60,648 nucleotides of DNA from a virus, in IMG/VR virus record IMGVR_UViG_3300022602_000101, positions 1-60,648 of that record, one strand, 5' to 3'. Below, one piece after another: positions 1 to 60,648 of the stretch (the stretch's first letter is position 1; each line of letters starts with the position of its first letter). The notes under the pieces are model-generated. The model did no database searches. It was not told the origin of the DNA and worked only from the letters and a program-made list of their open reading frames with translations. The translations under genes were made by a program, and so were the position numbers.

Positions 1-593
1 CCTATACTCCCACCAATGACCCATGTTTCATGTCACATATTAGGCATGACGTAGTCATGTTATAACGCATAGCGTTACGGCATGACACATGCCACATGAT
101 ACACATGACTCATTGACTCAATGACTCATCCCCCCACCACAATATGATGCTTGACACATGTACAGCATCCTGTACAGGTATCTGTGTTCATTAATCATAT
201 TGTACATGGTACCAAGGAATAGTGTGCAGGGAGAACCTGCAACAGAACTAAACCCAACAACTAACATAGCTTGATAAACACCTTGGTAACATGCCTTATT
301 TGGGGCACAGGGATGGCCCTAGAATCAATTATCTGGCACATGGGTATACCATGGTAGCCCCCACCCCCTGCCACACCGCCCCATGCCTGTACTTCGTGTA
401 TCCCATATGATACATATTGTGTACCATTATCGTGTGTATCGTAAAATAGTACATGTGTTTATTTTATTTGTTGTTAATTACGTGTCAGGGTAACAATGGC
501 AAATATAATAAGCAATGTATGCACTGCTAACCATGGTTATGGCGCAGTGTATTGCGTGCTATTGTGGCAAATGTATCACGTGATGATGGAAAA
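1..593. other. Non-coding left end with short repeats
   Basis: No convincing gene of normal size is seen here. The stretch is rich in CATG-containing words. It holds a 6-bp inverted repeat (63-68/72-77), three TGACTCA copies at 8-bp spacing, one TTAGGCATGAC copy (40-50), one CTTGACACATG copy (150-160) and an inverted repeat TGTATC/GATACA (397-402/409-414). A possible rightward promoter (GTGTCA 482-487, 16 bp, TATAAT 504-509) stands in front of a 22-codon ORF at 515-583 that I do not call as a gene. The stretch could be a control or origin region; that is inference. Confidence 0.6.
106..128. repeat. Three TGACTCA repeats, 8-bp period
   Basis: The heptamer TGACTCA occurs at 106-112, 114-120 and 122-128, giving an 8-bp tandem array in non-coding DNA. 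It resembles iterons or a small operator array. No function is shown by the sequence. Confidence 0.7.
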
Positions 594-1040
594 TCACACA
601 GGGGTTGTTACTTTGCGCCAAGCACGCATTTTTTGTATACCATAGACACATGCATCAACCTCGGTAAGTTTGGCACGTGTACCCATGGTGTGCTTCCTGA
701 TACGCTTAATGATACGTGGTAATTTCCAGTCGTTGTTATGCTGCCACATGTGGCGCATTTCATGGGCGACAACGTAAATCAGTTCCTCAAGCCATGTGTA
801 GTGGGTTGATTCAAGGTAGCCCCTGCGTTGTAGACGCACATGAGGCTTGGTGTACGTGAAGGGCTTGGGCACATGGATCACAATGCGTTTATTGTGGTAA
901 TAAGCACCATGATGGTAGCGTTTGGTGGTTTTGAATTTAAACTGCTTGATGTCTTTCAGGTAGACACCTGATGGTTGGCAGTAACGTATGATCTGATGCA
1001 GCAAAGCATCGTTGATAGATGTTGTATTGACTAGTTTCAT
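594..1040 (-). CDS. Putative zinc metallopeptidase (HExxH)
   Basis: This 148-residue protein carries HEMRH at about residues 93-97, a HExxH zinc-peptidase motif in a hydrophobic helix (VVAHEMRHMWQH). Downstream, TEVDA near residue 126 could supply the third zinc ligand, as in SprT-like or other minimal gluzincin folds. The N-terminal half is basic with many His and Tyr. The length suits a single compact catalytic domain, and no signal peptide is seen, so it would act in the cytoplasm. It is transcribed leftward from its own promoter, divergently from the His-rich gene. The substrate is unknown. The metal-site motif is clear; the peptidase role is inferred. Confidence 0.6.
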   Translation of the reverse strand: MKLVNTTSINDALLHQIIRYCQPSGVYLKDIKQFKFKTTKRYHHGAYYHNKRIVIHVPKPFTYTKPHVRLQRRGYLESTHYTWLEELIYVVAHEMRHMWQHNNDWKLPRIIKRIRKHTMGTRAKLTEVDACVYGIQKMRAWRKVTTPV

Positions 1041-1051
1041 AAGAGATAGCC

Positions 1052-1079
1052 ATACTAGACTAAATTATAAGTATGTCAA
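1052..1079 (-). promoter_or_regulatory. Sigma-70-like promoter of the metallopeptidase gene
   Basis: On the minus strand TTGACA (1079-1074) is followed after 16 bp by TAGTAT (1057-1052). Transcription would start about 5 nt before the ATG at 1040, giving almost no leader and no Shine-Dalgarno sequence. The spacer contains TTATAATTTAGT, a word shared with two other intergenic sites. Confidence 0.5.
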
Positions 1080-1088
1080 TAACTATTA

Positions 1089-1099
1089 TTAGGCATGAC
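1089..1099 (+). repeat. TTAGGCATGAC motif copy
   Basis: This 11-mer occurs exactly four times in the window (40-50, 1089-1099, 32862-32872 and, on the minus strand, 55941-55951), always outside genes. Here it lies between two divergent genes. It is possibly an operator or part of a phage-specific promoter. Confidence 0.5.
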
Positions 1100-1114
1100 T
1101 AATAAAAAACCATG

Positions 1115-1144
1115 TTGCCATGTGGCAAATGTCTTGGGTATTAT
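1115..1144 (+). promoter_or_regulatory. Possible promoter of the His-rich gene
   Basis: TTGCCA (1115-1120), an 18-bp spacer and TATTAT (1139-1144) precede the ATG at 1162. The match is moderate; it is listed because it has the TTGC-type -35 seen at other genes here. Confidence 0.3.
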
Positions 1145-1161
1145 TGGCACACGTATCACAT

Positions 1162-1404
1162 ATGAAACATCACGCTCACATGCATCACGCACACCCAGGG
1201 TTCCACGCAGCAGCTGAAGGCATTGCCCACCGTCAAGGCATTCCAATGGCACGTGCATCCGCAATCCTTGCTAGCGCTACCCGTCACGCATCACCTGCAG
1301 CCAAGAAGGCTAACACAGCACTGAAAAATGTGCGCATGGGTAAGATGGACCACACGCACACAGCATCACACAAGCATGCTGATGGTTACGGTTATCATTA
1401 TTGA
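1162..1404 (+). CDS. Small histidine-rich protein
   Basis: An 80-residue protein beginning MKHHAHMHHAHPGFHAAAEG. The N-terminal 12 residues hold six histidines, and the C-terminus again is His-rich (DHTHTASHKHADGYGYHY). The middle is an Ala/Lys-rich helix with a pattern that reads like a basic DNA-binding or structural helix. The frame is open further upstream, but 1162 is the first start that follows the candidate promoter. It may bind metal, or be a small basic capsid or DNA-associated protein. No family was recognised. It converges on the next gene with a 7-bp overlap of the 3' ends. Confidence 0.5.
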   Translation: MKHHAHMHHAHPGFHAAAEGIAHRQGIPMARASAILASATRHASPAAKKANTALKNVRMGKMDHTHTASHKHADGYGYHY

Positions 1405-1754
1405 TAACTAAGAGTACGCAGATACTTTTTATATCTGCTAACACGAGACGCCACGGTGCTTTTAGTAAAGCCCGTGATGCGTGCTATTTCGTCACGTGAG
1501 AGATTCTTCTCCCACAAATCGTGACATAGTTTGAACTCGGCACGTGGCACCCTGACCTTTTGACCAGGCCTCACTTGTGTTACCTTTATTAAGCCTTGTT
1601 CCTTGGCTTTGTTAACTGCGTCCCTAAATTCAGCGTAGTTAATCTTTTTCTTTGTAGCCTCTTCTTCCTTGATGATTTTGCTTGCATGTCGTTCGAGCAA
1701 ATTGAGTGCATTATTGATTGATTCAATATAATGAGCATTGTACATAACGCTCAT
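1398..1754 (-). CDS. HTH DNA-binding protein, putative regulator
   Basis: A 118-residue basic protein. The C-terminal third (about residues 78-114: LWEKNLSRDEIARITGF then TKSTVASRVSRYKKY) has the length and hydrophobic pattern of a helix-turn-helix, like sigma region 4 or a homeodomain-like HTH. The N-terminal part is a Lys/Glu-rich helix that could dimerise. It stands alone on the minus strand between rightward genes, a common place for a phage regulator. The operator-like repeats in the non-coding DNA are candidate targets, which is inference only. Confidence 0.6.
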   Translation of the reverse strand: MSVMYNAHYIESINNALNLLERHASKIIKEEEATKKKINYAEFRDAVNKAKEQGLIKVTQVRPGQKVRVPRAEFKLCHDLWEKNLSRDEIARITGFTKSTVASRVSRYKKYLRTLSYQ

Positions 1755-1817
1755 ACCCTATTTCTTGGTTGGTATCATTTGCAAAACATTAATTGCATCG
1801 ATAACTAAATAATATGC

Positions 1818-1845
1818 TTGACAAGGTTTTTTAATTTTTTAAAAT
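1818..1845 (+). promoter_or_regulatory. Strong sigma-70-like promoter, leaderless geometry
   Basis: TTGACA (1818-1823), 16 bp, TAAAAT (1840-1845), then only six bases before the ATG at 1852. Normal start-site spacing puts transcription at or next to the ATG, so the mRNA should be leaderless or nearly so. It heads the rightward packaging operon. Confidence 0.65.
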
Positions 1846-1851
1846 CGGCAC

Positions 1852-2646
1852 ATGGGTCACATGAAACATGATGCTATAACAATAAATGAAATTGTATCAC
1901 GATTGGGACAAAAGCTGTCATTGGTACAGATAGCAAATGAAGTAAATGTTCCATACAACACTGTGAGACATGTAGCCAAGAAACATGGTTTCAAGCAACG
2001 TGATGTCAGTGTTATCAATAGACCATTTGGTAACTGCTCCATGGATGCATATGATGTGTATGATGATTATGTGAATCATTCAATGAGCATCAATGAAATT
2101 GTAACAAAATCACAATCATCCAAAAAAACCATAAGCAGGATACTTAAAGAATTTGGTATTGATCCAAAAACAAATCGTGTCGGCAGAAAGTACAAAGCAG
2201 TTCGCAGCTATGTTGAAAGACGTGTACAATTAAAAAAGCCATCAGTAATTAAAAACAAGAAACTCAAGAAATGGCGTGAGACACATGGTAGGTTACTAAT
2301 ACCAGTGTATGAAGACATACAAAAAGGCTTAACAATTATCGATGCATGTAAAAAGCATAATGTTACCAAGGTGTATGCACGTTACCACTTCCAACGTTTG
2401 CAAGATAAGTATGCTGAGTACTTGGATTTTGGTCAACCAATGACGCTCAAGTTAACAGTATCACGTGAAAGATTAAAACAATTTGAATGGGTAGCAAAAC
2501 AATCACATAATAATGTGCTTGACTGGGCTTTACAAACTTTAAAAGCTGTCTGTGACAGCAAAGATTACTACAATGGACGAAATAAAGACAACAGAACCGA
2601 TACAGACTCCAACGGAGATGGTCAAGAATCAGAAGCGACCAGCTGA
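1852..2646 (+). CDS. Multi-HTH DNA-binding protein upstream of terminase
   Basis: 264 residues with at least two, probably three, helix-turn-helix segments: LSLVQIANEVNVPYNTVRHV (residues 18-37), MSINEIVTKSQSSKKTISRI (about 78-97) and LTIIDACKKHNVTKVYARYH (about 160-179), separated by very basic linkers. The C-terminal tail is hydrophilic (Asp/Asn/Gly). Its place in front of the next HTH protein and the large terminase suggests a packaging-recognition (small-terminase-like) or regulatory role. The start at 1852 (alternative 1861) sits immediately behind a strong promoter. It overlaps the next gene by 74 bp in another frame. Confidence 0.6.
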   Translation: MGHMKHDAITINEIVSRLGQKLSLVQIANEVNVPYNTVRHVAKKHGFKQRDVSVINRPFGNCSMDAYDVYDDYVNHSMSINEIVTKSQSSKKTISRILKEFGIDPKTNRVGRKYKAVRSYVERRVQLKKPSVIKNKKLKKWRETHGRLLIPVYEDIQKGLTIIDACKKHNVTKVYARYHFQRLQDKYAEYLDFGQPMTLKLTVSRERLKQFEWVAKQSHNNVLDWALQTLKAVCDSKDYYNGRNKDNRTDTDSNGDGQESEATS

Positions 2647-3280
2647 GTCACGTCAGGATCTGTACAGCCGTGCATTTGGTATCTTTATGAATGACCCAAG
2701 GAAACCAAGCCTTGTAGATGTTGCACGTGAATTACACATACAACCAACACATTTGGTAAAACATGCACAAGAAAATAGTTGGGAACAGTTACGTCTCAAT
2801 AGTAGCAACTTGTTAACTACTGCACAAAATGAACGCAGGCTTAACAAAGTTAAAATACTTGATGAACGTATCATTAATACTGTTGATACAGTTACACAGC
2901 ATCTAAGTAATCAATACATAAGCCTCGCACAAAAGATTAGTTTGCTACCAGAAGACCCTGATGATGTGCCAGATGATGAATTAGACAAAGATGATCATGG
3001 AAATGTCAAAAATAAACCAAAGCGTGACAAACTTTTGGAGAAAAAACTGTTTTTAATGAATGAAGTCAGCAAAGGTTTCATGCAAATGGCCAAAGATGTT
3101 AACAGTATTGGCTTATTGACACCTGCTAAGATGCTAAATGCTGAATCAACAGCAGAGAATTTGAGTCAATTGACCAAATTAAACATAATGATCAGCACAA
3201 TACAAAACAAGAAGACAGAAAAAGACGTCACTAACGTAATAGAAATTAATACTGATAAGAAAGGTACAGATGGAGAATGA
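2573..3280 (+). CDS. Probable terminase small subunit
   Basis: 235 residues from ATG 2573; a GTG 21 bases earlier is also in frame. An N-terminal HTH-like segment (PSLVDVARELHIQPTHLVKH, about residues 45-64) is followed by a long, mostly helical, charged region suited to oligomerisation and an acidic stretch (PEDPDDVPDDELDKDDHGN). This order (HTH, then helical oligomer core) and the position two genes ahead of the large terminase fit a small terminase that recognises DNA and loads the motor. The preceding HTH protein is the alternative candidate. It overlaps the next gene by 11 bp. Confidence 0.5.
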   Translation: MDEIKTTEPIQTPTEMVKNQKRPAESRQDLYSRAFGIFMNDPRKPSLVDVARELHIQPTHLVKHAQENSWEQLRLNSSNLLTTAQNERRLNKVKILDERIINTVDTVTQHLSNQYISLAQKISLLPEDPDDVPDDELDKDDHGNVKNKPKRDKLLEKKLFLMNEVSKGFMQMAKDVNSIGLLTPAKMLNAESTAENLSQLTKLNIMISTIQNKKTEKDVTNVIEINTDKKGTDGE

Positions 3281-3509
3281 AAAACATGTGGAAAAGCCTA
3301 AAAAATTATCTAGGCAGCGTATTTGGCAAAACAAACGCCTTGCTGAGGGCAAATGCGTTAGGTGTGGAGCTGCTAGAAACCTATATGCGCAAAGGTGCGA
3401 TGCTTGTCAGGCGATTGAAACGCAAAGGGCGAGGGAAAAAATTGGCTTTAAGGAATGGAAAGCAGGCAGCAGAGGACGCAAGCCCAACATTCATAAGGTT
3501 ACAGAATGA
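3270..3509 (+). CDS. Small zinc-finger protein (CxxC-CxxC)
   Basis: 79 residues, strongly basic, with two CxxC knuckles (CVRC near residue 29 and CDAC near 43), a treble-clef or zinc-ribbon pattern. It overlaps the small terminase at its start and the large terminase by ATGA at its end, so it is co-translated with the packaging genes. The reading frame is preferred over the longer overlapping frame at 3277-3642 because it keeps the ATGA overlaps and the cysteine motif. Its function is unknown; a DNA-binding helper is possible. Confidence 0.55.
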   Translation: MENEKHVEKPKKLSRQRIWQNKRLAEGKCVRCGAARNLYAQRCDACQAIETQRAREKIGFKEWKAGSRGRKPNIHKVTE

Positions 3510-5494
3510 CAAAGGAAGAAAAACTACACTTAAGTTCAATAAACGAGATCTTGGAGCGTGCGAAAGACCCACACAACTCAAACCGTTTCAAGGATTTGAC
3601 AGACGCAGTGGCTCTAATACTAGAGGACCAAAGCTTCGTTGAGTTATTGCAGAAAAGTGAAAAACAAATACAGATCACTACAGAAAAAGATCTGTACAGT
3701 GTAGCATTTGCGTACCTACAAATGTTTTTAATGAGACGTGATTATGAATCAGCTGCTACATTGCTATGGGGACCTGAAACATTTACGTCAGAACCACGAT
3801 CAGTACAAATGGTGTGGCATGGTATCAAGAATCACCATCTTGTTAACATACTTGGAGCAGCATCCATGGGTAAAACTTACTCTGCTTCTGCTTGGATGTT
3901 GTTAGATTGGATACTGGATCCTGATTGGACACTGGTGCGTGTGATGTCGACCAAGGAGGAGCACGTTAAGAAAAACTTGTTTGGTGATATGCAGCGTATG
4001 TATCAGAATGCCGTGATACCGTTGCCAGGAAAAGCCGACAGTGAGTCCATTGCCACAGAAAACGGTAAACGTGGTGGTATGGGTATCTTCATTCTTACCA
4101 TCGCCCGTGGTGATCAAGCACGTGGTGCCATCAAGGGTGCCAAGATTAAACCACGTCCTAAGCATCCACTCTTTGGTTCATCATCACGTTCACGTTTGCT
4201 TATCGATGAAGCACAAGAAGTCCCCACCAATGCATTTGAGGAAATACCCAATTTGTATTCCTCAATGGAAGAAGGTGACATTGAGCATACCAAGATTGTA
4301 ATGGCAGCTAATCCCAAAGATGTGTTTAGTGAATACGGTAAGAACTGTGTTCCTGAACAAGGTTGGGATGACATACAAACCATGATGTCCGACCAAGATA
4401 CATGGGAAGGCAATACTGGTTGGCATTGTGTTCGTTTGAATGCAATGAAGTCAGAAAACGTGATCCACAAAGCTGATATTCACAAACGTTTCTTTACCCA
4501 CAATGGGTACAAAATGAAACTCAAGCAATACAGTGGTGATCCTGATCATCCAATGATGTGGTCAGAAGTGTATGGCATGTTTCCACCAAGAGGCAACAAA
4601 ACCGCCATCATACAAAAGCATTGGGTTGATCGTGCATATGGTGAATGGATCTTTGATGGTGGTAGTGTTACCATTGCTTCTGTAGATCCTGCATTCACTG
4701 GTGACTTACCAACTATGGCAACAGGTCGTGTAGGTCATGCTGTAGCATATCGCACATATAATGATGAAGTAATCAAATTAGACACACCAGCAATGCGTGT
4801 GCAAATTGATGCAGTGGGTGTATTGCCTCGTGGTGATACACAGGAACTAGCTGATTCAATTATGGATCGATTAAAAGACCTTGGTGTTATGCCAAGCAAC
4901 TTTGCAATTGATCGCACTGGTATTGGTCAAGGTGTGCATGATGCTATACGTAGACAATGGTTAACAAAGATACAAAATGTAGTTAATCCACGTGGTACAG
5001 CTGATCCAGTTTCAATTATGGGTATCAACTATGCTGAAAAAGCTACTGATGTACTCATATGCGAAGAAGACACAAAAGCTCCTTTTCAACTATATGATGG
5101 CATCAGGTCAGAAATATGGTATGCTACAGGCAGATTCTTTGAGTATGAATACCTTAAAGTCGGCAAAGGAGTTGATCAGGATACTTTACAAGAACTGGTT
5201 GATAGACGTGGTGGTTCTCCTGCTGGCAAAGGCAAGTTACTTCAAGTGGAAAGTAAGGATGTGTATAAGGCACGAGGAAACAAGTCGCCAGATAGAGCTG
5301 ACGCATTTACCATGCTTGTACAATGCGCACGTATCTCAATGGCCATCAAGCCACAATCACCAGACACACAACCATTAGAAGAAGAGGGATCAATAACTGA
5401 TTATGCGGATAGCTTTAGCGTAAAGTTTGGCACACCAATCAATTTGGGATTTAACAATGAGTTGCCTCAAGGTCTCAATATCAATAAAGATTAA
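3506..5494 (+). CDS. terL: Terminase large subunit (packaging ATPase-nuclease)
   Basis: 662 residues. The ATPase domain has a Walker A loop GAASMGKT at about residues 116-123 and Walker B RLLIDEAQEV at about 230-239. The RNase H-like nuclease follows, with ASVDPAF near residue 390, FAIDRTG near 466 and PDRADAF near 595 as the expected acidic metal ligands. Such proteins cut concatemeric DNA and pump it through the portal. The length is at the upper end for the family, with an N-terminal extension of about 100 residues and an acidic tail. The ATG overlaps the preceding stop (ATGA), and the portal gene lies six small genes downstream. Confidence 0.93.
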   Translation: MTKEEKLHLSSINEILERAKDPHNSNRFKDLTDAVALILEDQSFVELLQKSEKQIQITTEKDLYSVAFAYLQMFLMRRDYESAATLLWGPETFTSEPRSVQMVWHGIKNHHLVNILGAASMGKTYSASAWMLLDWILDPDWTLVRVMSTKEEHVKKNLFGDMQRMYQNAVIPLPGKADSESIATENGKRGGMGIFILTIARGDQARGAIKGAKIKPRPKHPLFGSSSRSRLLIDEAQEVPTNAFEEIPNLYSSMEEGDIEHTKIVMAANPKDVFSEYGKNCVPEQGWDDIQTMMSDQDTWEGNTGWHCVRLNAMKSENVIHKADIHKRFFTHNGYKMKLKQYSGDPDHPMMWSEVYGMFPPRGNKTAIIQKHWVDRAYGEWIFDGGSVTIASVDPAFTGDLPTMATGRVGHAVAYRTYNDEVIKLDTPAMRVQIDAVGVLPRGDTQELADSIMDRLKDLGVMPSNFAIDRTGIGQGVHDAIRRQWLTKIQNVVNPRGTADPVSIMGINYAEKATDVLICEEDTKAPFQLYDGIRSEIWYATGRFFEYEYLKVGKGVDQDTLQELVDRRGGSPAGKGKLLQVESKDVYKARGNKSPDRADAFTMLVQCARISMAIKPQSPDTQPLEEEGSITDYADSFSVKFGTPINLGFNNELPQGLNINKD

Positions 5495-5496
5495 TC

Positions 5497-6090
5497 ATGA
5501 AAGCTAATGCAGGAGTAATTCCACCAAATGGGTATCATTATGTTGTTAATGATCTAGTTACATTACGTGCTGGTACCTTTGAATTACTTGTAAAAGCTAT
5601 TGGTGATTGGCGCACACAAAATGGCATACCAGTGGGTGATCCTGAGCGTGATCTTGATAACTTTATATGTTCAAAATGGCCAACCTATTGCCAAACTGAA
5701 CCACGTGAACAAGCAGCCATGACAAAAAACCAAAACATGTATAAGCATGTTAATGCATGGGGTGCAATAATGCTACGTAACATGCCAGCTGGTGGTTATG
5801 AGCTTGTTGATCAAAAAACAGCTGAAGATAGGGTTAAGACATGTATAACATGCCCATTTAACAAAGCATGGCGCAAAGATTGCGTACCATGTATGAAATC
5901 AACCGATGCCGTATTGGTCAGGATAAGGCAGTTGCGTAAAATTACGCTTGACGATGATGTTATGGGTTGTGTTATAAATGGGTTTGACATTAAGACAGCG
6001 GTTCATTTGCCAGATTCAGCTTTTCAAATGACTGCTGAAACAAAAGCAATGTTACCCCAGAACTGTTGGCTTAATAATTTAACCACATAA
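5497..6090 (+). CDS. Hypothetical protein with cysteine cluster
   Basis: 197 residues, not recognised. The C-terminal half has a zinc-type cluster CITCPFNKAWRKDCVPC (about residues 114-130). The N-terminal part contains two more cysteines (SKWPTYC). It starts two bases after the large-terminase stop, without a Shine-Dalgarno sequence. Similar cysteine patterns sit in two small neighbours (3270-3509, 7224-7463), so this block seems to carry several small zinc-binding proteins. Confidence 0.6.
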   Translation: MKANAGVIPPNGYHYVVNDLVTLRAGTFELLVKAIGDWRTQNGIPVGDPERDLDNFICSKWPTYCQTEPREQAAMTKNQNMYKHVNAWGAIMLRNMPAGGYELVDQKTAEDRVKTCITCPFNKAWRKDCVPCMKSTDAVLVRIRQLRKITLDDDVMGCVINGFDIKTAVHLPDSAFQMTAETKAMLPQNCWLNNLTT

Positions 6091-6094
6091 TACC

Positions 6095-6337
6095 ATGTCA
6101 CCATTCCGCTCCAAAGCTCAAGCTCGTTATTTATTTTCACAGGAACCAAATGTTGCAAAAGAATTTGCAAGCAAGACACCAAGTGTCAAAAAACTTCCTG
6201 AACGTGTTGGTCCAAAAGATCCATCCAAAAACAAACCAGTAACAGCAGCTTTTAAAAAAGGCAAAAAAAGTAACATTGCTTCTACTACACCAACATCACA
6301 GGCATTATCAAGCTACGATGCAAATCCCCAATCCTAA
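6095..6337 (+). CDS. Small basic phage protein (SKAQxRYLF type)
   Basis: 80 residues, very basic. The opening SPFRSKAQARYLFSQEPNVA resembles a widespread small phage protein that starts with a SKAQxRFLF motif and is usually found among head-morphogenesis genes. The rest is Lys/Pro-rich and probably disordered. Its role is unknown. It overlaps the next gene by 20 bp. Confidence 0.55.
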   Translation: MSPFRSKAQARYLFSQEPNVAKEFASKTPSVKKLPERVGPKDPSKNKPVTAAFKKGKKSNIASTTPTSQALSSYDANPQS

Positions 6338-6593
6338 ACCATTAGGTATGACCAAGGACTCTTGGTCACGTGAAGGGCAAAAATGCAAAAACAGTGAACG
6401 GTTTCTTGAAAACTATGATGCCGTATTTGCTAATCGCAAACGTGAGCATGGTCACGTAAAGTATGTCTATAAAGATGGTAAACGTTATGTGCTACCAAAT
6501 CCATCAACACATGGAAAAGAGGCACAAAAAGCATGGGATAAGTTTAACAAAGAAACTGGTGGTTTGAATTATAAAATTGAATCAATTGTATGA
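6318..6593 (+). CDS. Hypothetical basic protein
   Basis: 91 residues from ATG 6318; the frame opens upstream at 6276, but that would increase the overlap. MTKDSWSREG near residue 11 and ERFLENYDAVFANRKRE are readable segments. The YDAVF segment recalls the NYDAIF element of the protein at 55514. It ends with an ATGA overlap into the next gene. No family was recognised. Confidence 0.5.
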   Translation: MQIPNPKPLGMTKDSWSREGQKCKNSERFLENYDAVFANRKREHGHVKYVYKDGKRYVLPNPSTHGKEAQKAWDKFNKETGGLNYKIESIV

Positions 6594-6901
6594 GTACAAA
6601 AGAAAAAGCAAAGCCAGCACAGATACTATGTGCACCAGTATTAACATTTACACAGTCTGATGCTAACATAGTTGCTAACAAATGCCCATGCACACTAGTA
6701 GACGGCAAAAACAATGTATTGTTTGTAATGCCAATATTGGAAAAAGAAGGTATTGAGAAACGTGAAGGTAAACTAATTGTTGTTCATCACACAAAAGACA
6801 ATGTAACTGGTGAGGAAAAGGTTGAAAGTGAATGGTCAGTACCAGTTCCAATAACACAAACCATTAACAAAAATATCTTTCAAGTAGATATCAAATTATG
6901 A
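6590..6901 (+). CDS. Hypothetical protein, beta-rich
   Basis: 103 residues of mixed beta-type sequence with a regular alternation of hydrophobic residues (NVLFVMPIL, KLIVVHH). No motif was recognised. ATGA overlaps with both neighbours show that it belongs to the packaging-head operon. A small virion or connector component is possible but unproven. Confidence 0.5.
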   Translation: MSTKEKAKPAQILCAPVLTFTQSDANIVANKCPCTLVDGKNNVLFVMPILEKEGIEKREGKLIVVHHTKDNVTGEEKVESEWSVPVPITQTINKNIFQVDIKL

Positions 6902-7227
6902 TTCCAAAACGAGCAGGTTCACCGCCATCACCATTAAATGATGTGCCCACGTTGCCACCAATACCTGAACCACCAACAGATACAAATAATGTAAGTTATG
7001 CCATGCAACCTGCCAATGAGTCAGTTGCACCTGCCCTATTAACAAATGGTCCAGCAATCATACTAAACTCATTAAGCAAATTTCTTAAGGTTACTAAAAA
7101 TCATCAAGTACCCAAAGATACTTTTGATTCACTTGTTAACAAAGGGCTTATTGTTACTTATGGTGATTATGCAGTAGTTAGTGGCAAAGGTTTGATATAT
7201 CTTGTTGATTTTAACATGGTTGCATGA
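6898..7227 (+). CDS. Hypothetical proline-rich protein
   Basis: 109 residues. The first 45 are Pro/Ser-rich (PPSPLNDVPTLPPIPEPP) and probably disordered. The second half looks folded and winged-helix-like (ILNSLSKFLKV ... ALVNKG-type helix, then GLIVTYGDYAVVSGKGLIYL). ATGA overlaps couple it to both neighbours. Confidence 0.5.
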   Translation: MIPKRAGSPPSPLNDVPTLPPIPEPPTDTNNVSYAMQPANESVAPALLTNGPAIILNSLSKFLKVTKNHQVPKDTFDSLVNKGLIVTYGDYAVVSGKGLIYLVDFNMVA

Positions 7228-7463
7228 TTATCAAATGGAATACACCTGTGCTATTTGCTAAAGCATTATGGCGTTCATTAAAAGCATTCTTCAAAAAGGA
7301 AGATGTATTTGTTAGCTCACAAGAAGCCGACAGAAGACTGAGTCGTTGTTATACATGTGATTATCATAATGATGGGCAATGCAATCAGTGCACCTGCTAC
7401 ATTCACATAAAAGCACTTTTAAGGACAGAAAACTGTCCAATAGGACGTTGGCCTAAAGTCTAA
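7224..7463 (+). CDS. Small cysteine-rich zinc-binding protein
   Basis: 79 residues. The C-terminal 40 residues hold CYTC, CNQC and CTC, then CPIGRW near the end, a compact metal-binding pattern met in short phage proteins next to portal genes. The N-terminus is a short amphipathic basic helix (ALWRSLKAFFKKED). Its function is not known. It ends 21 bases before the portal ATG, and the portal promoter candidate begins inside its last codons. Confidence 0.55.
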   Translation: MIIKWNTPVLFAKALWRSLKAFFKKEDVFVSSQEADRRLSRCYTCDYHNDGQCNQCTCYIHIKALLRTENCPIGRWPKV

Positions 7464-7477
7464 CTCTTTGATATATT
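7448..7477 (+). promoter_or_regulatory. Possible portal-gene promoter, leaderless geometry
   Basis: TTGGCC (7448-7453), 18 bp, TATATT (7472-7477), then seven bases to the ATG at 7485. The hexamers are weaker than at 1818, but the distance to the ATG repeats the pattern seen at other genes. Confidence 0.35.
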
Positions 7478-7484
7478 ACATTAT

Positions 7485-9926
7485 ATGGCTTCTACAGCAC
7501 CTCAAGATACCACCCTACCTCCAAACAAGTATCCCAATGTTTCGGGTGTTGTTACTATTGAGGCACCACCAGTAACAGGGCAAAGACCCAATTTAAAGCT
7601 CGATACTGACGCAAGGAGTATCAGGACCACAGATCAGGCATGGAACCTCTGTAAATCAACAGAATCGGCCAATAAAACAAGGTCCCAACGTGCCACAATG
7701 ATGGAGTTAGAGTACTCAGGTCAGGCACCATTCTCACAAGCTGAACAGATAGAAAAAGCTAATAGCTGGCAGTCCAATACAAATACAGGTATTCTTGCTG
7801 GTATTGTTGATCGCAAGACACTGCGTTTTGTTAATGCCATTACATCTCAGATTTATCTAACTCGTTCATCACTTCCAACAACATGGCCTGACTGGAAGAA
7901 GAAAAGTGATCTTTTCGACATACATACAACCCGTATGATACAGGGTTGGAAGAAGTACTCAACATTTGTGCCAGCATTAGCACGTGAAACAGTACTGCAT
8001 GGTTATGCCTTTTCTGACTTTTTAGACCCTTATACATGGACCCCTCGTATGTTTAAACAGGACGTGGCATACGTACCTGATGAGGCTACACAGTATGCTG
8101 ATGAGCTACAGTTCCATGTAATTAAACAGGATTTCTTGCTTCATGAGTTCATTGATATGATCAAGGATGAAAAAGAAGCTGAAGAAATGGGCTTCAACAT
8201 GCAAAATTGTATTGAAGCATGTAATATGTCTGAGGTTAAGAATCCTCGTGAAGACATGATGGTTACGGAGTTCCGTAAATTTGCTGAATTTATTAGTGAT
8301 GGTGTGCTTGGTTTAACGTATTCAGTATCTGGTCCACGTGTTATTAAGACATACTTATTGTGGAACAGGGAATACGATGGAAAAGTGTCATTTTGGATAC
8401 TGCTGAGAGATAATGGCAAGTTGCTACGATTCTCTGAGAAGATATATCCAAGCATGAATGATGTGGTGACGCTGTTCAGTTTCCAACCAGGGAACGGACA
8501 CCTGCACTCCAGTAAGGGCATTGGTCGTATGATCATTGGCTCTGTCCGAATTGCTGAACGCATTCGTAATAAGATGGTCGATAACATCCACATGTCATCT
8601 TTAGTTATTCTCAAGGCCGACTCAGCAGCTCGCAATAAACTGCAACCAGTCGTTCATGCTCCATTTGTTGTTATTGATAAGAGCATTGAAGTCGAACAAC
8701 AGAGATTCTCTGCAGATGGTGAAATGTATGCAGCACTTGATCAACGCTTGACCAATTACATGGAACAAGCAGCTGGTGCTTACATCACACCTAATACAGG
8801 TGAAGGTGGTCAGCCAATCACAGCAACAGAAGCCTCACAAGATGCACAACGTGAGCAAGAGAACATGGACATTACTGAAACACGCTGGAGAGATCAATTC
8901 TCCCAATTGGTTCAGACCATGCAAATGCGTGCATTCTCAGACGATAATATCGATGCTGCAAAGAGATACTTTAAAGAGCTAACAACACAGTTTGTAAATC
9001 AAGATAATCTTGAACCATCTGATGTAGAAAAGACGATTAACAAACTTATTGGTAATAATGATGAATCCAATATGCCAATTCGCACATTGGTTAATATGTT
9101 CATTGATGGTTTATCAGAAACAGAAATCAAATCACTACGTGCTGCACCAACATCAGGCTATGCTCATACAGATGACGCAATTGTAGCTCAAGGTGTGTTA
9201 GCAGTTGGCAAAATGTATCAAGGTAATCCTAACATTAACCAAACAGAGCTTATTAAGCGCAATGTTGAGGCTCTTGCTGGTCCAGACGTGGCTAAAGCCT
9301 TGGTTATTGATATGCCAGATCAAACAATTACTGCAGAAGCTACACGTATGCAGTTAAGTGAAATTACCACAATGAAAGCTTTACAGCTTCCTGTGCCAAT
9401 TTCACCAAGAGATAACCACTTAGCACACGCTACAGTCTGTATGCAGGCTCTAATGCAAGCAGGACAGGCATTAAGTAACATGGCTACAATGGAACAAGCA
9501 TTCAAACCTACTGAATTACTGGTAAATCACTTTGGTGATCACTTACAAGCATACTTAGCTCAAGGTAATCCAAGTCAGAACCCACAATTCAAGGAAATGA
9601 ATGAGTTTTACAAGAGATTCAAGGCTCAGTTTGCTCAAGCTGTACAGATTCATGCACAACAAGCAATGGCTGCACAGGCAGTACAAGCTGGTGCATCACC
9701 TGATGATGTACATGCAATACAATCTGCACCATTACCACCAGTACCACCTAATGTAACACAGGGTGTTAGTGCACCACCAAAAGGTATGCATGGTGGGGTA
9801 AAAGAGGGTGGCCCTGATGTTAAATCAATACAGTCTGGTTTAGCACAAGCTGCTGGACAAAATGCTCCAAATGAGATTGAACAGAGACAGAAGAGGGCTT
9901 ACTACAGGCCACCAGGGGTTGAATAA
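7485..9926 (+). CDS. Portal (head-tail connector) protein
   Basis: 813 residues, the size of portal proteins in large-portal podovirus groups. The first 500 residues read as the clip/stem/wing core. They include a long charged helical stretch, the segment GKGIGRMIIGSVRIAERIRNK (about residues 345-365), typical of portals, and the stem-like EGGQPITATEASQDAQREQE with the following helix. The C-terminal 200 residues are Gln/Ala-rich helices (barrel-like), ending in a Pro-rich tail. It would form the dodecameric ring at the packaging vertex. The context fits: downstream of the large terminase, upstream of the scaffold-like gene. Confidence 0.8.
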   Translation: MASTAPQDTTLPPNKYPNVSGVVTIEAPPVTGQRPNLKLDTDARSIRTTDQAWNLCKSTESANKTRSQRATMMELEYSGQAPFSQAEQIEKANSWQSNTNTGILAGIVDRKTLRFVNAITSQIYLTRSSLPTTWPDWKKKSDLFDIHTTRMIQGWKKYSTFVPALARETVLHGYAFSDFLDPYTWTPRMFKQDVAYVPDEATQYADELQFHVIKQDFLLHEFIDMIKDEKEAEEMGFNMQNCIEACNMSEVKNPREDMMVTEFRKFAEFISDGVLGLTYSVSGPRVIKTYLLWNREYDGKVSFWILLRDNGKLLRFSEKIYPSMNDVVTLFSFQPGNGHLHSSKGIGRMIIGSVRIAERIRNKMVDNIHMSSLVILKADSAARNKLQPVVHAPFVVIDKSIEVEQQRFSADGEMYAALDQRLTNYMEQAAGAYITPNTGEGGQPITATEASQDAQREQENMDITETRWRDQFSQLVQTMQMRAFSDDNIDAAKRYFKELTTQFVNQDNLEPSDVEKTINKLIGNNDESNMPIRTLVNMFIDGLSETEIKSLRAAPTSGYAHTDDAIVAQGVLAVGKMYQGNPNINQTELIKRNVEALAGPDVAKALVIDMPDQTITAEATRMQLSEITTMKALQLPVPISPRDNHLAHATVCMQALMQAGQALSNMATMEQAFKPTELLVNHFGDHLQAYLAQGNPSQNPQFKEMNEFYKRFKAQFAQAVQIHAQQAMAAQAVQAGASPDDVHAIQSAPLPPVPPNVTQGVSAPPKGMHGGVKEGGPDVKSIQSGLAQAAGQNAPNEIEQRQKRAYYRPPGVE

Positions 9927-9934
9927 TAACGACA

Positions 9935-10204
9935 ATGAGCAATAAATACGTTCTTAATGATGGCTTCAAACTAGAGGTCATCAAAATGCTAGATACTGTA
10001 CCATTTAAGGAACTACTAGCAGTGGTAAAAGCACGTACACCTGAGTATGCAGGCAGTACATCTGATATTCATGTAATAGCAGCACAAGCAAAGCTACGTG
10101 AGGGCTATGAATTGGCTATTGATAACCTGCTAAACATTGTACATGAAGAAGCTTTTGAGCCAAAGCTTGACCAAGAGCAGATACTATTGAGTCCAGAGGA
10201 CTGA
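9935..10204 (+). CDS. Hypothetical protein between portal and scaffold
   Basis: 89 residues, mostly helical and acidic. The middle has the look of a short structural helix pair (ELLAVVKARTPEYAG, AKLREGYELAIDNLLNIV). No family was recognised. A small head-completion or scaffold-associated role would fit the location; this is inference. Confidence 0.5.
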   Translation: MSNKYVLNDGFKLEVIKMLDTVPFKELLAVVKARTPEYAGSTSDIHVIAAQAKLREGYELAIDNLLNIVHEEAFEPKLDQEQILLSPED

Positions 10205-10215
10205 TATAATTAAAA

Positions 10216-10227
10216 TTAGGCTTGACG
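10216..10227 (+). promoter_or_regulatory. TTAGGCTTGACG element before the scaffold gene
   Basis: This is a one-base variant of the TTAGGCATGAC repeat that contains a good -35 (TTGACG, 10222-10227). A -10 at the usual spacing is poor (GATTGT, 10245-10250). A perfect TATAAT (10258-10263) lies only two bases before the ATG at 10266 and is too far from this -35. A phage-specific promoter form is possible. Confidence 0.35.
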
Positions 10228-10265
10228 TTATATTAAACAAATTAGATTGTTTGTCCATATAATTT

Positions 10266-11675
10266 ATGGATACACAAGACGTTGAAAACGAGCCATTAGT
10301 TGAAAACGAAGTAGTACAGCAAGAGCCACAAGTTGAACTTAGTGAACAAGCGACACCAGAAGAGCTAGGTGTTGGCAAAGTGCAGGCTAATGAACCATTT
10401 AGCCCAATTGATTGGGATAGCAACATTGACAAGATACAAAATGACATTGTTGCTAAGAAACAAAAAGACGAAATAGCAGCAGAAAATGCTAAAGAAGAAG
10501 CTGGCATCAAAGATGATGAGCCAGAAACTAAACCTGCAGAAGAATCAAAAGAGAAAATCAAAGATGAGCAACCAAAAGAAGCCAAAGTTGAGCCAGTCAA
10601 AGAAGAGGTTAAAGAGCCAACCAAGGCAGAAGAAATTGCTGAGATTGCAGAGCTTGAAAAAAAGATCGATCCACATTCCTCACCAAAAACCAAAAAGCTT
10701 TTTAATGAGGTTAAAGGAATCGCTGCAAAAGAACGTGCAGAACGTGAAAAGATTGCTAATGAACTTAAAGCAGCACGTGAAGAGCTAGAGAAAACAAAAA
10801 CAAATGCAGTACCAAAAGAACTGCAAGATGAGCTACAACAGTTACGTGACAAAGTTCGTCAGTTTGATGCAAATGCTGATCCAGCAATTATCAACAAGTA
10901 TGACAATGTTATCACAAGTAACAATGATAGCATTATTAAAACACTTACTGATGCAGGATTGCCACAAGAGCATGCAGAGCGCTTAAAGAAGAGTGGTGTT
11001 ACATTAGCTAATCTAAAACCATATCTTGATACATTAGAAACAGGTAAAGGTGCTGATGGTAAGCAATATGATGCTGATCCTGATACAGCTGAAGCTATTC
11101 GTGAGCGTTTACGTGAAAACATGCGTCTTGGTAAAGACAAGGAACGTGAAATCACTGATTGGCGCAATAATTACGAGCAACGTACTAAAGCACAAGAAGA
11201 GCAACAAAAGGCATCAGTAACTGAAGCAGAAAAACGTCTAGCAAATGAATTTCAAACGCATGTTAGCAAATGGGACTTCTTAAAGAAACCAGCTGATGTG
11301 CTTGATACAGATGCACCAGCAATACGTAAGCAAAAAGAAACAGCTATCAAAGAGTTTAATGAAGTTGCACTTAAGTATGGTGAAACAATCAAGAAGGAAA
11401 CAGCTACAGCACTTGATGCACAAATAGCAGCACGTACTGGTATCTTGTATCGTGATCATATTGCACCAAAATTAGCTAATCAGTTGCAGAATGCTAATAA
11501 GGAAATTGAGACACTAAGAGCACAGATCAATAACATGAAGAAAGCTGGCTCAGTATCAAAGACAATTGGAACATCAAAACCAGCAGCAGCACCTAAGAAA
11601 GAAATAAATATGGGTGATGGTTTTGAAGACCTAATTGATGCAGCAGCAGCAGAAGCATTTAACAACAAAGGTTAA
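10266..11675 (+). CDS. Scaffold-like coiled-coil protein
   Basis: 469 residues, extremely rich in Glu, Lys and Ala. The first 130 residues are disordered and acidic (repeated EVKEP, KEEAKV-type segments). Then come long heptad-patterned helices (AKERAEREKIANELKAAREE, DELQQLRDKVRQFD) and a C-terminal GDGFEDLIDAAAAEAFN helix. This composition, and the position right after the portal, fits a capsid-assembly scaffold. Unusually, the probable capsid gene is not next in line but 24 kb away on the other strand. Confidence 0.65.
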   Translation: MDTQDVENEPLVENEVVQQEPQVELSEQATPEELGVGKVQANEPFSPIDWDSNIDKIQNDIVAKKQKDEIAAENAKEEAGIKDDEPETKPAEESKEKIKDEQPKEAKVEPVKEEVKEPTKAEEIAEIAELEKKIDPHSSPKTKKLFNEVKGIAAKERAEREKIANELKAAREELEKTKTNAVPKELQDELQQLRDKVRQFDANADPAIINKYDNVITSNNDSIIKTLTDAGLPQEHAERLKKSGVTLANLKPYLDTLETGKGADGKQYDADPDTAEAIRERLRENMRLGKDKEREITDWRNNYEQRTKAQEEQQKASVTEAEKRLANEFQTHVSKWDFLKKPADVLDTDAPAIRKQKETAIKEFNEVALKYGETIKKETATALDAQIAARTGILYRDHIAPKLANQLQNANKEIETLRAQINNMKKAGSVSKTIGTSKPAAAPKKEINMGDGFEDLIDAAAAEAFNNKG

Positions 11676-12634
11676 TGAGTCTAGACATCAAGAAAGCAGT
11701 AAATGATTTCGTAAACAAATACGGACTTCAGGAATCTGCTGCAATCACAGGCAAATCAGCTAGCACTGTTGCTACATGGAGCCAAAGCAAAAATGTTCCA
11801 TTTGATGCATTACAAGCTATGCTTGAAAAGGAACCAGATATGTTTTTTGGTCATGCAGCACAAGAACCAGAAACATTGGCTCCTTATGAATTTCCTGCTG
11901 GAAAACGTGTGGCAATACTAATGCCTTCAATTCGACCAATACACATTGGTGTATTGAAAGCAATTACCACATTGTATGAGAAAGATAAGATGCAGTTTTA
12001 TACTGTAGCTGACAACTCATATGTGCGTTCAAGGAACAACTGTGCTCAATGGTTCCTTGATAGCAATTGTGATTACTCATTTTGGATAGATGATGACACA
12101 GTTTTGCCACATGGTGATGTTAACTATTACCGCACATTGGCTGAAAATCCTACATTTCCAGTTGGTTTCATTAACATTAATCCAATAGCACGTTTAATGC
12201 AGACCAATCGTACACTTGTTGGTGGTTGCTACTTTGGTCGCAGTTCAACAGGTGTAGCACAATTTAAAGAAGCATATGCATCTAATATCGCAAATGATGC
12301 TGCACATTCAGGTCCACGTAACGCTGTTAATCCAACAGACTGGATCGGCTTTGGTTGCACTTTGGTGCACAGAAAGGTTTTCACAGATATCATCGAAAAA
12401 GTACCTAATATTGCTGTAACGAATACTGCGTATGCACAACGTTTTGGCTATAAGTACAATTTCTTTAATCACATTGATGATGAACATTCTGAGGACACAT
12501 CATTTTGTTACAGAGCAAAACAAGCTGGTCATCAAGCATATGTAGACATGGCAGTGATGCCATTACATTTGGGACCAGTCGGATACACTTACCATAACAC
12601 TAACAAGAAAAAGGCATTCGTGCCATCATACTAA
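11675..12634 (+). CDS. HTH-glycosyltransferase (GT-A-like) fusion
   Basis: 319 residues. Residues 1-50 (VNDFVNKYGLQESAAITGKS, then ASTVATWSQSKNVPFDALQ) read as a phage-repressor-type helix-turn-helix. From about residue 75 a GT-A-like domain begins (RVAILMPSIRPI), with the acidic metal/nucleotide-sugar motif WIDDDTVLP near residue 140 and a late DEHSEDTSFCYRA segment and HLG motif. Nucleotide-sugar transferases of this fold modify proteins, DNA or glycans. The DNA-binding head makes a DNA or regulatory target conceivable. It starts inside the scaffold stop and shares one base with the next glycosyltransferase. Confidence 0.65.
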   Translation: MSLDIKKAVNDFVNKYGLQESAAITGKSASTVATWSQSKNVPFDALQAMLEKEPDMFFGHAAQEPETLAPYEFPAGKRVAILMPSIRPIHIGVLKAITTLYEKDKMQFYTVADNSYVRSRNNCAQWFLDSNCDYSFWIDDDTVLPHGDVNYYRTLAENPTFPVGFININPIARLMQTNRTLVGGCYFGRSSTGVAQFKEAYASNIANDAAHSGPRNAVNPTDWIGFGCTLVHRKVFTDIIEKVPNIAVTNTAYAQRFGYKYNFFNHIDDEHSEDTSFCYRAKQAGHQAYVDMAVMPLHLGPVGYTYHNTNKKKAFVPSY

Positions 12635-14034
12635 TGACTAATAAAAAGCCAGCACGCAAATTACTAATAGTTATCAACTATTATGACGGTGATAGATTAA
12701 TGGCAAAGACGTTAGCAGAATTAATTGCTGACTTGGAACCAAAACGTAATGAGAAAGCAGACATATTGTTTTTCAGACGTTATGATGCAGAGCAAATGCC
12801 AAATCTATTAATTGATAAGATGACAGATAAGTTTGAAAAATGTAAGCAGCTAAAATGCAGACGCATGAATGCTGTGGGTTATCCATATGGTCCAAATGAG
12901 ATGTTTTATGATTTGTTGGAACGTATGAATAATCCTGAATGGCAAACAGATTACTATGCGTTCCTAAACATGGAAGCTGACTGTGTTCCACTGTCCCCTG
13001 GGTGGATTGACAGACTGCTTGAAGAGTTTGGTGAAGCATACAATGATGGCAAATTTGCAGTTGGTCATGTTGTGCCAGTCAACCCTGGTCAACACCTGAA
13101 TGGTGCTGCTCTTTACTCCAGTGATTTCTGGCAACGTGCAGGTGGCATGAACATGATTGGTGGACCAGCAGCTTCTGCCTATGACATTTATCATGCTAAC
13201 AGAATCTTACCAATAGCCAAAGATACCAATGCTATGTTAATGGATTTTAATCGTAAAACCATTAGCGAAAGTGATCTTGAAAGTATCCGCAAGAATGGTG
13301 AAAAACCAGTATTCTTACATGGTGTCAAAGATATGTCAGCATTGATTGGCATACGCAATAAGTACATCAAAGGTGGTACAGTTGATTTACCAGTTAAGTT
13401 AAAAACCATCATGACATATTTTGATGTTGATCCAGATAACAATCCTAATGCACAGCAACAAGTATTGGAACTCTGGAAAAAGACATGGACACGTTTTGGT
13501 TATAATCCAGTAGTGTTAACAGAATGGGACGCAACAAAGCATCCTGAGTATCAAGCACTCAAAGCTACATTAAAGAATCTTAAAACAGATGGTAACCGTA
13601 AGACACAGTTAGCTAAGTTTTACAGATGGTTAGCATTTGATTATTCTGGTGCAGGTTTCTACACAGAATATGATGTTTTTCCTAACTCACAGTTTACAAC
13701 CGATGATCTGCCAAAAGCTGAAGCAGTTAATTTCTTAGAAAATGGTGAAATTAGTGCGGTTACAGCTGATCGTGAAGGATTAAAGTTTCTAATAGAAGCT
13801 ATTAGAGAAAATGATTATAGTACCAATCTAAAGATGCCAACAGATAAGGAAATCATCCTTAAAGAATCTGATGCATTCTGGATCCGTAGAACCAATCTTG
13901 TTGGTGCATGGAGCATTGGTCGTTGGGCAGAAAGCCACTTGGTACATTTCTCTTACAAAGCATGTAAGAATGTATCAGGAACTGTTAACAAGATACCAAT
14001 AATTGAGCAGTACTTAAAGACTGTTAATCCTTAA
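12634..14034 (+). CDS. Putative glycosyltransferase, two-domain
   Basis: 466 residues. The N-terminal part starts with a GT-A-like strand (LLIVINYYDGDRLMAKTL) and has FLNMEADCVPLSPGW near residue 113, a DxD-type acidic motif followed by a typical GT loop. The C-terminal part (from about residue 250, LKTIMTYFDV) looks like a second transferase-like domain (RKTQLAKFYRWLAFDYSGAG), similar to DXD-sugar proteins that hold a Leu-rich helix before YTEYDVFPN. It is translationally coupled to the HTH-glycosyltransferase and converges on another glycosyltransferase with an 11-bp overlap. Confidence 0.55.
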   Translation: MTNKKPARKLLIVINYYDGDRLMAKTLAELIADLEPKRNEKADILFFRRYDAEQMPNLLIDKMTDKFEKCKQLKCRRMNAVGYPYGPNEMFYDLLERMNNPEWQTDYYAFLNMEADCVPLSPGWIDRLLEEFGEAYNDGKFAVGHVVPVNPGQHLNGAALYSSDFWQRAGGMNMIGGPAASAYDIYHANRILPIAKDTNAMLMDFNRKTISESDLESIRKNGEKPVFLHGVKDMSALIGIRNKYIKGGTVDLPVKLKTIMTYFDVDPDNNPNAQQQVLELWKKTWTRFGYNPVVLTEWDATKHPEYQALKATLKNLKTDGNRKTQLAKFYRWLAFDYSGAGFYTEYDVFPNSQFTTDDLPKAEAVNFLENGEISAVTADREGLKFLIEAIRENDYSTNLKMPTDKEIILKESDAFWIRRTNLVGAWSIGRWAESHLVHFSYKACKNVSGTVNKIPIIEQYLKTVNP

Positions 14035-14899
14035 GCATTGCTTCAATTTGTTGTCTGTATTCAGGGGTAACACCACGTCTCGACCAAAAGTAACGTATAG
14101 GGTTGATTAAATCACCCTTAACAGGGTTTGTGTCCATGTCATAGATAACTGTGTATGGACGCTCACCAATGGGTTCAAAACGGTCATTACGAGGCATTGG
14201 TTCAAGACCAAATTGTTTCCATTTTGGGTCAGCCCAAAAGGAACCAGGGGTGGGTGCCACAGTGACAATCCTATACTTGTGTGCATCAAACTTCAATATG
14301 AACGCACCCATATCAGGAAACTCTGAGAATGTCTGTGGATACTCATTTCTTTGTAATAATGTGTATGCCGTAAATGGGTAACCATGCAGATCCTCAATGT
14401 GATTCCTGAATCTGCGATACATATCAATTAAGTACACTGCTGGGTGTCTCACCATGCATTCCCATTCACAATCAAAACCAAGGTTGTTTTGTATGTTAGT
14501 GCGCCATTTGATACGATTGGTATGATGCTTAAAATCATCAAAATGCTCTCTAACAAGCAATGGTTTACCATCATGGATAAATGTCTCCATATTGAACGGT
14601 TCGCCAAATATACAGTCTGAATCAATGTGCATTACTGCCTCAGTGCCCTTGGGACACCATAAATCAGCCTCACATTTGGCTATCATGTGGTGTAGGAACT
14701 CTTTACCAGCCATGGGCAAATAATGACGCAAAGTGCAGCCATATTTGTCAGCTAACACTTGGAACATTTCCCTATCACCATATTCCACAACTAAAGTGAT
14801 TCCACTATAACCACTTCCAAACTTCTTAACTGTACGTAAAGTATACTCAGCAAACTCGTAATCCTTACGGTATGTAACCATCATTATTTCGACACGCAT
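14024..14899 (-). CDS. Putative glycosyltransferase on the opposite strand
   Basis: 291 residues. The start RVEIMMVTYRKDYEFAEYTL and the motif MHIDSDCIFGEP near residue 90 give a GT-A fold pattern with a DxD metal site, of the DUF6492-like type. A conserved-looking GYPFTAYTLLQRNEYPQTF segment follows. It lies leftward inside an otherwise rightward late region, so it is an insertion-like cargo gene. Together with its two neighbours it forms a three-gene sugar-transfer block. The acceptor is unknown; virion or DNA decoration are both possible. Confidence 0.6.
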   Translation of the reverse strand: MRVEIMMVTYRKDYEFAEYTLRTVKKFGSGYSGITLVVEYGDREMFQVLADKYGCTLRHYLPMAGKEFLHHMIAKCEADLWCPKGTEAVMHIDSDCIFGEPFNMETFIHDGKPLLVREHFDDFKHHTNRIKWRTNIQNNLGFDCEWECMVRHPAVYLIDMYRRFRNHIEDLHGYPFTAYTLLQRNEYPQTFSEFPDMGAFILKFDAHKYRIVTVAPTPGSFWADPKWKQFGLEPMPRNDRFEPIGERPYTVIYDMDTNPVKGDLINPIRYFWSRRGVTPEYRQQIEAMLKD

Positions 14900-14928
14900 G
14901 TATCCTAAGTCTATCTATCTTAATAGGA

Positions 14929-14957
14929 TTGCGCCACCGTTAACTTAACCGTATTAT
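14929..14957 (+). promoter_or_regulatory. Promoter of first fibre gene, leaderless geometry
   Basis: TTGCGC (14929-14934), 17 bp, TATTAT (14952-14957), then six bases (aaaaac) to the ATG at 14964. The transcript should start at or beside the ATG. Confidence 0.55.
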
Positions 14958-14963
14958 AAAAAC

Positions 14964-15824
14964 ATGGACAATAATTGTATAATCCCACCGACAGTTGCAT
15001 ACCTATTTAAGGGTGTTGTGGGTGCTACAGGTGTATCAGGTCCCCAAGGGCCAATAGGTCCAAATGGTGGCCCATCAGGTCCCAGTGGCCCTACTGGTCC
15101 TCTTGGCCCAACTGGAGCCACAGGAGCAGGTGTTACTGGCCCAACAGGGGCAACTGGAGCCACAGGCTTACAGGGATCAATCGGTTTAACAGGACCTACG
15201 GGTCCAATTGGTGCTACTGGTGCATATGGTCCAACAGGTCCATCTGGTTCAACTGGTGCAACTGGAGCATTAGGACCACAGGGTCCAGCTGGAACAACAG
15301 GCGCTACAGGATTAGTAGGTCATACTGGTGCCACTGGCCCAGCAGGTGGACCAACTGGTGCAACTGGCGCACAGGGTCCGACAGGTCAAACTGGCCCAGT
15401 ACCAACCATATTAGGTCAAACTAACCAGATTAATGTAACATCAACTGGTGCAGTTTATACCATTGGTTTATCAAGCAACATAACTGGACCATTATCATAT
15501 TCTGCCAACATTTTCTCAAATACCGTTAAAACAATGACTTATGGTTCAACAACCAACATTGATTTTAGCCAAGGTGACATGCAGCAAGTACAGTTAACTG
15601 GTGATGTGACATTTACTACATCAAATATTCGCCAAGGACAATCGCTGCTAATCAGAGTAACATCTGATAGTTCAACACGTAATCTTACATTCCCATCAAG
15701 TTGGTCATGGTATCCCTCAAGTGTTGGTGCGCCAACAACAATTGCTCCAACAACCTCATGTTTACTAGCATTGACGGCATGGACAACAAGTGATCTTGGC
15801 ATCTCAGCAGCATGGGCATACTAA
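14964..15824 (+). CDS. Collagen-like tail fibre or virion protein
   Basis: 286 residues. After a short leader ([17 protein letters not shown]), residues 18-148 are continuous Gly-X-Y triplets rich in Thr, Pro and Ala (GATGPTG-type). These would form a trimeric triple helix. The C-terminal 140 residues form a beta-rich head ([21 protein letters not shown] ... [20 protein letters not shown]), of a type common at the ends of phage fibres. It is the first of five collagen-like genes. The repeats keep other frames and the antisense strand open, which explains several spurious ORFs. Confidence 0.75.
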
Positions 15825-15825
15825 C

Positions 15826-16188
15826 ATGAAACCATTTAATACAGCATTTGTGGGTACATTAAATGCAGCATTAATGGCTGATGTTAATACAACAACAGCA
15901 TTTGGTGATGTTATTATTTATCATGGTTCAACAGCATGTGTAAGTAATCAAGTATTTGTTACAGCTAATGGTGGTACAACACCATATACATATACATGGT
16001 CATATGTATCAGGTTCATCAACACCAGCTATTAGTAATACATCACCAGCATATGCTGTGTGGTCAGCATCATCATCAATTCCGACCACAATGAATTCAGT
16101 ATGGAATTGCACAGTAACTGATGCACATGGTAAGACAGCAGTAACACCAAATATTGCAATACAACTAATATTTGAATCTAATTTGTAA
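15826..16188 (+). CDS. Small Ig-like virion protein
   Basis: 120 residues from ATG 15826, two bases after the previous stop. The middle and end read as an Ig/PKD-like beta sandwich: [15 protein letters not shown], then [14 protein letters not shown] with the conserved tryptophans and an asparagine-rich loop, ending in IAIQLIFES. Ig-like domains decorate phage tails and capsids and bind surfaces weakly. Here it is placed between two fibre genes. Confidence 0.6.
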
Positions 16189-16210
16189 ACTTTGGAAACT
16201 CTTTGTCCGC

Positions 16211-18754
16211 ATGGCTACTCCCGTAATTAACACAGTAACCCAACCAATCACCACAACTGCCGAAAGCACATTGGGTGCAACGGGTGCAACTGGTCCAATG
16301 GGTCCACAAGGACCAGCAGGTCCAGCTGGTGCTAATGGTAGTGGTGGTAGTGGTAATGGTGGTACAGGTGCAACAGGTCCAACTGGTCCACAAGGAGCAA
16401 CTGGTGCAGGTGCAACAGGTGCGCAGGGACCAACAGGTCCAATTGGTCATACTGGAGCAACAGGACCTGCTGGCGCCACGGGTGCCCCTGGTCCAGCTAG
16501 CACACAAGGCGCCACTGGTTCTACTGGTGTTCAAGGTCCAGCAGGTGCCACTGGTGTTGGTGCATCAGGACCAACAGGACCCACAGGATCAATTGGTCAA
16601 ACAGGTCCAGTCGGACAAACTGGCCCAACAGGAGCTACAGGAACTCAAGGACCAACTGGATCAGTTTGGTATAATGGTGTTGGATACCCAAATCCAACAG
16701 GTGCCAATGGTGACTATTATTTAGATAAATCAAATGGTAATGTTTATCAAAAACAAACAGGTTTATGGAATTCACCAGTAACTAATATTTTTGGTCCAAC
16801 AGGTGCACAAGGAATACAAGGCGCAACTGGTGCAACTGGTGCTGGTGGTAGCGGTGGTGCAACAGGTGCTACAGGTGCCACAGGTTCTGCTGGTATACAA
16901 GGAGCTACAGGATCAACTGGTGTTCAAGGAGCACAGGGAATAACTGGTGTTCAAGGAATTACTGGACCACAAGGTCCCCAAGGTATTAGTGGGCCACAAG
17001 GTGCTCAAGGAATTTCTGGTGCACAAGGACCAAGCGGTAATCAAGGTGCAGTTGGTCCGACTGGTGCGACAGGTGTAACTGGAGCTGTTGGTCCAACAGG
17101 TGCTGCTGGTATTACTGCAGGTACTACTGGACAAAGATTAATAACCGATACAACGAGCGGTTCTGCTATTATAACATGGGGAAATGATCCCATGATTTAT
17201 GCTGAAGATTACAATTTAAAAACAAGCAATACTGCAAGTGATAATAATACCGCATTACAAAACGCAATAAATGCAGCAATGGCAGTAAATGGAACATTAT
17301 TAATACCATCTGGTATTTTTAATATTAGTACATCGATGCAAATAGGAACATCTACTTCGTCGACTTTCAATGGACGCATAAAAATAAAAGGTTGTGGAAA
17401 AAATGTAACTCAATTAGTTCAAACAAGTGCAACAAATGGAATTACATGTTATTTTGGCACTCCAAATTCTTATGATATTGGTTTAGAAATATCAGATTTA
17501 ACAATAATTGGAAACAATGCATCATGTGCTACTGCAATATATATTAATTGTGGATATTCTGGATCTATTGAGAATAGAGATATTATAACTATTAATAATG
17601 TTACTGTAACTGGAGTTTATCCAAGTACAAATGGTTGGACTAATGGTATATGGATATGCAATGGTTGGCATATTAATATAATAAATACTTATGCAGGTGG
17701 TTGTATTGGAAGATTGCCAACTACAAGCGGATTAGGTTCTGGTGCTGGATTCTATTTACAAGATTGCGTTAATTCAAAACTAGTTAATGTTACATCAGAA
17801 TGGTGGGCAAAAGGATATTATTCTCCTAATTTTTATACAAGTGCTTGGGCAAGTGGTTCTAGTTACACAGCTGGAACACTTACTGGTTCTACATTTATTT
17901 ATGCTCCTGACGTTATAGCTTATAATATAGCAAATAATACAGGTTACAGTTATTGGTATGAATGCATACAAAATATAACAAATAGTACGATTGAACCTTG
18001 GTTAGATCCTACTCATTTTGCGCAAAGAGTAGGACCCAATCAAGGAACGCAAATTAATAATTTCATGACGTTAAATACTACAAGTGCTATTTATAGCCAG
18101 CATTCAACAATGTATTTAACTAACTTTTTATTTGATAATGGTAATAATACCAACAGTAATTGGCAAACCATTTATTTAAAAGATCATTTTGGTATTGGTT
18201 ATATTTCTTGTGGGCAAATTTTACAAAATGGTGGAACAAATCAAATTTATATAGATGGTGGAAGTGGTGTTATAATATCCAACGTTGATTTTACACAGCA
18301 AAATACATTAACAGAATCTTCAATTCGTTTAGTTAATAGTGCTTATAATAATTTAATTACTTCATGCGTTTTTGCTTCAGCAGTTGGAATAAAAATAGAC
18401 AATGGATGTACTAATAATATTGCTAGAGCAAATATGAATCCTAATGGGTGCATTGATAATAATGTAAATGCTCCATTAAATTATCTAGGAGATGATGTTG
18501 GATACCAAGGATTGATAACATTAACTGGTGGATCATCAACAGAAGTACATTCTATAGATGTATCTAAATCTGGATTAGGTAGACAACCTGATGGTGTCAC
18601 AATTCAAGTAACTTCTGATCCATCTTTTGGTGCATTATATTACTGGCAAGATACTGGTAATAACAGAAATACCGTAAGAGTAATGTTTTTCTTATGGAAT
18701 GGTGGTACATTACCAAATGCTACTATTCGTTATTCAATGAGATGCGGTCCATAA
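16211..18754 (+). CDS. Collagen-stalk beta-helix tailspike
   Basis: 847 residues from ATG 16211; the frame also opens at 16172 inside the previous gene. Collagen triplets run from about residue 20 to 150. A short globular insert follows ([20 protein letters not shown], about 152-198), with more collagen to about 305. Then the segment [20 protein letters not shown], typical of the N-cap of right-handed beta-helix spikes, opens a beta-helix of some 500 residues ([32 protein letters not shown]). Such spikes bind or cut host surface polysaccharide. From about 17120 the DNA is visibly richer in A+T and AGA codons than the stalk, suggesting the spike was grafted on. Confidence 0.78.
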
Positions 18755-18767
18755 CAATTTAAATCAT

Positions 18768-20948
<2,181 letters not shown>

Positions 20949-20951
20949 TAA

Positions 20952-20980
20952 TTGCCCCAAAAGCCCTTAACTGATACCAT
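20952..20980 (+). promoter_or_regulatory. Fibre-gene promoter, leaderless geometry
   Basis: TTGCCC (20952-20957), 17 bp, TACCAT (20975-20980), six bases, ATG 20987. The spacing is identical to the 14929 and 37159 elements. Confidence 0.5.
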
Positions 20981-20986
20981 AAAAAT

Positions 20987-21694
20987 ATGTCAAACGGTTG
21001 TAATACATGCTCAGATGGTACTAGTTGGCCAAGTCCCAACTGTGCCCCACCTACCCCTGTAACCACAATTGTAGCTGGTCCACAAGGTCCTAGTGGCCCA
21101 TCTGGTGCTACTGGCCCACAGGGTAACCGTGGGCAACAGGGATCAACTGGCGTCACTGGTCCAACTGGGCCACAAGGACAAATTGGTTTACATGGTATTA
21201 CAGGTGCAACAGGTGCCACTGGCCCTGCAGGTACTAGTTCAATATTAGCTTACTTTACTGGTCATCAATGGAATCCAACATTACCATATAATGGCACAAT
21301 AACATCAATGACTGGAAATCAGATCCTTAACATGGGTCAGATACCATTTTCAAGTGGTGGCTATATATGCGATTTTAAGATACAATTTGCTTGGGTTGGT
21401 GGTGCTGCAACAGCTGGCAGCGGTATTGATGGTGATTTAAATATACAAGTTGGTCTTGGTAACACTGTGGCAACAATCCATTGGGGATTAGCTAACTCAG
21501 CTTCAACAAGTATTGGTGTGGTACAAGGTTACTCACACTCAATACTATTACCATTAACACAAGGTTCTAATATTTACTTATCAACAAGTGCTAATTTCTT
21601 GTTAGTGGGTGCACAGTTGTCTGTGTACAATTATCAAGGAACGGGTACTTACATTATTAACTCCCCAGGGTGGCAGACTGGTGGCAACGATTAA
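20987..21694 (+). CDS. Short collagen-like fibre protein
   Basis: 235 residues. The leader SNGCNTCSDGTSWPSPNCAP has the same cysteine spacing as the gene upstream. About 17 collagen triplets follow (residues 30-82), then a 150-residue beta-rich head (YICDFKIQFAWVGGAATAGS, IYLSTSANFLLVGAQLSVYN). The common leader with the 18768 gene suggests that both attach to the same virion site. Confidence 0.7.
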   Translation: MSNGCNTCSDGTSWPSPNCAPPTPVTTIVAGPQGPSGPSGATGPQGNRGQQGSTGVTGPTGPQGQIGLHGITGATGATGPAGTSSILAYFTGHQWNPTLPYNGTITSMTGNQILNMGQIPFSSGGYICDFKIQFAWVGGAATAGSGIDGDLNIQVGLGNTVATIHWGLANSASTSIGVVQGYSHSILLPLTQGSNIYLSTSANFLLVGAQLSVYNYQGTGTYIINSPGWQTGGND

Positions 21695-21713
21695 CCTATC
21701 CCCATAAAATATT

Positions 21714-22172
21714 ATGACAGAACAAGAACGCTACGATGAATTCCCAGTGCACATTGAAGTTGGCAAAAAGATGAGCAAAGTTTTGCCCAAAATGACCAGC
21801 TTAGATGAGGTCAAAAAGGGCAAAGAAAAAACATTTTATCCAACACTATACATTAGTGATATCAAGGGACTAGAAAAGCTACCAAAAGAAGGATGTGTAC
21901 TTGTGGACTATGTTCGCAAATCAATGCACATTCATGAAGTAGATGGTGAAGATCCAACATGCTCAGTAGAGCTTGAAATTCGCACAATCTGTCTGCCAGA
22001 AGAGCATGAAGAGACAAATAGTGCAGAAGACCTCGTTGATGATCTCGCCCACAAAGCTGGTGTCACAAAAGGTGGCAAGAACACCAAAGCAATGGAAGAA
22101 GAAGAGGAAGACGAAGAACACGAAGCATACGAAGCAAAATCACAAGCTGAAGAAGACGAAGATAACGAATAA
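21714..22172 (+). CDS. Hypothetical protein with acidic tail
   Basis: 152 residues. The N-terminal 100 form a mixed alpha/beta domain (FYPTLYISDIKGLEKLPKEG, KSMHIHEVDGEDPTCSVELE). The last 40 are almost all Glu/Asp/Lys (EEEEEDEEHE). Small proteins with such tails occur in phage structural operons as head or neck accessory proteins; no family was recognised. Confidence 0.55.
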   Translation: MTEQERYDEFPVHIEVGKKMSKVLPKMTSLDEVKKGKEKTFYPTLYISDIKGLEKLPKEGCVLVDYVRKSMHIHEVDGEDPTCSVELEIRTICLPEEHEETNSAEDLVDDLAHKAGVTKGGKNTKAMEEEEEDEEHEAYEAKSQAEEDEDNE

Positions 22173-22178
22173 TACATC

Positions 22179-23183
22179 ATGCTAACACATGGCCAACCAA
22201 ACCTAGCACCACCAGTTCTTGGCGACATCATTGCTGCTGCCAAGACTCGTGACATATTGGGTATTGATGATAGAGATACTATTATTGATTACATCCAACG
22301 TGCCATTGATATGGTGTCATGGAAAACCAATTGGGACCCATATTTGGGACAAATGGATATATGCTGTGATTGCAATGGTGTGGTTACTGTACCAAGTGAA
22401 GTTGGTACAATATTGGCATGTAATGTTGGTGGATTTCCTGCACAGTTTAGAAATTCATGGTTTCAGTACCACATTAATGGCCCTGGGACCGAGTGGGGTG
22501 CAGGCACCGCTGGTGGCTATGGTGGTGTAGGACCTGACACTGGTTACGTTTGGGATGATCGTGGCAAATATGCTACCTTTCAAGATCCAAAGGGTTGGTC
22601 CTATCTTGCAGCTATTGTTGAGAATCCAGCTGATGGCCAAGGCAATCTCAGCATTGAAGTTCATGGCGACACCATGGACTCTAATTACAATACCAAGTTT
22701 GATATTGTTCAAATACCATTACTCAATGGTTATGCATCAACTGATTCAGCTGCTACACAATTTAAAACAATCACAAGAGTCATTAAGCCAGTAACACAAG
22801 GTTATGTGAAGCTTATTGCATTTGCTGGTGTACAAGGTGGAGCTGGTGAAACACTTGGTTATTATGCACCAGAGGAAACACAACCACAATACAGACGCAT
22901 ACGTGTTAATGCAGCATGTAAGTGGGTACGCATCATGTACAGACGTGCCGAGATAAAACTTGTTAATGATAATGATTTGGTACCATTCCCATCAAAACAA
23001 GCAATGTTGCTATTGCTGAAGAGCATACGTTTATGGGAAACAAACAATACTGATCTTGGACAGACATATGAGAACAAAGCGTTTCAGTTGTTGCTAGAAC
23101 AACAATTGATACAAGATGGTCCAGCTAACTTTAAGCTGCAAATTGAACCAGGTTGGGGCATGGACTGCACCGACTACCGTTAA
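22179..23183 (+). CDS. Putative tail tubular / adaptor protein (gp11-like)
   Basis: 334 residues. The start (PVLGDIIAAAKTRDILGIDD then RDTIIDYIQRAIDMVSWKTN) and the late helices (KQAMLLLLKSIRLWETNNTD, ENKAFQLLLEQQ) fit head-tail adaptor proteins of short-tailed phages. The middle is beta-rich. It lies directly upstream of a 759-residue beta-propeller-like protein, the order seen for the two tail-tube proteins of T7-like and related podoviruses. The assignment rests on order and fold impression, not on a recognised signature. Confidence 0.45.
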   Translation: MLTHGQPNLAPPVLGDIIAAAKTRDILGIDDRDTIIDYIQRAIDMVSWKTNWDPYLGQMDICCDCNGVVTVPSEVGTILACNVGGFPAQFRNSWFQYHINGPGTEWGAGTAGGYGGVGPDTGYVWDDRGKYATFQDPKGWSYLAAIVENPADGQGNLSIEVHGDTMDSNYNTKFDIVQIPLLNGYASTDSAATQFKTITRVIKPVTQGYVKLIAFAGVQGGAGETLGYYAPEETQPQYRRIRVNAACKWVRIMYRRAEIKLVNDNDLVPFPSKQAMLLLLKSIRLWETNNTDLGQTYENKAFQLLLEQQLIQDGPANFKLQIEPGWGMDCTDYR

Positions 23184-23195
23184 TAATCAATTCAC

Positions 23196-25475
23196 ATGGC
23201 ACAAAATGTACCTAATACAAGAACTTTCAAAGACATCACTGGCCTTACTGGTGGTGTTAATAGCTTCTTGGACCCACAGTTCATTCAGGATACACAAGTG
23301 CGTTGGGCTGAGAATGCGGTAAACAAAGGTGGAATCTGGCAGACACGCCCTGGGTACGACACCGTTAGTGATTTATCCACCACTAATCAAACTGGTGCAC
23401 TCTACAATTGGTTAGTCAATTTATCACAATCAAGTGATACAGTAACACTAGCCACTGGTACAGTTACATTATATGTAGAAAACCTGCGTAATTTTAATTA
23501 TGGTGAAAACATAACCATAACATCACTTACTGATTCAACAAAGTACATGGTTGGTACAGTTGTTTCACAAGATGATAGCAATTTATTAACAGTTACTGTT
23601 ACATCACAATCAGGCACTGGTTCCTATACTGGTTGGGTTGTGACGTTAAACAGTGATAGTCAGTTACAGTTAGTACCACAATTTTTTACAATATTTCAAC
23701 CAACAACTGGTGGTCCACAATTTGTTTATGGTATCAGTGGTGGCGTATTTATAGCTAACATTAATGCTGATGGTACTTATGATGAACCACGTCAACTAGA
23801 ACAATTGTTGTTTGATACATCTGTTGATCAAATGTGTGTGTGCACAACTGTTCGCAGTTCGACCATACAAGATGGTACAATATTTGTAACACAACCAGTT
23901 AACACACTAATGATACAAGATGGTGTTAGTCGTGCTGGTTATTGGGATGGAACATCAGGCAATCATCTGAATCCGACCAAACAATGGACCTTAGATAGCA
24001 AAGGTAATATCATATATACCGATGGCTACAACCAAACACGTATTGGCAAGTATATGGCATGGAGTGGCAACAGACTATGGGTATCAAATGGTACACAAGT
24101 ATTTGCATCTGATTTAGATGATCCATTACATTTTACTGAGGAAACAGTATTAACAAACATACCAGTATTTACATTTCCAAAGAACATCACTGGCATGATT
24201 GATCGTGGTACATCAGGAACATTAGAAAATCTGATGTTTATTGGTACTGAGGATGGAATTTACACAATATACACTGGTGTTCAGCAACGTAGTTCATGGA
24301 CATCAACACCTGATTTTGTACGCAAGATATTCTCAGGTACAGGATGTGTATCACATAAATCCATGATTACACACATGGGTCTACTTTATTGGTATTCAAA
24401 TACTGGTATTGTAGCATTTGATAACTTAGGTACTGTTACATCAACACAATCAATTACACCAATTGATAGTGAAATGAGCTATTCAAAGCAACAAATGGGT
24501 AATGACAGATCCAAGATATGTGCTGGTCATTTTGACTCATATGTGTGGTGGTCAGTACCAGTAGCAGTTGCTAGCAATACAACAGGCTATGCTGCAACCT
24601 ATAATAGCAAGGTATACAATGGTCATACACAGGTATTGGATCGTTTAGTTACCCCTAGTGCTTTTTATTTGAACACGATTACAAACTTTGGTGGCACTGG
24701 CTGGCAAGGTGTTTGGACGGGTTTAAGGCCAATAGAATGGGCAACAGAGTCAATCTATGGTAAGATAAGGAACTACTGCTTATCTCTTGATTATGACGGT
24801 CAATTACGCATCTGGGAGGGTTTTAATGGCAACAGATGTGATAATAATAACCCAATATCATGGGCCATTGAGACAAAAGCACATAATGTAAACATGACTA
24901 ATCCAATGTTTACATATTCGGTTTTCAGGTATTTTAGGCTATTATTGAGTGAAATATATGGAAATTTGACTATTAATGGGTACTGGAAAGGCTTAAGAGG
25001 ACAATATCATCAATTATTGGATACGGCTGTCACCGCCACCCCTGGGTCCATTTTGTTGAATAACCCTGATTACCTTCCTATCATTAACAACACACCTGCT
25101 ATCAATTTTGTTAAGCAAACACGTGACATCTTGTCCAAGGATAACCGCATAACTGAGGAAAACACCTCTGTTAACGTGGAAAGCCAATTCCAAGATGATA
25201 TAGATAGGGCATTTAGCCTATTACTTCAATTTAACGGTGTTGGTGCCCTCAAAGCTTACCGTATAGCCGTTGATGCTAACCCTGATAACACTGAAGGTGC
25301 CGTAGTGCCACCAGAAGATGGCCAACACATATTACCAGTTGTTACTGCACCTGAATATGTTGAAGGTGATATACCAAGCTATACCACAGTATCACGTGAT
25401 TCTAAACTGGCCATAACCCCTGTTGAAAGTCATTATCTAGAACTGGGTTATCAATTACCGTTACCATCATCTTAA
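23196..25475 (+). CDS. Putative tail hub/nozzle protein (gp12-like)
   Basis: 759 residues, almost entirely beta. The N-terminus (GGVNSFLDPQFIQDTQVRWA, NAVNKGGIWQTRPGYDTV) is typical of podovirus tail nozzle proteins. Repeated blade-like segments follow (FVYGISGGVFIANINADGTY, NRLWVSNGTQVFASDLDDPL, LMFIGTEDGIYTIY). A beta module at residues 69-161 is related to inserts in the fibre genes at 18768 and 37194. It probably forms the hexameric tail tip to which fibres attach. Confidence 0.6.
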   Translation: MAQNVPNTRTFKDITGLTGGVNSFLDPQFIQDTQVRWAENAVNKGGIWQTRPGYDTVSDLSTTNQTGALYNWLVNLSQSSDTVTLATGTVTLYVENLRNFNYGENITITSLTDSTKYMVGTVVSQDDSNLLTVTVTSQSGTGSYTGWVVTLNSDSQLQLVPQFFTIFQPTTGGPQFVYGISGGVFIANINADGTYDEPRQLEQLLFDTSVDQMCVCTTVRSSTIQDGTIFVTQPVNTLMIQDGVSRAGYWDGTSGNHLNPTKQWTLDSKGNIIYTDGYNQTRIGKYMAWSGNRLWVSNGTQVFASDLDDPLHFTEETVLTNIPVFTFPKNITGMIDRGTSGTLENLMFIGTEDGIYTIYTGVQQRSSWTSTPDFVRKIFSGTGCVSHKSMITHMGLLYWYSNTGIVAFDNLGTVTSTQSITPIDSEMSYSKQQMGNDRSKICAGHFDSYVWWSVPVAVASNTTGYAATYNSKVYNGHTQVLDRLVTPSAFYLNTITNFGGTGWQGVWTGLRPIEWATESIYGKIRNYCLSLDYDGQLRIWEGFNGNRCDNNNPISWAIETKAHNVNMTNPMFTYSVFRYFRLLLSEIYGNLTINGYWKGLRGQYHQLLDTAVTATPGSILLNNPDYLPIINNTPAINFVKQTRDILSKDNRITEENTSVNVESQFQDDIDRAFSLLLQFNGVGALKAYRIAVDANPDNTEGAVVPPEDGQHILPVVTAPEYVEGDIPSYTTVSRDSKLAITPVESHYLELGYQLPLPSS

Positions 25476-25479
25476 ACCA

Positions 25480-25509
25480 TTGCGTATTTTAACCTTATAT
25501 TGATAAAGT
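25480..25509 (+). promoter_or_regulatory. Possible promoter before the collar-like gene
   Basis: TTGCGT (25480-25485), 18 bp, TAAAGT (25504-25509), six bases, ATG 25516. A TATATT also lies nearby (25497-25502). The match is moderate. Confidence 0.35.
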
Positions 25510-25515
25510 AATTCC

Positions 25516-26220
25516 ATGAGTACGACCATCCCAATCACATTAACGCCTATACCAGTTCCTGTGAATATTCAGGCCGTTAATATCAATGATTTCTTGGGAA
25601 TCGTTTGTGAGTACATTAGTGGATCAATCTCACAAAATGTTAGCTTCTTTCAACAAGGTGCAACTGCTCCAAACAGTAACCAAGGAATATTTTACAATAC
25701 TAGTACACAACGCTTTGAGACATGGAACTCAAACAATGGTGTATATCAACCAATCACTGAGTTACAAGTTGGTGATCTTAAAGCAGCTTTCCGCACAAGT
25801 GATGATACAGTTAATGGTTGGATACTATTAGACGGACGTGTTATCAGCACAATTACTGGTTTGACACAGGCACAAAATTCTAATTTGCAAAACCTTTTTG
25901 GTTCTGGTGGTAGTTTACCTAATTTCTCATTCCTTGGTGCATTAAGTGGATTACCACCTGTTGGTACATTTAGTGGCATATCAAACACATCAATATCACC
26001 AGCAGTTGGTGCTATTGCTGCATTGCCAGTTAGCTCAAGCTACACACAAAGTGAAGTACAGAACCTGCGTAATAGCACTGAAACATTGGATGAATCAACC
26101 AATGCATTACAGGTAACAGTATCACAAATTATTTCAAATAGTGAAACAGTGTTAACATCATTACAAAACACCAGCACTGTAACAGGTGCAAAATGGTTTG
26201 TATTCTGTGGATATCAATAA
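25516..26220 (+). CDS. Tail collar-like minor virion protein
   Basis: 234 residues. The middle reads LKAAFRTSDDTVNGWILLDG and later GSLPNF, resembling phage tail-collar domains (GW-x-LCDG and LPNF-type motifs). The C-terminal 60 residues form a coiled coil (SYTQSEVQNLRNSTETLDES) ending in FVFCGYQ. It lies between the tail-tip gene and a cupin-like gene, so it is likely a small fibre or collar piece. Confidence 0.55.
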   Translation: MSTTIPITLTPIPVPVNIQAVNINDFLGIVCEYISGSISQNVSFFQQGATAPNSNQGIFYNTSTQRFETWNSNNGVYQPITELQVGDLKAAFRTSDDTVNGWILLDGRVISTITGLTQAQNSNLQNLFGSGGSLPNFSFLGALSGLPPVGTFSGISNTSISPAVGAIAALPVSSSYTQSEVQNLRNSTETLDESTNALQVTVSQIISNSETVLTSLQNTSTVTGAKWFVFCGYQ

Positions 26221-26221
26221 A

Positions 26222-26731
26222 ATGTCATTACAAGTAGCAGATCAATCAATAGTACGCAGCCAATCTGACGGTGATCGTTTGGCTAATGCTGATTGCTCAC
26301 TTGATAATATCAACAAGCTAGAAGCTGAGTTACTAAAGCTGCCACAGATTGATTGCCCATTACATCACAGTTTCGCCCCACATGTATATCTACGTGAGAT
26401 AACAATGCCAGAGGGTGCATTCATCATCGGCAGAGAGCATACAACAGAACATTTTAATATCATCTTAACAGGACGTGCATCAGTATTAATGGACGGTGTT
26501 GTACATGAGATACAAGCACCATGCATCATTAAATCAAATGCTGGTGTCCGCAAGATACTATACATTCATGAAACAATGCGTTGGGCAACAGTGCATCCAA
26601 CAAATGAAACAAACATTGAAATACTAGAAGAAACATTAACAGTGAAAACACCAGCTTTTCGTGATCATGAGATGCGTAAACAACTTGAGGACTTCCAAAA
26701 GAAGCTAATCGAACTAAAGGAGAAACAATAA
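26222..26731 (+). CDS. Cupin-like virion protein
   Basis: 169 residues from ATG 26222, two bases after the previous stop. The middle (APHVYLREITMPEGAFIIGR, EHTTEHFNIILTGRASVLMD) is a double-stranded beta-helix (cupin) pattern with histidines at HTTEH as possible metal ligands. A helix of charged residues ends the protein. Cupin-like proteins are often found among tail genes of aquatic phages; the reaction, if any, is unknown. Confidence 0.55.
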   Translation: MSLQVADQSIVRSQSDGDRLANADCSLDNINKLEAELLKLPQIDCPLHHSFAPHVYLREITMPEGAFIIGREHTTEHFNIILTGRASVLMDGVVHEIQAPCIIKSNAGVRKILYIHETMRWATVHPTNETNIEILEETLTVKTPAFRDHEMRKQLEDFQKKLIELKEKQ

Positions 26732-27595
26732 ATGGCTTTCGTAGGAACTGCAGTCTTAGGTATCGGTGGTGCACTAGCAGGTGGTGCTGGTCTTCTTGGC
26801 GCTAGCGTTGGTGCCATTGGAGGAGGTCTCCTTGGTGCTGGCATTGGATCAGCTCTTGGTGGATCAATGGATGCACAATCAGCTGCACAAAAAGCTGGCC
26901 AAATGGCACAGAACTTAACGTATCAGCCAATTGATCTTAATGCATTGCAGACACAAGCACAGCAAGCAGCTCAACAGAACCTTGCTAACTCAATTAAGTT
27001 AGAACAACAATATTTCCCACAAGCAGCAGCAGCACGTGCTGGTACACAGAATCTTGTAGCACAACAAGTGGCACAAGGTGGTAGATTGACACCAGATGTA
27101 TCAAATGCGGTAACACGTTCAGCAATGGCATCAGGTGGTGCAGGTGGGTTTGGTGCTGGTCCATTAGCAGCAGCTAATTTGGGACTCACTGCACAGGGAC
27201 AGATTAATAACGCAATTGGTCTTGGTCAGAATTTATCACAAACAGAAATGGCAGGATTACCAACTTCTGGATTGGATCCAGGCGCATTGGCCTCGGCAGC
27301 TATTGGTCAAAATCAGCAAATGAATCAATTCAACATTGATAAGACTGGTCTGCTAACAAATGCTCTACAAAGCCAAGCAAATGCACAAAGTGCATTAGGT
27401 GGATCACTAATGGGTGCAGCTAATATCTATGGAAACATGGTTGGTACTAAAACACCAAATACGCCTAATCCATTTAATACGGGTAATAACATTACATTAA
27501 ATTCACCAAATTTATTGTATAATTTGGGTTCTAGTAATACATCGACTGTACCAACCAATATACCAACGTTTGTTAACCCATTTGGAGGTAAATAA
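26732..27595 (+). CDS. Putative ejected internal virion protein (small)
   Basis: 287 residues. Residues 6-45 are a glycine/alanine-rich hydrophobic segment (VLGIGGALAGGAGLLGASVG), which could cross a membrane. The remainder is Ala/Gln-rich helix. This is the hallmark composition of DNA-ejection proteins that leave the head before the genome. It is followed by two much larger proteins of the same kind, as in the three-protein ejection sets of podoviruses. This gene also has one of the few Shine-Dalgarno-like sequences here (AAGGAG, nine bases before ATG). Confidence 0.55.
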   Translation: MAFVGTAVLGIGGALAGGAGLLGASVGAIGGGLLGAGIGSALGGSMDAQSAAQKAGQMAQNLTYQPIDLNALQTQAQQAAQQNLANSIKLEQQYFPQAAAARAGTQNLVAQQVAQGGRLTPDVSNAVTRSAMASGGAGGFGAGPLAAANLGLTAQGQINNAIGLGQNLSQTEMAGLPTSGLDPGALASAAIGQNQQMNQFNIDKTGLLTNALQSQANAQSALGGSLMGAANIYGNMVGTKTPNTPNPFNTGNNITLNSPNLLYNLGSSNTSTVPTNIPTFVNPFGGK

Positions 27596-27601
27596 TTAGT
27601 T

Positions 27602-29767
27602 ATGCCAATACCGAATGATCCAACAACAGGTTTTCAATTAAGCGCATTACCACAAGCCTTCAGTGTTCCATCAAACATTGGAAAGTTTGATGTTGGTCAA
27701 ACGCAGCAAGCATATGCTAATTCATTAAAGAATGCACAAGCTACTGCTTTAGTTGGACCAGAGACAGCAGCTGCTGTTTCGCAAGCTAGATACAATCAAA
27801 TGCTAGCAAATGAAGGCATGAAACGTCTTCCAGCTGAAACACAAGCATTGTTATCCAAATATGGATATGAGCAAATTGCTAATGAGAATAAGAAAAACTT
27901 TGAAACAGGAATGTCTGGTTATCAAGGTGACATAGGTAAATACACAGGTGCTTTTAATCTGCAAGATCTTAGCAATAAATTTACAACTGGAAATATTAGT
28001 AGTGCAGCAATAGGTGCTCCTGTTGTAACTACACCAAAATCAAGTTTGTTAGCACAACCTCCTGCTAATACTGGTACTAGCATAGCAGATGAAATATTAA
28101 ATTCAAAAGGTATACAATCTGCAGCTCAAAAAGCAGAACAAGAAGCAAAAGATCAAGCTAACCCAGAAAATAATATACCTGCCACAGAGGAACCAGAAGA
28201 AACTCCTGAAACAAATACTACACCAAATCAAACAGCTCCTGCAAATGTTGCTAATGCTGTTACATCTGCTATTACATCAGCAGCTCCATCTGCTGGAACA
28301 ACTACTGGATCTAATGCCTTACCATCTTTAGCTTCTGTACCACCAACTACTCCAAGTGTTGGAACTAATGCATTTGCTGCTTTATCAAATACTCCTTCCA
28401 TAACTCCATCGTCACAAGCGACTGGTAATCCACCTGTAACACAACAGGCACAAGCAGTATCTAATCAACAAGCACAAGCTGCCACACCAAAGGAAGAAGC
28501 AGGACCTTATTCTGATATTAAAGTATTACCTAATGGAAACTTTCAAATCAATGGTGTTTCATTAACTCCACAACAATTGGAACAAAATGCTAACCTCATT
28601 AGACAAGGATTTAGACCACAAGGTAATTTGATGTCATGGCATAAGATAGATTGGGATAACGGCTATGAACAAACATCTGGTCCAGGTGGAATTGGAATTA
28701 GTAAACCAACTTCAATACCTAAAGATAGAATGGATTTATATAACGATGCAAAAAGTGCTGTAATGCAAGCAAAGTTAATTGATCCTACGTATCAAACACC
28801 AGAAGGAGTAGGTATTGGTGCAATAAAAGAAGATGCTATGGATATAGCAAGTGCACCAACATTGCAAAATCCTAATCATGCAATGCCAGCACCTAATCCA
28901 GCTATGGGAATTTATGATCCCAAAGAAGCTGCAAAAGTTAGAACTGCAGCTTATAAACAAGGTAATAGTCAAATGACTATTGCTGATGGAATGCAATCTA
29001 ACATTGCACAGGTTAAAAACGATCTACAAGAGTTTCAGAATTTAAATCATAGTACATCAACTGGACCAGTTTCATCTTTAATAACTCCATTGTTAGCATC
29101 AGGACAAAATGTACAAGCATTTATCAATAGTCTTGCACAATCACCAGATGCAAATGTAAAAAAACAAGCAGCATTGGCACAAAGTCATGCAGTTGATCTT
29201 GAAGCAATGAAAAACATTCATGATCGTCTTGTTACTGAAATGTTAAGACTTGGTTCAAGTAGCAATACTTTAGGTGCACCAAATGCATCTGGTGGACCAT
29301 CTGGTTTAGGAAGAATAATGAATAATGAATTAGGATGGATTGCAGCTGCATCACCTAATCCTACTCAATTAACACAAACTAATGATATTGTTATTAACGA
29401 TGCATTAAGCAGATTGGATCGCACTAATGATTTAATTGATTATGCACGTGAATACAACAAAGATTACCACACAATTGAAGGAGCTGGTGATAATTTTCAA
29501 AAGTATGCTAATGAAAATCCATATTTTATTAATGGTAAATCTAACCCAAATAGAATACCATGGCAGCAAGTGCTAATGTCAGATGAATGGAATAAAGCAC
29601 ATCCTGCTCAACAAAATAGTCCATCATCTGGAGTACAATTGAATAACAGAACATTATCTGCTGCATCAGCACCACAAGCAGCTGCGTTAATGAAAGTAAT
29701 TAATAATCAAAACGCAACAGCAGCTCAAAAAGCTCAAGCACAAGATCTCTATAATCAACTTCCATAA
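27602..29767 (+). CDS. Putative internal virion protein (medium)
   Basis: 721 residues, low in cysteine. The first 100 residues are helical and Gln/Ala-rich. Residues 170-300 are a Pro/Thr/Ala-rich linker (TPETNTTPNQTAPANVANAV). The remainder is helical and ends with ATAAQKAQAQDLYNQLP. No enzyme motif was seen. It sits between two proteins of similar composition and probably belongs to the ejection complex. Confidence 0.5.
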   Translation: MPIPNDPTTGFQLSALPQAFSVPSNIGKFDVGQTQQAYANSLKNAQATALVGPETAAAVSQARYNQMLANEGMKRLPAETQALLSKYGYEQIANENKKNFETGMSGYQGDIGKYTGAFNLQDLSNKFTTGNISSAAIGAPVVTTPKSSLLAQPPANTGTSIADEILNSKGIQSAAQKAEQEAKDQANPENNIPATEEPEETPETNTTPNQTAPANVANAVTSAITSAAPSAGTTTGSNALPSLASVPPTTPSVGTNAFAALSNTPSITPSSQATGNPPVTQQAQAVSNQQAQAATPKEEAGPYSDIKVLPNGNFQINGVSLTPQQLEQNANLIRQGFRPQGNLMSWHKIDWDNGYEQTSGPGGIGISKPTSIPKDRMDLYNDAKSAVMQAKLIDPTYQTPEGVGIGAIKEDAMDIASAPTLQNPNHAMPAPNPAMGIYDPKEAAKVRTAAYKQGNSQMTIADGMQSNIAQVKNDLQEFQNLNHSTSTGPVSSLITPLLASGQNVQAFINSLAQSPDANVKKQAALAQSHAVDLEAMKNIHDRLVTEMLRLGSSSNTLGAPNASGGPSGLGRIMNNELGWIAAASPNPTQLTQTNDIVINDALSRLDRTNDLIDYAREYNKDYHTIEGAGDNFQKYANENPYFINGKSNPNRIPWQQVLMSDEWNKAHPAQQNSPSSGVQLNNRTLSAASAPQAAALMKVINNQNATAAQKAQAQDLYNQLP

Positions 29768-29775
29768 ATACATCA

Positions 29776-32658
29776 ATGCAGCCAGATCCTACAGCTAATA
29801 CTGCAAGCCAAGATCCGTCTATTGATGATATTCTGTCACAAGCTAAGACGTTTATAGGTTCACAGAAACAAAAGGCACCAGCACAATCAGCTGCCAATGT
29901 GCCTTATCCTATTACTGTACCATCTAGTGGTCAGCCACAAGCAGCAGATGATATTGATGCAATATTAAAAAATGCACAAAGTTATGTGGCTAGTCAAAAA
30001 CCAGTACCAACAGATATTGATTCATTGGCTAAATCAGTACAACAAGCTGAAGCAAATGTTAATCAAAATCCTTCTGATGAAAATACAAAAGCATTACAAA
30101 GTGCTTACGAGAATTATTATAAAAATACTAATGTTGGACAAAGAGCAGCATACAATTTAATGCCAGATCAAAACACCTTGCAAAATGTTGTACAAGGTGG
30201 TAAAAATCTTGTAGGTTCTGCATTATCAGCAGTTGGTGAAGCAGGTGAAGGATTAGTAACAAATCCATTAGATACATTACAAGGCATACAAAGAGGTGCA
30301 GTAACAGGTATGGGCAAGTTGGCAGCATTTCCTGCACAAGCTTATTCTGCTGCTAAACAACAAGTTTATGCACAAGCAGGTGAACCATCAGATATACCAG
30401 CTGCAGCAAAAATGGCAGCTGAACGCACCGCTGATACAGCTAAATTAAATCAAGCACTGGAATCATATAAGAAATATGGTGCTGGTATGGATACACGTGA
30501 GATAGGTGAAGGTGGTATGGCAGCAGCAAACATCGCTGAAAATGTTGTACCATTTGTAGCTGCACCAGAAAGCATTTTAAGTAAAGGTGGTGCAGAATTA
30601 TCTGAAGCAGATAGAGCAATCGCTGCACAAAAAGCTTTAACAGCTGCAAATCAGCCATCTAATCTTGGTGCAAAAATTGGTAAATTCGTTGGTGGTATAA
30701 AAGGTGGATATCAAGGTAAGCTAATAGGTGAAACAGGTGGTTCTATTGTTGATAAAATGTTTGAATCTGAAACGCCTACTATAAAATTTAAAACACCAGA
30801 AGATGTACAAAATGCAATAGAAGCAGAAAAGATTGGTGTTGAAGCATATTCTGGAGATGTTGAAAGATTAACTAAGGAACTTGCTGCAGATCCTGAAAAT
30901 AATGATTTAAAGAAACAGTTGTATCAAGCTACACTGCAAAGAAACAATGCTGCATCACGTTTAAATACAGCTAATGAAGCAATGGGTGCTATTCAAAAAG
31001 GTGTTGAAAAAGCACAACCATCAGTACTTGGACAGACTGCTAAAGATGCATTAAGAACAGGTGGTATTTTTGCTGCTAACGCAGAGGCACAACAAGCCCC
31101 TGGGACCTCAGTGGGTGGTGCATTTGGTCAAGGTGCTACACTTGGTGGATTAACCACATTAGGTGTATCAGGTGGTAAAAATATTGCCAATACAGTACAA
31201 GGATTTAAGCAAGGTATATCAGAAGAACCAACACCAGCACCAACACCAGCAACACCACAGGAAGCAACTGTTGGTACACCTGAAGAAAAAGCTGGTACAG
31301 AAGCTCCTGAAACAGCTACACCTGCTCCTGTTGCAACACCTACACCAACAAAGCCACTAGCTGCACAAGCTCCCACAACCTCTGAAGGTTATGGTCCAAA
31401 TCGTGTACGTTTACGTGCTCAATACACTGTCGCTGGTGACGTTAAGAGTATGTCACATGATGAAGTAACTGATTTTGATAAGACATTGAAATCAGATGAT
31501 TCACCAATAGCTAATGCTATACCTATTAATAAAGGAGACATTGAATCAGTTGGTCATGGATCTGATTACATGTACATTAAGTTTAATAAACCTACTGTAT
31601 ATAAAGGTGAAAACATTGATCAGTATGCTTACTCTAATGTACCAAAGAGCGTATACACTGAAATGTTAAATTCTGATGATCCATACGCATATTTCCAAAA
31701 GAATATACGCAGGCAGTACAATACAACTGCGATCAATCCAATACATACAAAAGAAGATTTAGCTTCATTATCAAATGGTAAACAATTACCAAATAAGAAT
31801 GAGCCAATATCTGTAGAAGAAACAAAAGGTACTGAAGAAACACCTGCTGCACCAAATAAACCATTGGCTGCACAACCAGAAGCACCAACAAGTGCATTGG
31901 CTGCACCTAGAAAACCAGCTGGTGAGGGATATGCTACTGCTGAACAATTGAAAGAGCAGTATGATAATGATCAAATGCGTCAAAACTTCGTTAATGAAGT
32001 TCGTAATACAGCTAATAGAGTAGAAGCCAATACAGCTGCACAATTACAAGCTGAAAAACAAGCTAAGATACAAAAGATAATGTCTGATGTAAACACTAGC
32101 TTGGAACAAAAGAGACAAGCTATAGCTGATCAACGCAAAGCAGAACAAGATCAATTAGAAGCAATACATAACACACCTGAATATCAGCAAATGACGGAAT
32201 GGTTAAAGAAAGCTGATACAATGGTTCAAAAAAGTGTAGTAGGATCCGCTAAAGGTGGACCATTAAATTCAATACCAGCTCCTGAATTAGATAATGCATT
32301 GAAAGCATTAGAAGCACGTAGATCAGCTGGACCAGAACAACCAAATTATCCTGAATTTTCTGGTAAGAAACCAGTTAAAGGTATAGTGTATCAATTGAAA
32401 GCAATTGGTGAAAATGATAAATTAACACCTGAACAAGAAAGCATTAAACAAGCTATTTTGGATCATGATGCATTAGCTGAACAGGAAAGAACAAGCTCTG
32501 CAGCTGCTGTTAAATTAAAAGAAAAATTGGCAGCACAGGCTAATAAGCCATTAGCAAATGCACCAGCACCAAAAGGTGGACGCAAAAAGGTCTCATTAGC
32601 TGCATCACAGCCACATGAGGGGCCAGAGGAAAATCCACTTGGTACTAGCTCACCGTAA
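29776..32658 (+). CDS. Putative internal virion protein (large)
   Basis: 960 residues, the largest protein in the window. Residues 120-330 alternate helical and hydrophobic stretches (VGSALSAVGEAGEGLVTNPL, GGTKIGKFVGG-type segments). Two Pro/Thr-rich linkers (about 475-535 and 675-715) share the phrase TKPLAAQ/NKPLAAQ, and a heavily charged coiled coil runs from about 720 to 830. NKPLANAP near the end is a further copy of the linker phrase. The composition fits a tail or ejection protein; no catalytic motif was recognised. Confidence 0.5.
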   Translation: MQPDPTANTASQDPSIDDILSQAKTFIGSQKQKAPAQSAANVPYPITVPSSGQPQAADDIDAILKNAQSYVASQKPVPTDIDSLAKSVQQAEANVNQNPSDENTKALQSAYENYYKNTNVGQRAAYNLMPDQNTLQNVVQGGKNLVGSALSAVGEAGEGLVTNPLDTLQGIQRGAVTGMGKLAAFPAQAYSAAKQQVYAQAGEPSDIPAAAKMAAERTADTAKLNQALESYKKYGAGMDTREIGEGGMAAANIAENVVPFVAAPESILSKGGAELSEADRAIAAQKALTAANQPSNLGAKIGKFVGGIKGGYQGKLIGETGGSIVDKMFESETPTIKFKTPEDVQNAIEAEKIGVEAYSGDVERLTKELAADPENNDLKKQLYQATLQRNNAASRLNTANEAMGAIQKGVEKAQPSVLGQTAKDALRTGGIFAANAEAQQAPGTSVGGAFGQGATLGGLTTLGVSGGKNIANTVQGFKQGISEEPTPAPTPATPQEATVGTPEEKAGTEAPETATPAPVATPTPTKPLAAQAPTTSEGYGPNRVRLRAQYTVAGDVKSMSHDEVTDFDKTLKSDDSPIANAIPINKGDIESVGHGSDYMYIKFNKPTVYKGENIDQYAYSNVPKSVYTEMLNSDDPYAYFQKNIRRQYNTTAINPIHTKEDLASLSNGKQLPNKNEPISVEETKGTEETPAAPNKPLAAQPEAPTSALAAPRKPAGEGYATAEQLKEQYDNDQMRQNFVNEVRNTANRVEANTAAQLQAEKQAKIQKIMSDVNTSLEQKRQAIADQRKAEQDQLEAIHNTPEYQQMTEWLKKADTMVQKSVVGSAKGGPLNSIPAPELDNALKALEARRSAGPEQPNYPEFSGKKPVKGIVYQLKAIGENDKLTPEQESIKQAILDHDALAEQERTSSAAAVKLKEKLAAQANKPLANAPAPKGGRKKVSLAASQPHEGPEENPLGTSSP

Positions 32659-32850
32659 CTTGGTGGTTTGATGCTTACCCTTAATGTGATGGTGTAAGTA
32701 GCTACCTTTGCTTGGTGCGTTCATGAGTGCCTGATACTTGGCTGGTGGCACATTTGCGTAGTTGTATACTGAACCATCATGGAATGTTACTGATAGCAAC
32801 ATGTGGTGGTTGTCATAGTGAACTGTATCAATGTTGGAACTGCTTACTTT
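32650..32850 (-). CDS. KTSC-domain protein
   Basis: 66 residues from the ATG complement at 32850 (the frame is open further upstream). MKVSSSNIDTVHYDNHHMLL, TFHDGSVYNYANVPPAKYQA and the late SKGSYLHHHIKG match the short KTSC fold, in which a YxYxxVP core is typical. KTSC proteins are common phage cargo of unknown role. It overlaps the end of the large virion protein by 9 bp on the opposite strand. Confidence 0.65.
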   Translation of the reverse strand, partial: KVSSSNIDTVHYDNHHMLLSVTFHDGSVYNYANVPPAKYQALMNAPSKGSYLHHHIKGKHQTTKLR

Positions 32851-32861
32851 CATGCTTGTAA

Positions 32862-32872
32862 TTAGGCATGAC
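32862..32872 (+). repeat. TTAGGCATGAC motif copy before methyltransferase
   Basis: An exact copy of the 11-bp intergenic repeat, 25 bases before the methyltransferase ATG and 12 bases from the divergent KTSC start. It may control either gene. Confidence 0.5.
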
Positions 32873-32896
32873 GTTGCATTATATGGCAACAAGTAA

Positions 32897-33454
32897 ATGG
32901 ACATAACGTCACTAACCCAACCATGCAACTATGACAGGATACTTGATGAGGAAACTCCACAGGCGCAGCGAATTGCCCGTTATCTTACTGGTTACAACGT
33001 TATTCGTGTACTTGATATTGGGTGTGGTCCTGCTAATTACGTTGAAACATTACGTGATGCTGGGATTTCGGCATTTGGCATAGACATCGATGAAAGATGT
33101 TTGCGATCAGTGTATTGTTTTTGCATGGATCTCACTAAGGAGCCATGTCCCATTAAATCACCAGTGGTATTGTCACTTGAGGTTGGTGAACACATACCAG
33201 CACAATATTCTAAAAGATACATTGAGTTTATTGCTGAGGCTGAACCAACCATGGTTATATTCAGTGCAGCTAATCATGGTCAAGGTGGTGATGGACACAT
33301 TAATTGCCAAGGTAAGAGCTACTGGGCAACACGCTTTGAATGGTTTGGTTACACCTATGACCCAATCGCCACACAAGACTTTGTTGATTACATGAAAGAT
33401 GGTTATCACCTTGGATGGTTAGTTAAAAATGTAATGATATTTTATAAAACATGA
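32897..33454 (+). CDS. SAM-dependent methyltransferase (class I)
   Basis: 185 residues. Motif I VLDIGCGPANYVETL at about residue 36, then FGIDIDERC (motif II acidic loop) at about 60, and VVLSLEVGEHI (motif IV region) at about 92: a Rossmann methyltransferase. The later FEWFGYTYDPIATQDFVDYM resembles SAM methyltransferases that act on sugars or small molecules in glycan clusters. It overlaps the start of the GT-B glycosyltransferase by four bases, so the two probably act in one modification pathway. Confidence 0.75.
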   Translation: MDITSLTQPCNYDRILDEETPQAQRIARYLTGYNVIRVLDIGCGPANYVETLRDAGISAFGIDIDERCLRSVYCFCMDLTKEPCPIKSPVVLSLEVGEHIPAQYSKRYIEFIAEAEPTMVIFSAANHGQGGDGHINCQGKSYWATRFEWFGYTYDPIATQDFVDYMKDGYHLGWLVKNVMIFYKT

Positions 33455-34632
33455 AAAAGCCTACTCTCCACGTTATTGCACCATTTCATACCATGATGAA
33501 TACTGATTTTCATCATTGTGCATTTACACAAAAAGCATTCCGCATCCCAAAAATGATGCAGCCATTGGGGTATGAGGTGGTTGAGTATGCTAATGGTGTG
33601 TCAGAATCAGAAGCTGCCATCAAGGTCATGATACTCTCACAAGAGGAGCTTGAGAAATCAACTGGCAAGCATGAGAAGTCAGCATTCCATGGTAACACTG
33701 CTGTTATTGGTACTCCACATTGGACTGAGTTTGATAAACGTGTTAAGGAACAGTTAGCAAAGCATGTAAAACCTAATGACATCATTTGTCACCCATTTGG
33801 TAGGGCACATGCTGACATTGTGAAGATGTTTCCACAACAGTACCATGTTGAAACAGGTATTGGTTACCCTGACTCAGACTTTGGTGCATTCCGTATCTTT
33901 GAATCATATGCATGGATGCACTACCATTTGGGCAAAAAGCTACATTTCGACCAAAATGGACGAGTATGCTACAACCAAGATCAATTACCAATAGTGGGTG
34001 AAGGTGGTAAGGATTACATGTGGATCGTTCCAAACTACTTTGACCTTGAGGATTGGCCATATAACCCCAATAAGGGCCAGTATTTGCTCTATTACGGCCG
34101 TATCTGCACAGAAAAGGGTCTAGATACCATTAAAGCTATTGCTGACTATCTTGACGAGGAAATCTGGCTTGTTGGCCAAGGTGATTCATCACCATGGAAG
34201 CATGAGAAACTTGTATACAAGGGACCACGCACTGGTAAAGAACGTTCTGAAGTGGTTGGTAATGCCAAAGCGTTACTCATGCCAACACGCTACATTGAAC
34301 CATTTGGTGGTGCTGGTGTTGAGGGACAACTCACTGGTGCCCCACTAATAGCTAGTAGCTATGGTTGCTTCAGTGAAACAATTGAGCATGGTAAAACAGG
34401 CTACAGGTGCCACACATTGGGTGATTGGTTAGATGCAATCAAGAATGTGAATGATGGCAAAATCGACCGAGAATACACATCACAAAGAGCACAAAGACTG
34501 TACTCATTAGATACATGTGCTGAACGCTTTGATGCAATATTCCAACAGATATGTGACCTTGGTAGACCAGCTAATGACCCATTAGGATCAGGGTGGTATC
34601 ACCGTAAGGGACATATGGTACATTTACCCTAA
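33451..34632 (+). CDS. GT-B (GT4-like) glycosyltransferase
   Basis: 393 residues. The C-terminal Rossmann half shows the GT4 signature order: GQYLLYYGRICTEKGLDTIK (about residue 207), WLVGQGDSS, AKALLMPTRYIEPFGGAGVE (about 275) with the donor-binding glutamate region, then GAPLIASSYGCFSETI. The N-terminal half is less typical. It would transfer a sugar from an activated nucleotide donor. Paired with the methyltransferase, it suggests synthesis of a methylated sugar on the virion, DNA or host surface. It converges on the HNH gene with a 4-bp overlap. Confidence 0.75.
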   Translation: MKKPTLHVIAPFHTMMNTDFHHCAFTQKAFRIPKMMQPLGYEVVEYANGVSESEAAIKVMILSQEELEKSTGKHEKSAFHGNTAVIGTPHWTEFDKRVKEQLAKHVKPNDIICHPFGRAHADIVKMFPQQYHVETGIGYPDSDFGAFRIFESYAWMHYHLGKKLHFDQNGRVCYNQDQLPIVGEGGKDYMWIVPNYFDLEDWPYNPNKGQYLLYYGRICTEKGLDTIKAIADYLDEEIWLVGQGDSSPWKHEKLVYKGPRTGKERSEVVGNAKALLMPTRYIEPFGGAGVEGQLTGAPLIASSYGCFSETIEHGKTGYRCHTLGDWLDAIKNVNDGKIDREYTSQRAQRLYSLDTCAERFDAIFQQICDLGRPANDPLGSGWYHRKGHMVHLP

Positions 34633-35255
34633 ACTGCATCACCCTTCTTCAGGTTATCAATTGCCCACAACGGCTGCAAATTGGTGTAGTGGAAGCATGC
34701 TGCCTGCTGCACTGGATCACTCATGTCATATGAGCTACATGGCTTAATGTGATCAATGTGCCATTCACCATAATTGGACCATGACATGCCACTGGTGAAA
34801 CGTGCCTCAAGATGTGCACGCAATTGCTCCACTGTGCAACCAAGGAGTTGCAATGTTTTGTCTGCTTTCAAATAACCAGTCATCACATGCTTTAAACGAT
34901 TACGAAGATTTGCTAACACTTTGTAATTGATATCAGTGTGGCGTTTATTGCGCACATATTCTCTGCGGAATCTTCTATACTTTGGTGTTCTTGCTCGTTC
35001 ACGCCAATATGTTCTTAAACGTTCTCTATTTTCTTCTCTGTATTTTCTTAAGTATTCTGTTTTCTCTTCTCTTTTACCTTTGTCATTGATACATTGCTTT
35101 TCTATTTTACTTTTACGATAAGCAGCATCTGTATCGTATTTTTCTTTCATTTTTTTTCTGCAATACTCATTAATTTTTGCTCTGTATGCAGGATCTTGCA
35201 TACGTTTTTCTTTCCATGCTTTTAAATATGCTGCTTTTTCTTCTTTGGTTTTCAT
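34629..35255 (-). CDS. HNH homing-type endonuclease
   Basis: 208 residues. The first 110 are extremely basic helices with repeated YR/KE patterns. The C-terminal part reads LLGCTVEQLRAHLEARFTSG, then YGEWHIDHIKPCSSYD and FHYTNLQPLWAIDNLKKGDA, an HNH fold with histidines of the HIDH motif and the NLQPL helix. Such nucleases nick or cut specific DNA and often behave as selfish elements. It sits between the GT-B gene and the terminator of the capsid gene. Confidence 0.75.
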   Translation of the reverse strand: MKTKEEKAAYLKAWKEKRMQDPAYRAKINEYCRKKMKEKYDTDAAYRKSKIEKQCINDKGKREEKTEYLRKYREENRERLRTYWRERARTPKYRRFRREYVRNKRHTDINYKVLANLRNRLKHVMTGYLKADKTLQLLGCTVEQLRAHLEARFTSGMSWSNYGEWHIDHIKPCSSYDMSDPVQQAACFHYTNLQPLWAIDNLKKGDAV

Positions 35256-35294
35256 TTAGTGATACAAAACTTCTTTTTATATATATGCAAGCAT

Positions 35295-35325
35295 AAAAAA
35301 GGAGCACTCCGAAGAGTGCCCCTTT
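35295..35325 (-). terminator. Rho-independent terminator of the capsid gene
   Basis: On the minus strand a stem GCACTC (plus one mismatch and two more G-C pairs) closes a UUCG loop (GCACTC-TTCG-GAGTGC) and is followed by TTTTTT. It lies 33 bases after the capsid stop. Confidence 0.85.
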
Positions 35326-35357
35326 GTGTTATAGCTTATTACAAGCTAATGGTTGTA

Positions 35358-36611
35358 TTAAGCACCTGAAACGCCTGTGCAAGCGATAACATTATCGTTC
35401 TCGAAGCAGCGTTTATAAAGGATTGGTAATACGAACCAAGGATAGATTGGGCGATAAGCACGACCGATCTGGAATGCAAGAACTCCATAATTTCTGAAAA
35501 AATTCTGCACCATATCTGGGTATGCACCAAATATGACTTCACCACCGAACATTTGCTGTGCCCATTTAACACGGCCTTCACCAACCCACTTTGCTGGTAC
35601 TTGGCGCTCAAATGAGTTACGAGCAAACAAGAAACCAACTTCATGAGAAGCTACTAACCAGCCTGGGTTCACAACTTCGATTGTACCAGTTGTACCAGAT
35701 ACAGCTGCATATGGTTCAACAGCGACATAAGCACTGCCTGACCAGTTGTAGCGTAGTGGACGTTGGTCTTCACCGAAATCAATACCACGGTAGAGAGCTT
35801 TGAATAAGTAACCATTGTTACCTTTCTTAGCTTCAGCTTCACCACTGATAGCGGATACAGCTAATGGTCCGATTGGGAATGAAGCGTAGGAACCAGGTTG
35901 ACCTGAACCTAAGTCATTACGTAGGTACTCTAAGATATCAGCTGAACCAATGAAGCGAACGTGAGCATTTTCACCTTCACCGAATTTCCATGCTAATAGA
36001 TCCTGTGTGAGGTAACGAGCATAGCGGTGGAGAAGTTCAAATGTTAAACGGCTATCCGAATAAGTATTTGGTAATGCTGTGTCGATCTGTTGCTGACCAC
36101 CAGAGATGGTGCTATAGAACGATGCACTTGATTGAACAACTGCTTTAACACCAGAGCGTGAGAAGATTTCAGCACGTGTGTCAGCATTGATCAATTCTGT
36201 GGAGTATTGCTGTACAGCTTGTAACTGTGAAGCTAAGGACTCTTTGAATGAATTGTATGCAACGTTAAGAGCGATAACATCAGAGAAATCTTGGTAAATC
36301 TTAGCTTGATATTGGTAGCTAGATGTACCTGATTTGCTGTTACCAGCATTGGAACCGATACTTGTAACATTGCCCATAACATTGAAGCTTGGGAACGTCA
36401 TGGAAGTACCAGGGACGGTACGACCTTGCACTACTGAGACGTGCACAGGTGATACTTGAGCCTCAAAGGTCTTCTGTGGAAGCACTGAGAGGTAAGGAAC
36501 ATTGGCAGCTAAAGCAGCGCCAATAGGAGCGATAATGCGAGTTGGATCTGCAGCAAAAATCTGTGTTGCTGTTGGTAGATCCACAAACGCAGGAGTAGGA
36601 GTAATAGGCAT
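35358..36611 (-). CDS. Probable major capsid protein
   Basis: 417 residues, the size of HK97-fold capsid proteins. It has no linker-rich or low-complexity parts. FEAQVSPVHVSVVQGRTVPG, YQYQAKIYQDFSDVIALNVA and the C-terminal FRNYGVLAFQIGRAYRPIYP, WFVLPILYKRCFENDN read like capsid strands and a spine helix. Codons look more uniform than in neighbours (many GCT, GGT, GTA/GTT), as for a highly expressed gene. It stands alone on the minus strand with its own TTGACA promoter, about 150 bases of structured leader and a strong terminator. No better capsid candidate lies near the portal. The function is inferred by elimination and character. Confidence 0.65.
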   Translation of the reverse strand: MPITPTPAFVDLPTATQIFAADPTRIIAPIGAALAANVPYLSVLPQKTFEAQVSPVHVSVVQGRTVPGTSMTFPSFNVMGNVTSIGSNAGNSKSGTSSYQYQAKIYQDFSDVIALNVAYNSFKESLASQLQAVQQYSTELINADTRAEIFSRSGVKAVVQSSASFYSTISGGQQQIDTALPNTYSDSRLTFELLHRYARYLTQDLLAWKFGEGENAHVRFIGSADILEYLRNDLGSGQPGSYASFPIGPLAVSAISGEAEAKKGNNGYLFKALYRGIDFGEDQRPLRYNWSGSAYVAVEPYAAVSGTTGTIEVVNPGWLVASHEVGFLFARNSFERQVPAKWVGEGRVKWAQQMFGGEVIFGAYPDMVQNFFRNYGVLAFQIGRAYRPIYPWFVLPILYKRCFENDNVIACTGVSGA

Positions 36612-36763
36612 GATTGTGAATATGACTAACTGTTTTTCTGTTTTGCTATGGATACAGCCATAACTACTGTTTGCTGGTGGGTATTTCCAAGCATGCTAGA
36701 CCCGTTTCGCTCCAGCAGGTATGCTCTTTCGAGCGAGCCGACCTTACGGTTAGACCTCTGTGT
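36612..36763 (-). promoter_or_regulatory. Structured 5' leader of the capsid gene
   Basis: The region between the promoter and the capsid ATG contains, on the minus strand: a stem AGGT/ACCT (36754-36757 with 36717-36720) enclosing two hairpins with GNRA loops, ACC-GTAA-GGT (36741-36750) and GCTC-GAAA-GAGC (36723-36734); then TGCTGG/CCAGCA (36712-36717 with 3672-36677, in full 36672-36677); then TATGG/CCATA (36647-36651 with 36658-36662). There is no Shine-Dalgarno sequence. A stability or translation-control element is likely; the fold is drawn by eye. The first two stems share base 36717 and cannot both be complete. Confidence 0.5.
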
Positions 36764-36769
36764 TAACAC

Positions 36770-36797
36770 ATTAACATATTACGTTTTTACTTGTCAA
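36770..36797 (-). promoter_or_regulatory. Capsid-gene promoter
   Basis: On the minus strand TTGACA (36797-36792), 16 bp, GTTAAT (36775-36770). The -35 is perfect and the -10 has four of six bases. Transcription would start near 36763. Confidence 0.55.
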
Positions 36798-36820
36798 TTA
36801 GTAGTTAATCTAATGATAAT
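36791..36820 (+). promoter_or_regulatory. Divergent promoter sharing the -35 region
   Basis: On the plus strand TTGTCA (36791-36796), 18 bp, GATAAT (36815-36820). Its -35 overlaps the capsid-gene -35 on the opposite strand, so the two polymerases would compete for one site. Confidence 0.4.
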
Positions 36821-36833
36821 GATTACATGACAC

Positions 36834-37175
36834 GTGAATAAAACTGGTTATTACACAGATCCGACAAGAAAATGCAGATTTTCAGTGGATTACGTGACCC
36901 CTGGGGCACAAGGACTGGCATGGGCCATCTTGCTAAAAGCTATTGAAGATGGGTGCAGTGAAGACTGGTTACGTGACATCATCAGGTACTACGGTATCAA
37001 CTTCGATGAGGATCTTTTGAGTCGTTTACCTGCAAATAAGGTAAAACTAAACAATCAAACTAATCAAATGATGGGATTTCGTTTCACACATGTGCAAACC
37101 CCTCGTAAACCACTATTAAGCATGGAAGATGGCCTACACATTAAAGGACTCACAAAGGTTGCCACAGAGGAGTGA
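36834..37175 (+). CDS. Hypothetical protein upstream of the large fibre
   Basis: 113 residues from GTG 36834; the ATG six bases upstream, in another frame, ends after four codons. GLAWAILLKAIEDGCSEDWL then RDIIRYYGINFDEDLLSRLP is helical, and the C-terminus is basic. No family was recognised. The promoter of the next gene lies within its last codons. Confidence 0.45.
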   Translation: MNKTGYYTDPTRKCRFSVDYVTPGAQGLAWAILLKAIEDGCSEDWLRDIIRYYGINFDEDLLSRLPANKVKLNNQTNQMMGFRFTHVQTPRKPLLSMEDGLHIKGLTKVATEE

Positions 37176-37187
37176 TTTTGTTACTGT
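37159..37187 (+). promoter_or_regulatory. Promoter of the large fibre gene, leaderless geometry
   Basis: TTGCCA (37159-37164), 17 bp, TACTGT (37182-37187), six bases, ATG 37194. The geometry is the same as at 14929 and 20952. Confidence 0.5.
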
Positions 37188-37193
37188 TGAAAT

Positions 37194-40010
37194 ATGTCTT
37201 GCGACCCATGTTCACAACCTGCTTGGTGTACCCCACCAAATTTTGACATACTGTTCCCTGACCTCATTGGTCCAACAGGTGCCACAGGTGTGCTTGGGCC
37301 AACTGGTGCCACGGGTCCGCAGGGTACCACAGGACCTACTGGTCCAAAGGGTAGCACAGGTAGTACGGGACCAATTGGACCACAAGGGTTAACAGGACCA
37401 CAAGGTGTGACTGGCCCATCAGGACCAACAGGTCCTAGTGGTGCAACAGGGCCACAAGGTACCACTGGTACCACAGGTGCGACAGGTATCCAAGGACCAC
37501 AGGGTGGTACTGGACCAACTGGCGCACAAGGCATACAGGGTGCAACAGGACCCACAGGTATTCAAGGGCCACAAGGCTCAACAGGTGCAACAGGTGTTAT
37601 TGGTCAAACTGGTACAACGGGTGCCACGGGACCAATTGGCACAACTGGTGCAACTGGACCACAAGGTAGCACAGGACCGACTGGTACACAGGGTATCACT
37701 GGACCAACTGGTGCAACTGGACCAATTGGTGTCACTGGTCCGACAGGACAAACAGGACCATCAGGTCACACTGGCGCAACAGGTCCACAAGGGCCAACTG
37801 GATCACAGGGTACAACTGGACCAACGGGACCAATTGGTATTAGTGGTGCAACAGGTAGCACTGGATCACAGGGTTTAACTGGTAGCACTGGACCAACAGG
37901 TATACAGGGTCCACAGGGTAGTACTGGTGCGACAGGTGTACAAGGTGTAACAGGGCCAACAGGACCGCAAGGAACGACAGGACCAACGGGACCACAGGGT
38001 GATCGCTATTCGACAACGAGTACAACATCTTTGGCGATACCAGCACTGAATGCATCAGTGACGCTGACAGTGGGCACAGGGTTGGCATACACAGCTGGAC
38101 AGGAAGTCGTTGTTTATAATTCAGCTGGCAACAATTTTAGCATGGTGCTGACGAGCTACAATAGTGGCACGGGTAGCATGACGGGTACAGTTAATAACAC
38201 AGTTGGTAGTGGTACATACACTACATGGACAGTGAACTTGTCAGGCGCCGTTGGGTCCCCAGGGGCCACTGGCGTCACAGGTCCCACTGGTCCTAGTGGT
38301 GTCAATGGTGCCACTGGTCCATCAGGTCCCACTGGTCCCACTGGACCCACTGGTCCACAGGGTATCACTGGACCCGTTGGTGGCACTGGTGCCACAGGTT
38401 CCACTGGACCAGCTGGAACAAATGGTGCAACAGGTGCTACTGGTATACAGGGACCAAGTGGTCCAATTGGACCAACAGGACCAATTGGTATAACGGGTGC
38501 CACTGGTATTCAAGGTCCATCAGGACCAACAGGTGCCACAGGACCACAGGGTGCTACAGGTGCTGGTGTAACAGGTGCCACTGGACCAACTGGTGCTGGT
38601 GGTGCACTTGGTTATTATGGTTCATTTTACGATACAACTAATCAAACAGCATCAAGTACAACAACGGCATATGTTGTTAACATTGGTGGTTTATTTGAGA
38701 ACAATGGTGTATCGATAACATCAGGCAACAGGATTACTTTTGCGAATGCTGGCACATATAATTTACAGTATTCAATACAGTTTACTAATAGTGATTCAAA
38801 CTCAGATAATGTTGATGTTTGGTTGCGCAAAAATGGTACTGACATAACAGATAGCAATAGCATTTACAATGTATCAGGAACATCACATGGTGGTTCAGGT
38901 GCATTAATTGCTGCTGTTAATTATGTACTTACAGTGGCTGCTGGTGATTACTTGCAGCTCATGTGGGCAGTATCAAATACCACAATTGGTATTACGACAT
39001 TTGCAGCACAGACAGGACCAACAGTGCCAGTGACCCCAGGCGTCATTGTCACTGCACAACAGGTCATGTACACACAGCTTGGACCATCTGGTGCCACTGG
39101 TAGCACTGGACCACAAGGCAGCACTGGTGCCACTGGTGCACAAGGTGTCACAGGTATCACTGGTGCTACTGGTATTCAGGGACCAGCTGGTGCAACTGGT
39201 GCAACAGGTGTTGCTGGTGTTAATGGTGCAACTGGTCCAACTGGTATACAGGGACCACAAGGTGCCACTGGCGCCACTGGTGTGCAAGGTGTCACTGGAC
39301 CAACAGGTGTTGCTGGTACCAATGGTGCGACAGGTGCAACTGGTACAGCTGGTAGCAATGGAACAACTGGTGCAACAGGACCAAGTGGTATTGTTAATGT
39401 ACAGACATTAGCTAGTGGTCCAACTGGTGCACATAATGGTGATCTGTGGTGGGCGACCAATACGGGTCAATTAAAGATTTATTATACTGATTCAAACGGT
39501 TCACAGTGGGTCGATGCATCACAAGGTGCTGCTGGTCCACAAGGTCCAACGGGACCAACAGGTGTCACTGGTAACACAGGTAGCACTGGTGCAACTGGTC
39601 CACAGGGCACAACTGGTCCAACGGGTACACAAGGTACCACTGGTCCAACTGGTCCACAAGGTGGCACTGGCAGCACTGGTCCAACTGGCGTGCAGGGAAC
39701 AACTGGTCCAACAGGTGTTAGTGGTCCAACAGGACCAACTGGTCCATCAGGTATTGTTACAGTGCAAACACTAGCAAGTGGACCAACAGGACAACTCAAT
39801 GGTAATTTATGGTGGAACACCAACACTGGTCAGCTCAAGATATGGTACACTGATACCAATGGATCACAATGGGTTGATGCAGCACAGGGTGCAGCTGGAC
39901 CACAGGGACCAACAGGCGCCACGGGTGTTACTGGTTCACAAGGTAGCACTGGTGCAACAGGACCAGTACCAATCGGCAAAATAGCAGCTTTATCAATGAT
40001 ATTCAGTTAA
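37194..40010 (+). CDS. Large mosaic collagen-like tail fibre
   Basis: 938 residues. A cysteine leader ([20 protein letters not shown]) is followed by about 80 collagen triplets to residue 268. Then come a beta module related to those of the 18768 gene (about 269-353), more collagen, a C1q-like jelly roll (about 472-629: [37 protein letters not shown]), collagen, and two copies of a 50-residue module ([10 protein letters not shown] ... [22 protein letters not shown]) near residues 735 and 856. It ends in [11 protein letters not shown], a tail end seen in many phage fibres. The modular make-up points to recombination with other fibre genes. Confidence 0.78.
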
Positions 40011-40022
40011 CAACTTACTCAC

Positions 40023-40379
40023 ATGGCTAATCCTAATATTGCAGGCTTAACATACATCTACGGAACAACAAATGTTGTTAGTAGTGTATCTACATCAGGT
40101 AGCACAGTCATCTCATCAGTGCCATCAGCAACTGTGTACAAAGTGGATAGTGTTGTTGCTGCCAATAAAACAGGTAGTAGTGCTACAATTACTTTATATG
40201 TAACACGTAGTTCTGTTAATTATAACATTGCCTATCAAATTACTGTTCCAGCCAATGCTACGTTAGTAATTATAGGCAAAGATAGTTTTATTTACATGAA
40301 TGAATCAGATGTGCTAACAGCTGTTGCTGGTACAAGTTCCGCTATTGACATCGTTGCATCATACGAAGCTATTTCCTAA
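40023..40379 (+). CDS. Small beta-rich virion protein
   Basis: 118 residues, almost all beta strands rich in Ser, Thr, Val and Ile (YKVDSVVAANKTGSSATITL, YQITVPANATLVIIGKDSFI). This pattern is frequent in small structural proteins next to phage fibre genes. Its stop overlaps the ATG of the glycine-rich protein. Confidence 0.55.
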   Translation: MANPNIAGLTYIYGTTNVVSSVSTSGSTVISSVPSATVYKVDSVVAANKTGSSATITLYVTRSSVNYNIAYQITVPANATLVIIGKDSFIYMNESDVLTAVAGTSSAIDIVASYEAIS

Positions 40380-42763
40380 TGCGTTACCTAAAAGGCTCAT
40401 ACCTTAACACATCAACGACACCAGCACTAACAAGTGCGGTTGGTAGGTGGAACCTTGCTGATCAATTTGATGCAGCGAGACAGGGTACTTGGCCAGTAAT
40501 TGGTGTTACCGCAACAGGTGGTACACAAACATCAGGCAATGGCTACAATCAATGGAGCTTTACAACAACAGGCTCTAGCACGTTTACAGTTAGTTCTGGT
40601 GGTACTGTTTATTATGCTATAGTTGCTGGTGGAGGTGGCGGAGGTGCTGGTATCGGCGGAGGTGGCGGAGGTGGTAGTGTGGTATTAGGACAGACTACTT
40701 TAACGGCTGGTACATATACTATTGTCGTAGGAACAGGAGGTGCAGGTGCTGCATCACAATCTGTAAATGGTTCAAACGGAAACAATAGCAGTGCATTTGG
40801 TTTTGCTGCTGTTGGCGGTGGTGGCGGAGGTACAGATACAGGATCAGGAAGTAGTATTTTACCTAATGGTGCTGGAAATTCAGGAGGTTCTGGAGGCGGT
40901 GGTCGTGGACTTGGTGGTGCTATATCCATAGGTGGCGTTGGTGTTGCTGGTCAAGGATGGCAAGGTGGTGGAAATGGTAATTCATCTAGTCCATATCCAT
41001 CAGGAGGTGGCGGTGGTGCAGGAGGAATAGGTGCTACAGGTTCTGGATCTAATTCTGGAAATGGTGGTACAGGCTTAGGTGTTTATTTACCAGTAAGTAA
41101 TTCAACAATTTATTATGGAGGAGGCGGTGGAGGTGGTGCACAATCAATAGGTGTTGCAGGATCAGGTGGTACAGGAGGCGGTGGTGCAGGAGCAACATCT
41201 GGATCAGGTACATCTGGAACGGCTAACACTGGAGGCGGAGGCGGTGGAGCTGGAAATTCAGGTTCAAATTCCGCAACAGGAGGCTCAGGCATCGTTGTTA
41301 TATGGTCACCTATAGCTACCCTAGCTAAGACTCCTTATGTGCAATATGCTGTCGTTGCAGCAGGCGGTGGTGGGGGTAATACTGGCGGTGGTGGCGGTGC
41401 AGGTGGTGTATTACAAGGACTTGCTCAAGTGAGTGCTGGAACGGCCTATACGATTACAGTGGGATCAGGCGGAGCTGGTGGAACAGGATCTACAGGTTTA
41501 GGAGGAGCTGGTGGCAATTCAGCATTTGCATCTTTTGCTACGGCTACAGGTGGTGGATCTGGAGGTGGTTACAACGGATCAGATCAAGTTCCTACAACAG
41601 GTGGTAGTGGTGGTGGTGTTGAATCTGCTGGCAGTCTTTTTAACGGAGCTGCTGGAACAACAGGCCAAGGCTATGCAGGTGGTGGTAACGGTTCTAAAAA
41701 TCCTCCATATCCAAACGGAGGTGGTGGTGGATACGGAATGATAGGAGCTACAGGAACGGCATCTAGCAGTTCAGCAGGTGTAGCAGGTAACGGAGGCGAT
41801 GGCTTTACAACCTACATAGCCAACCCAGCAACGTATAGCTGGTCTAATCATTTTAATGGTAGTACAGATAATTTTACTGTACCTACTTCTTTTAGTATAT
41901 CTTCAGCTACAGCTTACACTATAGAATGTTGGGTTTTTATAACATCTTATTCATCTTATGGATTTATGTTTGGTGAATCAAATAATGGGATGAATTTTAA
42001 TATAAATTCAGGAGGTACGGTTTCGTTAAGTAAATCTGGAATTGGTTATGTTTTTAATGGGGTTGGTTCCGTTCCATTAAATACATGGACTCATATAGCA
42101 GCAGCAAGAAACACATCTAATTCTGCAAGATTATGGATTAATGGAGTTAGTATAGCAACTGCTACAGATAGTTATAGTTATACCAATACTACTACTTATG
42201 TTGGATCTGCTACATCTGGCAATTATTTAAACGGTTATATATCTAATTTAAGATTAGTAAATGGAACTGATGTATATGGAGTTGGTAATTCAACAATTAC
42301 AGTTCCGACAACTCCTTTAACAAATGTTACAAATACTCAATTATTAACGTGTCAGTCACCTACTTTTAGCGATTCTTCAAGCAACAACTATACATTAACA
42401 ATTAATGGTTCGCCATACATAGCCTCCCAAAACCCATTTGGTGCTTCCTACGCAGGGGGTGGTGCAGGTGGTGGTGCAAACGATGGTGTTATACCTGGAT
42501 ATGGTGGTATGGGTGGAGGTGGTAATGGTAACACAGGATTAACAGGAGGTGCAGGTGGTACAAACACAGGTGGTGGTGGGGCTGGCGGTCAATGGACTCC
42601 TACATCTTCTAGTACAGGTGGTGCAGGTGGTTCTGGTATTGTCATATTAGCTTATCCTTCCACCTATGCTACTGCTGCTAGCACCACGGGTTCGCCCACA
42701 CTGACCACTGCTAATGGTTACAATGTTTACAAATTCACTGCATCAGGTAGTATCACATTTTAA
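40379..42763 (+). CDS. Glycine-rich fibre protein with LamG-like domain
   Basis: 794 residues. After a fibre-type N-terminus (VGRWNLADQFDAARQGTWPV), residues 70-310 and 320-480 are glycine-rich, with runs such as GGGGGGA separated by short strands. This resembles polyglycine-type adhesin helices of some phage tips. A LamG/concanavalin-like jelly roll covers about residues 486-637 (WTHIAAARNTSNSARLWING, GYISNLRLVNGTDVYG), a glycan-binding fold. More glycine-rich sequence follows. Part of the gene has AT-rich codons (41840-42420, the LamG part), suggesting separate origin. Confidence 0.7.
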   Translation: MRYLKGSYLNTSTTPALTSAVGRWNLADQFDAARQGTWPVIGVTATGGTQTSGNGYNQWSFTTTGSSTFTVSSGGTVYYAIVAGGGGGGAGIGGGGGGGSVVLGQTTLTAGTYTIVVGTGGAGAASQSVNGSNGNNSSAFGFAAVGGGGGGTDTGSGSSILPNGAGNSGGSGGGGRGLGGAISIGGVGVAGQGWQGGGNGNSSSPYPSGGGGGAGGIGATGSGSNSGNGGTGLGVYLPVSNSTIYYGGGGGGGAQSIGVAGSGGTGGGGAGATSGSGTSGTANTGGGGGGAGNSGSNSATGGSGIVVIWSPIATLAKTPYVQYAVVAAGGGGGNTGGGGGAGGVLQGLAQVSAGTAYTITVGSGGAGGTGSTGLGGAGGNSAFASFATATGGGSGGGYNGSDQVPTTGGSGGGVESAGSLFNGAAGTTGQGYAGGGNGSKNPPYPNGGGGGYGMIGATGTASSSSAGVAGNGGDGFTTYIANPATYSWSNHFNGSTDNFTVPTSFSISSATAYTIECWVFITSYSSYGFMFGESNNGMNFNINSGGTVSLSKSGIGYVFNGVGSVPLNTWTHIAAARNTSNSARLWINGVSIATATDSYSYTNTTTYVGSATSGNYLNGYISNLRLVNGTDVYGVGNSTITVPTTPLTNVTNTQLLTCQSPTFSDSSSNNYTLTINGSPYIASQNPFGASYAGGGAGGGANDGVIPGYGGMGGGGNGNTGLTGGAGGTNTGGGGAGGQWTPTSSSTGGAGGSGIVILAYPSTYATAASTTGSPTLTTANGYNVYKFTASGSITF

Positions 42764-42777
42764 TATCACATAACATC

Positions 42778-43194
42778 ATGGCACACTTCGCACAAATCGA
42801 CATAAATAGTAAGGTTATCAACGTTCTCGTTGTCCCTGATGATCAAGCATCACGTGGCAGTGATTACTTGTCCAAGGATCTTGGCCTTGGCGGTCTCTGG
42901 GTACAAACAAGCTACAACACACGTGGTGGTGTTCACTATGGTCCTGATGGTCAGCCTGATGGTGGTGTTGCACTGCGCAAGAACTATGCTGGCTTGGGCT
43001 ACAGCTACAATGCCACACTTGATGCATTTGTCCCACCACAACCATATCCATCATGGGTGCTCAATAATGACACTGGTTTGTGGGACGCACCAGTTGCAAT
43101 GCCAGCAGCTATTGATGGCTCAATATGGGTATGGGATGAACCAAGCAAGGGTTGGGTTGCCAATGCATTACCAACAGCGCCAACAACAACCTGA
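42778..43194 (+). CDS. Virion protein with repeated Trp-containing end
   Basis: 138 residues. MAHFAQIDINSKVINVLVV, GLWVQTSYNTRGGVHYGPDG, ALRKNYAGLGYSYNATLDAF and PPQPYPSWVLNNDTGLWDAP match a small structural protein found very widely in aquatic phages, beside fibre genes. Its role is unknown. Codons are GC-richer than in the flanking glycine-rich genes. Confidence 0.65.
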   Translation: MAHFAQIDINSKVINVLVVPDDQASRGSDYLSKDLGLGGLWVQTSYNTRGGVHYGPDGQPDGGVALRKNYAGLGYSYNATLDAFVPPQPYPSWVLNNDTGLWDAPVAMPAAIDGSIWVWDEPSKGWVANALPTAPTTT

Positions 43195-43245
43195 TTGCCA
43201 ACAATACCAATAACAGGGTAAATTAATTATTAACAACATACTACC

Positions 43246-43848
43246 ATGGCACTGAATTTTCCAGCATCACCCTCAGTTGGCAACACCTACACCTATGGCT
43301 CATATACATGGCAATGGGATGGTAACTCGTGGGTGGGCGCAGTGCCAATTGTTAATGCTACCATTAACAACACCACCATTGGTGCCACAACACCAAGCAC
43401 AGCGGTGTTCACCACATTGGCCACAACGGGTGTTACCACACTTGGTACCTATGCGACCATTTATGAATTAATTGAGAATGCCACAATAACAGCTGGTGCA
43501 CCAAGTTCGACAACGAACTTTGATGTCATCACACAGGCAGTGCAGTATTACACCAGTAATACAACAACCAATTTTACACTCAACATACGTGGTAACAGTT
43601 CGACCAGCCTGAATTCATTATTGTCGGTGGGACAATCAGCCACCATTGCATTACTGGTCACCAATAGTTCATCAGCATTCTACCCCAATGCTATCACCAT
43701 TGATGGTACCAGTGTGACACCAAAATGGGGTGGTGGTACAGCACCAACCAGTGGTGATGCTAGTGCCATTGACGTGTATGTATTTACTGTTATTAAGACA
43801 GCTAGTGCTACCTATACTGTATTAGGTAACCAGACAAAATACGCTTAA
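43246..43848 (+). CDS. Beta-rich tail protein
   Basis: 200 residues. The start NFPASPSVGNTYTYGSYTWQ, WDGNSWVGAV is the common opening of phage fibre or spike proteins. The remainder is Thr/Ser-rich beta sequence (TTIGATTPSTAVFTTLATTG), ending in YTVLGNQTKYA. It is placed between two glycine-rich proteins and is likely part of the same adhesin assembly. Confidence 0.6.
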   Translation: MALNFPASPSVGNTYTYGSYTWQWDGNSWVGAVPIVNATINNTTIGATTPSTAVFTTLATTGVTTLGTYATIYELIENATITAGAPSSTTNFDVITQAVQYYTSNTTTNFTLNIRGNSSTSLNSLLSVGQSATIALLVTNSSSAFYPNAITIDGTSVTPKWGGGTAPTSGDASAIDVYVFTVIKTASATYTVLGNQTKYA

Positions 43849-43851
43849 TAT

Positions 43852-45561
43852 ATGCCAATACTATCCACCAGAGGTGCAGCAACATACAGAGGCTATGTTA
43901 CACAAAGCTATGGTATTACTTCATCATATCTTGTTGTTGGTGGAGGTGGTGGCGGTGGAGAACATATAGGTGGCGGAGGTGGTGGCGGTGGTCTTGTAAT
44001 TGGCACTGCTACATTAACATTAGGTACAACTTATACGGTAACAGTAGGTGCTGGAGGTACTGGTGCTCCTGGTGGTGGCAATGGTACTGGTTTTGCTACA
44101 AGTGGATCTAATTCAGTGCTAAGCGGAACAGGAATAGCTACTGTCACTGGTTATGGTGGAGCACGAGGTTTAACAACTTACGAGACAACTGCTGTAAATG
44201 GTGGCTCTGGCGGAGGTGGTGGTGGTTTTGGTTCTGGAACTGCTGGTTCTTCTCCAGGTGGAAGTTCAACACAAACAAGTCCTACAGGTGGTACTGGATA
44301 TGGAAATTCAGGCGGTTCAAACGCTATTGGTCCATACAGAGGTGGCGGTGGCGGTGGAGCTGGGGCTGCTGGTGCAAACGGAGGCTCTGGTAGTAACGGT
44401 GGAAACGGTATAGCATCTTCTATAACAGGAACATCAACTTATTACGCGGGAGGTGGTGGTGGAGGTAGTGATACAATAGCAACTTCTCCTTATTCAACTG
44501 GTGGTTTAGGAGGTGGCGGTAATGGTACATATCAATCAGGTGGTTCTGGAGGTAATGGTACAACAAACACAGGTGGTGGAGGAGGCGGTGGGGGAGGTGC
44601 GTATCAGGCAGGTGGAGCAGGCGGTAGCGGTGTTGTTATTATTTCCTTACCTGCTGGTTATGCAGCTACAACCACAGGAACTGTGACAGTAAGTTATAAT
44701 GGTGCTAACACAGTATATACATTTACAGGATCAGGTTCGTTTACACCAACTACATCATTTTCTGCTAGTGGTGGAACTAAAACATCAGGTAATTATTTTA
44801 ACCAATGGACGTTTACTACCAATGGTACTTTTACTGTTACTAGAGCAGGAACTATAAATTACGCAATTATAGGCGGAGGCGGATCGGGCGGAACTCATGT
44901 AGGCGGAGGCGGTGGTGCAGGCGGAGTTATTACAGGAACAATGAGTTTAGGACTAGGTTCTTATGCAATTACAGTAGGATCAGGCGGGGCAGCCGTACAA
45001 GGAACTTCTGGAAGTCCATATGTAGTAGGTAATGCTGGTTCTTCATCGTCTGCTTTAGGATATACTGCTTATGGCGGTGGCGGTGGCGGAGTATTTAATT
45101 TTGCAACTCCTACTGCGGGATCGCCTTTTGGCTCTGGTGGCGGTGCAGGCGGTTATAATTCTGGTGGAAATGTAAATCCTACTAGCGGCACTTCAGGTCA
45201 AGGATACGCAGGCGGAAATACTTCCTCTATAGGATCGGGTGGTGGTGGTGGTGGTGCTTCTCAAGCAGGTGCAAATGCTTCTAGCGGTAATGGTGGTAAT
45301 GGCGTTCAAATTTCTTTACCAGTTGATGGATCTAATAATTATTACGCAGGCGGTGGGGGTGGTGGTTGCGAATTTACGGCTGATACAGGTGGATTAGGTG
45401 GAGGCGGTGCTGGATTTTTTGCTAATAATTATACTTTAACAGGATCAGGTTATCCTGCTACTTTTTATGGATCAGGCGGTGGTGGAGCAGTAGATTCAAC
45501 AGGTACTTATACTTCAGGTGCTGGTTATCAAGGAATAGTTATAATTTGGGCACATCAATAA
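43852..45561 (+). CDS. Glycine-rich fibre protein
   Basis: 569 residues. Two glycine-rich blocks (about 25-260 and 330-560), each built from strands such as YLVVGGGGGGG and NYAIIGGGGSGG, are separated by a short beta segment (ATTTGTVTVSYNGANTVYTF). The YYAGGGGGG phrase recurs, so the two halves look like an internal duplication. It ends in GIVIIWAHQ. The 40379 gene shares this style, so the two are probably paralogous adhesin parts. No catalytic motif was seen. Confidence 0.65.
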   Translation: MPILSTRGAATYRGYVTQSYGITSSYLVVGGGGGGGEHIGGGGGGGGLVIGTATLTLGTTYTVTVGAGGTGAPGGGNGTGFATSGSNSVLSGTGIATVTGYGGARGLTTYETTAVNGGSGGGGGGFGSGTAGSSPGGSSTQTSPTGGTGYGNSGGSNAIGPYRGGGGGGAGAAGANGGSGSNGGNGIASSITGTSTYYAGGGGGGSDTIATSPYSTGGLGGGGNGTYQSGGSGGNGTTNTGGGGGGGGGAYQAGGAGGSGVVIISLPAGYAATTTGTVTVSYNGANTVYTFTGSGSFTPTTSFSASGGTKTSGNYFNQWTFTTNGTFTVTRAGTINYAIIGGGGSGGTHVGGGGGAGGVITGTMSLGLGSYAITVGSGGAAVQGTSGSPYVVGNAGSSSSALGYTAYGGGGGGVFNFATPTAGSPFGSGGGAGGYNSGGNVNPTSGTSGQGYAGGNTSSIGSGGGGGGASQAGANASSGNGGNGVQISLPVDGSNNYYAGGGGGGCEFTADTGGLGGGGAGFFANNYTLTGSGYPATFYGSGGGGAVDSTGTYTSGAGYQGIVIIWAHQ

Positions 45562-45562
45562 C

Positions 45563-45820
45563 ATGAAAAAACTATTATTCTTTATCCCTTTAATAGCTTT
45601 TGGTGCAGCTACACAGGCTCCGTCTAATTACGAGCTATTAGATACTCAAGGCAACGTGCTAGAGATATTTGTAGCTACGCCAGAAGTGGCAGCTACCTAT
45701 CCAGCGTGTGTAAAAGAAATCTATCCTACGGCTGTAAGTTGCGTACTTTATGTTGCACCTACTCAGCCAACGCTGGACGTTACGCCTTCTGTAAATACAA
45801 CAATTTCCATTACATTCTAA
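45563..45820 (+). CDS. Small exported protein
   Basis: 85 residues. The start MKKLLFFIPLIAFGAATQA is a clear signal peptide, with cleavage expected near residue 18. The mature part has two cysteines (YPACVKEIYPTAVSCVLYV), which may form a disulfide in the periplasm. It may be a lysis accessory protein or a secreted fibre-associated protein. It starts one base after the fibre stop. Confidence 0.5.
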   Translation: MKKLLFFIPLIAFGAATQAPSNYELLDTQGNVLEIFVATPEVAATYPACVKEIYPTAVSCVLYVAPTQPTLDVTPSVNTTISITF

Positions 45821-45854
45821 GCATTGCTTGCCATAACTAAACGCATCATTTAAT

Positions 45855-46004
45855 ATGTCATTTATGATCATCGCAATTATACTCACAGTTGTCACAGTTT
45901 TCATTATTGGTGTGCTTGTTGCACTCAAGAATGGCAAGAAAATCACTGACACAGCAACAGCTGTTAAAACAGCTGCTAATGACATCACTAATACAGTAAA
46001 GTAA
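45855..46004 (+). CDS. Small membrane protein (lysis-type)
   Basis: A 49-residue protein from ATG 45855. MIIAIILTVVTVFIIGVLVA is one transmembrane helix, followed by a basic, then polar helical tail (KNGKKITDTATAVKTAANDI). The next two genes also encode membrane proteins, and the spacing is tight (4 bases), so it belongs to the lysis cassette, as a pinholin or spanin-like accessory. Confidence 0.55.
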   Translation: MSFMIIAIILTVVTVFIIGVLVALKNGKKITDTATAVKTAANDITNTVK

Positions 46005-46008
46005 GCCT

Positions 46009-46512
46009 ATGGATATCACTGGTATACTTGCCTCAGCATTGACAGGTGGTACTGGTGGTATCATTGGTGTGGTCGGCAATGTTGCTAGCACCTTCATGGC
46101 GCTGAAGCAACAGCAACAGGAGCATGATTTTCAATTGAAGATGATGCCCCTGCAAATGGCTGCAAAGCAAGCTGAAGCAGCTGCTGCTATTGAACAAACC
46201 AAGGCTGAAGTAGCAAAAGTGGTTGAGCAAGGTGCTGCGGATGCCTTTACTGCCTCACAGAAAGCTGATGAAGCTACTGGTAAAGAGGATTCATGGGTAC
46301 TTGATGTTAAGGCATTAGTGCGACCAACCTGCTTGTTCCTGCTTGGTTGTGGCACTATTGCTTTCTATTTATCTGACAGTGCAACAACTGACATGCGTCA
46401 GTACATTGTGCAGAATATCGTTTGTGATTTTTCCATGGCGATCTCGTGGTACTTCGGTGCACGTGCGTCAGCTAACATTATGAATGGATTCAAATCGAAA
46501 GCAGGAACATGA
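46009..46512 (+). CDS. Holin-like membrane protein
   Basis: 167 residues. A hydrophobic glycine-rich N-terminus (GILASALTGGTGGIIGVVGN) is followed by a coiled coil (LKQQQQEHDFQLKMMPLQMA, AIEQTKAEVAKVVEQG). Two membrane segments come near the C-terminus (PTCLFLLGCGTIAFYLSD, IVCDFSMAISWYFGARAS). This order matches the holin-of-3TMs type found in many aquatic phages. It would open the inner membrane for the lytic enzyme. It overlaps the next gene by ATGA. Confidence 0.65.
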   Translation: MDITGILASALTGGTGGIIGVVGNVASTFMALKQQQQEHDFQLKMMPLQMAAKQAEAAAAIEQTKAEVAKVVEQGAADAFTASQKADEATGKEDSWVLDVKALVRPTCLFLLGCGTIAFYLSDSATTDMRQYIVQNIVCDFSMAISWYFGARASANIMNGFKSKAGT

Positions 46513-46724
46513 CCTACGACCCCAATTCAGACAACGCAATGTTTGCACGTATCCTAACTGAGTTAAAGGATATCAGATGTGACATTGGTGAAATTAAGAC
46601 ACAAGTTTACAAGACAAATGGTCGTGTCACAAAATTGGAACATGATAAATGGATGCAACGTGGCATTGTGCTAACAATATCAGTGCTAGCATCAATACTG
46701 TGGCATGTATTTTTTTATAAATAA
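46509..46724 (+). CDS. XhlA-like membrane protein
   Basis: 71 residues. A helical coiled coil (LTELKDIRCDIGEIKTQVYK) continues into TNGRVTKLEHDKW, then one C-terminal transmembrane helix (IVLTISVLASILWHVFFY). This is the architecture of hemolysin XhlA-type holin partners. It overlaps the holin by ATGA, and the promoter of the exonuclease follows directly. Confidence 0.6.
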   Translation: MTYDPNSDNAMFARILTELKDIRCDIGEIKTQVYKTNGRVTKLEHDKWMQRGIVLTISVLASILWHVFFYK

Positions 46725-46727
46725 GGC

Positions 46728-46755
46728 TAGACAATCGTAATGATTCTGTTAATAC
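46728..46755 (+). promoter_or_regulatory. Exonuclease-gene promoter, leaderless geometry
   Basis: TAGACA (46728-46733), 16 bp, TAATAC (46750-46755), seven bases, ATG 46763. The -35 lies in TAAGGCTAGAC (46722-46732), a relative of the TTAGGCATGAC motif. The total distance from -35 to ATG (29) equals that at the fibre genes. Confidence 0.5.
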
Positions 46756-46762
46756 GATCTTC

Positions 46763-47572
46763 ATGGTAACAAAATCCCTGAAGCCAATTAAGAAGATTAG
46801 AAGGCTATTCTGGGATATTGAAACGTCTCCAAACGTAGTACTTTCATGGCGTATTGGTTATAAAATCAATATTGATCATGATAATATATTAAAGGAACGT
46901 GCGATCATTTGTATCGGTTACAAATGGGAAGGTGAGAAAGATGCCCACTGCTTACGCTGGGACAAGAATCAAGATGATACACATATGTTGGCTAGCTTCA
47001 TGGAAATCGCCAACACAGCTGATGAGCTAGTGGCACATAATGGTGATAAGTTTGACCTACCATGGATCAGAACTCGTTGTATCAAGCACAAGATACCCAC
47101 GTATCCCACATATAAGACAATTGATACACTGCAGCTAGCCAGACGTCACTTTAACTTTAATAGCAACAGACTGGATTATTTGGCCAAGTTCCTAGACATT
47201 GGCGCCAAGATACATACCACATATGGTTTGTGGAAGAGCATCATACTTGAGAAGGACAAAGATGCACTTGATGAGATGGTCAAGTACTGTAAGTATGATG
47301 TAGTGCTACTTGAAAAGGTATACAACCGCATTGCTGAACATGTGACTCATAAGACCCATGCTGGTGCTGTTGCTGGTCGTGACAGATGGTCATGTGCCAA
47401 GTGTGCTAGTGAAGAGGTGCATTGCAGTTTAACACGTTTAACAGCAGCTGGTAACAAGGTGCATCAAATGAAGTGTAACAAGTGTGGTGGGCTTTACAGC
47501 ATTAGCCACAAACTATTTATGGATTATCAGGAAGCAATGTTTGACAAGAAGAACAAGCCTCTGATAAAGTAA
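46763..47572 (+). CDS. PolB-like 3'-5' exonuclease with zinc ribbon
   Basis: 269 residues. The DEDD exonuclease motifs are visible: Exo I FWDIETSP (about residue 17), Exo II AHNGDKFDLPW (about 91) and Exo III YCKYDVVLL (about 175). The pattern is that of DNA-polymerase-B proofreading domains and stand-alone relatives. The C-terminus adds a zinc ribbon (CAKC near residue 213, CNKC near 233). No polymerase domain is fused or encoded elsewhere in the window, so it may serve repair, nucleotide recycling from host DNA or proofreading for a host polymerase. A terminator follows. Confidence 0.75.
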   Translation: MVTKSLKPIKKIRRLFWDIETSPNVVLSWRIGYKINIDHDNILKERAIICIGYKWEGEKDAHCLRWDKNQDDTHMLASFMEIANTADELVAHNGDKFDLPWIRTRCIKHKIPTYPTYKTIDTLQLARRHFNFNSNRLDYLAKFLDIGAKIHTTYGLWKSIILEKDKDALDEMVKYCKYDVVLLEKVYNRIAEHVTHKTHAGAVAGRDRWSCAKCASEEVHCSLTRLTAAGNKVHQMKCNKCGGLYSISHKLFMDYQEAMFDKKNKPLIK

Positions 47573-47603
47573 AAAACTCTCACCCGTTCAAAGTAAGAGT
47601 TTT
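47573..47603 (+). terminator. Terminator after exonuclease gene
   Basis: AAAACTCT (47573-47580), a 15-base loop and AGAGTTTT (47596-47603), followed by ATGTTAG. The 8-bp stem has an A-tract and T-tract, so it can act in both directions. The loop is long and the GC content low, so efficiency is uncertain. Confidence 0.5.
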
Positions 47604-47706
47604 ATGTTAGAGTGTCTCCCATAATTTGGCCAAACTATGAGTTAATACTGCACCAATAGTACAGTTTTGCTCTACGCTGGACCACATTATGGCAGACTTT
47701 ATTATA

Positions 47707-47721
47707 ATGTGTCAAGCACAT
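47707..47721. promoter_or_regulatory. Dyad ATGTG-CTTGA-CACAT (minus-strand reading)
   Basis: This 15-bp inverted-repeat word is identical to the core of the dyad at 57819-57835. It overlaps the last codons of the RuvC-like gene and lies between that gene and the exonuclease terminator. It may be an operator. The overlap with coding sequence lowers confidence. Confidence 0.35.
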
Positions 47722-48194
47722 TTAATTTGTGCAAAATGGTGTGCAATGAGTAGCCCATCAGCATCACCATGTGCCTTAATGCTAGCAGTAAACTTGGGGT
47801 ACATCTGACACCCACGTAGCATGCTGGCTTTCTTTAGCTCACTAGACCCCTTTATTTGGCCAAGGACGGGCACTTGCCATGTTTTGCTATCAACTACCTC
47901 ATAACCAATCCTAAGCAGTTCTAGGGCTATTAAAACGGCTTCAAATGACCTTTGTGCTGGCAATACTGCATTAAGGAACTGACCAGTAAATGGTCGCTCC
48001 ACATAAGCAAAGATGTCCTTCTCCTTGTTATGTGCCAATATATCCATGAACTTGGGTACATCGATACGTTTGATGTGCTTACCAGCTTTGCCGAGTAAGC
48101 TATCCTTGATTGGCATCTCATCAAATACGACCCCATTAGGGCCAATGATGGCGAAGCTACCTGATGTTCCATTGTCTATTCCAATTATTGTCAT
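47712..48194 (-). CDS. RuvC-like Holliday junction resolvase
   Basis: 160 residues. The start TIIGIDNGTSGSFAIIGPNG is the first strand of an RNase H fold with its catalytic Asp. AYVERPFTGQFLNAVLPAQR carries the second acidic residue (Glu), and AHGDADGLLIAHH near the C-terminus the last ones (DxxD-type). The size and order match phage RuvC-like resolvases that cut branched DNA before packaging. It overlaps the upstream zinc-ribbon gene by ATGA and ends the leftward operon. Confidence 0.8.
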   Translation of the reverse strand: MTIIGIDNGTSGSFAIIGPNGVVFDEMPIKDSLLGKAGKHIKRIDVPKFMDILAHNKEKDIFAYVERPFTGQFLNAVLPAQRSFEAVLIALELLRIGYEVVDSKTWQVPVLGQIKGSSELKKASMLRGCQMYPKFTASIKAHGDADGLLIAHHFAQIKCA

Positions 48195-48397
48195 TTGTCG
48201 CCTTTTTTGAGGAATGTCTCACATTCAGGACATTCCCATGCTTTAATACGTTTAGCCTTTGGATCATACAACCCATTGAGTCGTGAGAAGTGGGTCGCAT
48301 TACCATATTCATGTTTCATGTCATCTGGTATCAGGTTGCCAATTAAATTGGCACCGCATTGTGGGCAATTAGTTTTATCTAATACTGCTATTTTCAT
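48191..48397 (-). CDS. Zinc-ribbon protein
   Basis: 68 residues from ATG complement 48397 (the frame opens 15 bases earlier). Two knuckles, CPQCG (about residue 10) and CPECE (about 57), form a zinc ribbon with a long middle loop (MKHEYGNATHFSRLNGLYDP). Its role is unknown. It is coupled by ATGA to the resolvase and by overlap to the upstream gene. Confidence 0.55.
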   Translation of the reverse strand: MKIAVLDKTNCPQCGANLIGNLIPDDMKHEYGNATHFSRLNGLYDPKAKRIKAWECPECETFLKKGDK

Positions 48398-48593
48398 TTT
48401 TAGTAATATCAAAAGTTAGGTTACTATGCATTCTAATTTGATCTGAGCAATAATGTCTGATAATGCCACCATTACATAAAGCGACACACCAAATATCATT
48501 TTCAAATGTAGAACCATCACGCACATAAATTGCATAACCATCACCATGCTCTTTAGTCACAACTGGAATTGGATTCTTGAATTCATGTATCAT
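48375..48593 (-). CDS. Hypothetical small protein
   Basis: 72 residues: EFKNPIPVVTKEHGDGYAIY, VRDGSTFENDIWCVALCNGG, IIRHYCSDQIRMHSNLTFDI. It is a beta-rich small domain, similar in style to short phage proteins whose sequence opens with the motif NPIPVVT-x-xGDGYAIYV. Its function is unknown. It overlaps both neighbours. Confidence 0.55.
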   Translation of the reverse strand: MIHEFKNPIPVVTKEHGDGYAIYVRDGSTFENDIWCVALCNGGIIRHYCSDQIRMHSNLTFDITKNENSSIR

Positions 48594-48976
48594 GGTATTC
48601 TGTAGTAATGCATTACTCTGTATGCGTATAGTTCATTTAATGTGGTATATCTGGTCGCATAAGGTCCAGCATTCCACGCTAGTGCAAGATTGTGTGGTGT
48701 GACTTCAATGCGCCTATGCACCAGTATGCGCTCATAATCACGTAGTATGGTTAATGCAACAGTGCGTTGTTGCGTGTAACTGCTAATGGGTATGTTGATA
48801 TTGCTATACTGATACCAAGTGCTTGGCTTGATCTGCCAGTCACTGAACTCACCATGCTTACCAATCTTACCATGTGATCTTTCAGCATAAGCAATCGCAT
48901 CAAGCATTAGTTGCTCATTGATGTGGGCTTTCGCTATGGTTAATAGTAGCATTGATATTGTTATTAATCTCTTCAT
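48590..48976 (-). CDS. Exported lytic transglycosylase (endolysin)
   Basis: 128 residues. The signal sequence MKRLITISMLLLTIAKA is followed by a lysozyme-like core: LDAIAYAERSHGKIGKHGEF with the probable catalytic Glu in YAERSHGKIG, SDWQIKPSTWYQY and NLALAWNAGPYATRYTTLNE, which resembles the SLT motif III. It would cleave peptidoglycan in the periplasm. It is encoded on the opposite strand and about 1.9 kb from the holin-type genes. The start overlaps the SWIM gene by 62 bp. Confidence 0.7.
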   Translation of the reverse strand: MKRLITISMLLLTIAKAHINEQLMLDAIAYAERSHGKIGKHGEFSDWQIKPSTWYQYSNINIPISSYTQQRTVALTILRDYERILVHRRIEVTPHNLALAWNAGPYATRYTTLNELYAYRVMHYYRIP

Positions 48977-49250
48977 GATATTTGTTAACGACTAAGTTAC
49001 CTAAGTGAACTAATACTGTGTTGATATGTTTGCATCGTGTTGTGTTAGCGAAACCATAGTTAACAATGCGTTTACCATTGTTGCGGAAACAAATTAGCTT
49101 CTTGTACTTGAAGTCACCACAAGAGCATTCTCCGTTTCCATTGTTCTCATTCATGTCAACCAAGTGAGGATAATCCCCACTTGATTGCACCCAAAAACGC
49201 ATTGCTTCACCAATAATTGGTTCAACTTGTTTGATGTTTATAGTACACAT
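48915..49250 (-). CDS. SWIM zinc-finger protein
   Basis: 111 residues from ATG complement 49250, overlapping the end of the primase-helicase gene by 29 bp. GECSCGDFKYKKLICFRNNG and, 17 residues later, CKHINTVLVHL give the CxC...CxH pattern of a SWIM zinc finger, a nucleic-acid or protein-binding module. The N-terminal VEPIIGEAMRFWVQSSGDYP precedes it. It may assist replication, given its place. Confidence 0.6.
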   Translation of the reverse strand: MCTINIKQVEPIIGEAMRFWVQSSGDYPHLVDMNENNGNGECSCGDFKYKKLICFRNNGKRIVNYGFANTTRCKHINTVLVHLGNLVVNKYHEEINNNINATINHSESPHQ

Positions 49251-51051
49251 AACGGTAGTATTGTGTTGGCCAGAATTGCCAGCTATGTTTGTCAAAGAAT
49301 AGTGGTAAGTCCTTATCCTCACCCTCACCAAAGCGTTGCTTGTCCAGTCGCATGCGACCATCGTACCATCTTTCAAGTTCTGCTATCTTCAGTGGATCCT
49401 TTGCTTCAGTTGCTTCATCAATCTTACGTTGCTTGAGCTTATTGCGCCAAACAACCACAACATTGAATGCAGCATTGTTGATGTCTTGTGATCCACTGAT
49501 GTCAGTCTTTGTTGGTACCTTGTCTTCATTCTCACTCTTACGTGAGTGCGCAACAAGGATCACATGAGCACCAGTGTCATTACAGAAAGCAGTTAACTCA
49601 TCCATGAAACCACGTTGACCATTGTAATCCTCACCTGATACACCGCACTTAAACAGTGAATCAATAACAAAGACATCAATACCAAAGCGCTTGCGTGCAT
49701 ATGTCATGGCACTAAGCAGATTGGCTTTTTGTGCCACACCAACATGATCATAGAACCACAAACTGTTATTGAGCCAATTAAGGCAACCATCAAGCTCATC
49801 CTTTGTATCAGGACGCTTCTTGGCTAATGCACTACGTGTCATCATTTGTAATGTTTTGGCTGGTTTGATTTCAAGTGAGGCATCAAATACCTTAGCACCA
49901 AGACTCACTAAATGAATCAGTAGGTGGTTCAATAATTGTGTCTTACCATGACCAGAATAGCCTGATACAACTGTGAACTCACTTGGACGTATGCGTAGTG
50001 GGAACTCATTCCATGGCATTGGATAACCTGCTTCACCATGTTTTGCATCATACAAGTCCCATACGGCATCATTGAAGCTCATTGCAGTCTTGATCTCTTC
50101 AAGATCAATCTGTGTTGATTCATCAAGTGCTTTCAGGAATGACTCACGATTCATGTTTTGTTGTAAGCATTCATTGGCATCCTTATATGGTAAGGTGACA
50201 ATATAGCTACGATGTAAACCAAGTCTGCGTGCAATCTTTTCGGCTGATTCACGACCAACGCCGTCCATATCAGTTGATATGTAAATGCGTTCAAAGCGTT
50301 CAAGCCATTCCCAATCAAGCTCGATCCACTCTTGGTCGGCAACACCATTAGGCACACTGACGGCAGCTATGCCAACAGTCTGATATGACATGGCATCAAT
50401 CTCACCTTCAGTGACAACAAGTGTGTTGTCATTGTCAGTCACAGTTTTCTTACCAAATAAACAACGCTTTGTGTCCTTTGATGCCCACATCTTTTTCTTA
50501 CCATCAACACCACGTGCAATTTCAAGATACTTCATGTGAACTGCTTTATCATTACCAATATCGAAGTATGGGAATGCAATTGCAGTATCACCATTGATAC
50601 CTGATATGAAATTCTTTGTAACAATCTCTTCAGTTAACTTACGTTCATTAACCAAATAATTCATTACATTGGTTTGTTGTGTTGCTAGTTTAACATTAAG
50701 ACCTGTCTTGTCAGGCATTGCATAAACTTTGGGTTTATACTTCTTAACTGATGCATGATCATCCTTGATGCCAAGCCATTCCTTGGCCTGCTTTGTGGCT
50801 TCTACATAGGTTATATTGCGAGCTTTCGCCCATAACCATAATGCAGTACCACCTTTGTCTGATTCATTAGCACGATCAATGAAACAGCCCACTCTTGGTC
50901 CAGTAACATAAATATGAAAGCTGTCTCCAGCCTCACCATTGATATTACCAAGATGTGCAATATGACCCTTAACCTTTGCGTTAGGGTACAACATGGCAAC
51001 AACATCCCCCATGCGCTGCTTGAGCACATTGTTCAATTCTGCCGTATCCAT
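49222..51051 (-). CDS. Primase-helicase (TOPRIM-DnaB/gp4-like)
   Basis: 609 residues. The TOPRIM primase region has VVTEGEIDAMSYQ (about 211-223) and ISTDMDGVGRESAE (about 256). The RecA-like helicase has a Walker A GYSGHGKT (about 361-368), a Walker B VFVIDSLFKCG (about 456), and later HVILVAHSRK (motif 3) and KTDISGSQDINNAAF. The N-terminal 100 residues lack a clear zinc knuckle. It resembles T7 gp4 and Twinkle and would unwind and prime the fork. A Shine-Dalgarno-like AAAGGA lies eight bases before the ATG. Confidence 0.85.
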   Translation of the reverse strand: MDTAELNNVLKQRMGDVVAMLYPNAKVKGHIAHLGNINGEAGDSFHIYVTGPRVGCFIDRANESDKGGTALWLWAKARNITYVEATKQAKEWLGIKDDHASVKKYKPKVYAMPDKTGLNVKLATQQTNVMNYLVNERKLTEEIVTKNFISGINGDTAIAFPYFDIGNDKAVHMKYLEIARGVDGKKKMWASKDTKRCLFGKKTVTDNDNTLVVTEGEIDAMSYQTVGIAAVSVPNGVADQEWIELDWEWLERFERIYISTDMDGVGRESAEKIARRLGLHRSYIVTLPYKDANECLQQNMNRESFLKALDESTQIDLEEIKTAMSFNDAVWDLYDAKHGEAGYPMPWNEFPLRIRPSEFTVVSGYSGHGKTQLLNHLLIHLVSLGAKVFDASLEIKPAKTLQMMTRSALAKKRPDTKDELDGCLNWLNNSLWFYDHVGVAQKANLLSAMTYARKRFGIDVFVIDSLFKCGVSGEDYNGQRGFMDELTAFCNDTGAHVILVAHSRKSENEDKVPTKTDISGSQDINNAAFNVVVVWRNKLKQRKIDEATEAKDPLKIAELERWYDGRMRLDKQRFGEGEDKDLPLFFDKHSWQFWPTQYYRYVYYKHQTS

Positions 51052-51055
51052 AAGA

Positions 51056-51901
51056 CTATCCTTTCTTTTTAGTTTTTACAGGTTTGTCTGCAGTTTTACT
51101 ATCTCGTACTGCATGGTATTTGTTTCTCTCAACTTTCCAAACCTTATCATTCATTGGCCAATACTTTTTTGTGCTGAACCATAAGTAAGAGATACATAAG
51201 AATTCCTTGTATGCTTGTTCTTGTTCCTCAACAGTGTAAACTTTCCACTGTGGCATCATTGGTTGTTCACTATTGATACCACAATTGATAATGCGTGGTG
51301 GTTTTTTTAATCCAAACTGCTTTTGATAACACTTAGCATAGAAAGCTAACTGTATCTTGTATGAATCCCAGAATGATGCTTTACCATTACGGAACTTGCT
51401 TGTCTTGTAATCAATGATGGCAAGACCATGTTCCTTTGTGACTGCAACAAGATCAGTGCGACCAGCAACGCCAACATCTTGATCGGCAAGCATAATCTCA
51501 CTGCTGACACGTTCTGAGACCATATCATGATACGCTGGAGCAAATGCTTCAATGTATAGTGCTAGGTCTTGGTCAATTGTCATCTGTGGGAATATGTCTA
51601 ATGCATCATGTAGGCGTGTGCCAAAGTCAGCTGCATCAGTACCCTTCTTGCTAGCAAGATCACTAATAAACTTCTTGTAGTTTTCAAGATCATCACCCTT
51701 GTATGGATGAGCAACCATGGCTTGAAACAATTGATCTTGTTTCCAAGTATCAAGTGCGCCATTAGCACGTTCCTTCAACACTGTTGTTATTGAAGGATAT
51801 GCGTTAACTTCACGTGCTGACCTGAGATCCAGATCATGCGCTGAAGCAATAGTGCCATCGGTCACAGTGTACCAATGGCCTGATTGTGCAAAGAATGACA
51901 T
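51056..51901 (-). CDS. PD-(D/E)XK exonuclease (RecB/Cas4-like)
   Basis: 281 residues from ATG complement 51901, directly after the SSB-like stop. Core motifs: DFGTRLHDALDIF (about residue 98), GVAGRTDLVAVTKEHG (about 155, with the Asp) and LAIIDYKTSKF (about 172, the D-YK catalytic pair). This is the PDDEXK fold of phage recombination or processing exonucleases. Pairing with an SSB-like gene upstream and the primase-helicase downstream supports a recombination-replication role. Confidence 0.75.
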   Translation of the reverse strand: MSFFAQSGHWYTVTDGTIASAHDLDLRSAREVNAYPSITTVLKERANGALDTWKQDQLFQAMVAHPYKGDDLENYKKFISDLASKKGTDAADFGTRLHDALDIFPQMTIDQDLALYIEAFAPAYHDMVSERVSSEIMLADQDVGVAGRTDLVAVTKEHGLAIIDYKTSKFRNGKASFWDSYKIQLAFYAKCYQKQFGLKKPPRIINCGINSEQPMMPQWKVYTVEEQEQAYKEFLCISYLWFSTKKYWPMNDKVWKVERNKYHAVRDSKTADKPVKTKKKG

Positions 51902-51902
51902 C

Positions 51903-52556
51903 TTAGAATGGATCTTCTTCAGATTGTACTGGTACGACAACCTGTTTCAAATCTGTTGGCTTAACTTGCACTGATGGCAAATGGTTCTGTAAACCTTTTC
52001 GTTGTGCATCAATGTTCATATTCATTGCAAGATTTTCATAAAATTGTGCACTGAATGATCCATTCATTGATTTCACAAGTTGTGCTTTTTCCATACACAG
52101 TAGTGCAAGTGCAGCAATCTTGCCCAATTCTTCTTGCACATTAATTGGTGACACTGATGTTTGCACTGTTACATTGTTACGTGCAGTGGTCACAGTTTGT
52201 GTTGGCTTTGGCATGTGAACACCAGCAACACCAGCAGGATTACCTGAACCACCAGCTGATGATACAATGCTTAACTTTGCACCTTTGTTGATGGCAACTT
52301 GTGCTACATTTTTGAATTCTTTGCGCTTTAATGATCCATAAAAACTAACGATCATACCTTCATAACGTTGTAGATCAATTTCCCATGTTGTACCTTGTAT
52401 GGTTGATGAATGATCTTGTGGATCAACTAAATTACATTTAGCAGAATTTTTACCATCTGCTGGTGTAACATCTGTTACAAGTGCTTGGAATGTACCATTC
52501 ACCCATGCATCTAATGGTAATTGTTTGATTTCTGCGATTGTTGTTGTTTTAGACAT
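51903..52556 (-). CDS. Single-strand DNA-binding protein-like
   Basis: 217 residues. Residues 15-90 form an OB-type beta barrel pattern (WVNGTFQALVTDVTPADGKN, TWEIDLQRYEGMIVSFYGSL). The middle is Ser/Thr/Val-rich and the tail ends EEDPF, close to the DDIPF end used by bacterial SSB proteins to recruit partners. The place directly upstream of an exonuclease fits. No strict family signature was read, so this is a fold-level call. Confidence 0.6.
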   Translation of the reverse strand: MSKTTTIAEIKQLPLDAWVNGTFQALVTDVTPADGKNSAKCNLVDPQDHSSTIQGTTWEIDLQRYEGMIVSFYGSLKRKEFKNVAQVAINKGAKLSIVSSAGGSGNPAGVAGVHMPKPTQTVTTARNNVTVQTSVSPINVQEELGKIAALALLCMEKAQLVKSMNGSFSAQFYENLAMNMNIDAQRKGLQNHLPSVQVKPTDLKQVVVPVQSEEDPF

Positions 52557-52561
52557 AATGT

Positions 52562-52744
52562 TTATAATTTAATTTTGTTTTCTTTAAGTTTATTTACCAT
52601 TTGATCAATAACATAACCTGTGCGTTTGTAGCTTTCAGGTACATGTTTCTCTATGTATTCAAGTGTTACTGGATCAACAGAACACGAGAGGATCTTTCTT
52701 AATCCTTTGCCCAAACGTGGGCGTCCTAATTTAGTTTTTAGCAT
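52562..52744 (-). CDS. Small basic protein, ribbon-helix-helix-like
   Basis: 60 residues, strongly basic: KLGRPRLGKGLRKILSCSVD, PVTLEYIEKHVPESYKRTGY, VIDQMVNKLKENKI. The strand (LSCSVDP) followed by two helices with a turn resembles an Arc/CopG-type DNA-binding fold. It may regulate the leftward operon. Confidence 0.5.
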   Translation of the reverse strand: MLKTKLGRPRLGKGLRKILSCSVDPVTLEYIEKHVPESYKRTGYVIDQMVNKLKENKIKL

Positions 52745-52746
52745 AT

Positions 52747-52950
52747 TTATTGTAAGGTTGAAATTATTGTACAGCGTGTTGTTGGCTTGTTTGTTACTCT
52801 CATGAATCGTTTGACAGCATGTTCTTCACTATGTGATTCGATCCACAATGATCCACCACATTTGACATATGCTGGTGGTTTTGATGGTTGTCCCTTTTCT
52901 GTCCATGGAACAACCATTTCATGTACATACCATTCAATTTGATATCTCAT
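52747..52950 (-). CDS. Hypothetical small protein
   Basis: 67 residues. YQIEWYVHEMVVPWTEKGQP, YVKCGGSLWIESHSEEHAVK, RFMRVTNKPTTRCTIISTLQ: a compact mixed fold. No family was recognised. The start touches the stop of the upstream gene. Confidence 0.5.
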   Translation of the reverse strand: MRYQIEWYVHEMVVPWTEKGQPSKPPAYVKCGGSLWIESHSEEHAVKRFMRVTNKPTTRCTIISTLQ

Positions 52951-53216
52951 TATTGTGATGAATTCACATCATGATCTATCACTGCTGAATTTGGGTTATC
53001 AAGGAATTCACGTATTGCCTTGGTTGCTACACCAGCAAGGATGACATGCGGTTGCATGTTAGCTGGATTAAGGTTCTCATAGTTCAGTTCAGGAACAAAC
53101 TTCACATCACTGATTATGGAACCCGTTGGTGACTCAGGTGTTGGTTTTAGCAGTGCAATTCGTATTGTTGCCTTGCCAACCAACATTGGGTTCTTTGGGT
53201 GGAATTGATCTTTCAT
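52950..53216 (-). CDS. Hypothetical protein, first of leftward operon
   Basis: 88 residues: GKATIRIALLKPTPESPTGS, ISDVKFVPELNYENLNPANM, HVILAGVATKAIREFLDN. Not recognised. As the first gene after the divergent control region it may be an early regulatory or host-interaction protein. Confidence 0.5.
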   Translation of the reverse strand: MKDQFHPKNPMLVGKATIRIALLKPTPESPTGSIISDVKFVPELNYENLNPANMQPHVILAGVATKAIREFLDNPNSAVIDHDVNSSQ

Positions 53217-53311
53217 CGCAAGCAGGAATGCACTTTGTTACAAGAAGGTCAATATATATTTTATAAAAAAGTATTGCATTCTTATAATTTAATTCATTTG
53301 ATGCAGGAACT
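53217..53311. promoter_or_regulatory. Divergent AT-rich control region
   Basis: This 95-bp gap separates the leftward replication operon from the rightward small-gene operon. It is very AT-rich, with a plus-strand TATAAT (53283-53288) behind a weak TTTATA (53260-53265) at 17 bp. On the minus strand there is a TTGACC (53251-53246) without a good -10. TTATAATTTA here recalls the 55907 element. Confidence 0.4.
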
Positions 53312-53473
53312 ATGAGTGAAATAACAAAAATGTCCGAACAAGAATTAAACAAACTGTTAGCTGAAATATATGATGAGTTACCTGAGAATCCATATACTGA
53401 AGCTGAACTTGATGAATTAGAAAGATTACAACATTTACAAAACAACAGATTTCGTTTACCCCATGAAATATGA
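53312..53473 (+). CDS. Small acidic coiled-coil protein
   Basis: A 53-residue protein, MSEITKMSEQELNKLLAEIY, then DELPENPYTEAELDELERLQ. It is Glu/Leu-rich and helical. It overlaps the next ORF by ATGA, which supports it as a real gene despite its size. Its function is unknown. Confidence 0.5.
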   Translation: MSEITKMSEQELNKLLAEIYDELPENPYTEAELDELERLQHLQNNRFRLPHEI

Positions 53474-53646
53474 GCTTACCACTTGGCGAACAGATCAGAC
53501 TATTACTAGATGAAATGAATTACGACAAAGAACGTTTAACAATGGCAGAGGATTTACTCAATGAGGCATGGTGCCACATTACAGATCAAGACTTGAGACA
53601 AAAGATTAGTGATTATTTAAAAGAAAACATATTATCACGACAATGA
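53470..53646 (+). CDS. Small helical protein
   Basis: 58 residues: SLPLGEQIRLLLDEMNYDKE, LTMAEDLLNEAWCHITDQDL, RQKISDYLKENILSRQ. ATGA overlaps at both ends (53470 and 53643) place it firmly in the coupled chain. No family was recognised. Confidence 0.5.
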   Translation: MSLPLGEQIRLLLDEMNYDKERLTMAEDLLNEAWCHITDQDLRQKISDYLKENILSRQ

Positions 53647-53924
53647 ACCACGCAGACAAAGCAATTGAATTGGTACTTGGTGAACGCAATGCACACTATG
53701 GCACACCACTGGATGATTACACAAAGACCGCCAAAATATGGTCAGGTCTATTAGCACATAAACTTAAAGCTGAAATCACACCACAAGATGCAGTGATTAT
53801 GATGGTTGGCATGAAGCTATCACGTGAGATGCATTTGCACAAAGAAGATAACATTATTGATGCACATGGTTATCTGTTGTGCCTTGAGTGGATACAATCA
53901 GGTAAACGTCCAACAAAGGATTAA
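53643..53924 (+). CDS. DUF6378-like protein
   Basis: 93 residues. NHADKAIELVLGERNAHYGT, PLDDYTKTAKIWSGLLAHKL, ITPQDAVIMMVGMKLSREMH, KEDNIIDAHGYLLCLEWIQS match a well-spread phage family (DUF6378) with a conserved GERNAHYG-type start and a D-x-H-GYL end. Its biochemical role is unknown. Confidence 0.7.
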   Translation: MNHADKAIELVLGERNAHYGTPLDDYTKTAKIWSGLLAHKLKAEITPQDAVIMMVGMKLSREMHLHKEDNIIDAHGYLLCLEWIQSGKRPTKD

Positions 53925-53925
53925 C

Positions 53926-54168
53926 ATGGAAGACAAACTAATTGATGTGCCTGACAAGTATCAGGTTGAATGGGAAGGCATGCCTGAGTTTGTGCAAGAG
54001 CCACAGAAACCATTTGCTAAGATCATTGTGCGTTTTGAGACAGAACAAGACTTGCAAGACTTTGCTAAACTAATCGGCCAAAAGCTAACACCAAAAACAA
54101 AAAGCATATGGCACCCACAACTGGTACGTGGTAAGAACGCAGGACTCAGATATACTGATGCAACCTAA
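53926..54168 (+). CDS. Hypothetical protein linked to TAGT glycosyltransferase
   Basis: 80 residues from ATG 53926 (the frame opens further upstream). FAKIIVRFETEQDLQDFAKL, IGQKLTPKTKSIWHPQLVRG is a short ferredoxin-like or RRM-like pattern. Proteins with this ending (KTKSIW-P) often precede the type of glycosyltransferase that follows here, from memory of phage genomes. It overlaps that gene by 11 bp. Confidence 0.55.
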   Translation: MEDKLIDVPDKYQVEWEGMPEFVQEPQKPFAKIIVRFETEQDLQDFAKLIGQKLTPKTKSIWHPQLVRGKNAGLRYTDAT

Positions 54169-55021
54169 GTATCCAGTCTACGTGATTAGTAAGGGTCGCT
54201 GGAATGTGCGCTTAACAGTGCGTGCATTGGAGCGCATGGGTTGCAAGTACTCCATTGTGGTTGAGCCACAGGAATACAATAACTATGCTGAACACATTGA
54301 TAAGCGTAACATATTGGTATTACCATTCAGCAATTTGGGTCAAGGTAGCATACCAGCACGCAATTGGGTGTGGGAGCATAGCATGTCACTCGGCCATGAT
54401 AAGCATTGGATCCTTGATGATAACATTGAGGACTTTAATAGACTCAATAGGAACATGAAGCCAGTGGTGCGTACACCAGCAATCTTTAGAGCAGCTGAGG
54501 ACTTTGTTGATCGCTACACAAATGTAGCCATTGCTGGATTCAATTATTATTCATTCTGCAAGACAACTGATCGTGTGCCACCATACTACCTTAACACACG
54601 TATTTATTCATGTATCCTAATTGATAACAAGATACCATACAAGTGGCGTGGCAGATACAATGAGGACACAGACCTTAGCCTGCGTGTACTCAAGGATGGT
54701 TACTGCACAGTGTTATTCAATGCTTTCCTTGCTGGCAAGGTGACCACCATGCGCATGAAAGGTGGCAACACTGATGAACTGTACCAAGGTGAGGGCAGAA
54801 AGCTTATGGCACAGGCATTAGTGGACATGCACCCTGACGTGGTCAAGATGACATGGAAGTTTAACAGATGGCATCATCAGGTTGATTACAGGCCGTTTAA
54901 GGCAAATAAATTGATTAAGAAACCAGATCTAGTTGTGCAAAAAGGGATTAACAATTATGGTATGATATTAACAAATCATGAGCCTAAACCACAAACTCAA
55001 CCAACCATTCAGCATAGGTGA
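54158..55021 (+). CDS. TAGT-family DNA-modification glycosyltransferase
   Basis: 287 residues from ATG 54158. PKYPVYVISKGRWNVRLTVR, RNWVWEHSMSLGHDKHWILD, DNIEDFNRLNRN, YYLNTRIYSCILIDNKIPYK, WRGRYNEDTDLSLRVLKDGY, KGGNTDELYQ and WKFNRWHHQVDYRPFKANKL match the TET/JBP-associated glycosyltransferase family of phages. The ILDDN and NEDTDLS acidic clusters are the expected metal and donor sites. These enzymes are thought to glycosylate hydroxymethylated pyrimidines in phage DNA as protection against restriction. No TET/JBP dioxygenase, hydroxymethylase or thymidylate synthase was seen in the window. Confidence 0.8.
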   Translation: MQPKYPVYVISKGRWNVRLTVRALERMGCKYSIVVEPQEYNNYAEHIDKRNILVLPFSNLGQGSIPARNWVWEHSMSLGHDKHWILDDNIEDFNRLNRNMKPVVRTPAIFRAAEDFVDRYTNVAIAGFNYYSFCKTTDRVPPYYLNTRIYSCILIDNKIPYKWRGRYNEDTDLSLRVLKDGYCTVLFNAFLAGKVTTMRMKGGNTDELYQGEGRKLMAQALVDMHPDVVKMTWKFNRWHHQVDYRPFKANKLIKKPDLVVQKGINNYGMILTNHEPKPQTQPTIQHR

Positions 55022-55202
55022 CAAAGTATGGTTACATGACAGATGTAGTCCAAGCGGTATGGTTGTGAAAACAGTTGATACCAGATATGAAAGAATGTAT
55101 ATGGTTGAGTGGAATGATGGTGACTGTGACGAGTACTATGATTTTCAATTAACAAAAGACCGCCCAGAAAAAGATTTAACCCTAATAAATATAGATGACT
55201 AA
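54978..55202 (+). CDS. Small SH3-like or Tudor-like protein
   Basis: 74 residues. FSIGDKVWLHDRCSPSGMVV, KTVDTRYERMYMVEWNDGDC, DEYYDFQL is an SH3-like barrel pattern typical of small phage proteins beginning with a GDKV-W motif. It overlaps the glycosyltransferase end by 44 bp and the next gene by 8 bp. Confidence 0.55.
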   Translation: MSLNHKLNQPFSIGDKVWLHDRCSPSGMVVKTVDTRYERMYMVEWNDGDCDEYYDFQLTKDRPEKDLTLINIDD

Positions 55203-55431
55203 AGCCGACCTACTAAACGTACTACAGAACACAGAAAAGATTACATTACATCTTGATGATGGTAAATCTGTTTTTGGTAAAGTGATTGATGTGTATGCTA
55301 GCCTGATACATGTTGAGCAACTGGATCAATCTGGTAACAAACTCAACGATGTGATGATACCACTCACAAAGATTGCTGCACTAGTGATTGATTTGCCAGC
55401 AGTGAAACCTGATGCACCGATTGATGTATGA
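55195..55431 (+). CDS. Hypothetical small beta-rich protein
   Basis: 78 residues. ITLHLDDGKSVFGKVIDVYA and IHVEQLDQSGNKLNDVMIPL resemble an Sm/LSm-like or small beta barrel. It ends with an ATGA overlap into the membrane peptide. Unknown function. Confidence 0.5.
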   Translation: MTKADLLNVLQNTEKITLHLDDGKSVFGKVIDVYASLIHVEQLDQSGNKLNDVMIPLTKIAALVIDLPAVKPDAPIDV

Positions 55432-55517
55432 ACACAACACCCACCATATTGGCCACACTGATAGCTGTGGCCATTGTGCTTGTATTACTTAAACTACCAA
55501 GGGATCCACAACTATGA
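55428..55517 (+). CDS. Membrane micropeptide
   Basis: A 29-residue protein: MNTTPTILATLIAVAIVLVL followed by LKLPRDPQL. It is one hydrophobic helix with a short basic end. ATGA overlaps on both sides (55428 and 55514) indicate a translated gene. It may be a small membrane regulator or lysis-related peptide. Confidence 0.45.
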   Translation: MNTTPTILATLIAVAIVLVLLKLPRDPQL

Positions 55518-55717
55518 GCGATGGAGGCAAGGGTGACCGCCCAAGAAACTGCTACAGTAATCAATTCAGGGACAACTATGACGCAATATTCAGGTCTAAA
55601 AAGAACAGGAACACTGAAGCGCACACCGTTGAGACGAGTCAGCAAGAAACGGGCAAAAGAGAACAAACTTTACAGCGCATTAAGGACAGAGTATCTGCAG
55701 CTACACACCAAGTGTAA
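55514..55717 (+). CDS. Small SDGGKGD-type phage protein
   Basis: 67 residues. SDGGKGDRPRNCYSNQFRDN, YDAIFRSKK matches a common short phage protein with an opening DGGKG motif and a NYDxIF element. The last 35 residues overlap the HNH gene out of frame and may be non-conserved. It is coupled by ATGA to the membrane peptide. Confidence 0.55.
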   Translation: MSDGGKGDRPRNCYSNQFRDNYDAIFRSKKNRNTEAHTVETSQQETGKREQTLQRIKDRVSAATHQV

Positions 55718-55901
55718 GGTGTGCGAGGATCAGGGTTATGTACCAGTGCGTAAAGCAACTGAGATACATCATATGAACAAGAGATTTGGTTCACGTTTGA
55801 ATGACATGACCATGTGGTTACCAGTGTGTCATGCATGCCACATGGCAATTGAGGCTGACAAGAAGAATGCACGTGAAGTGGGTTATTTGATGGATATTTG
55901 A
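55578..55901 (+). CDS. HNH-like nuclease (recombination-type)
   Basis: 107 residues from ATG 55578 (the frame opens at 55521). LKRTGTLKRTPLRRVSKKRA is a basic leader, then KCKVCEDQGYVPVRKATEIH, HMNKRFGSRLND, LPVCHACHMAIE give an HNH/zinc module: CxxC, EIHHMNKR and CxxCH. It resembles small phage HNH proteins that open with the LKRTPLKRVS phrase. It probably acts in DNA processing. Confidence 0.65.
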   Translation: MTQYSGLKRTGTLKRTPLRRVSKKRAKENKLYSALRTEYLQLHTKCKVCEDQGYVPVRKATEIHHMNKRFGSRLNDMTMWLPVCHACHMAIEADKKNAREVGYLMDI

Positions 55902-55906
55902 TTTAT

Positions 55907-55923
55907 TTATAATTTAGTGCTTG
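55907..55923 (+). repeat. TTATAATTTAGTGCTTG repeat (copy 1)
   Basis: An identical 17-mer occurs on the minus strand at 59887-59903. Its first 12 bases also occur on the minus strand at 1059-1070. Each copy lies upstream of a gene start and holds a perfect TATAAT. A shared promoter core is likely. Confidence 0.5.
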
Positions 55924-55940
55924 CAATGTGTGGGGAATGT

Positions 55941-55951
55941 GTCATGCCTAA
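55941..55951 (-). repeat. TTAGGCATGAC motif copy (minus strand)
   Basis: An exact copy of the repeat, 12 bases before the ATG of the 55964 gene but in the reverse orientation. This fits an operator better than a promoter. Confidence 0.45.
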
Positions 55952-55963
55952 TAACATTCTCCT

Positions 55964-56257
55964 ATGAATACATATCAAACACTACAGTTCGACAATAATC
56001 AAAAAATATTAAAACAGTTGTACTTGCCTGATGCTATCAAGAACAACTTCGTACTAGCTTATGCTAAGTACATGAACGCACTTAATGACATCAGCAGAAA
56101 CGAAGATGGACATGTTAATACCATGCTCGATAACGCAGGTTTGGATGACATCAAACGTGACATATTATTCATCATGCAGAAATTGCAACGCTTTGAGAAT
56201 ACACAATGTGCGGTGCGAATTGATGCTAAGGGATCATTCTTTGTGGGGGACAAATAA
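55964..56257 (+). CDS. Hypothetical helical protein
   Basis: 97 residues: QTLQFDNNQKILKQLYLPDA, NFVLAYAKYMNALNDISRNE, DIKRDILFIMQKLQRFENTQ. It is mainly helical with a short beta end. No family was recognised. It begins a second coupled run of small genes. Confidence 0.5.
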   Translation: MNTYQTLQFDNNQKILKQLYLPDAIKNNFVLAYAKYMNALNDISRNEDGHVNTMLDNAGLDDIKRDILFIMQKLQRFENTQCAVRIDAKGSFFVGDK

Positions 56258-56258
56258 C

Positions 56259-56432
56259 ATGGACGACATACAATTGGACATCATATCGGAACACGAGCTT
56301 GACCAACTGTTTGCAAGCTATGGCCTGAACCGCCCAAAAAGAATCAGCACAGAGATACGCAATGTTATGGAACTGTTGCAAGGTAATGCTAGCAACTTGC
56401 CCGACAACCAAGAAAGGCACATTACCACATGA
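56259..56432 (+). CDS. Hypothetical small protein
   Basis: 57 residues from ATG 56259, one base after the previous stop. DDIQLDIISEHELDQLFASY, GLNRPKRISTEIRNVMELLQ reads as two helices. It ends in an ATGA overlap. Unknown. Confidence 0.45.
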   Translation: MDDIQLDIISEHELDQLFASYGLNRPKRISTEIRNVMELLQGNASNLPDNQERHITT

Positions 56433-56569
56433 ATCCTTATGCCGTATGGGTACCCACTAACACTGGGCACTACTTGCTAACATTCCCTGACATGGACGCA
56501 GCATTCATCTTTGTGGTCAAGTTTGGTGGTGGCCTCAAGGTCATCGAGAACACTTATGAGACATTCTAA
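56429..56569 (+). CDS. Hypothetical small protein
   Basis: 46 residues: NPYAVWVPTNTGHYLLTFPD, MDAAFIFVVKFGGGLKVIEN, TYETF. It is coupled by ATGA to the gene before and by one base to the gene after. The beta-type sequence is consistent with a small folded domain. Unknown function. Confidence 0.45.
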   Translation: MNPYAVWVPTNTGHYLLTFPDMDAAFIFVVKFGGGLKVIENTYETF

Positions 56570-56570
56570 C

Positions 56571-56792
56571 ATGAATATACAAAAAACAATAACATGGGAA
56601 GATGGTACAAGTGTGACGATTGATACACTCAACAAACCAGTTGGTTACACATGGCTTGGTGACATACGTGACAAGCGTGAGTTACCAGTGGCACATGACT
56701 GGCGCAGGTATTGGGGTAACATGGATGGCACAAAGGACAGGTACTTTTCGCCCACAATCAAACATGCCTACCAATGGGATAGTGGGGACTAA
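56571..56792 (+). CDS. Hypothetical Trp-rich small protein
   Basis: 73 residues from ATG 56571. TITWEDGTSVTIDTLNKPVG, YTWLGDIRDKRELPVAHDWR, RYWGNMDG: five tryptophans. No family was recognised. Confidence 0.5.
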   Translation: MNIQKTITWEDGTSVTIDTLNKPVGYTWLGDIRDKRELPVAHDWRRYWGNMDGTKDRYFSPTIKHAYQWDSGD

Positions 56793-56794
56793 TT

Positions 56795-57010
56795 ATGAAA
56801 CAAAAGGCCGTAAAATCAAAGGAAAGGGCACTAGCAATGAAACAGATATCATTATATGAACATGGACAACAACTGCACGACCAGTTTGCTTACATCAGAT
56901 CACTAAACAGGCAAATTGAGTCACTGCAACGACAAAACAGTTTGCTACTCAATGAAATGTTGCGACTGGATCAACTTTTGTCAGGTAAACAATTAAAGAA
57001 CAACAAGTAA
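56795..57010 (+). CDS. Small coiled-coil protein
   Basis: 71 residues. The middle and end (IRSLNRQIESLQRQNSLLLN, EMLRLDQLLSGKQ) have a clear heptad pattern. It is basic at both ends. It could be a DNA-associated or regulatory dimer. It starts two bases after the previous stop. Confidence 0.5.
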   Translation: MKQKAVKSKERALAMKQISLYEHGQQLHDQFAYIRSLNRQIESLQRQNSLLLNEMLRLDQLLSGKQLKNNK

Positions 57011-57014
57011 TAAA

Positions 57015-57287
57015 ATGAAATACGAATATAACATACAACTAGAAGCATCAGAAACAAGTGGCAAACTAAGCGAAGATCTCTACAAGAGCTACACGCTTTA
57101 TGCCACCGTTAACAACAAACCATCAAAAACTGTGACCATTGGTATCATTGCCATCAATGATGGTGAGTTTCAGGTACAATTCACTGGTAGCTCAAAAGAT
57201 TATGGTATCAGTAGCAACGGCATCAATGTTATTGCTAACATGCTTGATACATTAAACATTGCACTGCAAGCAGTTAACAGGAAATAA
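57015..57287 (+). CDS. Hypothetical beta-rich protein
   Basis: 90 residues: NIQLEASETSGKLSEDLYKS, YTLYATVNNKPSKTVTIGII, INDGEFQVQFTGSSKDYGIS, NGINVIANMLDTLNIALQ. A beta sheet with a terminal helix. Not recognised. Confidence 0.5.
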   Translation: MKYEYNIQLEASETSGKLSEDLYKSYTLYATVNNKPSKTVTIGIIAINDGEFQVQFTGSSKDYGISSNGINVIANMLDTLNIALQAVNRK

Positions 57288-57288
57288 C

Positions 57289-57558
57289 ATGAGTAACAAA
57301 ACAAAAATGAGTACACTGTTTTTTGCAGTGAGTGATGATAATGAAAACAACTTTACCATATGGCAACCATTGAAAAAAAGCAAAGTTGGTAGTGACATTA
57401 AGTTAGGTGAATTGGTGCTAGTGGAAATGTTAAACAAGTACATATTCTTTCCAGAAAGAATTGATAACAAACCCATAGAAATACCACATAACTTGCAACA
57501 TGAGATAGATTGCTTGAGAAAACACATACAAGCAGTTGTAGACGAAGACATTGTGTAA
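57289..57558 (+). CDS. Hypothetical small protein
   Basis: 89 residues from ATG 57289, one base after the preceding stop (the frame opens 30 bases upstream). KMSTLFFAVSDDNENNFTIW, SDIKLGELVLVEMLNKYIFF, DCLRKHIQAVVDEDIV. Unknown. Confidence 0.5.
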   Translation: MSNKTKMSTLFFAVSDDNENNFTIWQPLKKSKVGSDIKLGELVLVEMLNKYIFFPERIDNKPIEIPHNLQHEIDCLRKHIQAVVDEDIV

Positions 57559-57629
57559 CATTATGAACCAAAATCGACCAAGAAGATCACCGATGTAATA
57601 AAGACATCACATATGGTACACTAACACAC

Positions 57630-57743
57630 ATGTATCTCATAAAAACAATTGGTCTCATGCTACTAGCCATCCTTGCCGTCATACTCGACATAACTATCTG
57701 GCTACTCATGGTGCCAAGGGAAGGTGTCATGGTTCTTGCTAAC
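57630..57743 (+). CDS. Small membrane protein
   Basis: 37 residues. MYLIKTIGLMLLAILAVILD, ITIWLLMVPR is one long transmembrane helix. After PR the frame ends quickly (GRCHGSC). A shift of one base in the GGGG run (57718-57721) would extend it to 57777 with a natural-looking tail (EGVMVLANWINKDTTDDM), so a frameshift or a base-call error is possible. Confidence 0.35.
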
Positions 57744-57818
57744 TGGATCAATAAGGACACAACGGACGACATGTGACAGGGTGTCACATTGCACCATGCC
57801 TCATGCAACAACTGACAA

Positions 57819-57835
57819 CATGTGCTTGACACATG
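57819..57835 (+). promoter_or_regulatory. Dyad CATGTG-CTTGA-CACATG
   Basis: A perfect 6-bp inverted repeat around CTTGA. Its right half (CTTGACACATG) recurs at 57860-57870 and 150-160, and its 15-bp core at 47707-47721. A dimeric repressor site or promoter/operator is likely. A 10-bp tandem (ACATGCGGAC, twice) follows at 57831-57850. Confidence 0.5.
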
Positions 57836-57859
57836 CGGACACATGCGGACATTGTGGCA

Positions 57860-57870
57860 CTTGACACATG
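57860..57870 (+). repeat. CTTGACACATG motif copy
   Basis: The third exact copy of this 11-mer; it contains a consensus -35 (TTGACA 57861-57866). A -10 at the usual distance is weak (GATACC region). It is possibly the promoter of the structured region downstream. Confidence 0.4.
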
Positions 57871-57937
57871 CATCATGTTTCTGATACCTTGCTGGTACAT
57901 CAGGCGTGATGGTGGATCAATTTGTTAGTGTTTGAGT

Positions 57938-57970
57938 GCCCCACATGATCACGCCCCATGTGGGGCTTTC
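57938..57970 (+). terminator. Terminator of the rightward small-gene operon
   Basis: GCCCCACATG (57938-57947), a 9-base loop and CATGTGGGGC (57957-57966), then TTTC. A perfect 10-bp GC-rich stem. The T-tract is short. Confidence 0.75.
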
Positions 57971-57971
57971 T

Positions 57972-58232
57972 ATTGTCACCTGAAACGACAATACAAACTG
58001 ATCCAACCACCTGTGCAAGGTGTAACGGTCTTGATGTTAGTAGCGGTGCCACCTTGACCAATCTGTTAGACCAAGTGGCTTAATTCATGGCGAAACCCGT
58101 TAGGGGTTTGTGAGTCGCTACATGCAGGGTCAATTGAGCCAATACCGCCCCATATGCATGTAGGTGTTCATCAGGCTTCCTAGTCCGATTTGCAATAGTG
58201 ATGCACACTCACCTGTCATGGGTGAGTTGTGC
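57972..58232. ncRNA. Candidate structured RNA (strand unknown)
   Basis: Five hairpins lie in series: ATTGTC/GACAAT (57972-57977, 57987-57992); CAAGGTG/CACCTTG (58016-58022, 58050-58056) with an inner TAAC/GTTA; AAACCC-GTTAG-GGGTTT (58093-58109) inside GCG/CGC; CTACATGCA/TGCATGTAG (58118-58126, 58155-58163); and GCAC-ACTCACC with GGTGAGT-GTGC plus a one-base bulge (58203-58232). No open frame explains them. No tRNA, tmRNA or known riboswitch core was recognised. They could be an RNA gene or structured origin DNA. Confidence 0.4.
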
Positions 58233-58259
58233 CCATGCAACTAACCCTGAACCGAAATG

Positions 58260-58620
58260 CACTAGTGAATCATGGTACATGGTACAATGTGCCAATACCA
58301 ATATGAACCAATCCAATTGGTACAATGTGCCAATGCACCAATGTGAACCAATGTGAACCAATGTGCCAATCCAATCCCAATCCAATGTGCCAATGTGAAC
58401 CAATCGAATTGGCCAATCCAATTCGTATCCAATCCATGTGGCAATCCCAATCCATGCAATGTGGCATTACCAATGCCAATTTGCAATAGTATCAATCTCA
58501 TACCATGGGATACATGTGAGACTGATACTTGATACTAAGGATACATTGTCACCATTGTCACCAATAACCAAATGAACCAATGAACCAATCTAATAAGAAC
58601 CAATGAGCCAATGGATCTCA
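58260..58620. repeat. CCAAT-rich repeat cluster 1
   Basis: Roughly two dozen CCAAT words within about 360 bp, by eye, many as CCAATG or AACCAATGTG units (three in a row at 58339-58369) and CCAATCC. The cluster is irregular, not a CRISPR. A second cluster lies at 59942-60058. Confidence 0.7.
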
Positions 58621-58677
58621 CGTGGGTGCGAGCGTGCGTGCGAGAATGTGCCCGTAGCATGCGTACCATTGGGGCAC

Positions 58678-58707
58678 AAAAAAGGACACACCTTGCGAGT
58701 GTGTCCC
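58678..58707 (-). terminator. Terminator of the leftward 59850-58724 genes
   Basis: On the minus strand GGACACAC, a 7-base loop and GTGTGTCC, followed by TTTTTT: a perfect 8-bp stem with a strong U-tract, 17 bases after the stop of the 58724 gene. Confidence 0.85.
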
Positions 58708-58723
58708 GTTGTGTGGTGTGGTG

Positions 58724-58960
58724 TTAACGTATTTTGTTAAGTTCCCAAGCAAGGTGCTTGCTAAGGTTCTTCGTAAGCATGATTTTCAATTCCCAACGTG
58801 AGTATTCGTTGTGGTCTAAATGGTAGATACGTGAATTCCACCTGTTAATGTAATCGGTGCATTGTTGACTTGTACCAACGAATGCAACGGAGTACCTTGG
58901 TTTGCAACCATAGTAGTATCTTTTTGCTCGTACAGTGTGTGTTAATGAATCTGTATTCAT
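58724..58960 (-). CDS. Hypothetical basic protein
   Basis: 78 residues from ATG complement 58960, inside the 21-bp repeat. THTVRAKRYYYGCKPRYSVA, FVGTSQQCTDYINRWNSRIY, HNEYSRWELKIMLTKNLSKH. It is basic and Tyr/Arg-rich. No family was recognised. Upstream in-frame ATGs would overlap the previous gene. It is the last gene before the terminator. Confidence 0.5.
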   Translation of the reverse strand: MNTDSLTHTVRAKRYYYGCKPRYSVAFVGTSQQCTDYINRWNSRIYHLDHNEYSRWELKIMLTKNLSKHLAWELNKIR

Positions 58961-58976
58961 GTTAGTGTTTTTTATA
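58956..58976 (-). repeat. 21-bp gene-junction repeat, copy 1
   Basis: Identical to 59200-59220. On the minus strand it encodes the last residues YKKH and the stop of the upstream gene, then one base and the ATG of the next gene. Confidence 0.75.
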
Positions 58977-59204
58977 ATTGTTGTTAATTTGTAAATACGT
59001 TTTGTTAAATCTTTCAAACTCTCCCGAAGTATCGTTAATGCTGACACCATTAGTTTTAAAATAGATGTTTACGTCTTTTAAATAATCGTACGCTCGTTGC
59101 CTATCGTATAAATCTTTTAAACTTTCAATGTAGTTTAAAGCCTCATCTACTGTTTTAATTTGATACAGATTTTCAATACTCAATATACCATATTCTATTT
59201 TCAT
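58962..59204 (-). CDS. Hypothetical small protein, YKKH end
   Basis: 80 residues: KIEYGILSIENLYQIKTVDE, ALNYIESLKDLYDRQRAYDY, LKDVNIYFKTNGVSINDTSG, ending NNNYKKH. The codon mix is AT-rich. Both its start and its end lie in copies of the 21-bp repeat. Function unknown. Confidence 0.5.
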   Translation of the reverse strand: MKIEYGILSIENLYQIKTVDEALNYIESLKDLYDRQRAYDYLKDVNIYFKTNGVSINDTSGEFERFNKTYLQINNNYKKH

Positions 59205-59220
59205 GTTAGTGTTTTTTATA
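59200..59220 (-). repeat. 21-bp gene-junction repeat, copy 2
   Basis: See 58956-58976. This copy ends the Gp88-like gene (TYKKH) and starts the 58962-59204 gene. Confidence 0.75.
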
Positions 59221-59850
59221 TGTTACGTTAAAAGCATCTGTGAAGCATAGGCGACACTCTAAGCATTTGTTGCCTTGCTTGCTACTAGGACAAGTGTAGT
59301 CAGATTCACTTACGCTTGAAACTTGCACTCCTAATCTCTTTGCAAGTGCCGTTGGTGCTAATCCGTCAACCTTGTAGCCACTTAAGCGAATGACTAAGTT
59401 GCTAGGCACCTTGTTTCCTGACTCAATGTACTCCCTAACGAATCCGTATTCCTTAGTAGGTAACCAATGTTTTAGGTGCGAAGTGCCTTCACAAATTGCC
59501 ACTATCTTTTTAAGATGATCAACGGATTGCAAATCGCCCGAATCAAACCATCTAAAATAGCCACTCTTTTCAAAACGTTTCAGTGTCTCAATCATTGCCT
59601 CAATGTATAATGGCGAGTACAGTGCCTGTAGTCGTCTTGCCATGGCGTTTTGTGTTGTAGGCATGCGATAAAAATTTGTACATGCGTAGCATTCATGACA
59701 CACTGTACCTTCTGTTTGTGCTAGCTTGCTACCTGTTTTGCAATGCTCTGCAGAGATACTCCATGAGTAGCAAGGCATCTTGGAAGGCTCGGACAAACCG
59801 CCCGTCAATTCATTCAATTGTTTTTTTGTTAGTTTTTTATTGGTTATCAT
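59206..59850 (-). CDS. Gp88-like cysteine-rich protein
   Basis: 214 residues from ATG complement 59850; the frame is open upstream, with a TTG at 59889. SKMPCYSWSISAEHCKTGSK, GTVCHECYACTNFYRMPTTQ and the later CPSSKQGNKCLECRLCF give nine cysteines, in the style of the phage gene product 88 family (CP-S, C-xx-CYA). The middle has FRWFDSGDLQSVDHLKKIVA and VIRLSGYKVD. It probably binds metal or an iron-sulfur cluster. Function unknown. Confidence 0.6.
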   Translation of the reverse strand: MITNKKLTKKQLNELTGGLSEPSKMPCYSWSISAEHCKTGSKLAQTEGTVCHECYACTNFYRMPTTQNAMARRLQALYSPLYIEAMIETLKRFEKSGYFRWFDSGDLQSVDHLKKIVAICEGTSHLKHWLPTKEYGFVREYIESGNKVPSNLVIRLSGYKVDGLAPTALAKRLGVQVSSVSESDYTCPSSKQGNKCLECRLCFTDAFNVTYKKH

Positions 59851-59886
59851 AAGAACCTGTAGCATGAAACAATTGTTTACATGATT

Positions 59887-59903
59887 CAAGCACTAAATTA
59901 TAA
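59887..59903 (-). repeat. TTATAATTTAGTGCTTG repeat (copy 2)
   Basis: An exact match to 55907-55923 on the opposite strand, here upstream of the Gp88-like gene; it contains TATAAT. A likely promoter core. Confidence 0.5.
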
Positions 59904-59941
59904 TAAAGTAATGCTAATATACCTTATAAGAATCTCTAATG

Positions 59942-60058
59942 ATCCAATATGAACCAATGCGAATTGTTCCAATCGAATCCAATTGTACCAATCCAATGCG
60001 AATCGAATTGCAATCCAATCCAATCCAATCCAATCGAATCCAATGCAATCTCAATCCG
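59942..60058. repeat. CCAAT-rich repeat cluster 2
   Basis: About eleven CCAAT words in 117 bp. Four of them form a perfect 5-bp tandem of CCAAT near 60013-60034, with CGAATCCAAT variants around. It is the same word family as cluster 1. Confidence 0.7.
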
Positions 60059-60245
60059 TTTTTTTCCATTTGGTTCTTGCTATGATGAAGTGGCACACAC
60101 TAACATTGCCTTGAGTCAGTTACATAGTTTCTTGATTCATTGTATATTGTCATTCATAAGAACATGCCACATTGCCGTCACAAGTAGTGTGGCATTGTTC
60201 ATTTGTGGCTCATGCGTGCACGCGAGAGTGAAGCATGAGGGCATG

Positions 60246-60272
60246 AAAAAACCCTGCTTGTTAGGCAGGGTT
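60246..60272 (-). terminator. Terminator of the rightmost leftward genes
   Basis: On the minus strand AACCCTGC, a 7-base loop, GCAGGGTT, then TTTT: a perfect 8-bp stem 19 bases after the stop of the 60291 gene. Confidence 0.85.
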
Positions 60273-60290
60273 GCAATGTGTGGGTGAATC

Positions 60291-60458
60291 TTATTCTTCT
60301 TCGTCTTCCTCTACAGTAGACTCAAGGTCATAGTGTTTATAACTAGACAACTCGCTCAAGACGTCTTCCTGAGTCAGCTCTACTGCTTCGTCTTCGTTGT
60401 CTGCTTCAACCTCATGTATTATTGGCTGAATGGTATATGTAACAATATATTTAGGCAT
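60291..60458 (-). CDS. Small acidic protein
   Basis: 55 residues from ATG complement 60458 (the frame opens upstream). PKYIVTYTIQPIIHEVEADN, EDEAVELTQEDVLSELSSYK, and the end EEDEEE. A beta strand pair and helix with an acidic tail; such short phage proteins begin with a KYxVxYT pattern. It overlaps the preceding gene by 8 bp. Confidence 0.55.
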   Translation of the reverse strand: MPKYIVTYTIQPIIHEVEADNEDEAVELTQEDVLSELSSYKHYDLESTVEEDEEE

Positions 60459-60648
60459 GTGATGCTTCCCTTCTTGGTAATGTGCATAAGCCTGCATTAA
60501 TCAGGTCACGAGCAGTTCGACCATAGAAACCCTGCAACTGCCACACAACGCCCGTATCAATGAGACGTTGGAATAGCTGAATCACTTGGTCTTGATCGAG
60601 TGTGCCTAACTCAAAGCAAAGCATTTGGTCTAGATAATCATGGTTCAT
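60451..60648 (-). CDS. Small phage protein (LQGxYGRTA type)
   Basis: 65 residues. LDQDQVIQLFQRLIDTGVVW, QLQGFYGRTARDLINAGLCT is a very common short phage protein (DUF7417-like) with a helical fold and a conserved LQGxYGR-A loop. Its start codon is exactly the last three bases of the window. Role unknown. Confidence 0.7.
   Translation of the reverse strand: MNHDYLDQMLCFELGTLDQDQVIQLFQRLIDTGVVWQLQGFYGRTARDLINAGLCTLPRREASHA

What the first reader, a model, noticed from the sequence alone, without database searches (positions are those of the whole stretch)
54158..55021. TAGT glycosyltransferase without a visible hydroxylase
The family is linked to sugar addition on hydroxymethylated pyrimidines, yet no TET/JBP dioxygenase, dCMP/dUMP hydroxymethylase or nucleotide-synthesis enzyme is recognisable here. 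Either an unrecognised gene makes the acceptor, the host does, or the enzyme uses another acceptor.
Basis: partly seen in the sequence, partly recalled or inferred. Interest (0 to 1): 0.6.

Follow-up and report, generated by a model that had tools for sequence, protein, structure and literature searches.

The report
Phage sugar-transferase with obligate small partner
This phage carries a gene for a sugar-attaching enzyme of a family known for decorating viral DNA, but neither it nor hundreds of related phages carry a known gene for making the chemical handle that enzyme should need; instead the enzyme almost always travels with one tiny undescribed partner protein, so it probably puts its sugar on something else.

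Summary
Window 54158-55021 encodes a TAGT (PF20691, 2.8e-51) under strong purifying selection. The record is a nearly complete phage genome (about 0.66 kb missing by comparison with a relative), and no TET/JBP, thymidylate-synthase-superfamily hydroxymethylase or nucleotide-synthesis enzyme was found.

One of those ORFs is the real finding. The 80-aa ORF 53926-54168, overlapping the TAGT start by 11 nt, is an undescribed family (here 'MPEF'). It accompanies or is fused to TAGT in 242 of 252 MPEF loci (the other 10 truncated or undecided) and in 78 of 78 from a remote search. In 14 long phage contigs MPEF/TAGT is the only shared protein family. TET or hydroxymethylase genes sit next to the TAGTs of phages P12024L and T6, but not here.

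MPEF-TAGT phages avoid restriction-site palindromes (here CCGG 0, CGCG 2), unlike T4/T6, so genome-wide glucosyl-hmC is unlikely. Best reading: a two-part glycosyltransferase, probably nucleic-acid-directed (neighbours are replication genes and DNA methyltransferases), using an unknown acceptor. Solitary TAGTs were already noted in 2026; the partner appears new.

The parts
53926..54168 (+). MPEF partner protein, 80 aa (ATG 53926, TAA 54166-54168); motif W..MPEFvQ....IIVRF....DL..F..LIGQKLT.KTKSIWHP; acidic (pI 5.8)
   Evidence: Not matched in Pfam, PHROGs or NCBIfam beyond weak hits of some relatives; adjacent or fused to TAGT in nearly every locus found; dN/dS about 0.09; sequence
54158..55021 (+). 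TAGT glycosyltransferase (PF20691), 287 aa from ATG 54158, basic (pI 9.5 computed from the in-frame GTG at 54128)
   Evidence: Pfam 2.8e-51, phrog_842 1.9e-50; GT-A fold predicted for a fused homologue; dN/dS 0.04-0.07
54158..54168 (+). 11-nt overlap of MPEF stop and TAGT start (ATGCAACCTAA); probable translational coupling
   Evidence: Sequence; the same short overlap recurs in most relatives
54416..54424 (+). Codons of the invariant D-D-N motif (predicted metal/nucleotide-sugar binding)
   Evidence: D97, D98, N99 invariant in 26 homologues, numbered from GTG 54128
54662..54667 (+). Codons of the invariant E-D pair of the N-E-D-T-D motif (predicted catalytic)
   Evidence: E179, D180 invariant in 26 homologues
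53643..53924 (+). DUF6378 protein directly upstream; present in close relatives, not part of the conserved module elsewhere
   Evidence: PF19905 1.1e-17; found only beside the closest TAGT relatives (L002-L007) among the loci compared

Best explanation
The gene is the catalytic half of a two-component phage module, MPEF-TAGT. SHOWN: the TAGT is an intact, conserved GT-A-type glycosyltransferase; it almost always comes with the small MPEF protein, translationally overlapped or fused; and neither this near-complete genome nor nearly all relatives encode a known maker of hydroxylated pyrimidines. INFERRED: MPEF is a bound subunit that directs the basic TAGT to its acceptor. The module works in the early, DNA-metabolism phase on a nucleic acid, most likely DNA, adding a sugar to a sparse or site-specific acceptor that is neither genome-wide 5hmC nor 5hmU. 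The likely role is defence evasion against something other than ordinary Type II restriction. The acceptor's identity is not established.
For: Linkage: 242 of 252 MPEF loci carry TAGT, 8 of the other 10 are truncated and 2 undecided; 78 of 78 in a remote MPEF-seeded scan, 71 adjacent, 3 fused, 4 separated. MPEF/TAGT is the only family in 14 of 14 long contigs, the next being 8 of 14. TS superfamily absent from 49 viral records and from 2 of 9 isolates; six others have only a TS-like copy (Aeh1 plus one sub-threshold fragment), and PTm1 also has a gp42-like copy. Tet_JBP absent from the 49 records and the 9 isolates, with the positive control ringing. Neighbours are DNA polymerase A, DnaB, RusA, RecA, YqaJ, helicases and N6_N4_Mtase; no virion family among the 25 listed. 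Genes inserted between the halves include SAM methyltransferases, a PF01555 DNA methyltransferase (1.2e-33), an NPPY methyltransferase and restriction-like genes. TAGT is basic in all 26 homologues, pI 8.4-9.7. Palindrome avoidance in most of these phages, much less in T4/T6.
Against: No structure or sequence match gives MPEF a nucleic-acid role: its model is one helix with extended arms and no PDB match. The best PDB matches of the TAGT model are protein-directed glycosyltransferases (COLGALT1, GnTI, GalNAc-T, SunS), though only at TM 0.33-0.39. Early-region position also fits host-takeover enzymes. The restriction-like insertions could be chance passengers at an insertion hot spot. Site avoidance shows past restriction pressure and does not exclude sparse or recent modification. 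The host is unknown.
Confidence: 0.45

Rival explanations
1. The module glycosylates a host or phage protein, or host RNA (tRNA/rRNA), as a takeover or defence-inhibiting factor. MPEF recruits the target, or is itself the modified substrate of the adjacent glycosyltransferase.
For: No nucleobase hydroxylase; closest folds are protein-directed GT-A enzymes, including collagen hydroxylysine galactosyltransferase and the SunS glycocin transferase; a small conserved partner next to a glycosyltransferase resembles precursor/transferase pairs; Aeromonas phage 65 carries it beside a tRNA cluster.
Against: Neighbours and inserted genes are DNA replication and DNA modification genes, and no tail or capsid family appears among the 25 listed neighbour families; the T6 and P12024L relatives sit beside base-modifying enzymes; fusion in several lineages argues against MPEF being only a released substrate. 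Fold similarity is at the level of any GT-A enzyme.
Confidence: 0.33
2. Classic DNA hypermodification: the genome contains 5hmC or 5hmU made by an unrecognised phage enzyme or by the host, and TAGT glycosylates it throughout.
For: Family name and T6 precedent (TAGT adds a second glucose to alpha-glucosyl-hmC, PMC13390438, PMC13216743); the Pfam family also contains a TAGT encoded next to Tet_JBP.
Against: Only MPEF is conserved with TAGT in 14 long contigs; MPEF is too small and lacks conserved metal ligands for a hydroxylase; PF00303 and PF12851 empty with working controls; CCGG 0 and CGCG 2 in this window and palindrome avoidance in most relatives; phage phiJL001 carries a T6-like TAGT, no base-synthesis genes, and its DNA is cut normally (PMC4276943).
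Confidence: 0.12
3. A decayed remnant: a TAGT left from an ancestor with a full hydroxymethylation pathway, no longer functional.
For: The expected partner enzyme is absent.
Against: dN/dS 0.04-0.07; catalytic residues invariant; intact in many unrelated phages together with its partner.
Confidence: 0.02

Closest known systems
T6 beta-glucosyl-HMC-alpha-glucosyltransferase (ggt, T6 TAGT)
   Same: Same Pfam family PF20691 (39 bits); predicted GT-A fold (PMC13216743) and a DD-type motif
   Different: T6 TAGT sits next to gp42 dCMP hydroxymethylase and acts on alpha-glucosyl-hmC; a profile of the window's clade scores T6 TAGT at only about 4-5 bits; the T6 TAGT shows no MPEF match
Tet_JBP-TAGT cluster of Nonlabens phage P12024L (gp26-gp27-gp28)
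   Same: TAGT homologue (26% over 59% of the query by tblastn; 70 bits to the clade profile) followed by a DPPY methyltransferase gene; the MPEF-TAGT pair also attracts such methyltransferases
   Different: The upstream position holds a Tet_JBP dioxygenase (PF12851, 2.8e-29) in P12024L and MPEF in the window's clade
MPEF-TAGT fusion proteins of Aeromonas phages Aeh1, phiAS5, 65, of Vibrio phages Kuja and 1.124.O, and of Tenacibaculum phage PTm1
   Same: Same clade (about 46-55% identity), with MPEF as N-terminal region; annotated 'beta-glucosyl-HMC-alpha-glucosyltransferase' or hypothetical
   Different: Fused in one protein rather than two overlapping genes; of those tested only PTm1 has a gp42-like hydroxymethylase
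Solitary TAGTs reported in the literature
   Same: 288 of 753 phage genomes have a TAGT without alpha- or beta-GT (PMC13216743); phiJL001 has a T6-like TAGT but normally cut DNA (PMC4276943)
   Different: Those reports, in the passages read here, do not mention a partner protein; PMC13216743 counts missing GTs rather than missing acceptor-making genes

Membership tests
TAGT (PF20691) | Sequence match above the curated cut-off | tested here: met
   174.8 bits against cut-off 27.5
TAGT (PF20691) | GT-A fold with DD metal motif and ED catalytic motif | tested here: met
   D97 D98 N99 and E179 D180 invariant; AlphaFold2 model of fused homologue L191, pLDDT above 90 over most of the TAGT part, best PDB matches are GT-A glycosyltransferases
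TAGT (PF20691) | Association with a TET/JBP dioxygenase (origin of the name) | tested here: not met
   PF12851 absent in the window and in all other TAGT records tested except P12024L, which served as positive control
TAGT (PF20691) | Transfers a sugar to a modified pyrimidine in DNA | not testable with these tools
   Needs LC-MS or an enzyme assay
T-even type cytosine hydroxymethylation/glucosylation | dCMP hydroxymethylase of the thymidylate synthase superfamily | tested here: not met
   PF00303 0 of 49 records including the window; T4/T6 gp42 detected as control
T-even type cytosine hydroxymethylation/glucosylation | Little need to avoid restriction palindromes | tested here: not met
   In the window CCGG 0/25 and CGCG 2/25, though 6-base palindromes are not depleted (0/43); relatives up to 30/53 6-base palindromes depleted, T4 and T6 2/62 each
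MPEF-TAGT module (defined here) | MPEF ORF adjacent to or fused with TAGT | tested here: met
   53926-54168 overlaps 54158-55021 by 11 nt

The most novel reading that the evidence does not exclude
MPEF-TAGT is a self-sufficient enzyme that glycosylates a nucleic-acid base or group without any prior hydroxylation, or via a base handle no one has described, using MPEF to reach or prepare the acceptor. It would be a form of DNA or RNA glycosylation unlike the T-even, TET/JBP or arabinosyl-hydroxycytosine pathways, spread through hundreds of phages.
Probability: 0.15. Interest if true: 0.9.

Novelty: new variant of a known kind. Interest (0 to 1): 0.6.

Why it matters
Databases name these proteins 'beta-glucosyl-HMC-alpha-glucosyltransferase', which implies glucosylated hydroxymethylcytosine. 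For this clade that annotation is probably wrong. It is a widespread two-gene module whose acceptor is unknown and whose partner protein has no database family. Cultured phages carry it (phiAS5, Aeh1, phage 65, Vibrio 1.124.O, Kuja), so one LC-MS experiment can decide what is being glycosylated.

Tried and rejected
(1) Cupin-like gene at 26222 as hydroxylase: rejected, a tail-fibre family. (2) Small ORFs 53312-54168 as hydroxylase: two short ORFs with no convincing match, DUF6378, and MPEF; none fits. (3) Missing sequence hiding the enzyme: the uncovered 0.66 kb holds only 129- and 60-aa ORFs in the bridging relative. (4) MPEF as a domain shared with DNA methyltransferases: considered when L136/L138 showed methyltransferases directly behind MPEF; rejected because TAGT follows just downstream, so these are insertions. 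(5) Collagen-like tail proteins of this phage as acceptor, suggested by the COLGALT1 fold match: not pursued, since the module's neighbours in other phages are not virion genes and the fold match is generic. (6) MPEF fold: single helix with extended arms, no PDB match; sequence searches of Pfam, NCBIfam, PHROGs, PDB and plasmids gave nothing convincing. (7) A positive control for PF12851 in bacterial genomes: none in 299; phage P12024L served instead. (8) Records NC_006938 (intended: phiJL001) and NC_008195 (intended: mycobacteriophage Cooper) were not in the collection.

Full report
OBSERVATION. The gene at 54158-55021 is a TAGT: PF20691 at 174.8 bits (cut-off 27.5) and phrog_842 'beta-glucosyl-HMC-alpha-glucosyltransferase' at 1.9e-50. 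Its ATG at 54158 overlaps the TAA (54166-54168) of the ORF before it. It evolves under strong purifying selection (dN/dS 0.04-0.07).

ABSENCE OF A HYDROXYLASE. The window is one linear IMG/VR record. Relative L002 joins the two ends of the window; about 0.66 kb is not covered, and it holds only 129- and 60-aa ORFs in the relative, so the genome is nearly complete. Pfam scans of about 83 ORFs and whole-record searches for PF00303 and PF12851 found no TS-superfamily enzyme (the superfamily that includes dCMP/dUMP hydroxymethylases), no TET/JBP and no nucleotide-synthesis gene. The cupin-like gene at 26186-26731 matches tail-fibre families.

THE PARTNER. Homologues in phages Aeh1, phiAS5, 65, Kuja, PTm1 and 1.124.O carry an extra N-terminal stretch. 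Its counterpart in the window is the separate ORF 53926-54168 (80 aa), here called MPEF after its motif. In 58 dereplicated TAGT loci no other gene family is widely conserved around the gene. Three MPEF-seeded scans of viral contigs gave the reverse test. Of 252 loci with MPEF (seeded by either partner) 242 have TAGT; 8 of the rest are truncated and 2 undecided. In the most remote scan it is 78 of 78: 71 adjacent, 3 fused, 4 separated. Several contigs recur between scans, so these are loci, not independent events. Residues conserved in at least 90% of 102 MPEFs are W, M, P, E, F, Q, F, F, Q, K, W and P, with no conserved His/Asp set that could hold iron. MPEF is not in Pfam, NCBIfam or PHROGs beyond weak hits. 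Its model is one helix with extended arms and no PDB match, which suggests it folds against a partner (inference).

WHAT SURROUNDS THE MODULE. Pfam families among immediate neighbours in other phages are DNA polymerase A, RusA, DnaB, RecA, YqaJ, helicases, N6_N4_Mtase, NinG, NinB, MT-A70 and Prim-Pol; no virion family is in the 25 listed. Some lineages have genes inserted between MPEF and TAGT: SAM methyltransferases (L021, L044, L061, L066), an N6/N4 DNA methyltransferase (L138, PF01555 1.2e-33), an NPPY methyltransferase (L136 and others), and in L213 a further pair resembling a restriction endonuclease and a methyltransferase by eye (no Pfam match).

NO COMMON ACCEPTOR-MAKER. In 14 long contigs of diverse phages, MPEF/TAGT is the only family present in all; the next reaches 8. 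TS superfamily is absent from 49 viral records (a few of these were fetched by terminase, not TAGT). Among nine isolates two have none; henriette, Kuja and phage 65 have a copy keeping the TS asparagine; only PTm1 has a copy with the aspartate of gp42 (the copies of phiAS5, Aeh1 and POP12 were judged by score alone, and the asparagine/aspartate rule is from general knowledge). Tet_JBP is absent from the same 49 records (no control rang there) and from the isolates, with the detector shown to work on Nonlabens phage P12024L. There Tet_JBP gp26 lies directly before TAGT gp27, and a DPPY methyltransferase follows. In T6 the dCMP hydroxymethylase is next to the TAGT. So the place beside TAGT is taken by an acceptor-making enzyme in those clades and by MPEF here. 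The window's clade is distant from T6: its profile gives T6 TAGT only 4-5 bits.

IS THE DNA PROTECTED? In the window CCGG occurs 0 times and CGCG twice (about 25 expected each by a Markov model). Other MPEF-TAGT contigs show GATC 1 of 204, ACGT 0 of 71 and GTAC 6 of 220, and up to 30 of 53 testable 6-base palindromes depleted. T4 and T6 show 2 of 62, although both are moderately short of GATC. The window itself shows no 6-base depletion (0/43), and some members (G030, 1.124.O) no strong 4-base depletion. PTm1, which has the gp42-like gene, also avoids GATC. The signal speaks against genome-wide protection by glycosylated cytosine. It does not exclude sparse, site-specific or recently acquired modification.

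MECHANISM. Shown: an intact GT-A-type transferase (DDN and ED motifs invariant; model pLDDT 86.5; GT-A folds in PDB), an almost invariant small partner, and no known hydroxylation pathway. Inferred: MPEF is a subunit that aims the basic TAGT (pI 8.4-9.7) at a nucleic acid during early infection, on an acceptor that is not genome-wide hydroxymethyl-pyrimidine. The main rival is a protein or RNA acceptor, since the nearest folds are protein-directed transferases at generic similarity.

WHAT IS KNOWN. T6 TAGT adds a second glucose to alpha-glucosyl-hmC (PMC13390438, PMC13216743). Solitary TAGTs, 288 of 753 genomes without alpha- or beta-GT, were noted in 2026 (PMC13216743), and phiJL001 with a T6-like TAGT has normally cut DNA (PMC4276943). 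No paper found here describes the MPEF partner; only the open-licence library was searched.

LIMITS. Most related contigs are fragments. Each scan keeps only the best 80 loci. Host and DNA chemistry are unknown. The palindrome test is indirect.

Noticed in passing
window 14964-21694 and 37194-40010: Several long collagen-like Gly-X-Y tail genes with very many 9-nt-register repeat copies; a two-copy 290-nt repeat (72%) lies at 39313-39965.
   Followed up: no
window 32897-34632: A SAM-methyltransferase-like gene overlapping a group-1 glycosyltransferase gene (phrog_3408, 1.1e-48), a second possible sugar-transfer pair near the structural region; 14024-14899(-) has a weak DUF6492 match.
   Followed up: partly
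window, whole: CCGG is completely absent (0) and CGCG nearly so (2), a strong restriction-avoidance signature that may hint at the host's restriction enzymes.
   Followed up: partly
L213:5218-7932 (also L215, L214): Between MPEF and TAGT: NPPY methyltransferase, an HNH-looking ORF, a PD-(D/E)XK-looking nuclease and a second methyltransferase-like ORF (by eye), like a restriction-modification island; L211 and L217 have a ParB-looking ORF in the same place.
   Followed up: partly
L041:8422-10819 and L093 (phage Kuja): Two tandem TAGT copies; both L041 copies, and at least one in Kuja, are fused to an MPEF-like stretch.
   Followed up: no
L136:2839-5340: Downstream of TAGT: cupin protein, a cytidylyltransferase-like ORF and a UDP-sugar-dehydrogenase-like ORF (the last two by eye), possible sugar-nucleotide supply for this TAGT.
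   Followed up: no
Phage T6 record MH550421, 22359-22970: The PF20691 match runs across a TAG upstream of the annotated ggt start, so the annotated T6 TAGT may lack the N-terminal part of the family domain.
   Followed up: no
window 46763-47572: DNA-polymerase exonuclease-subunit-like gene, with primase-helicase (49222-51051 -) and exonuclease (51056-51940 -), but no polymerase domain recognised in the near-complete genome.
   Followed up: no
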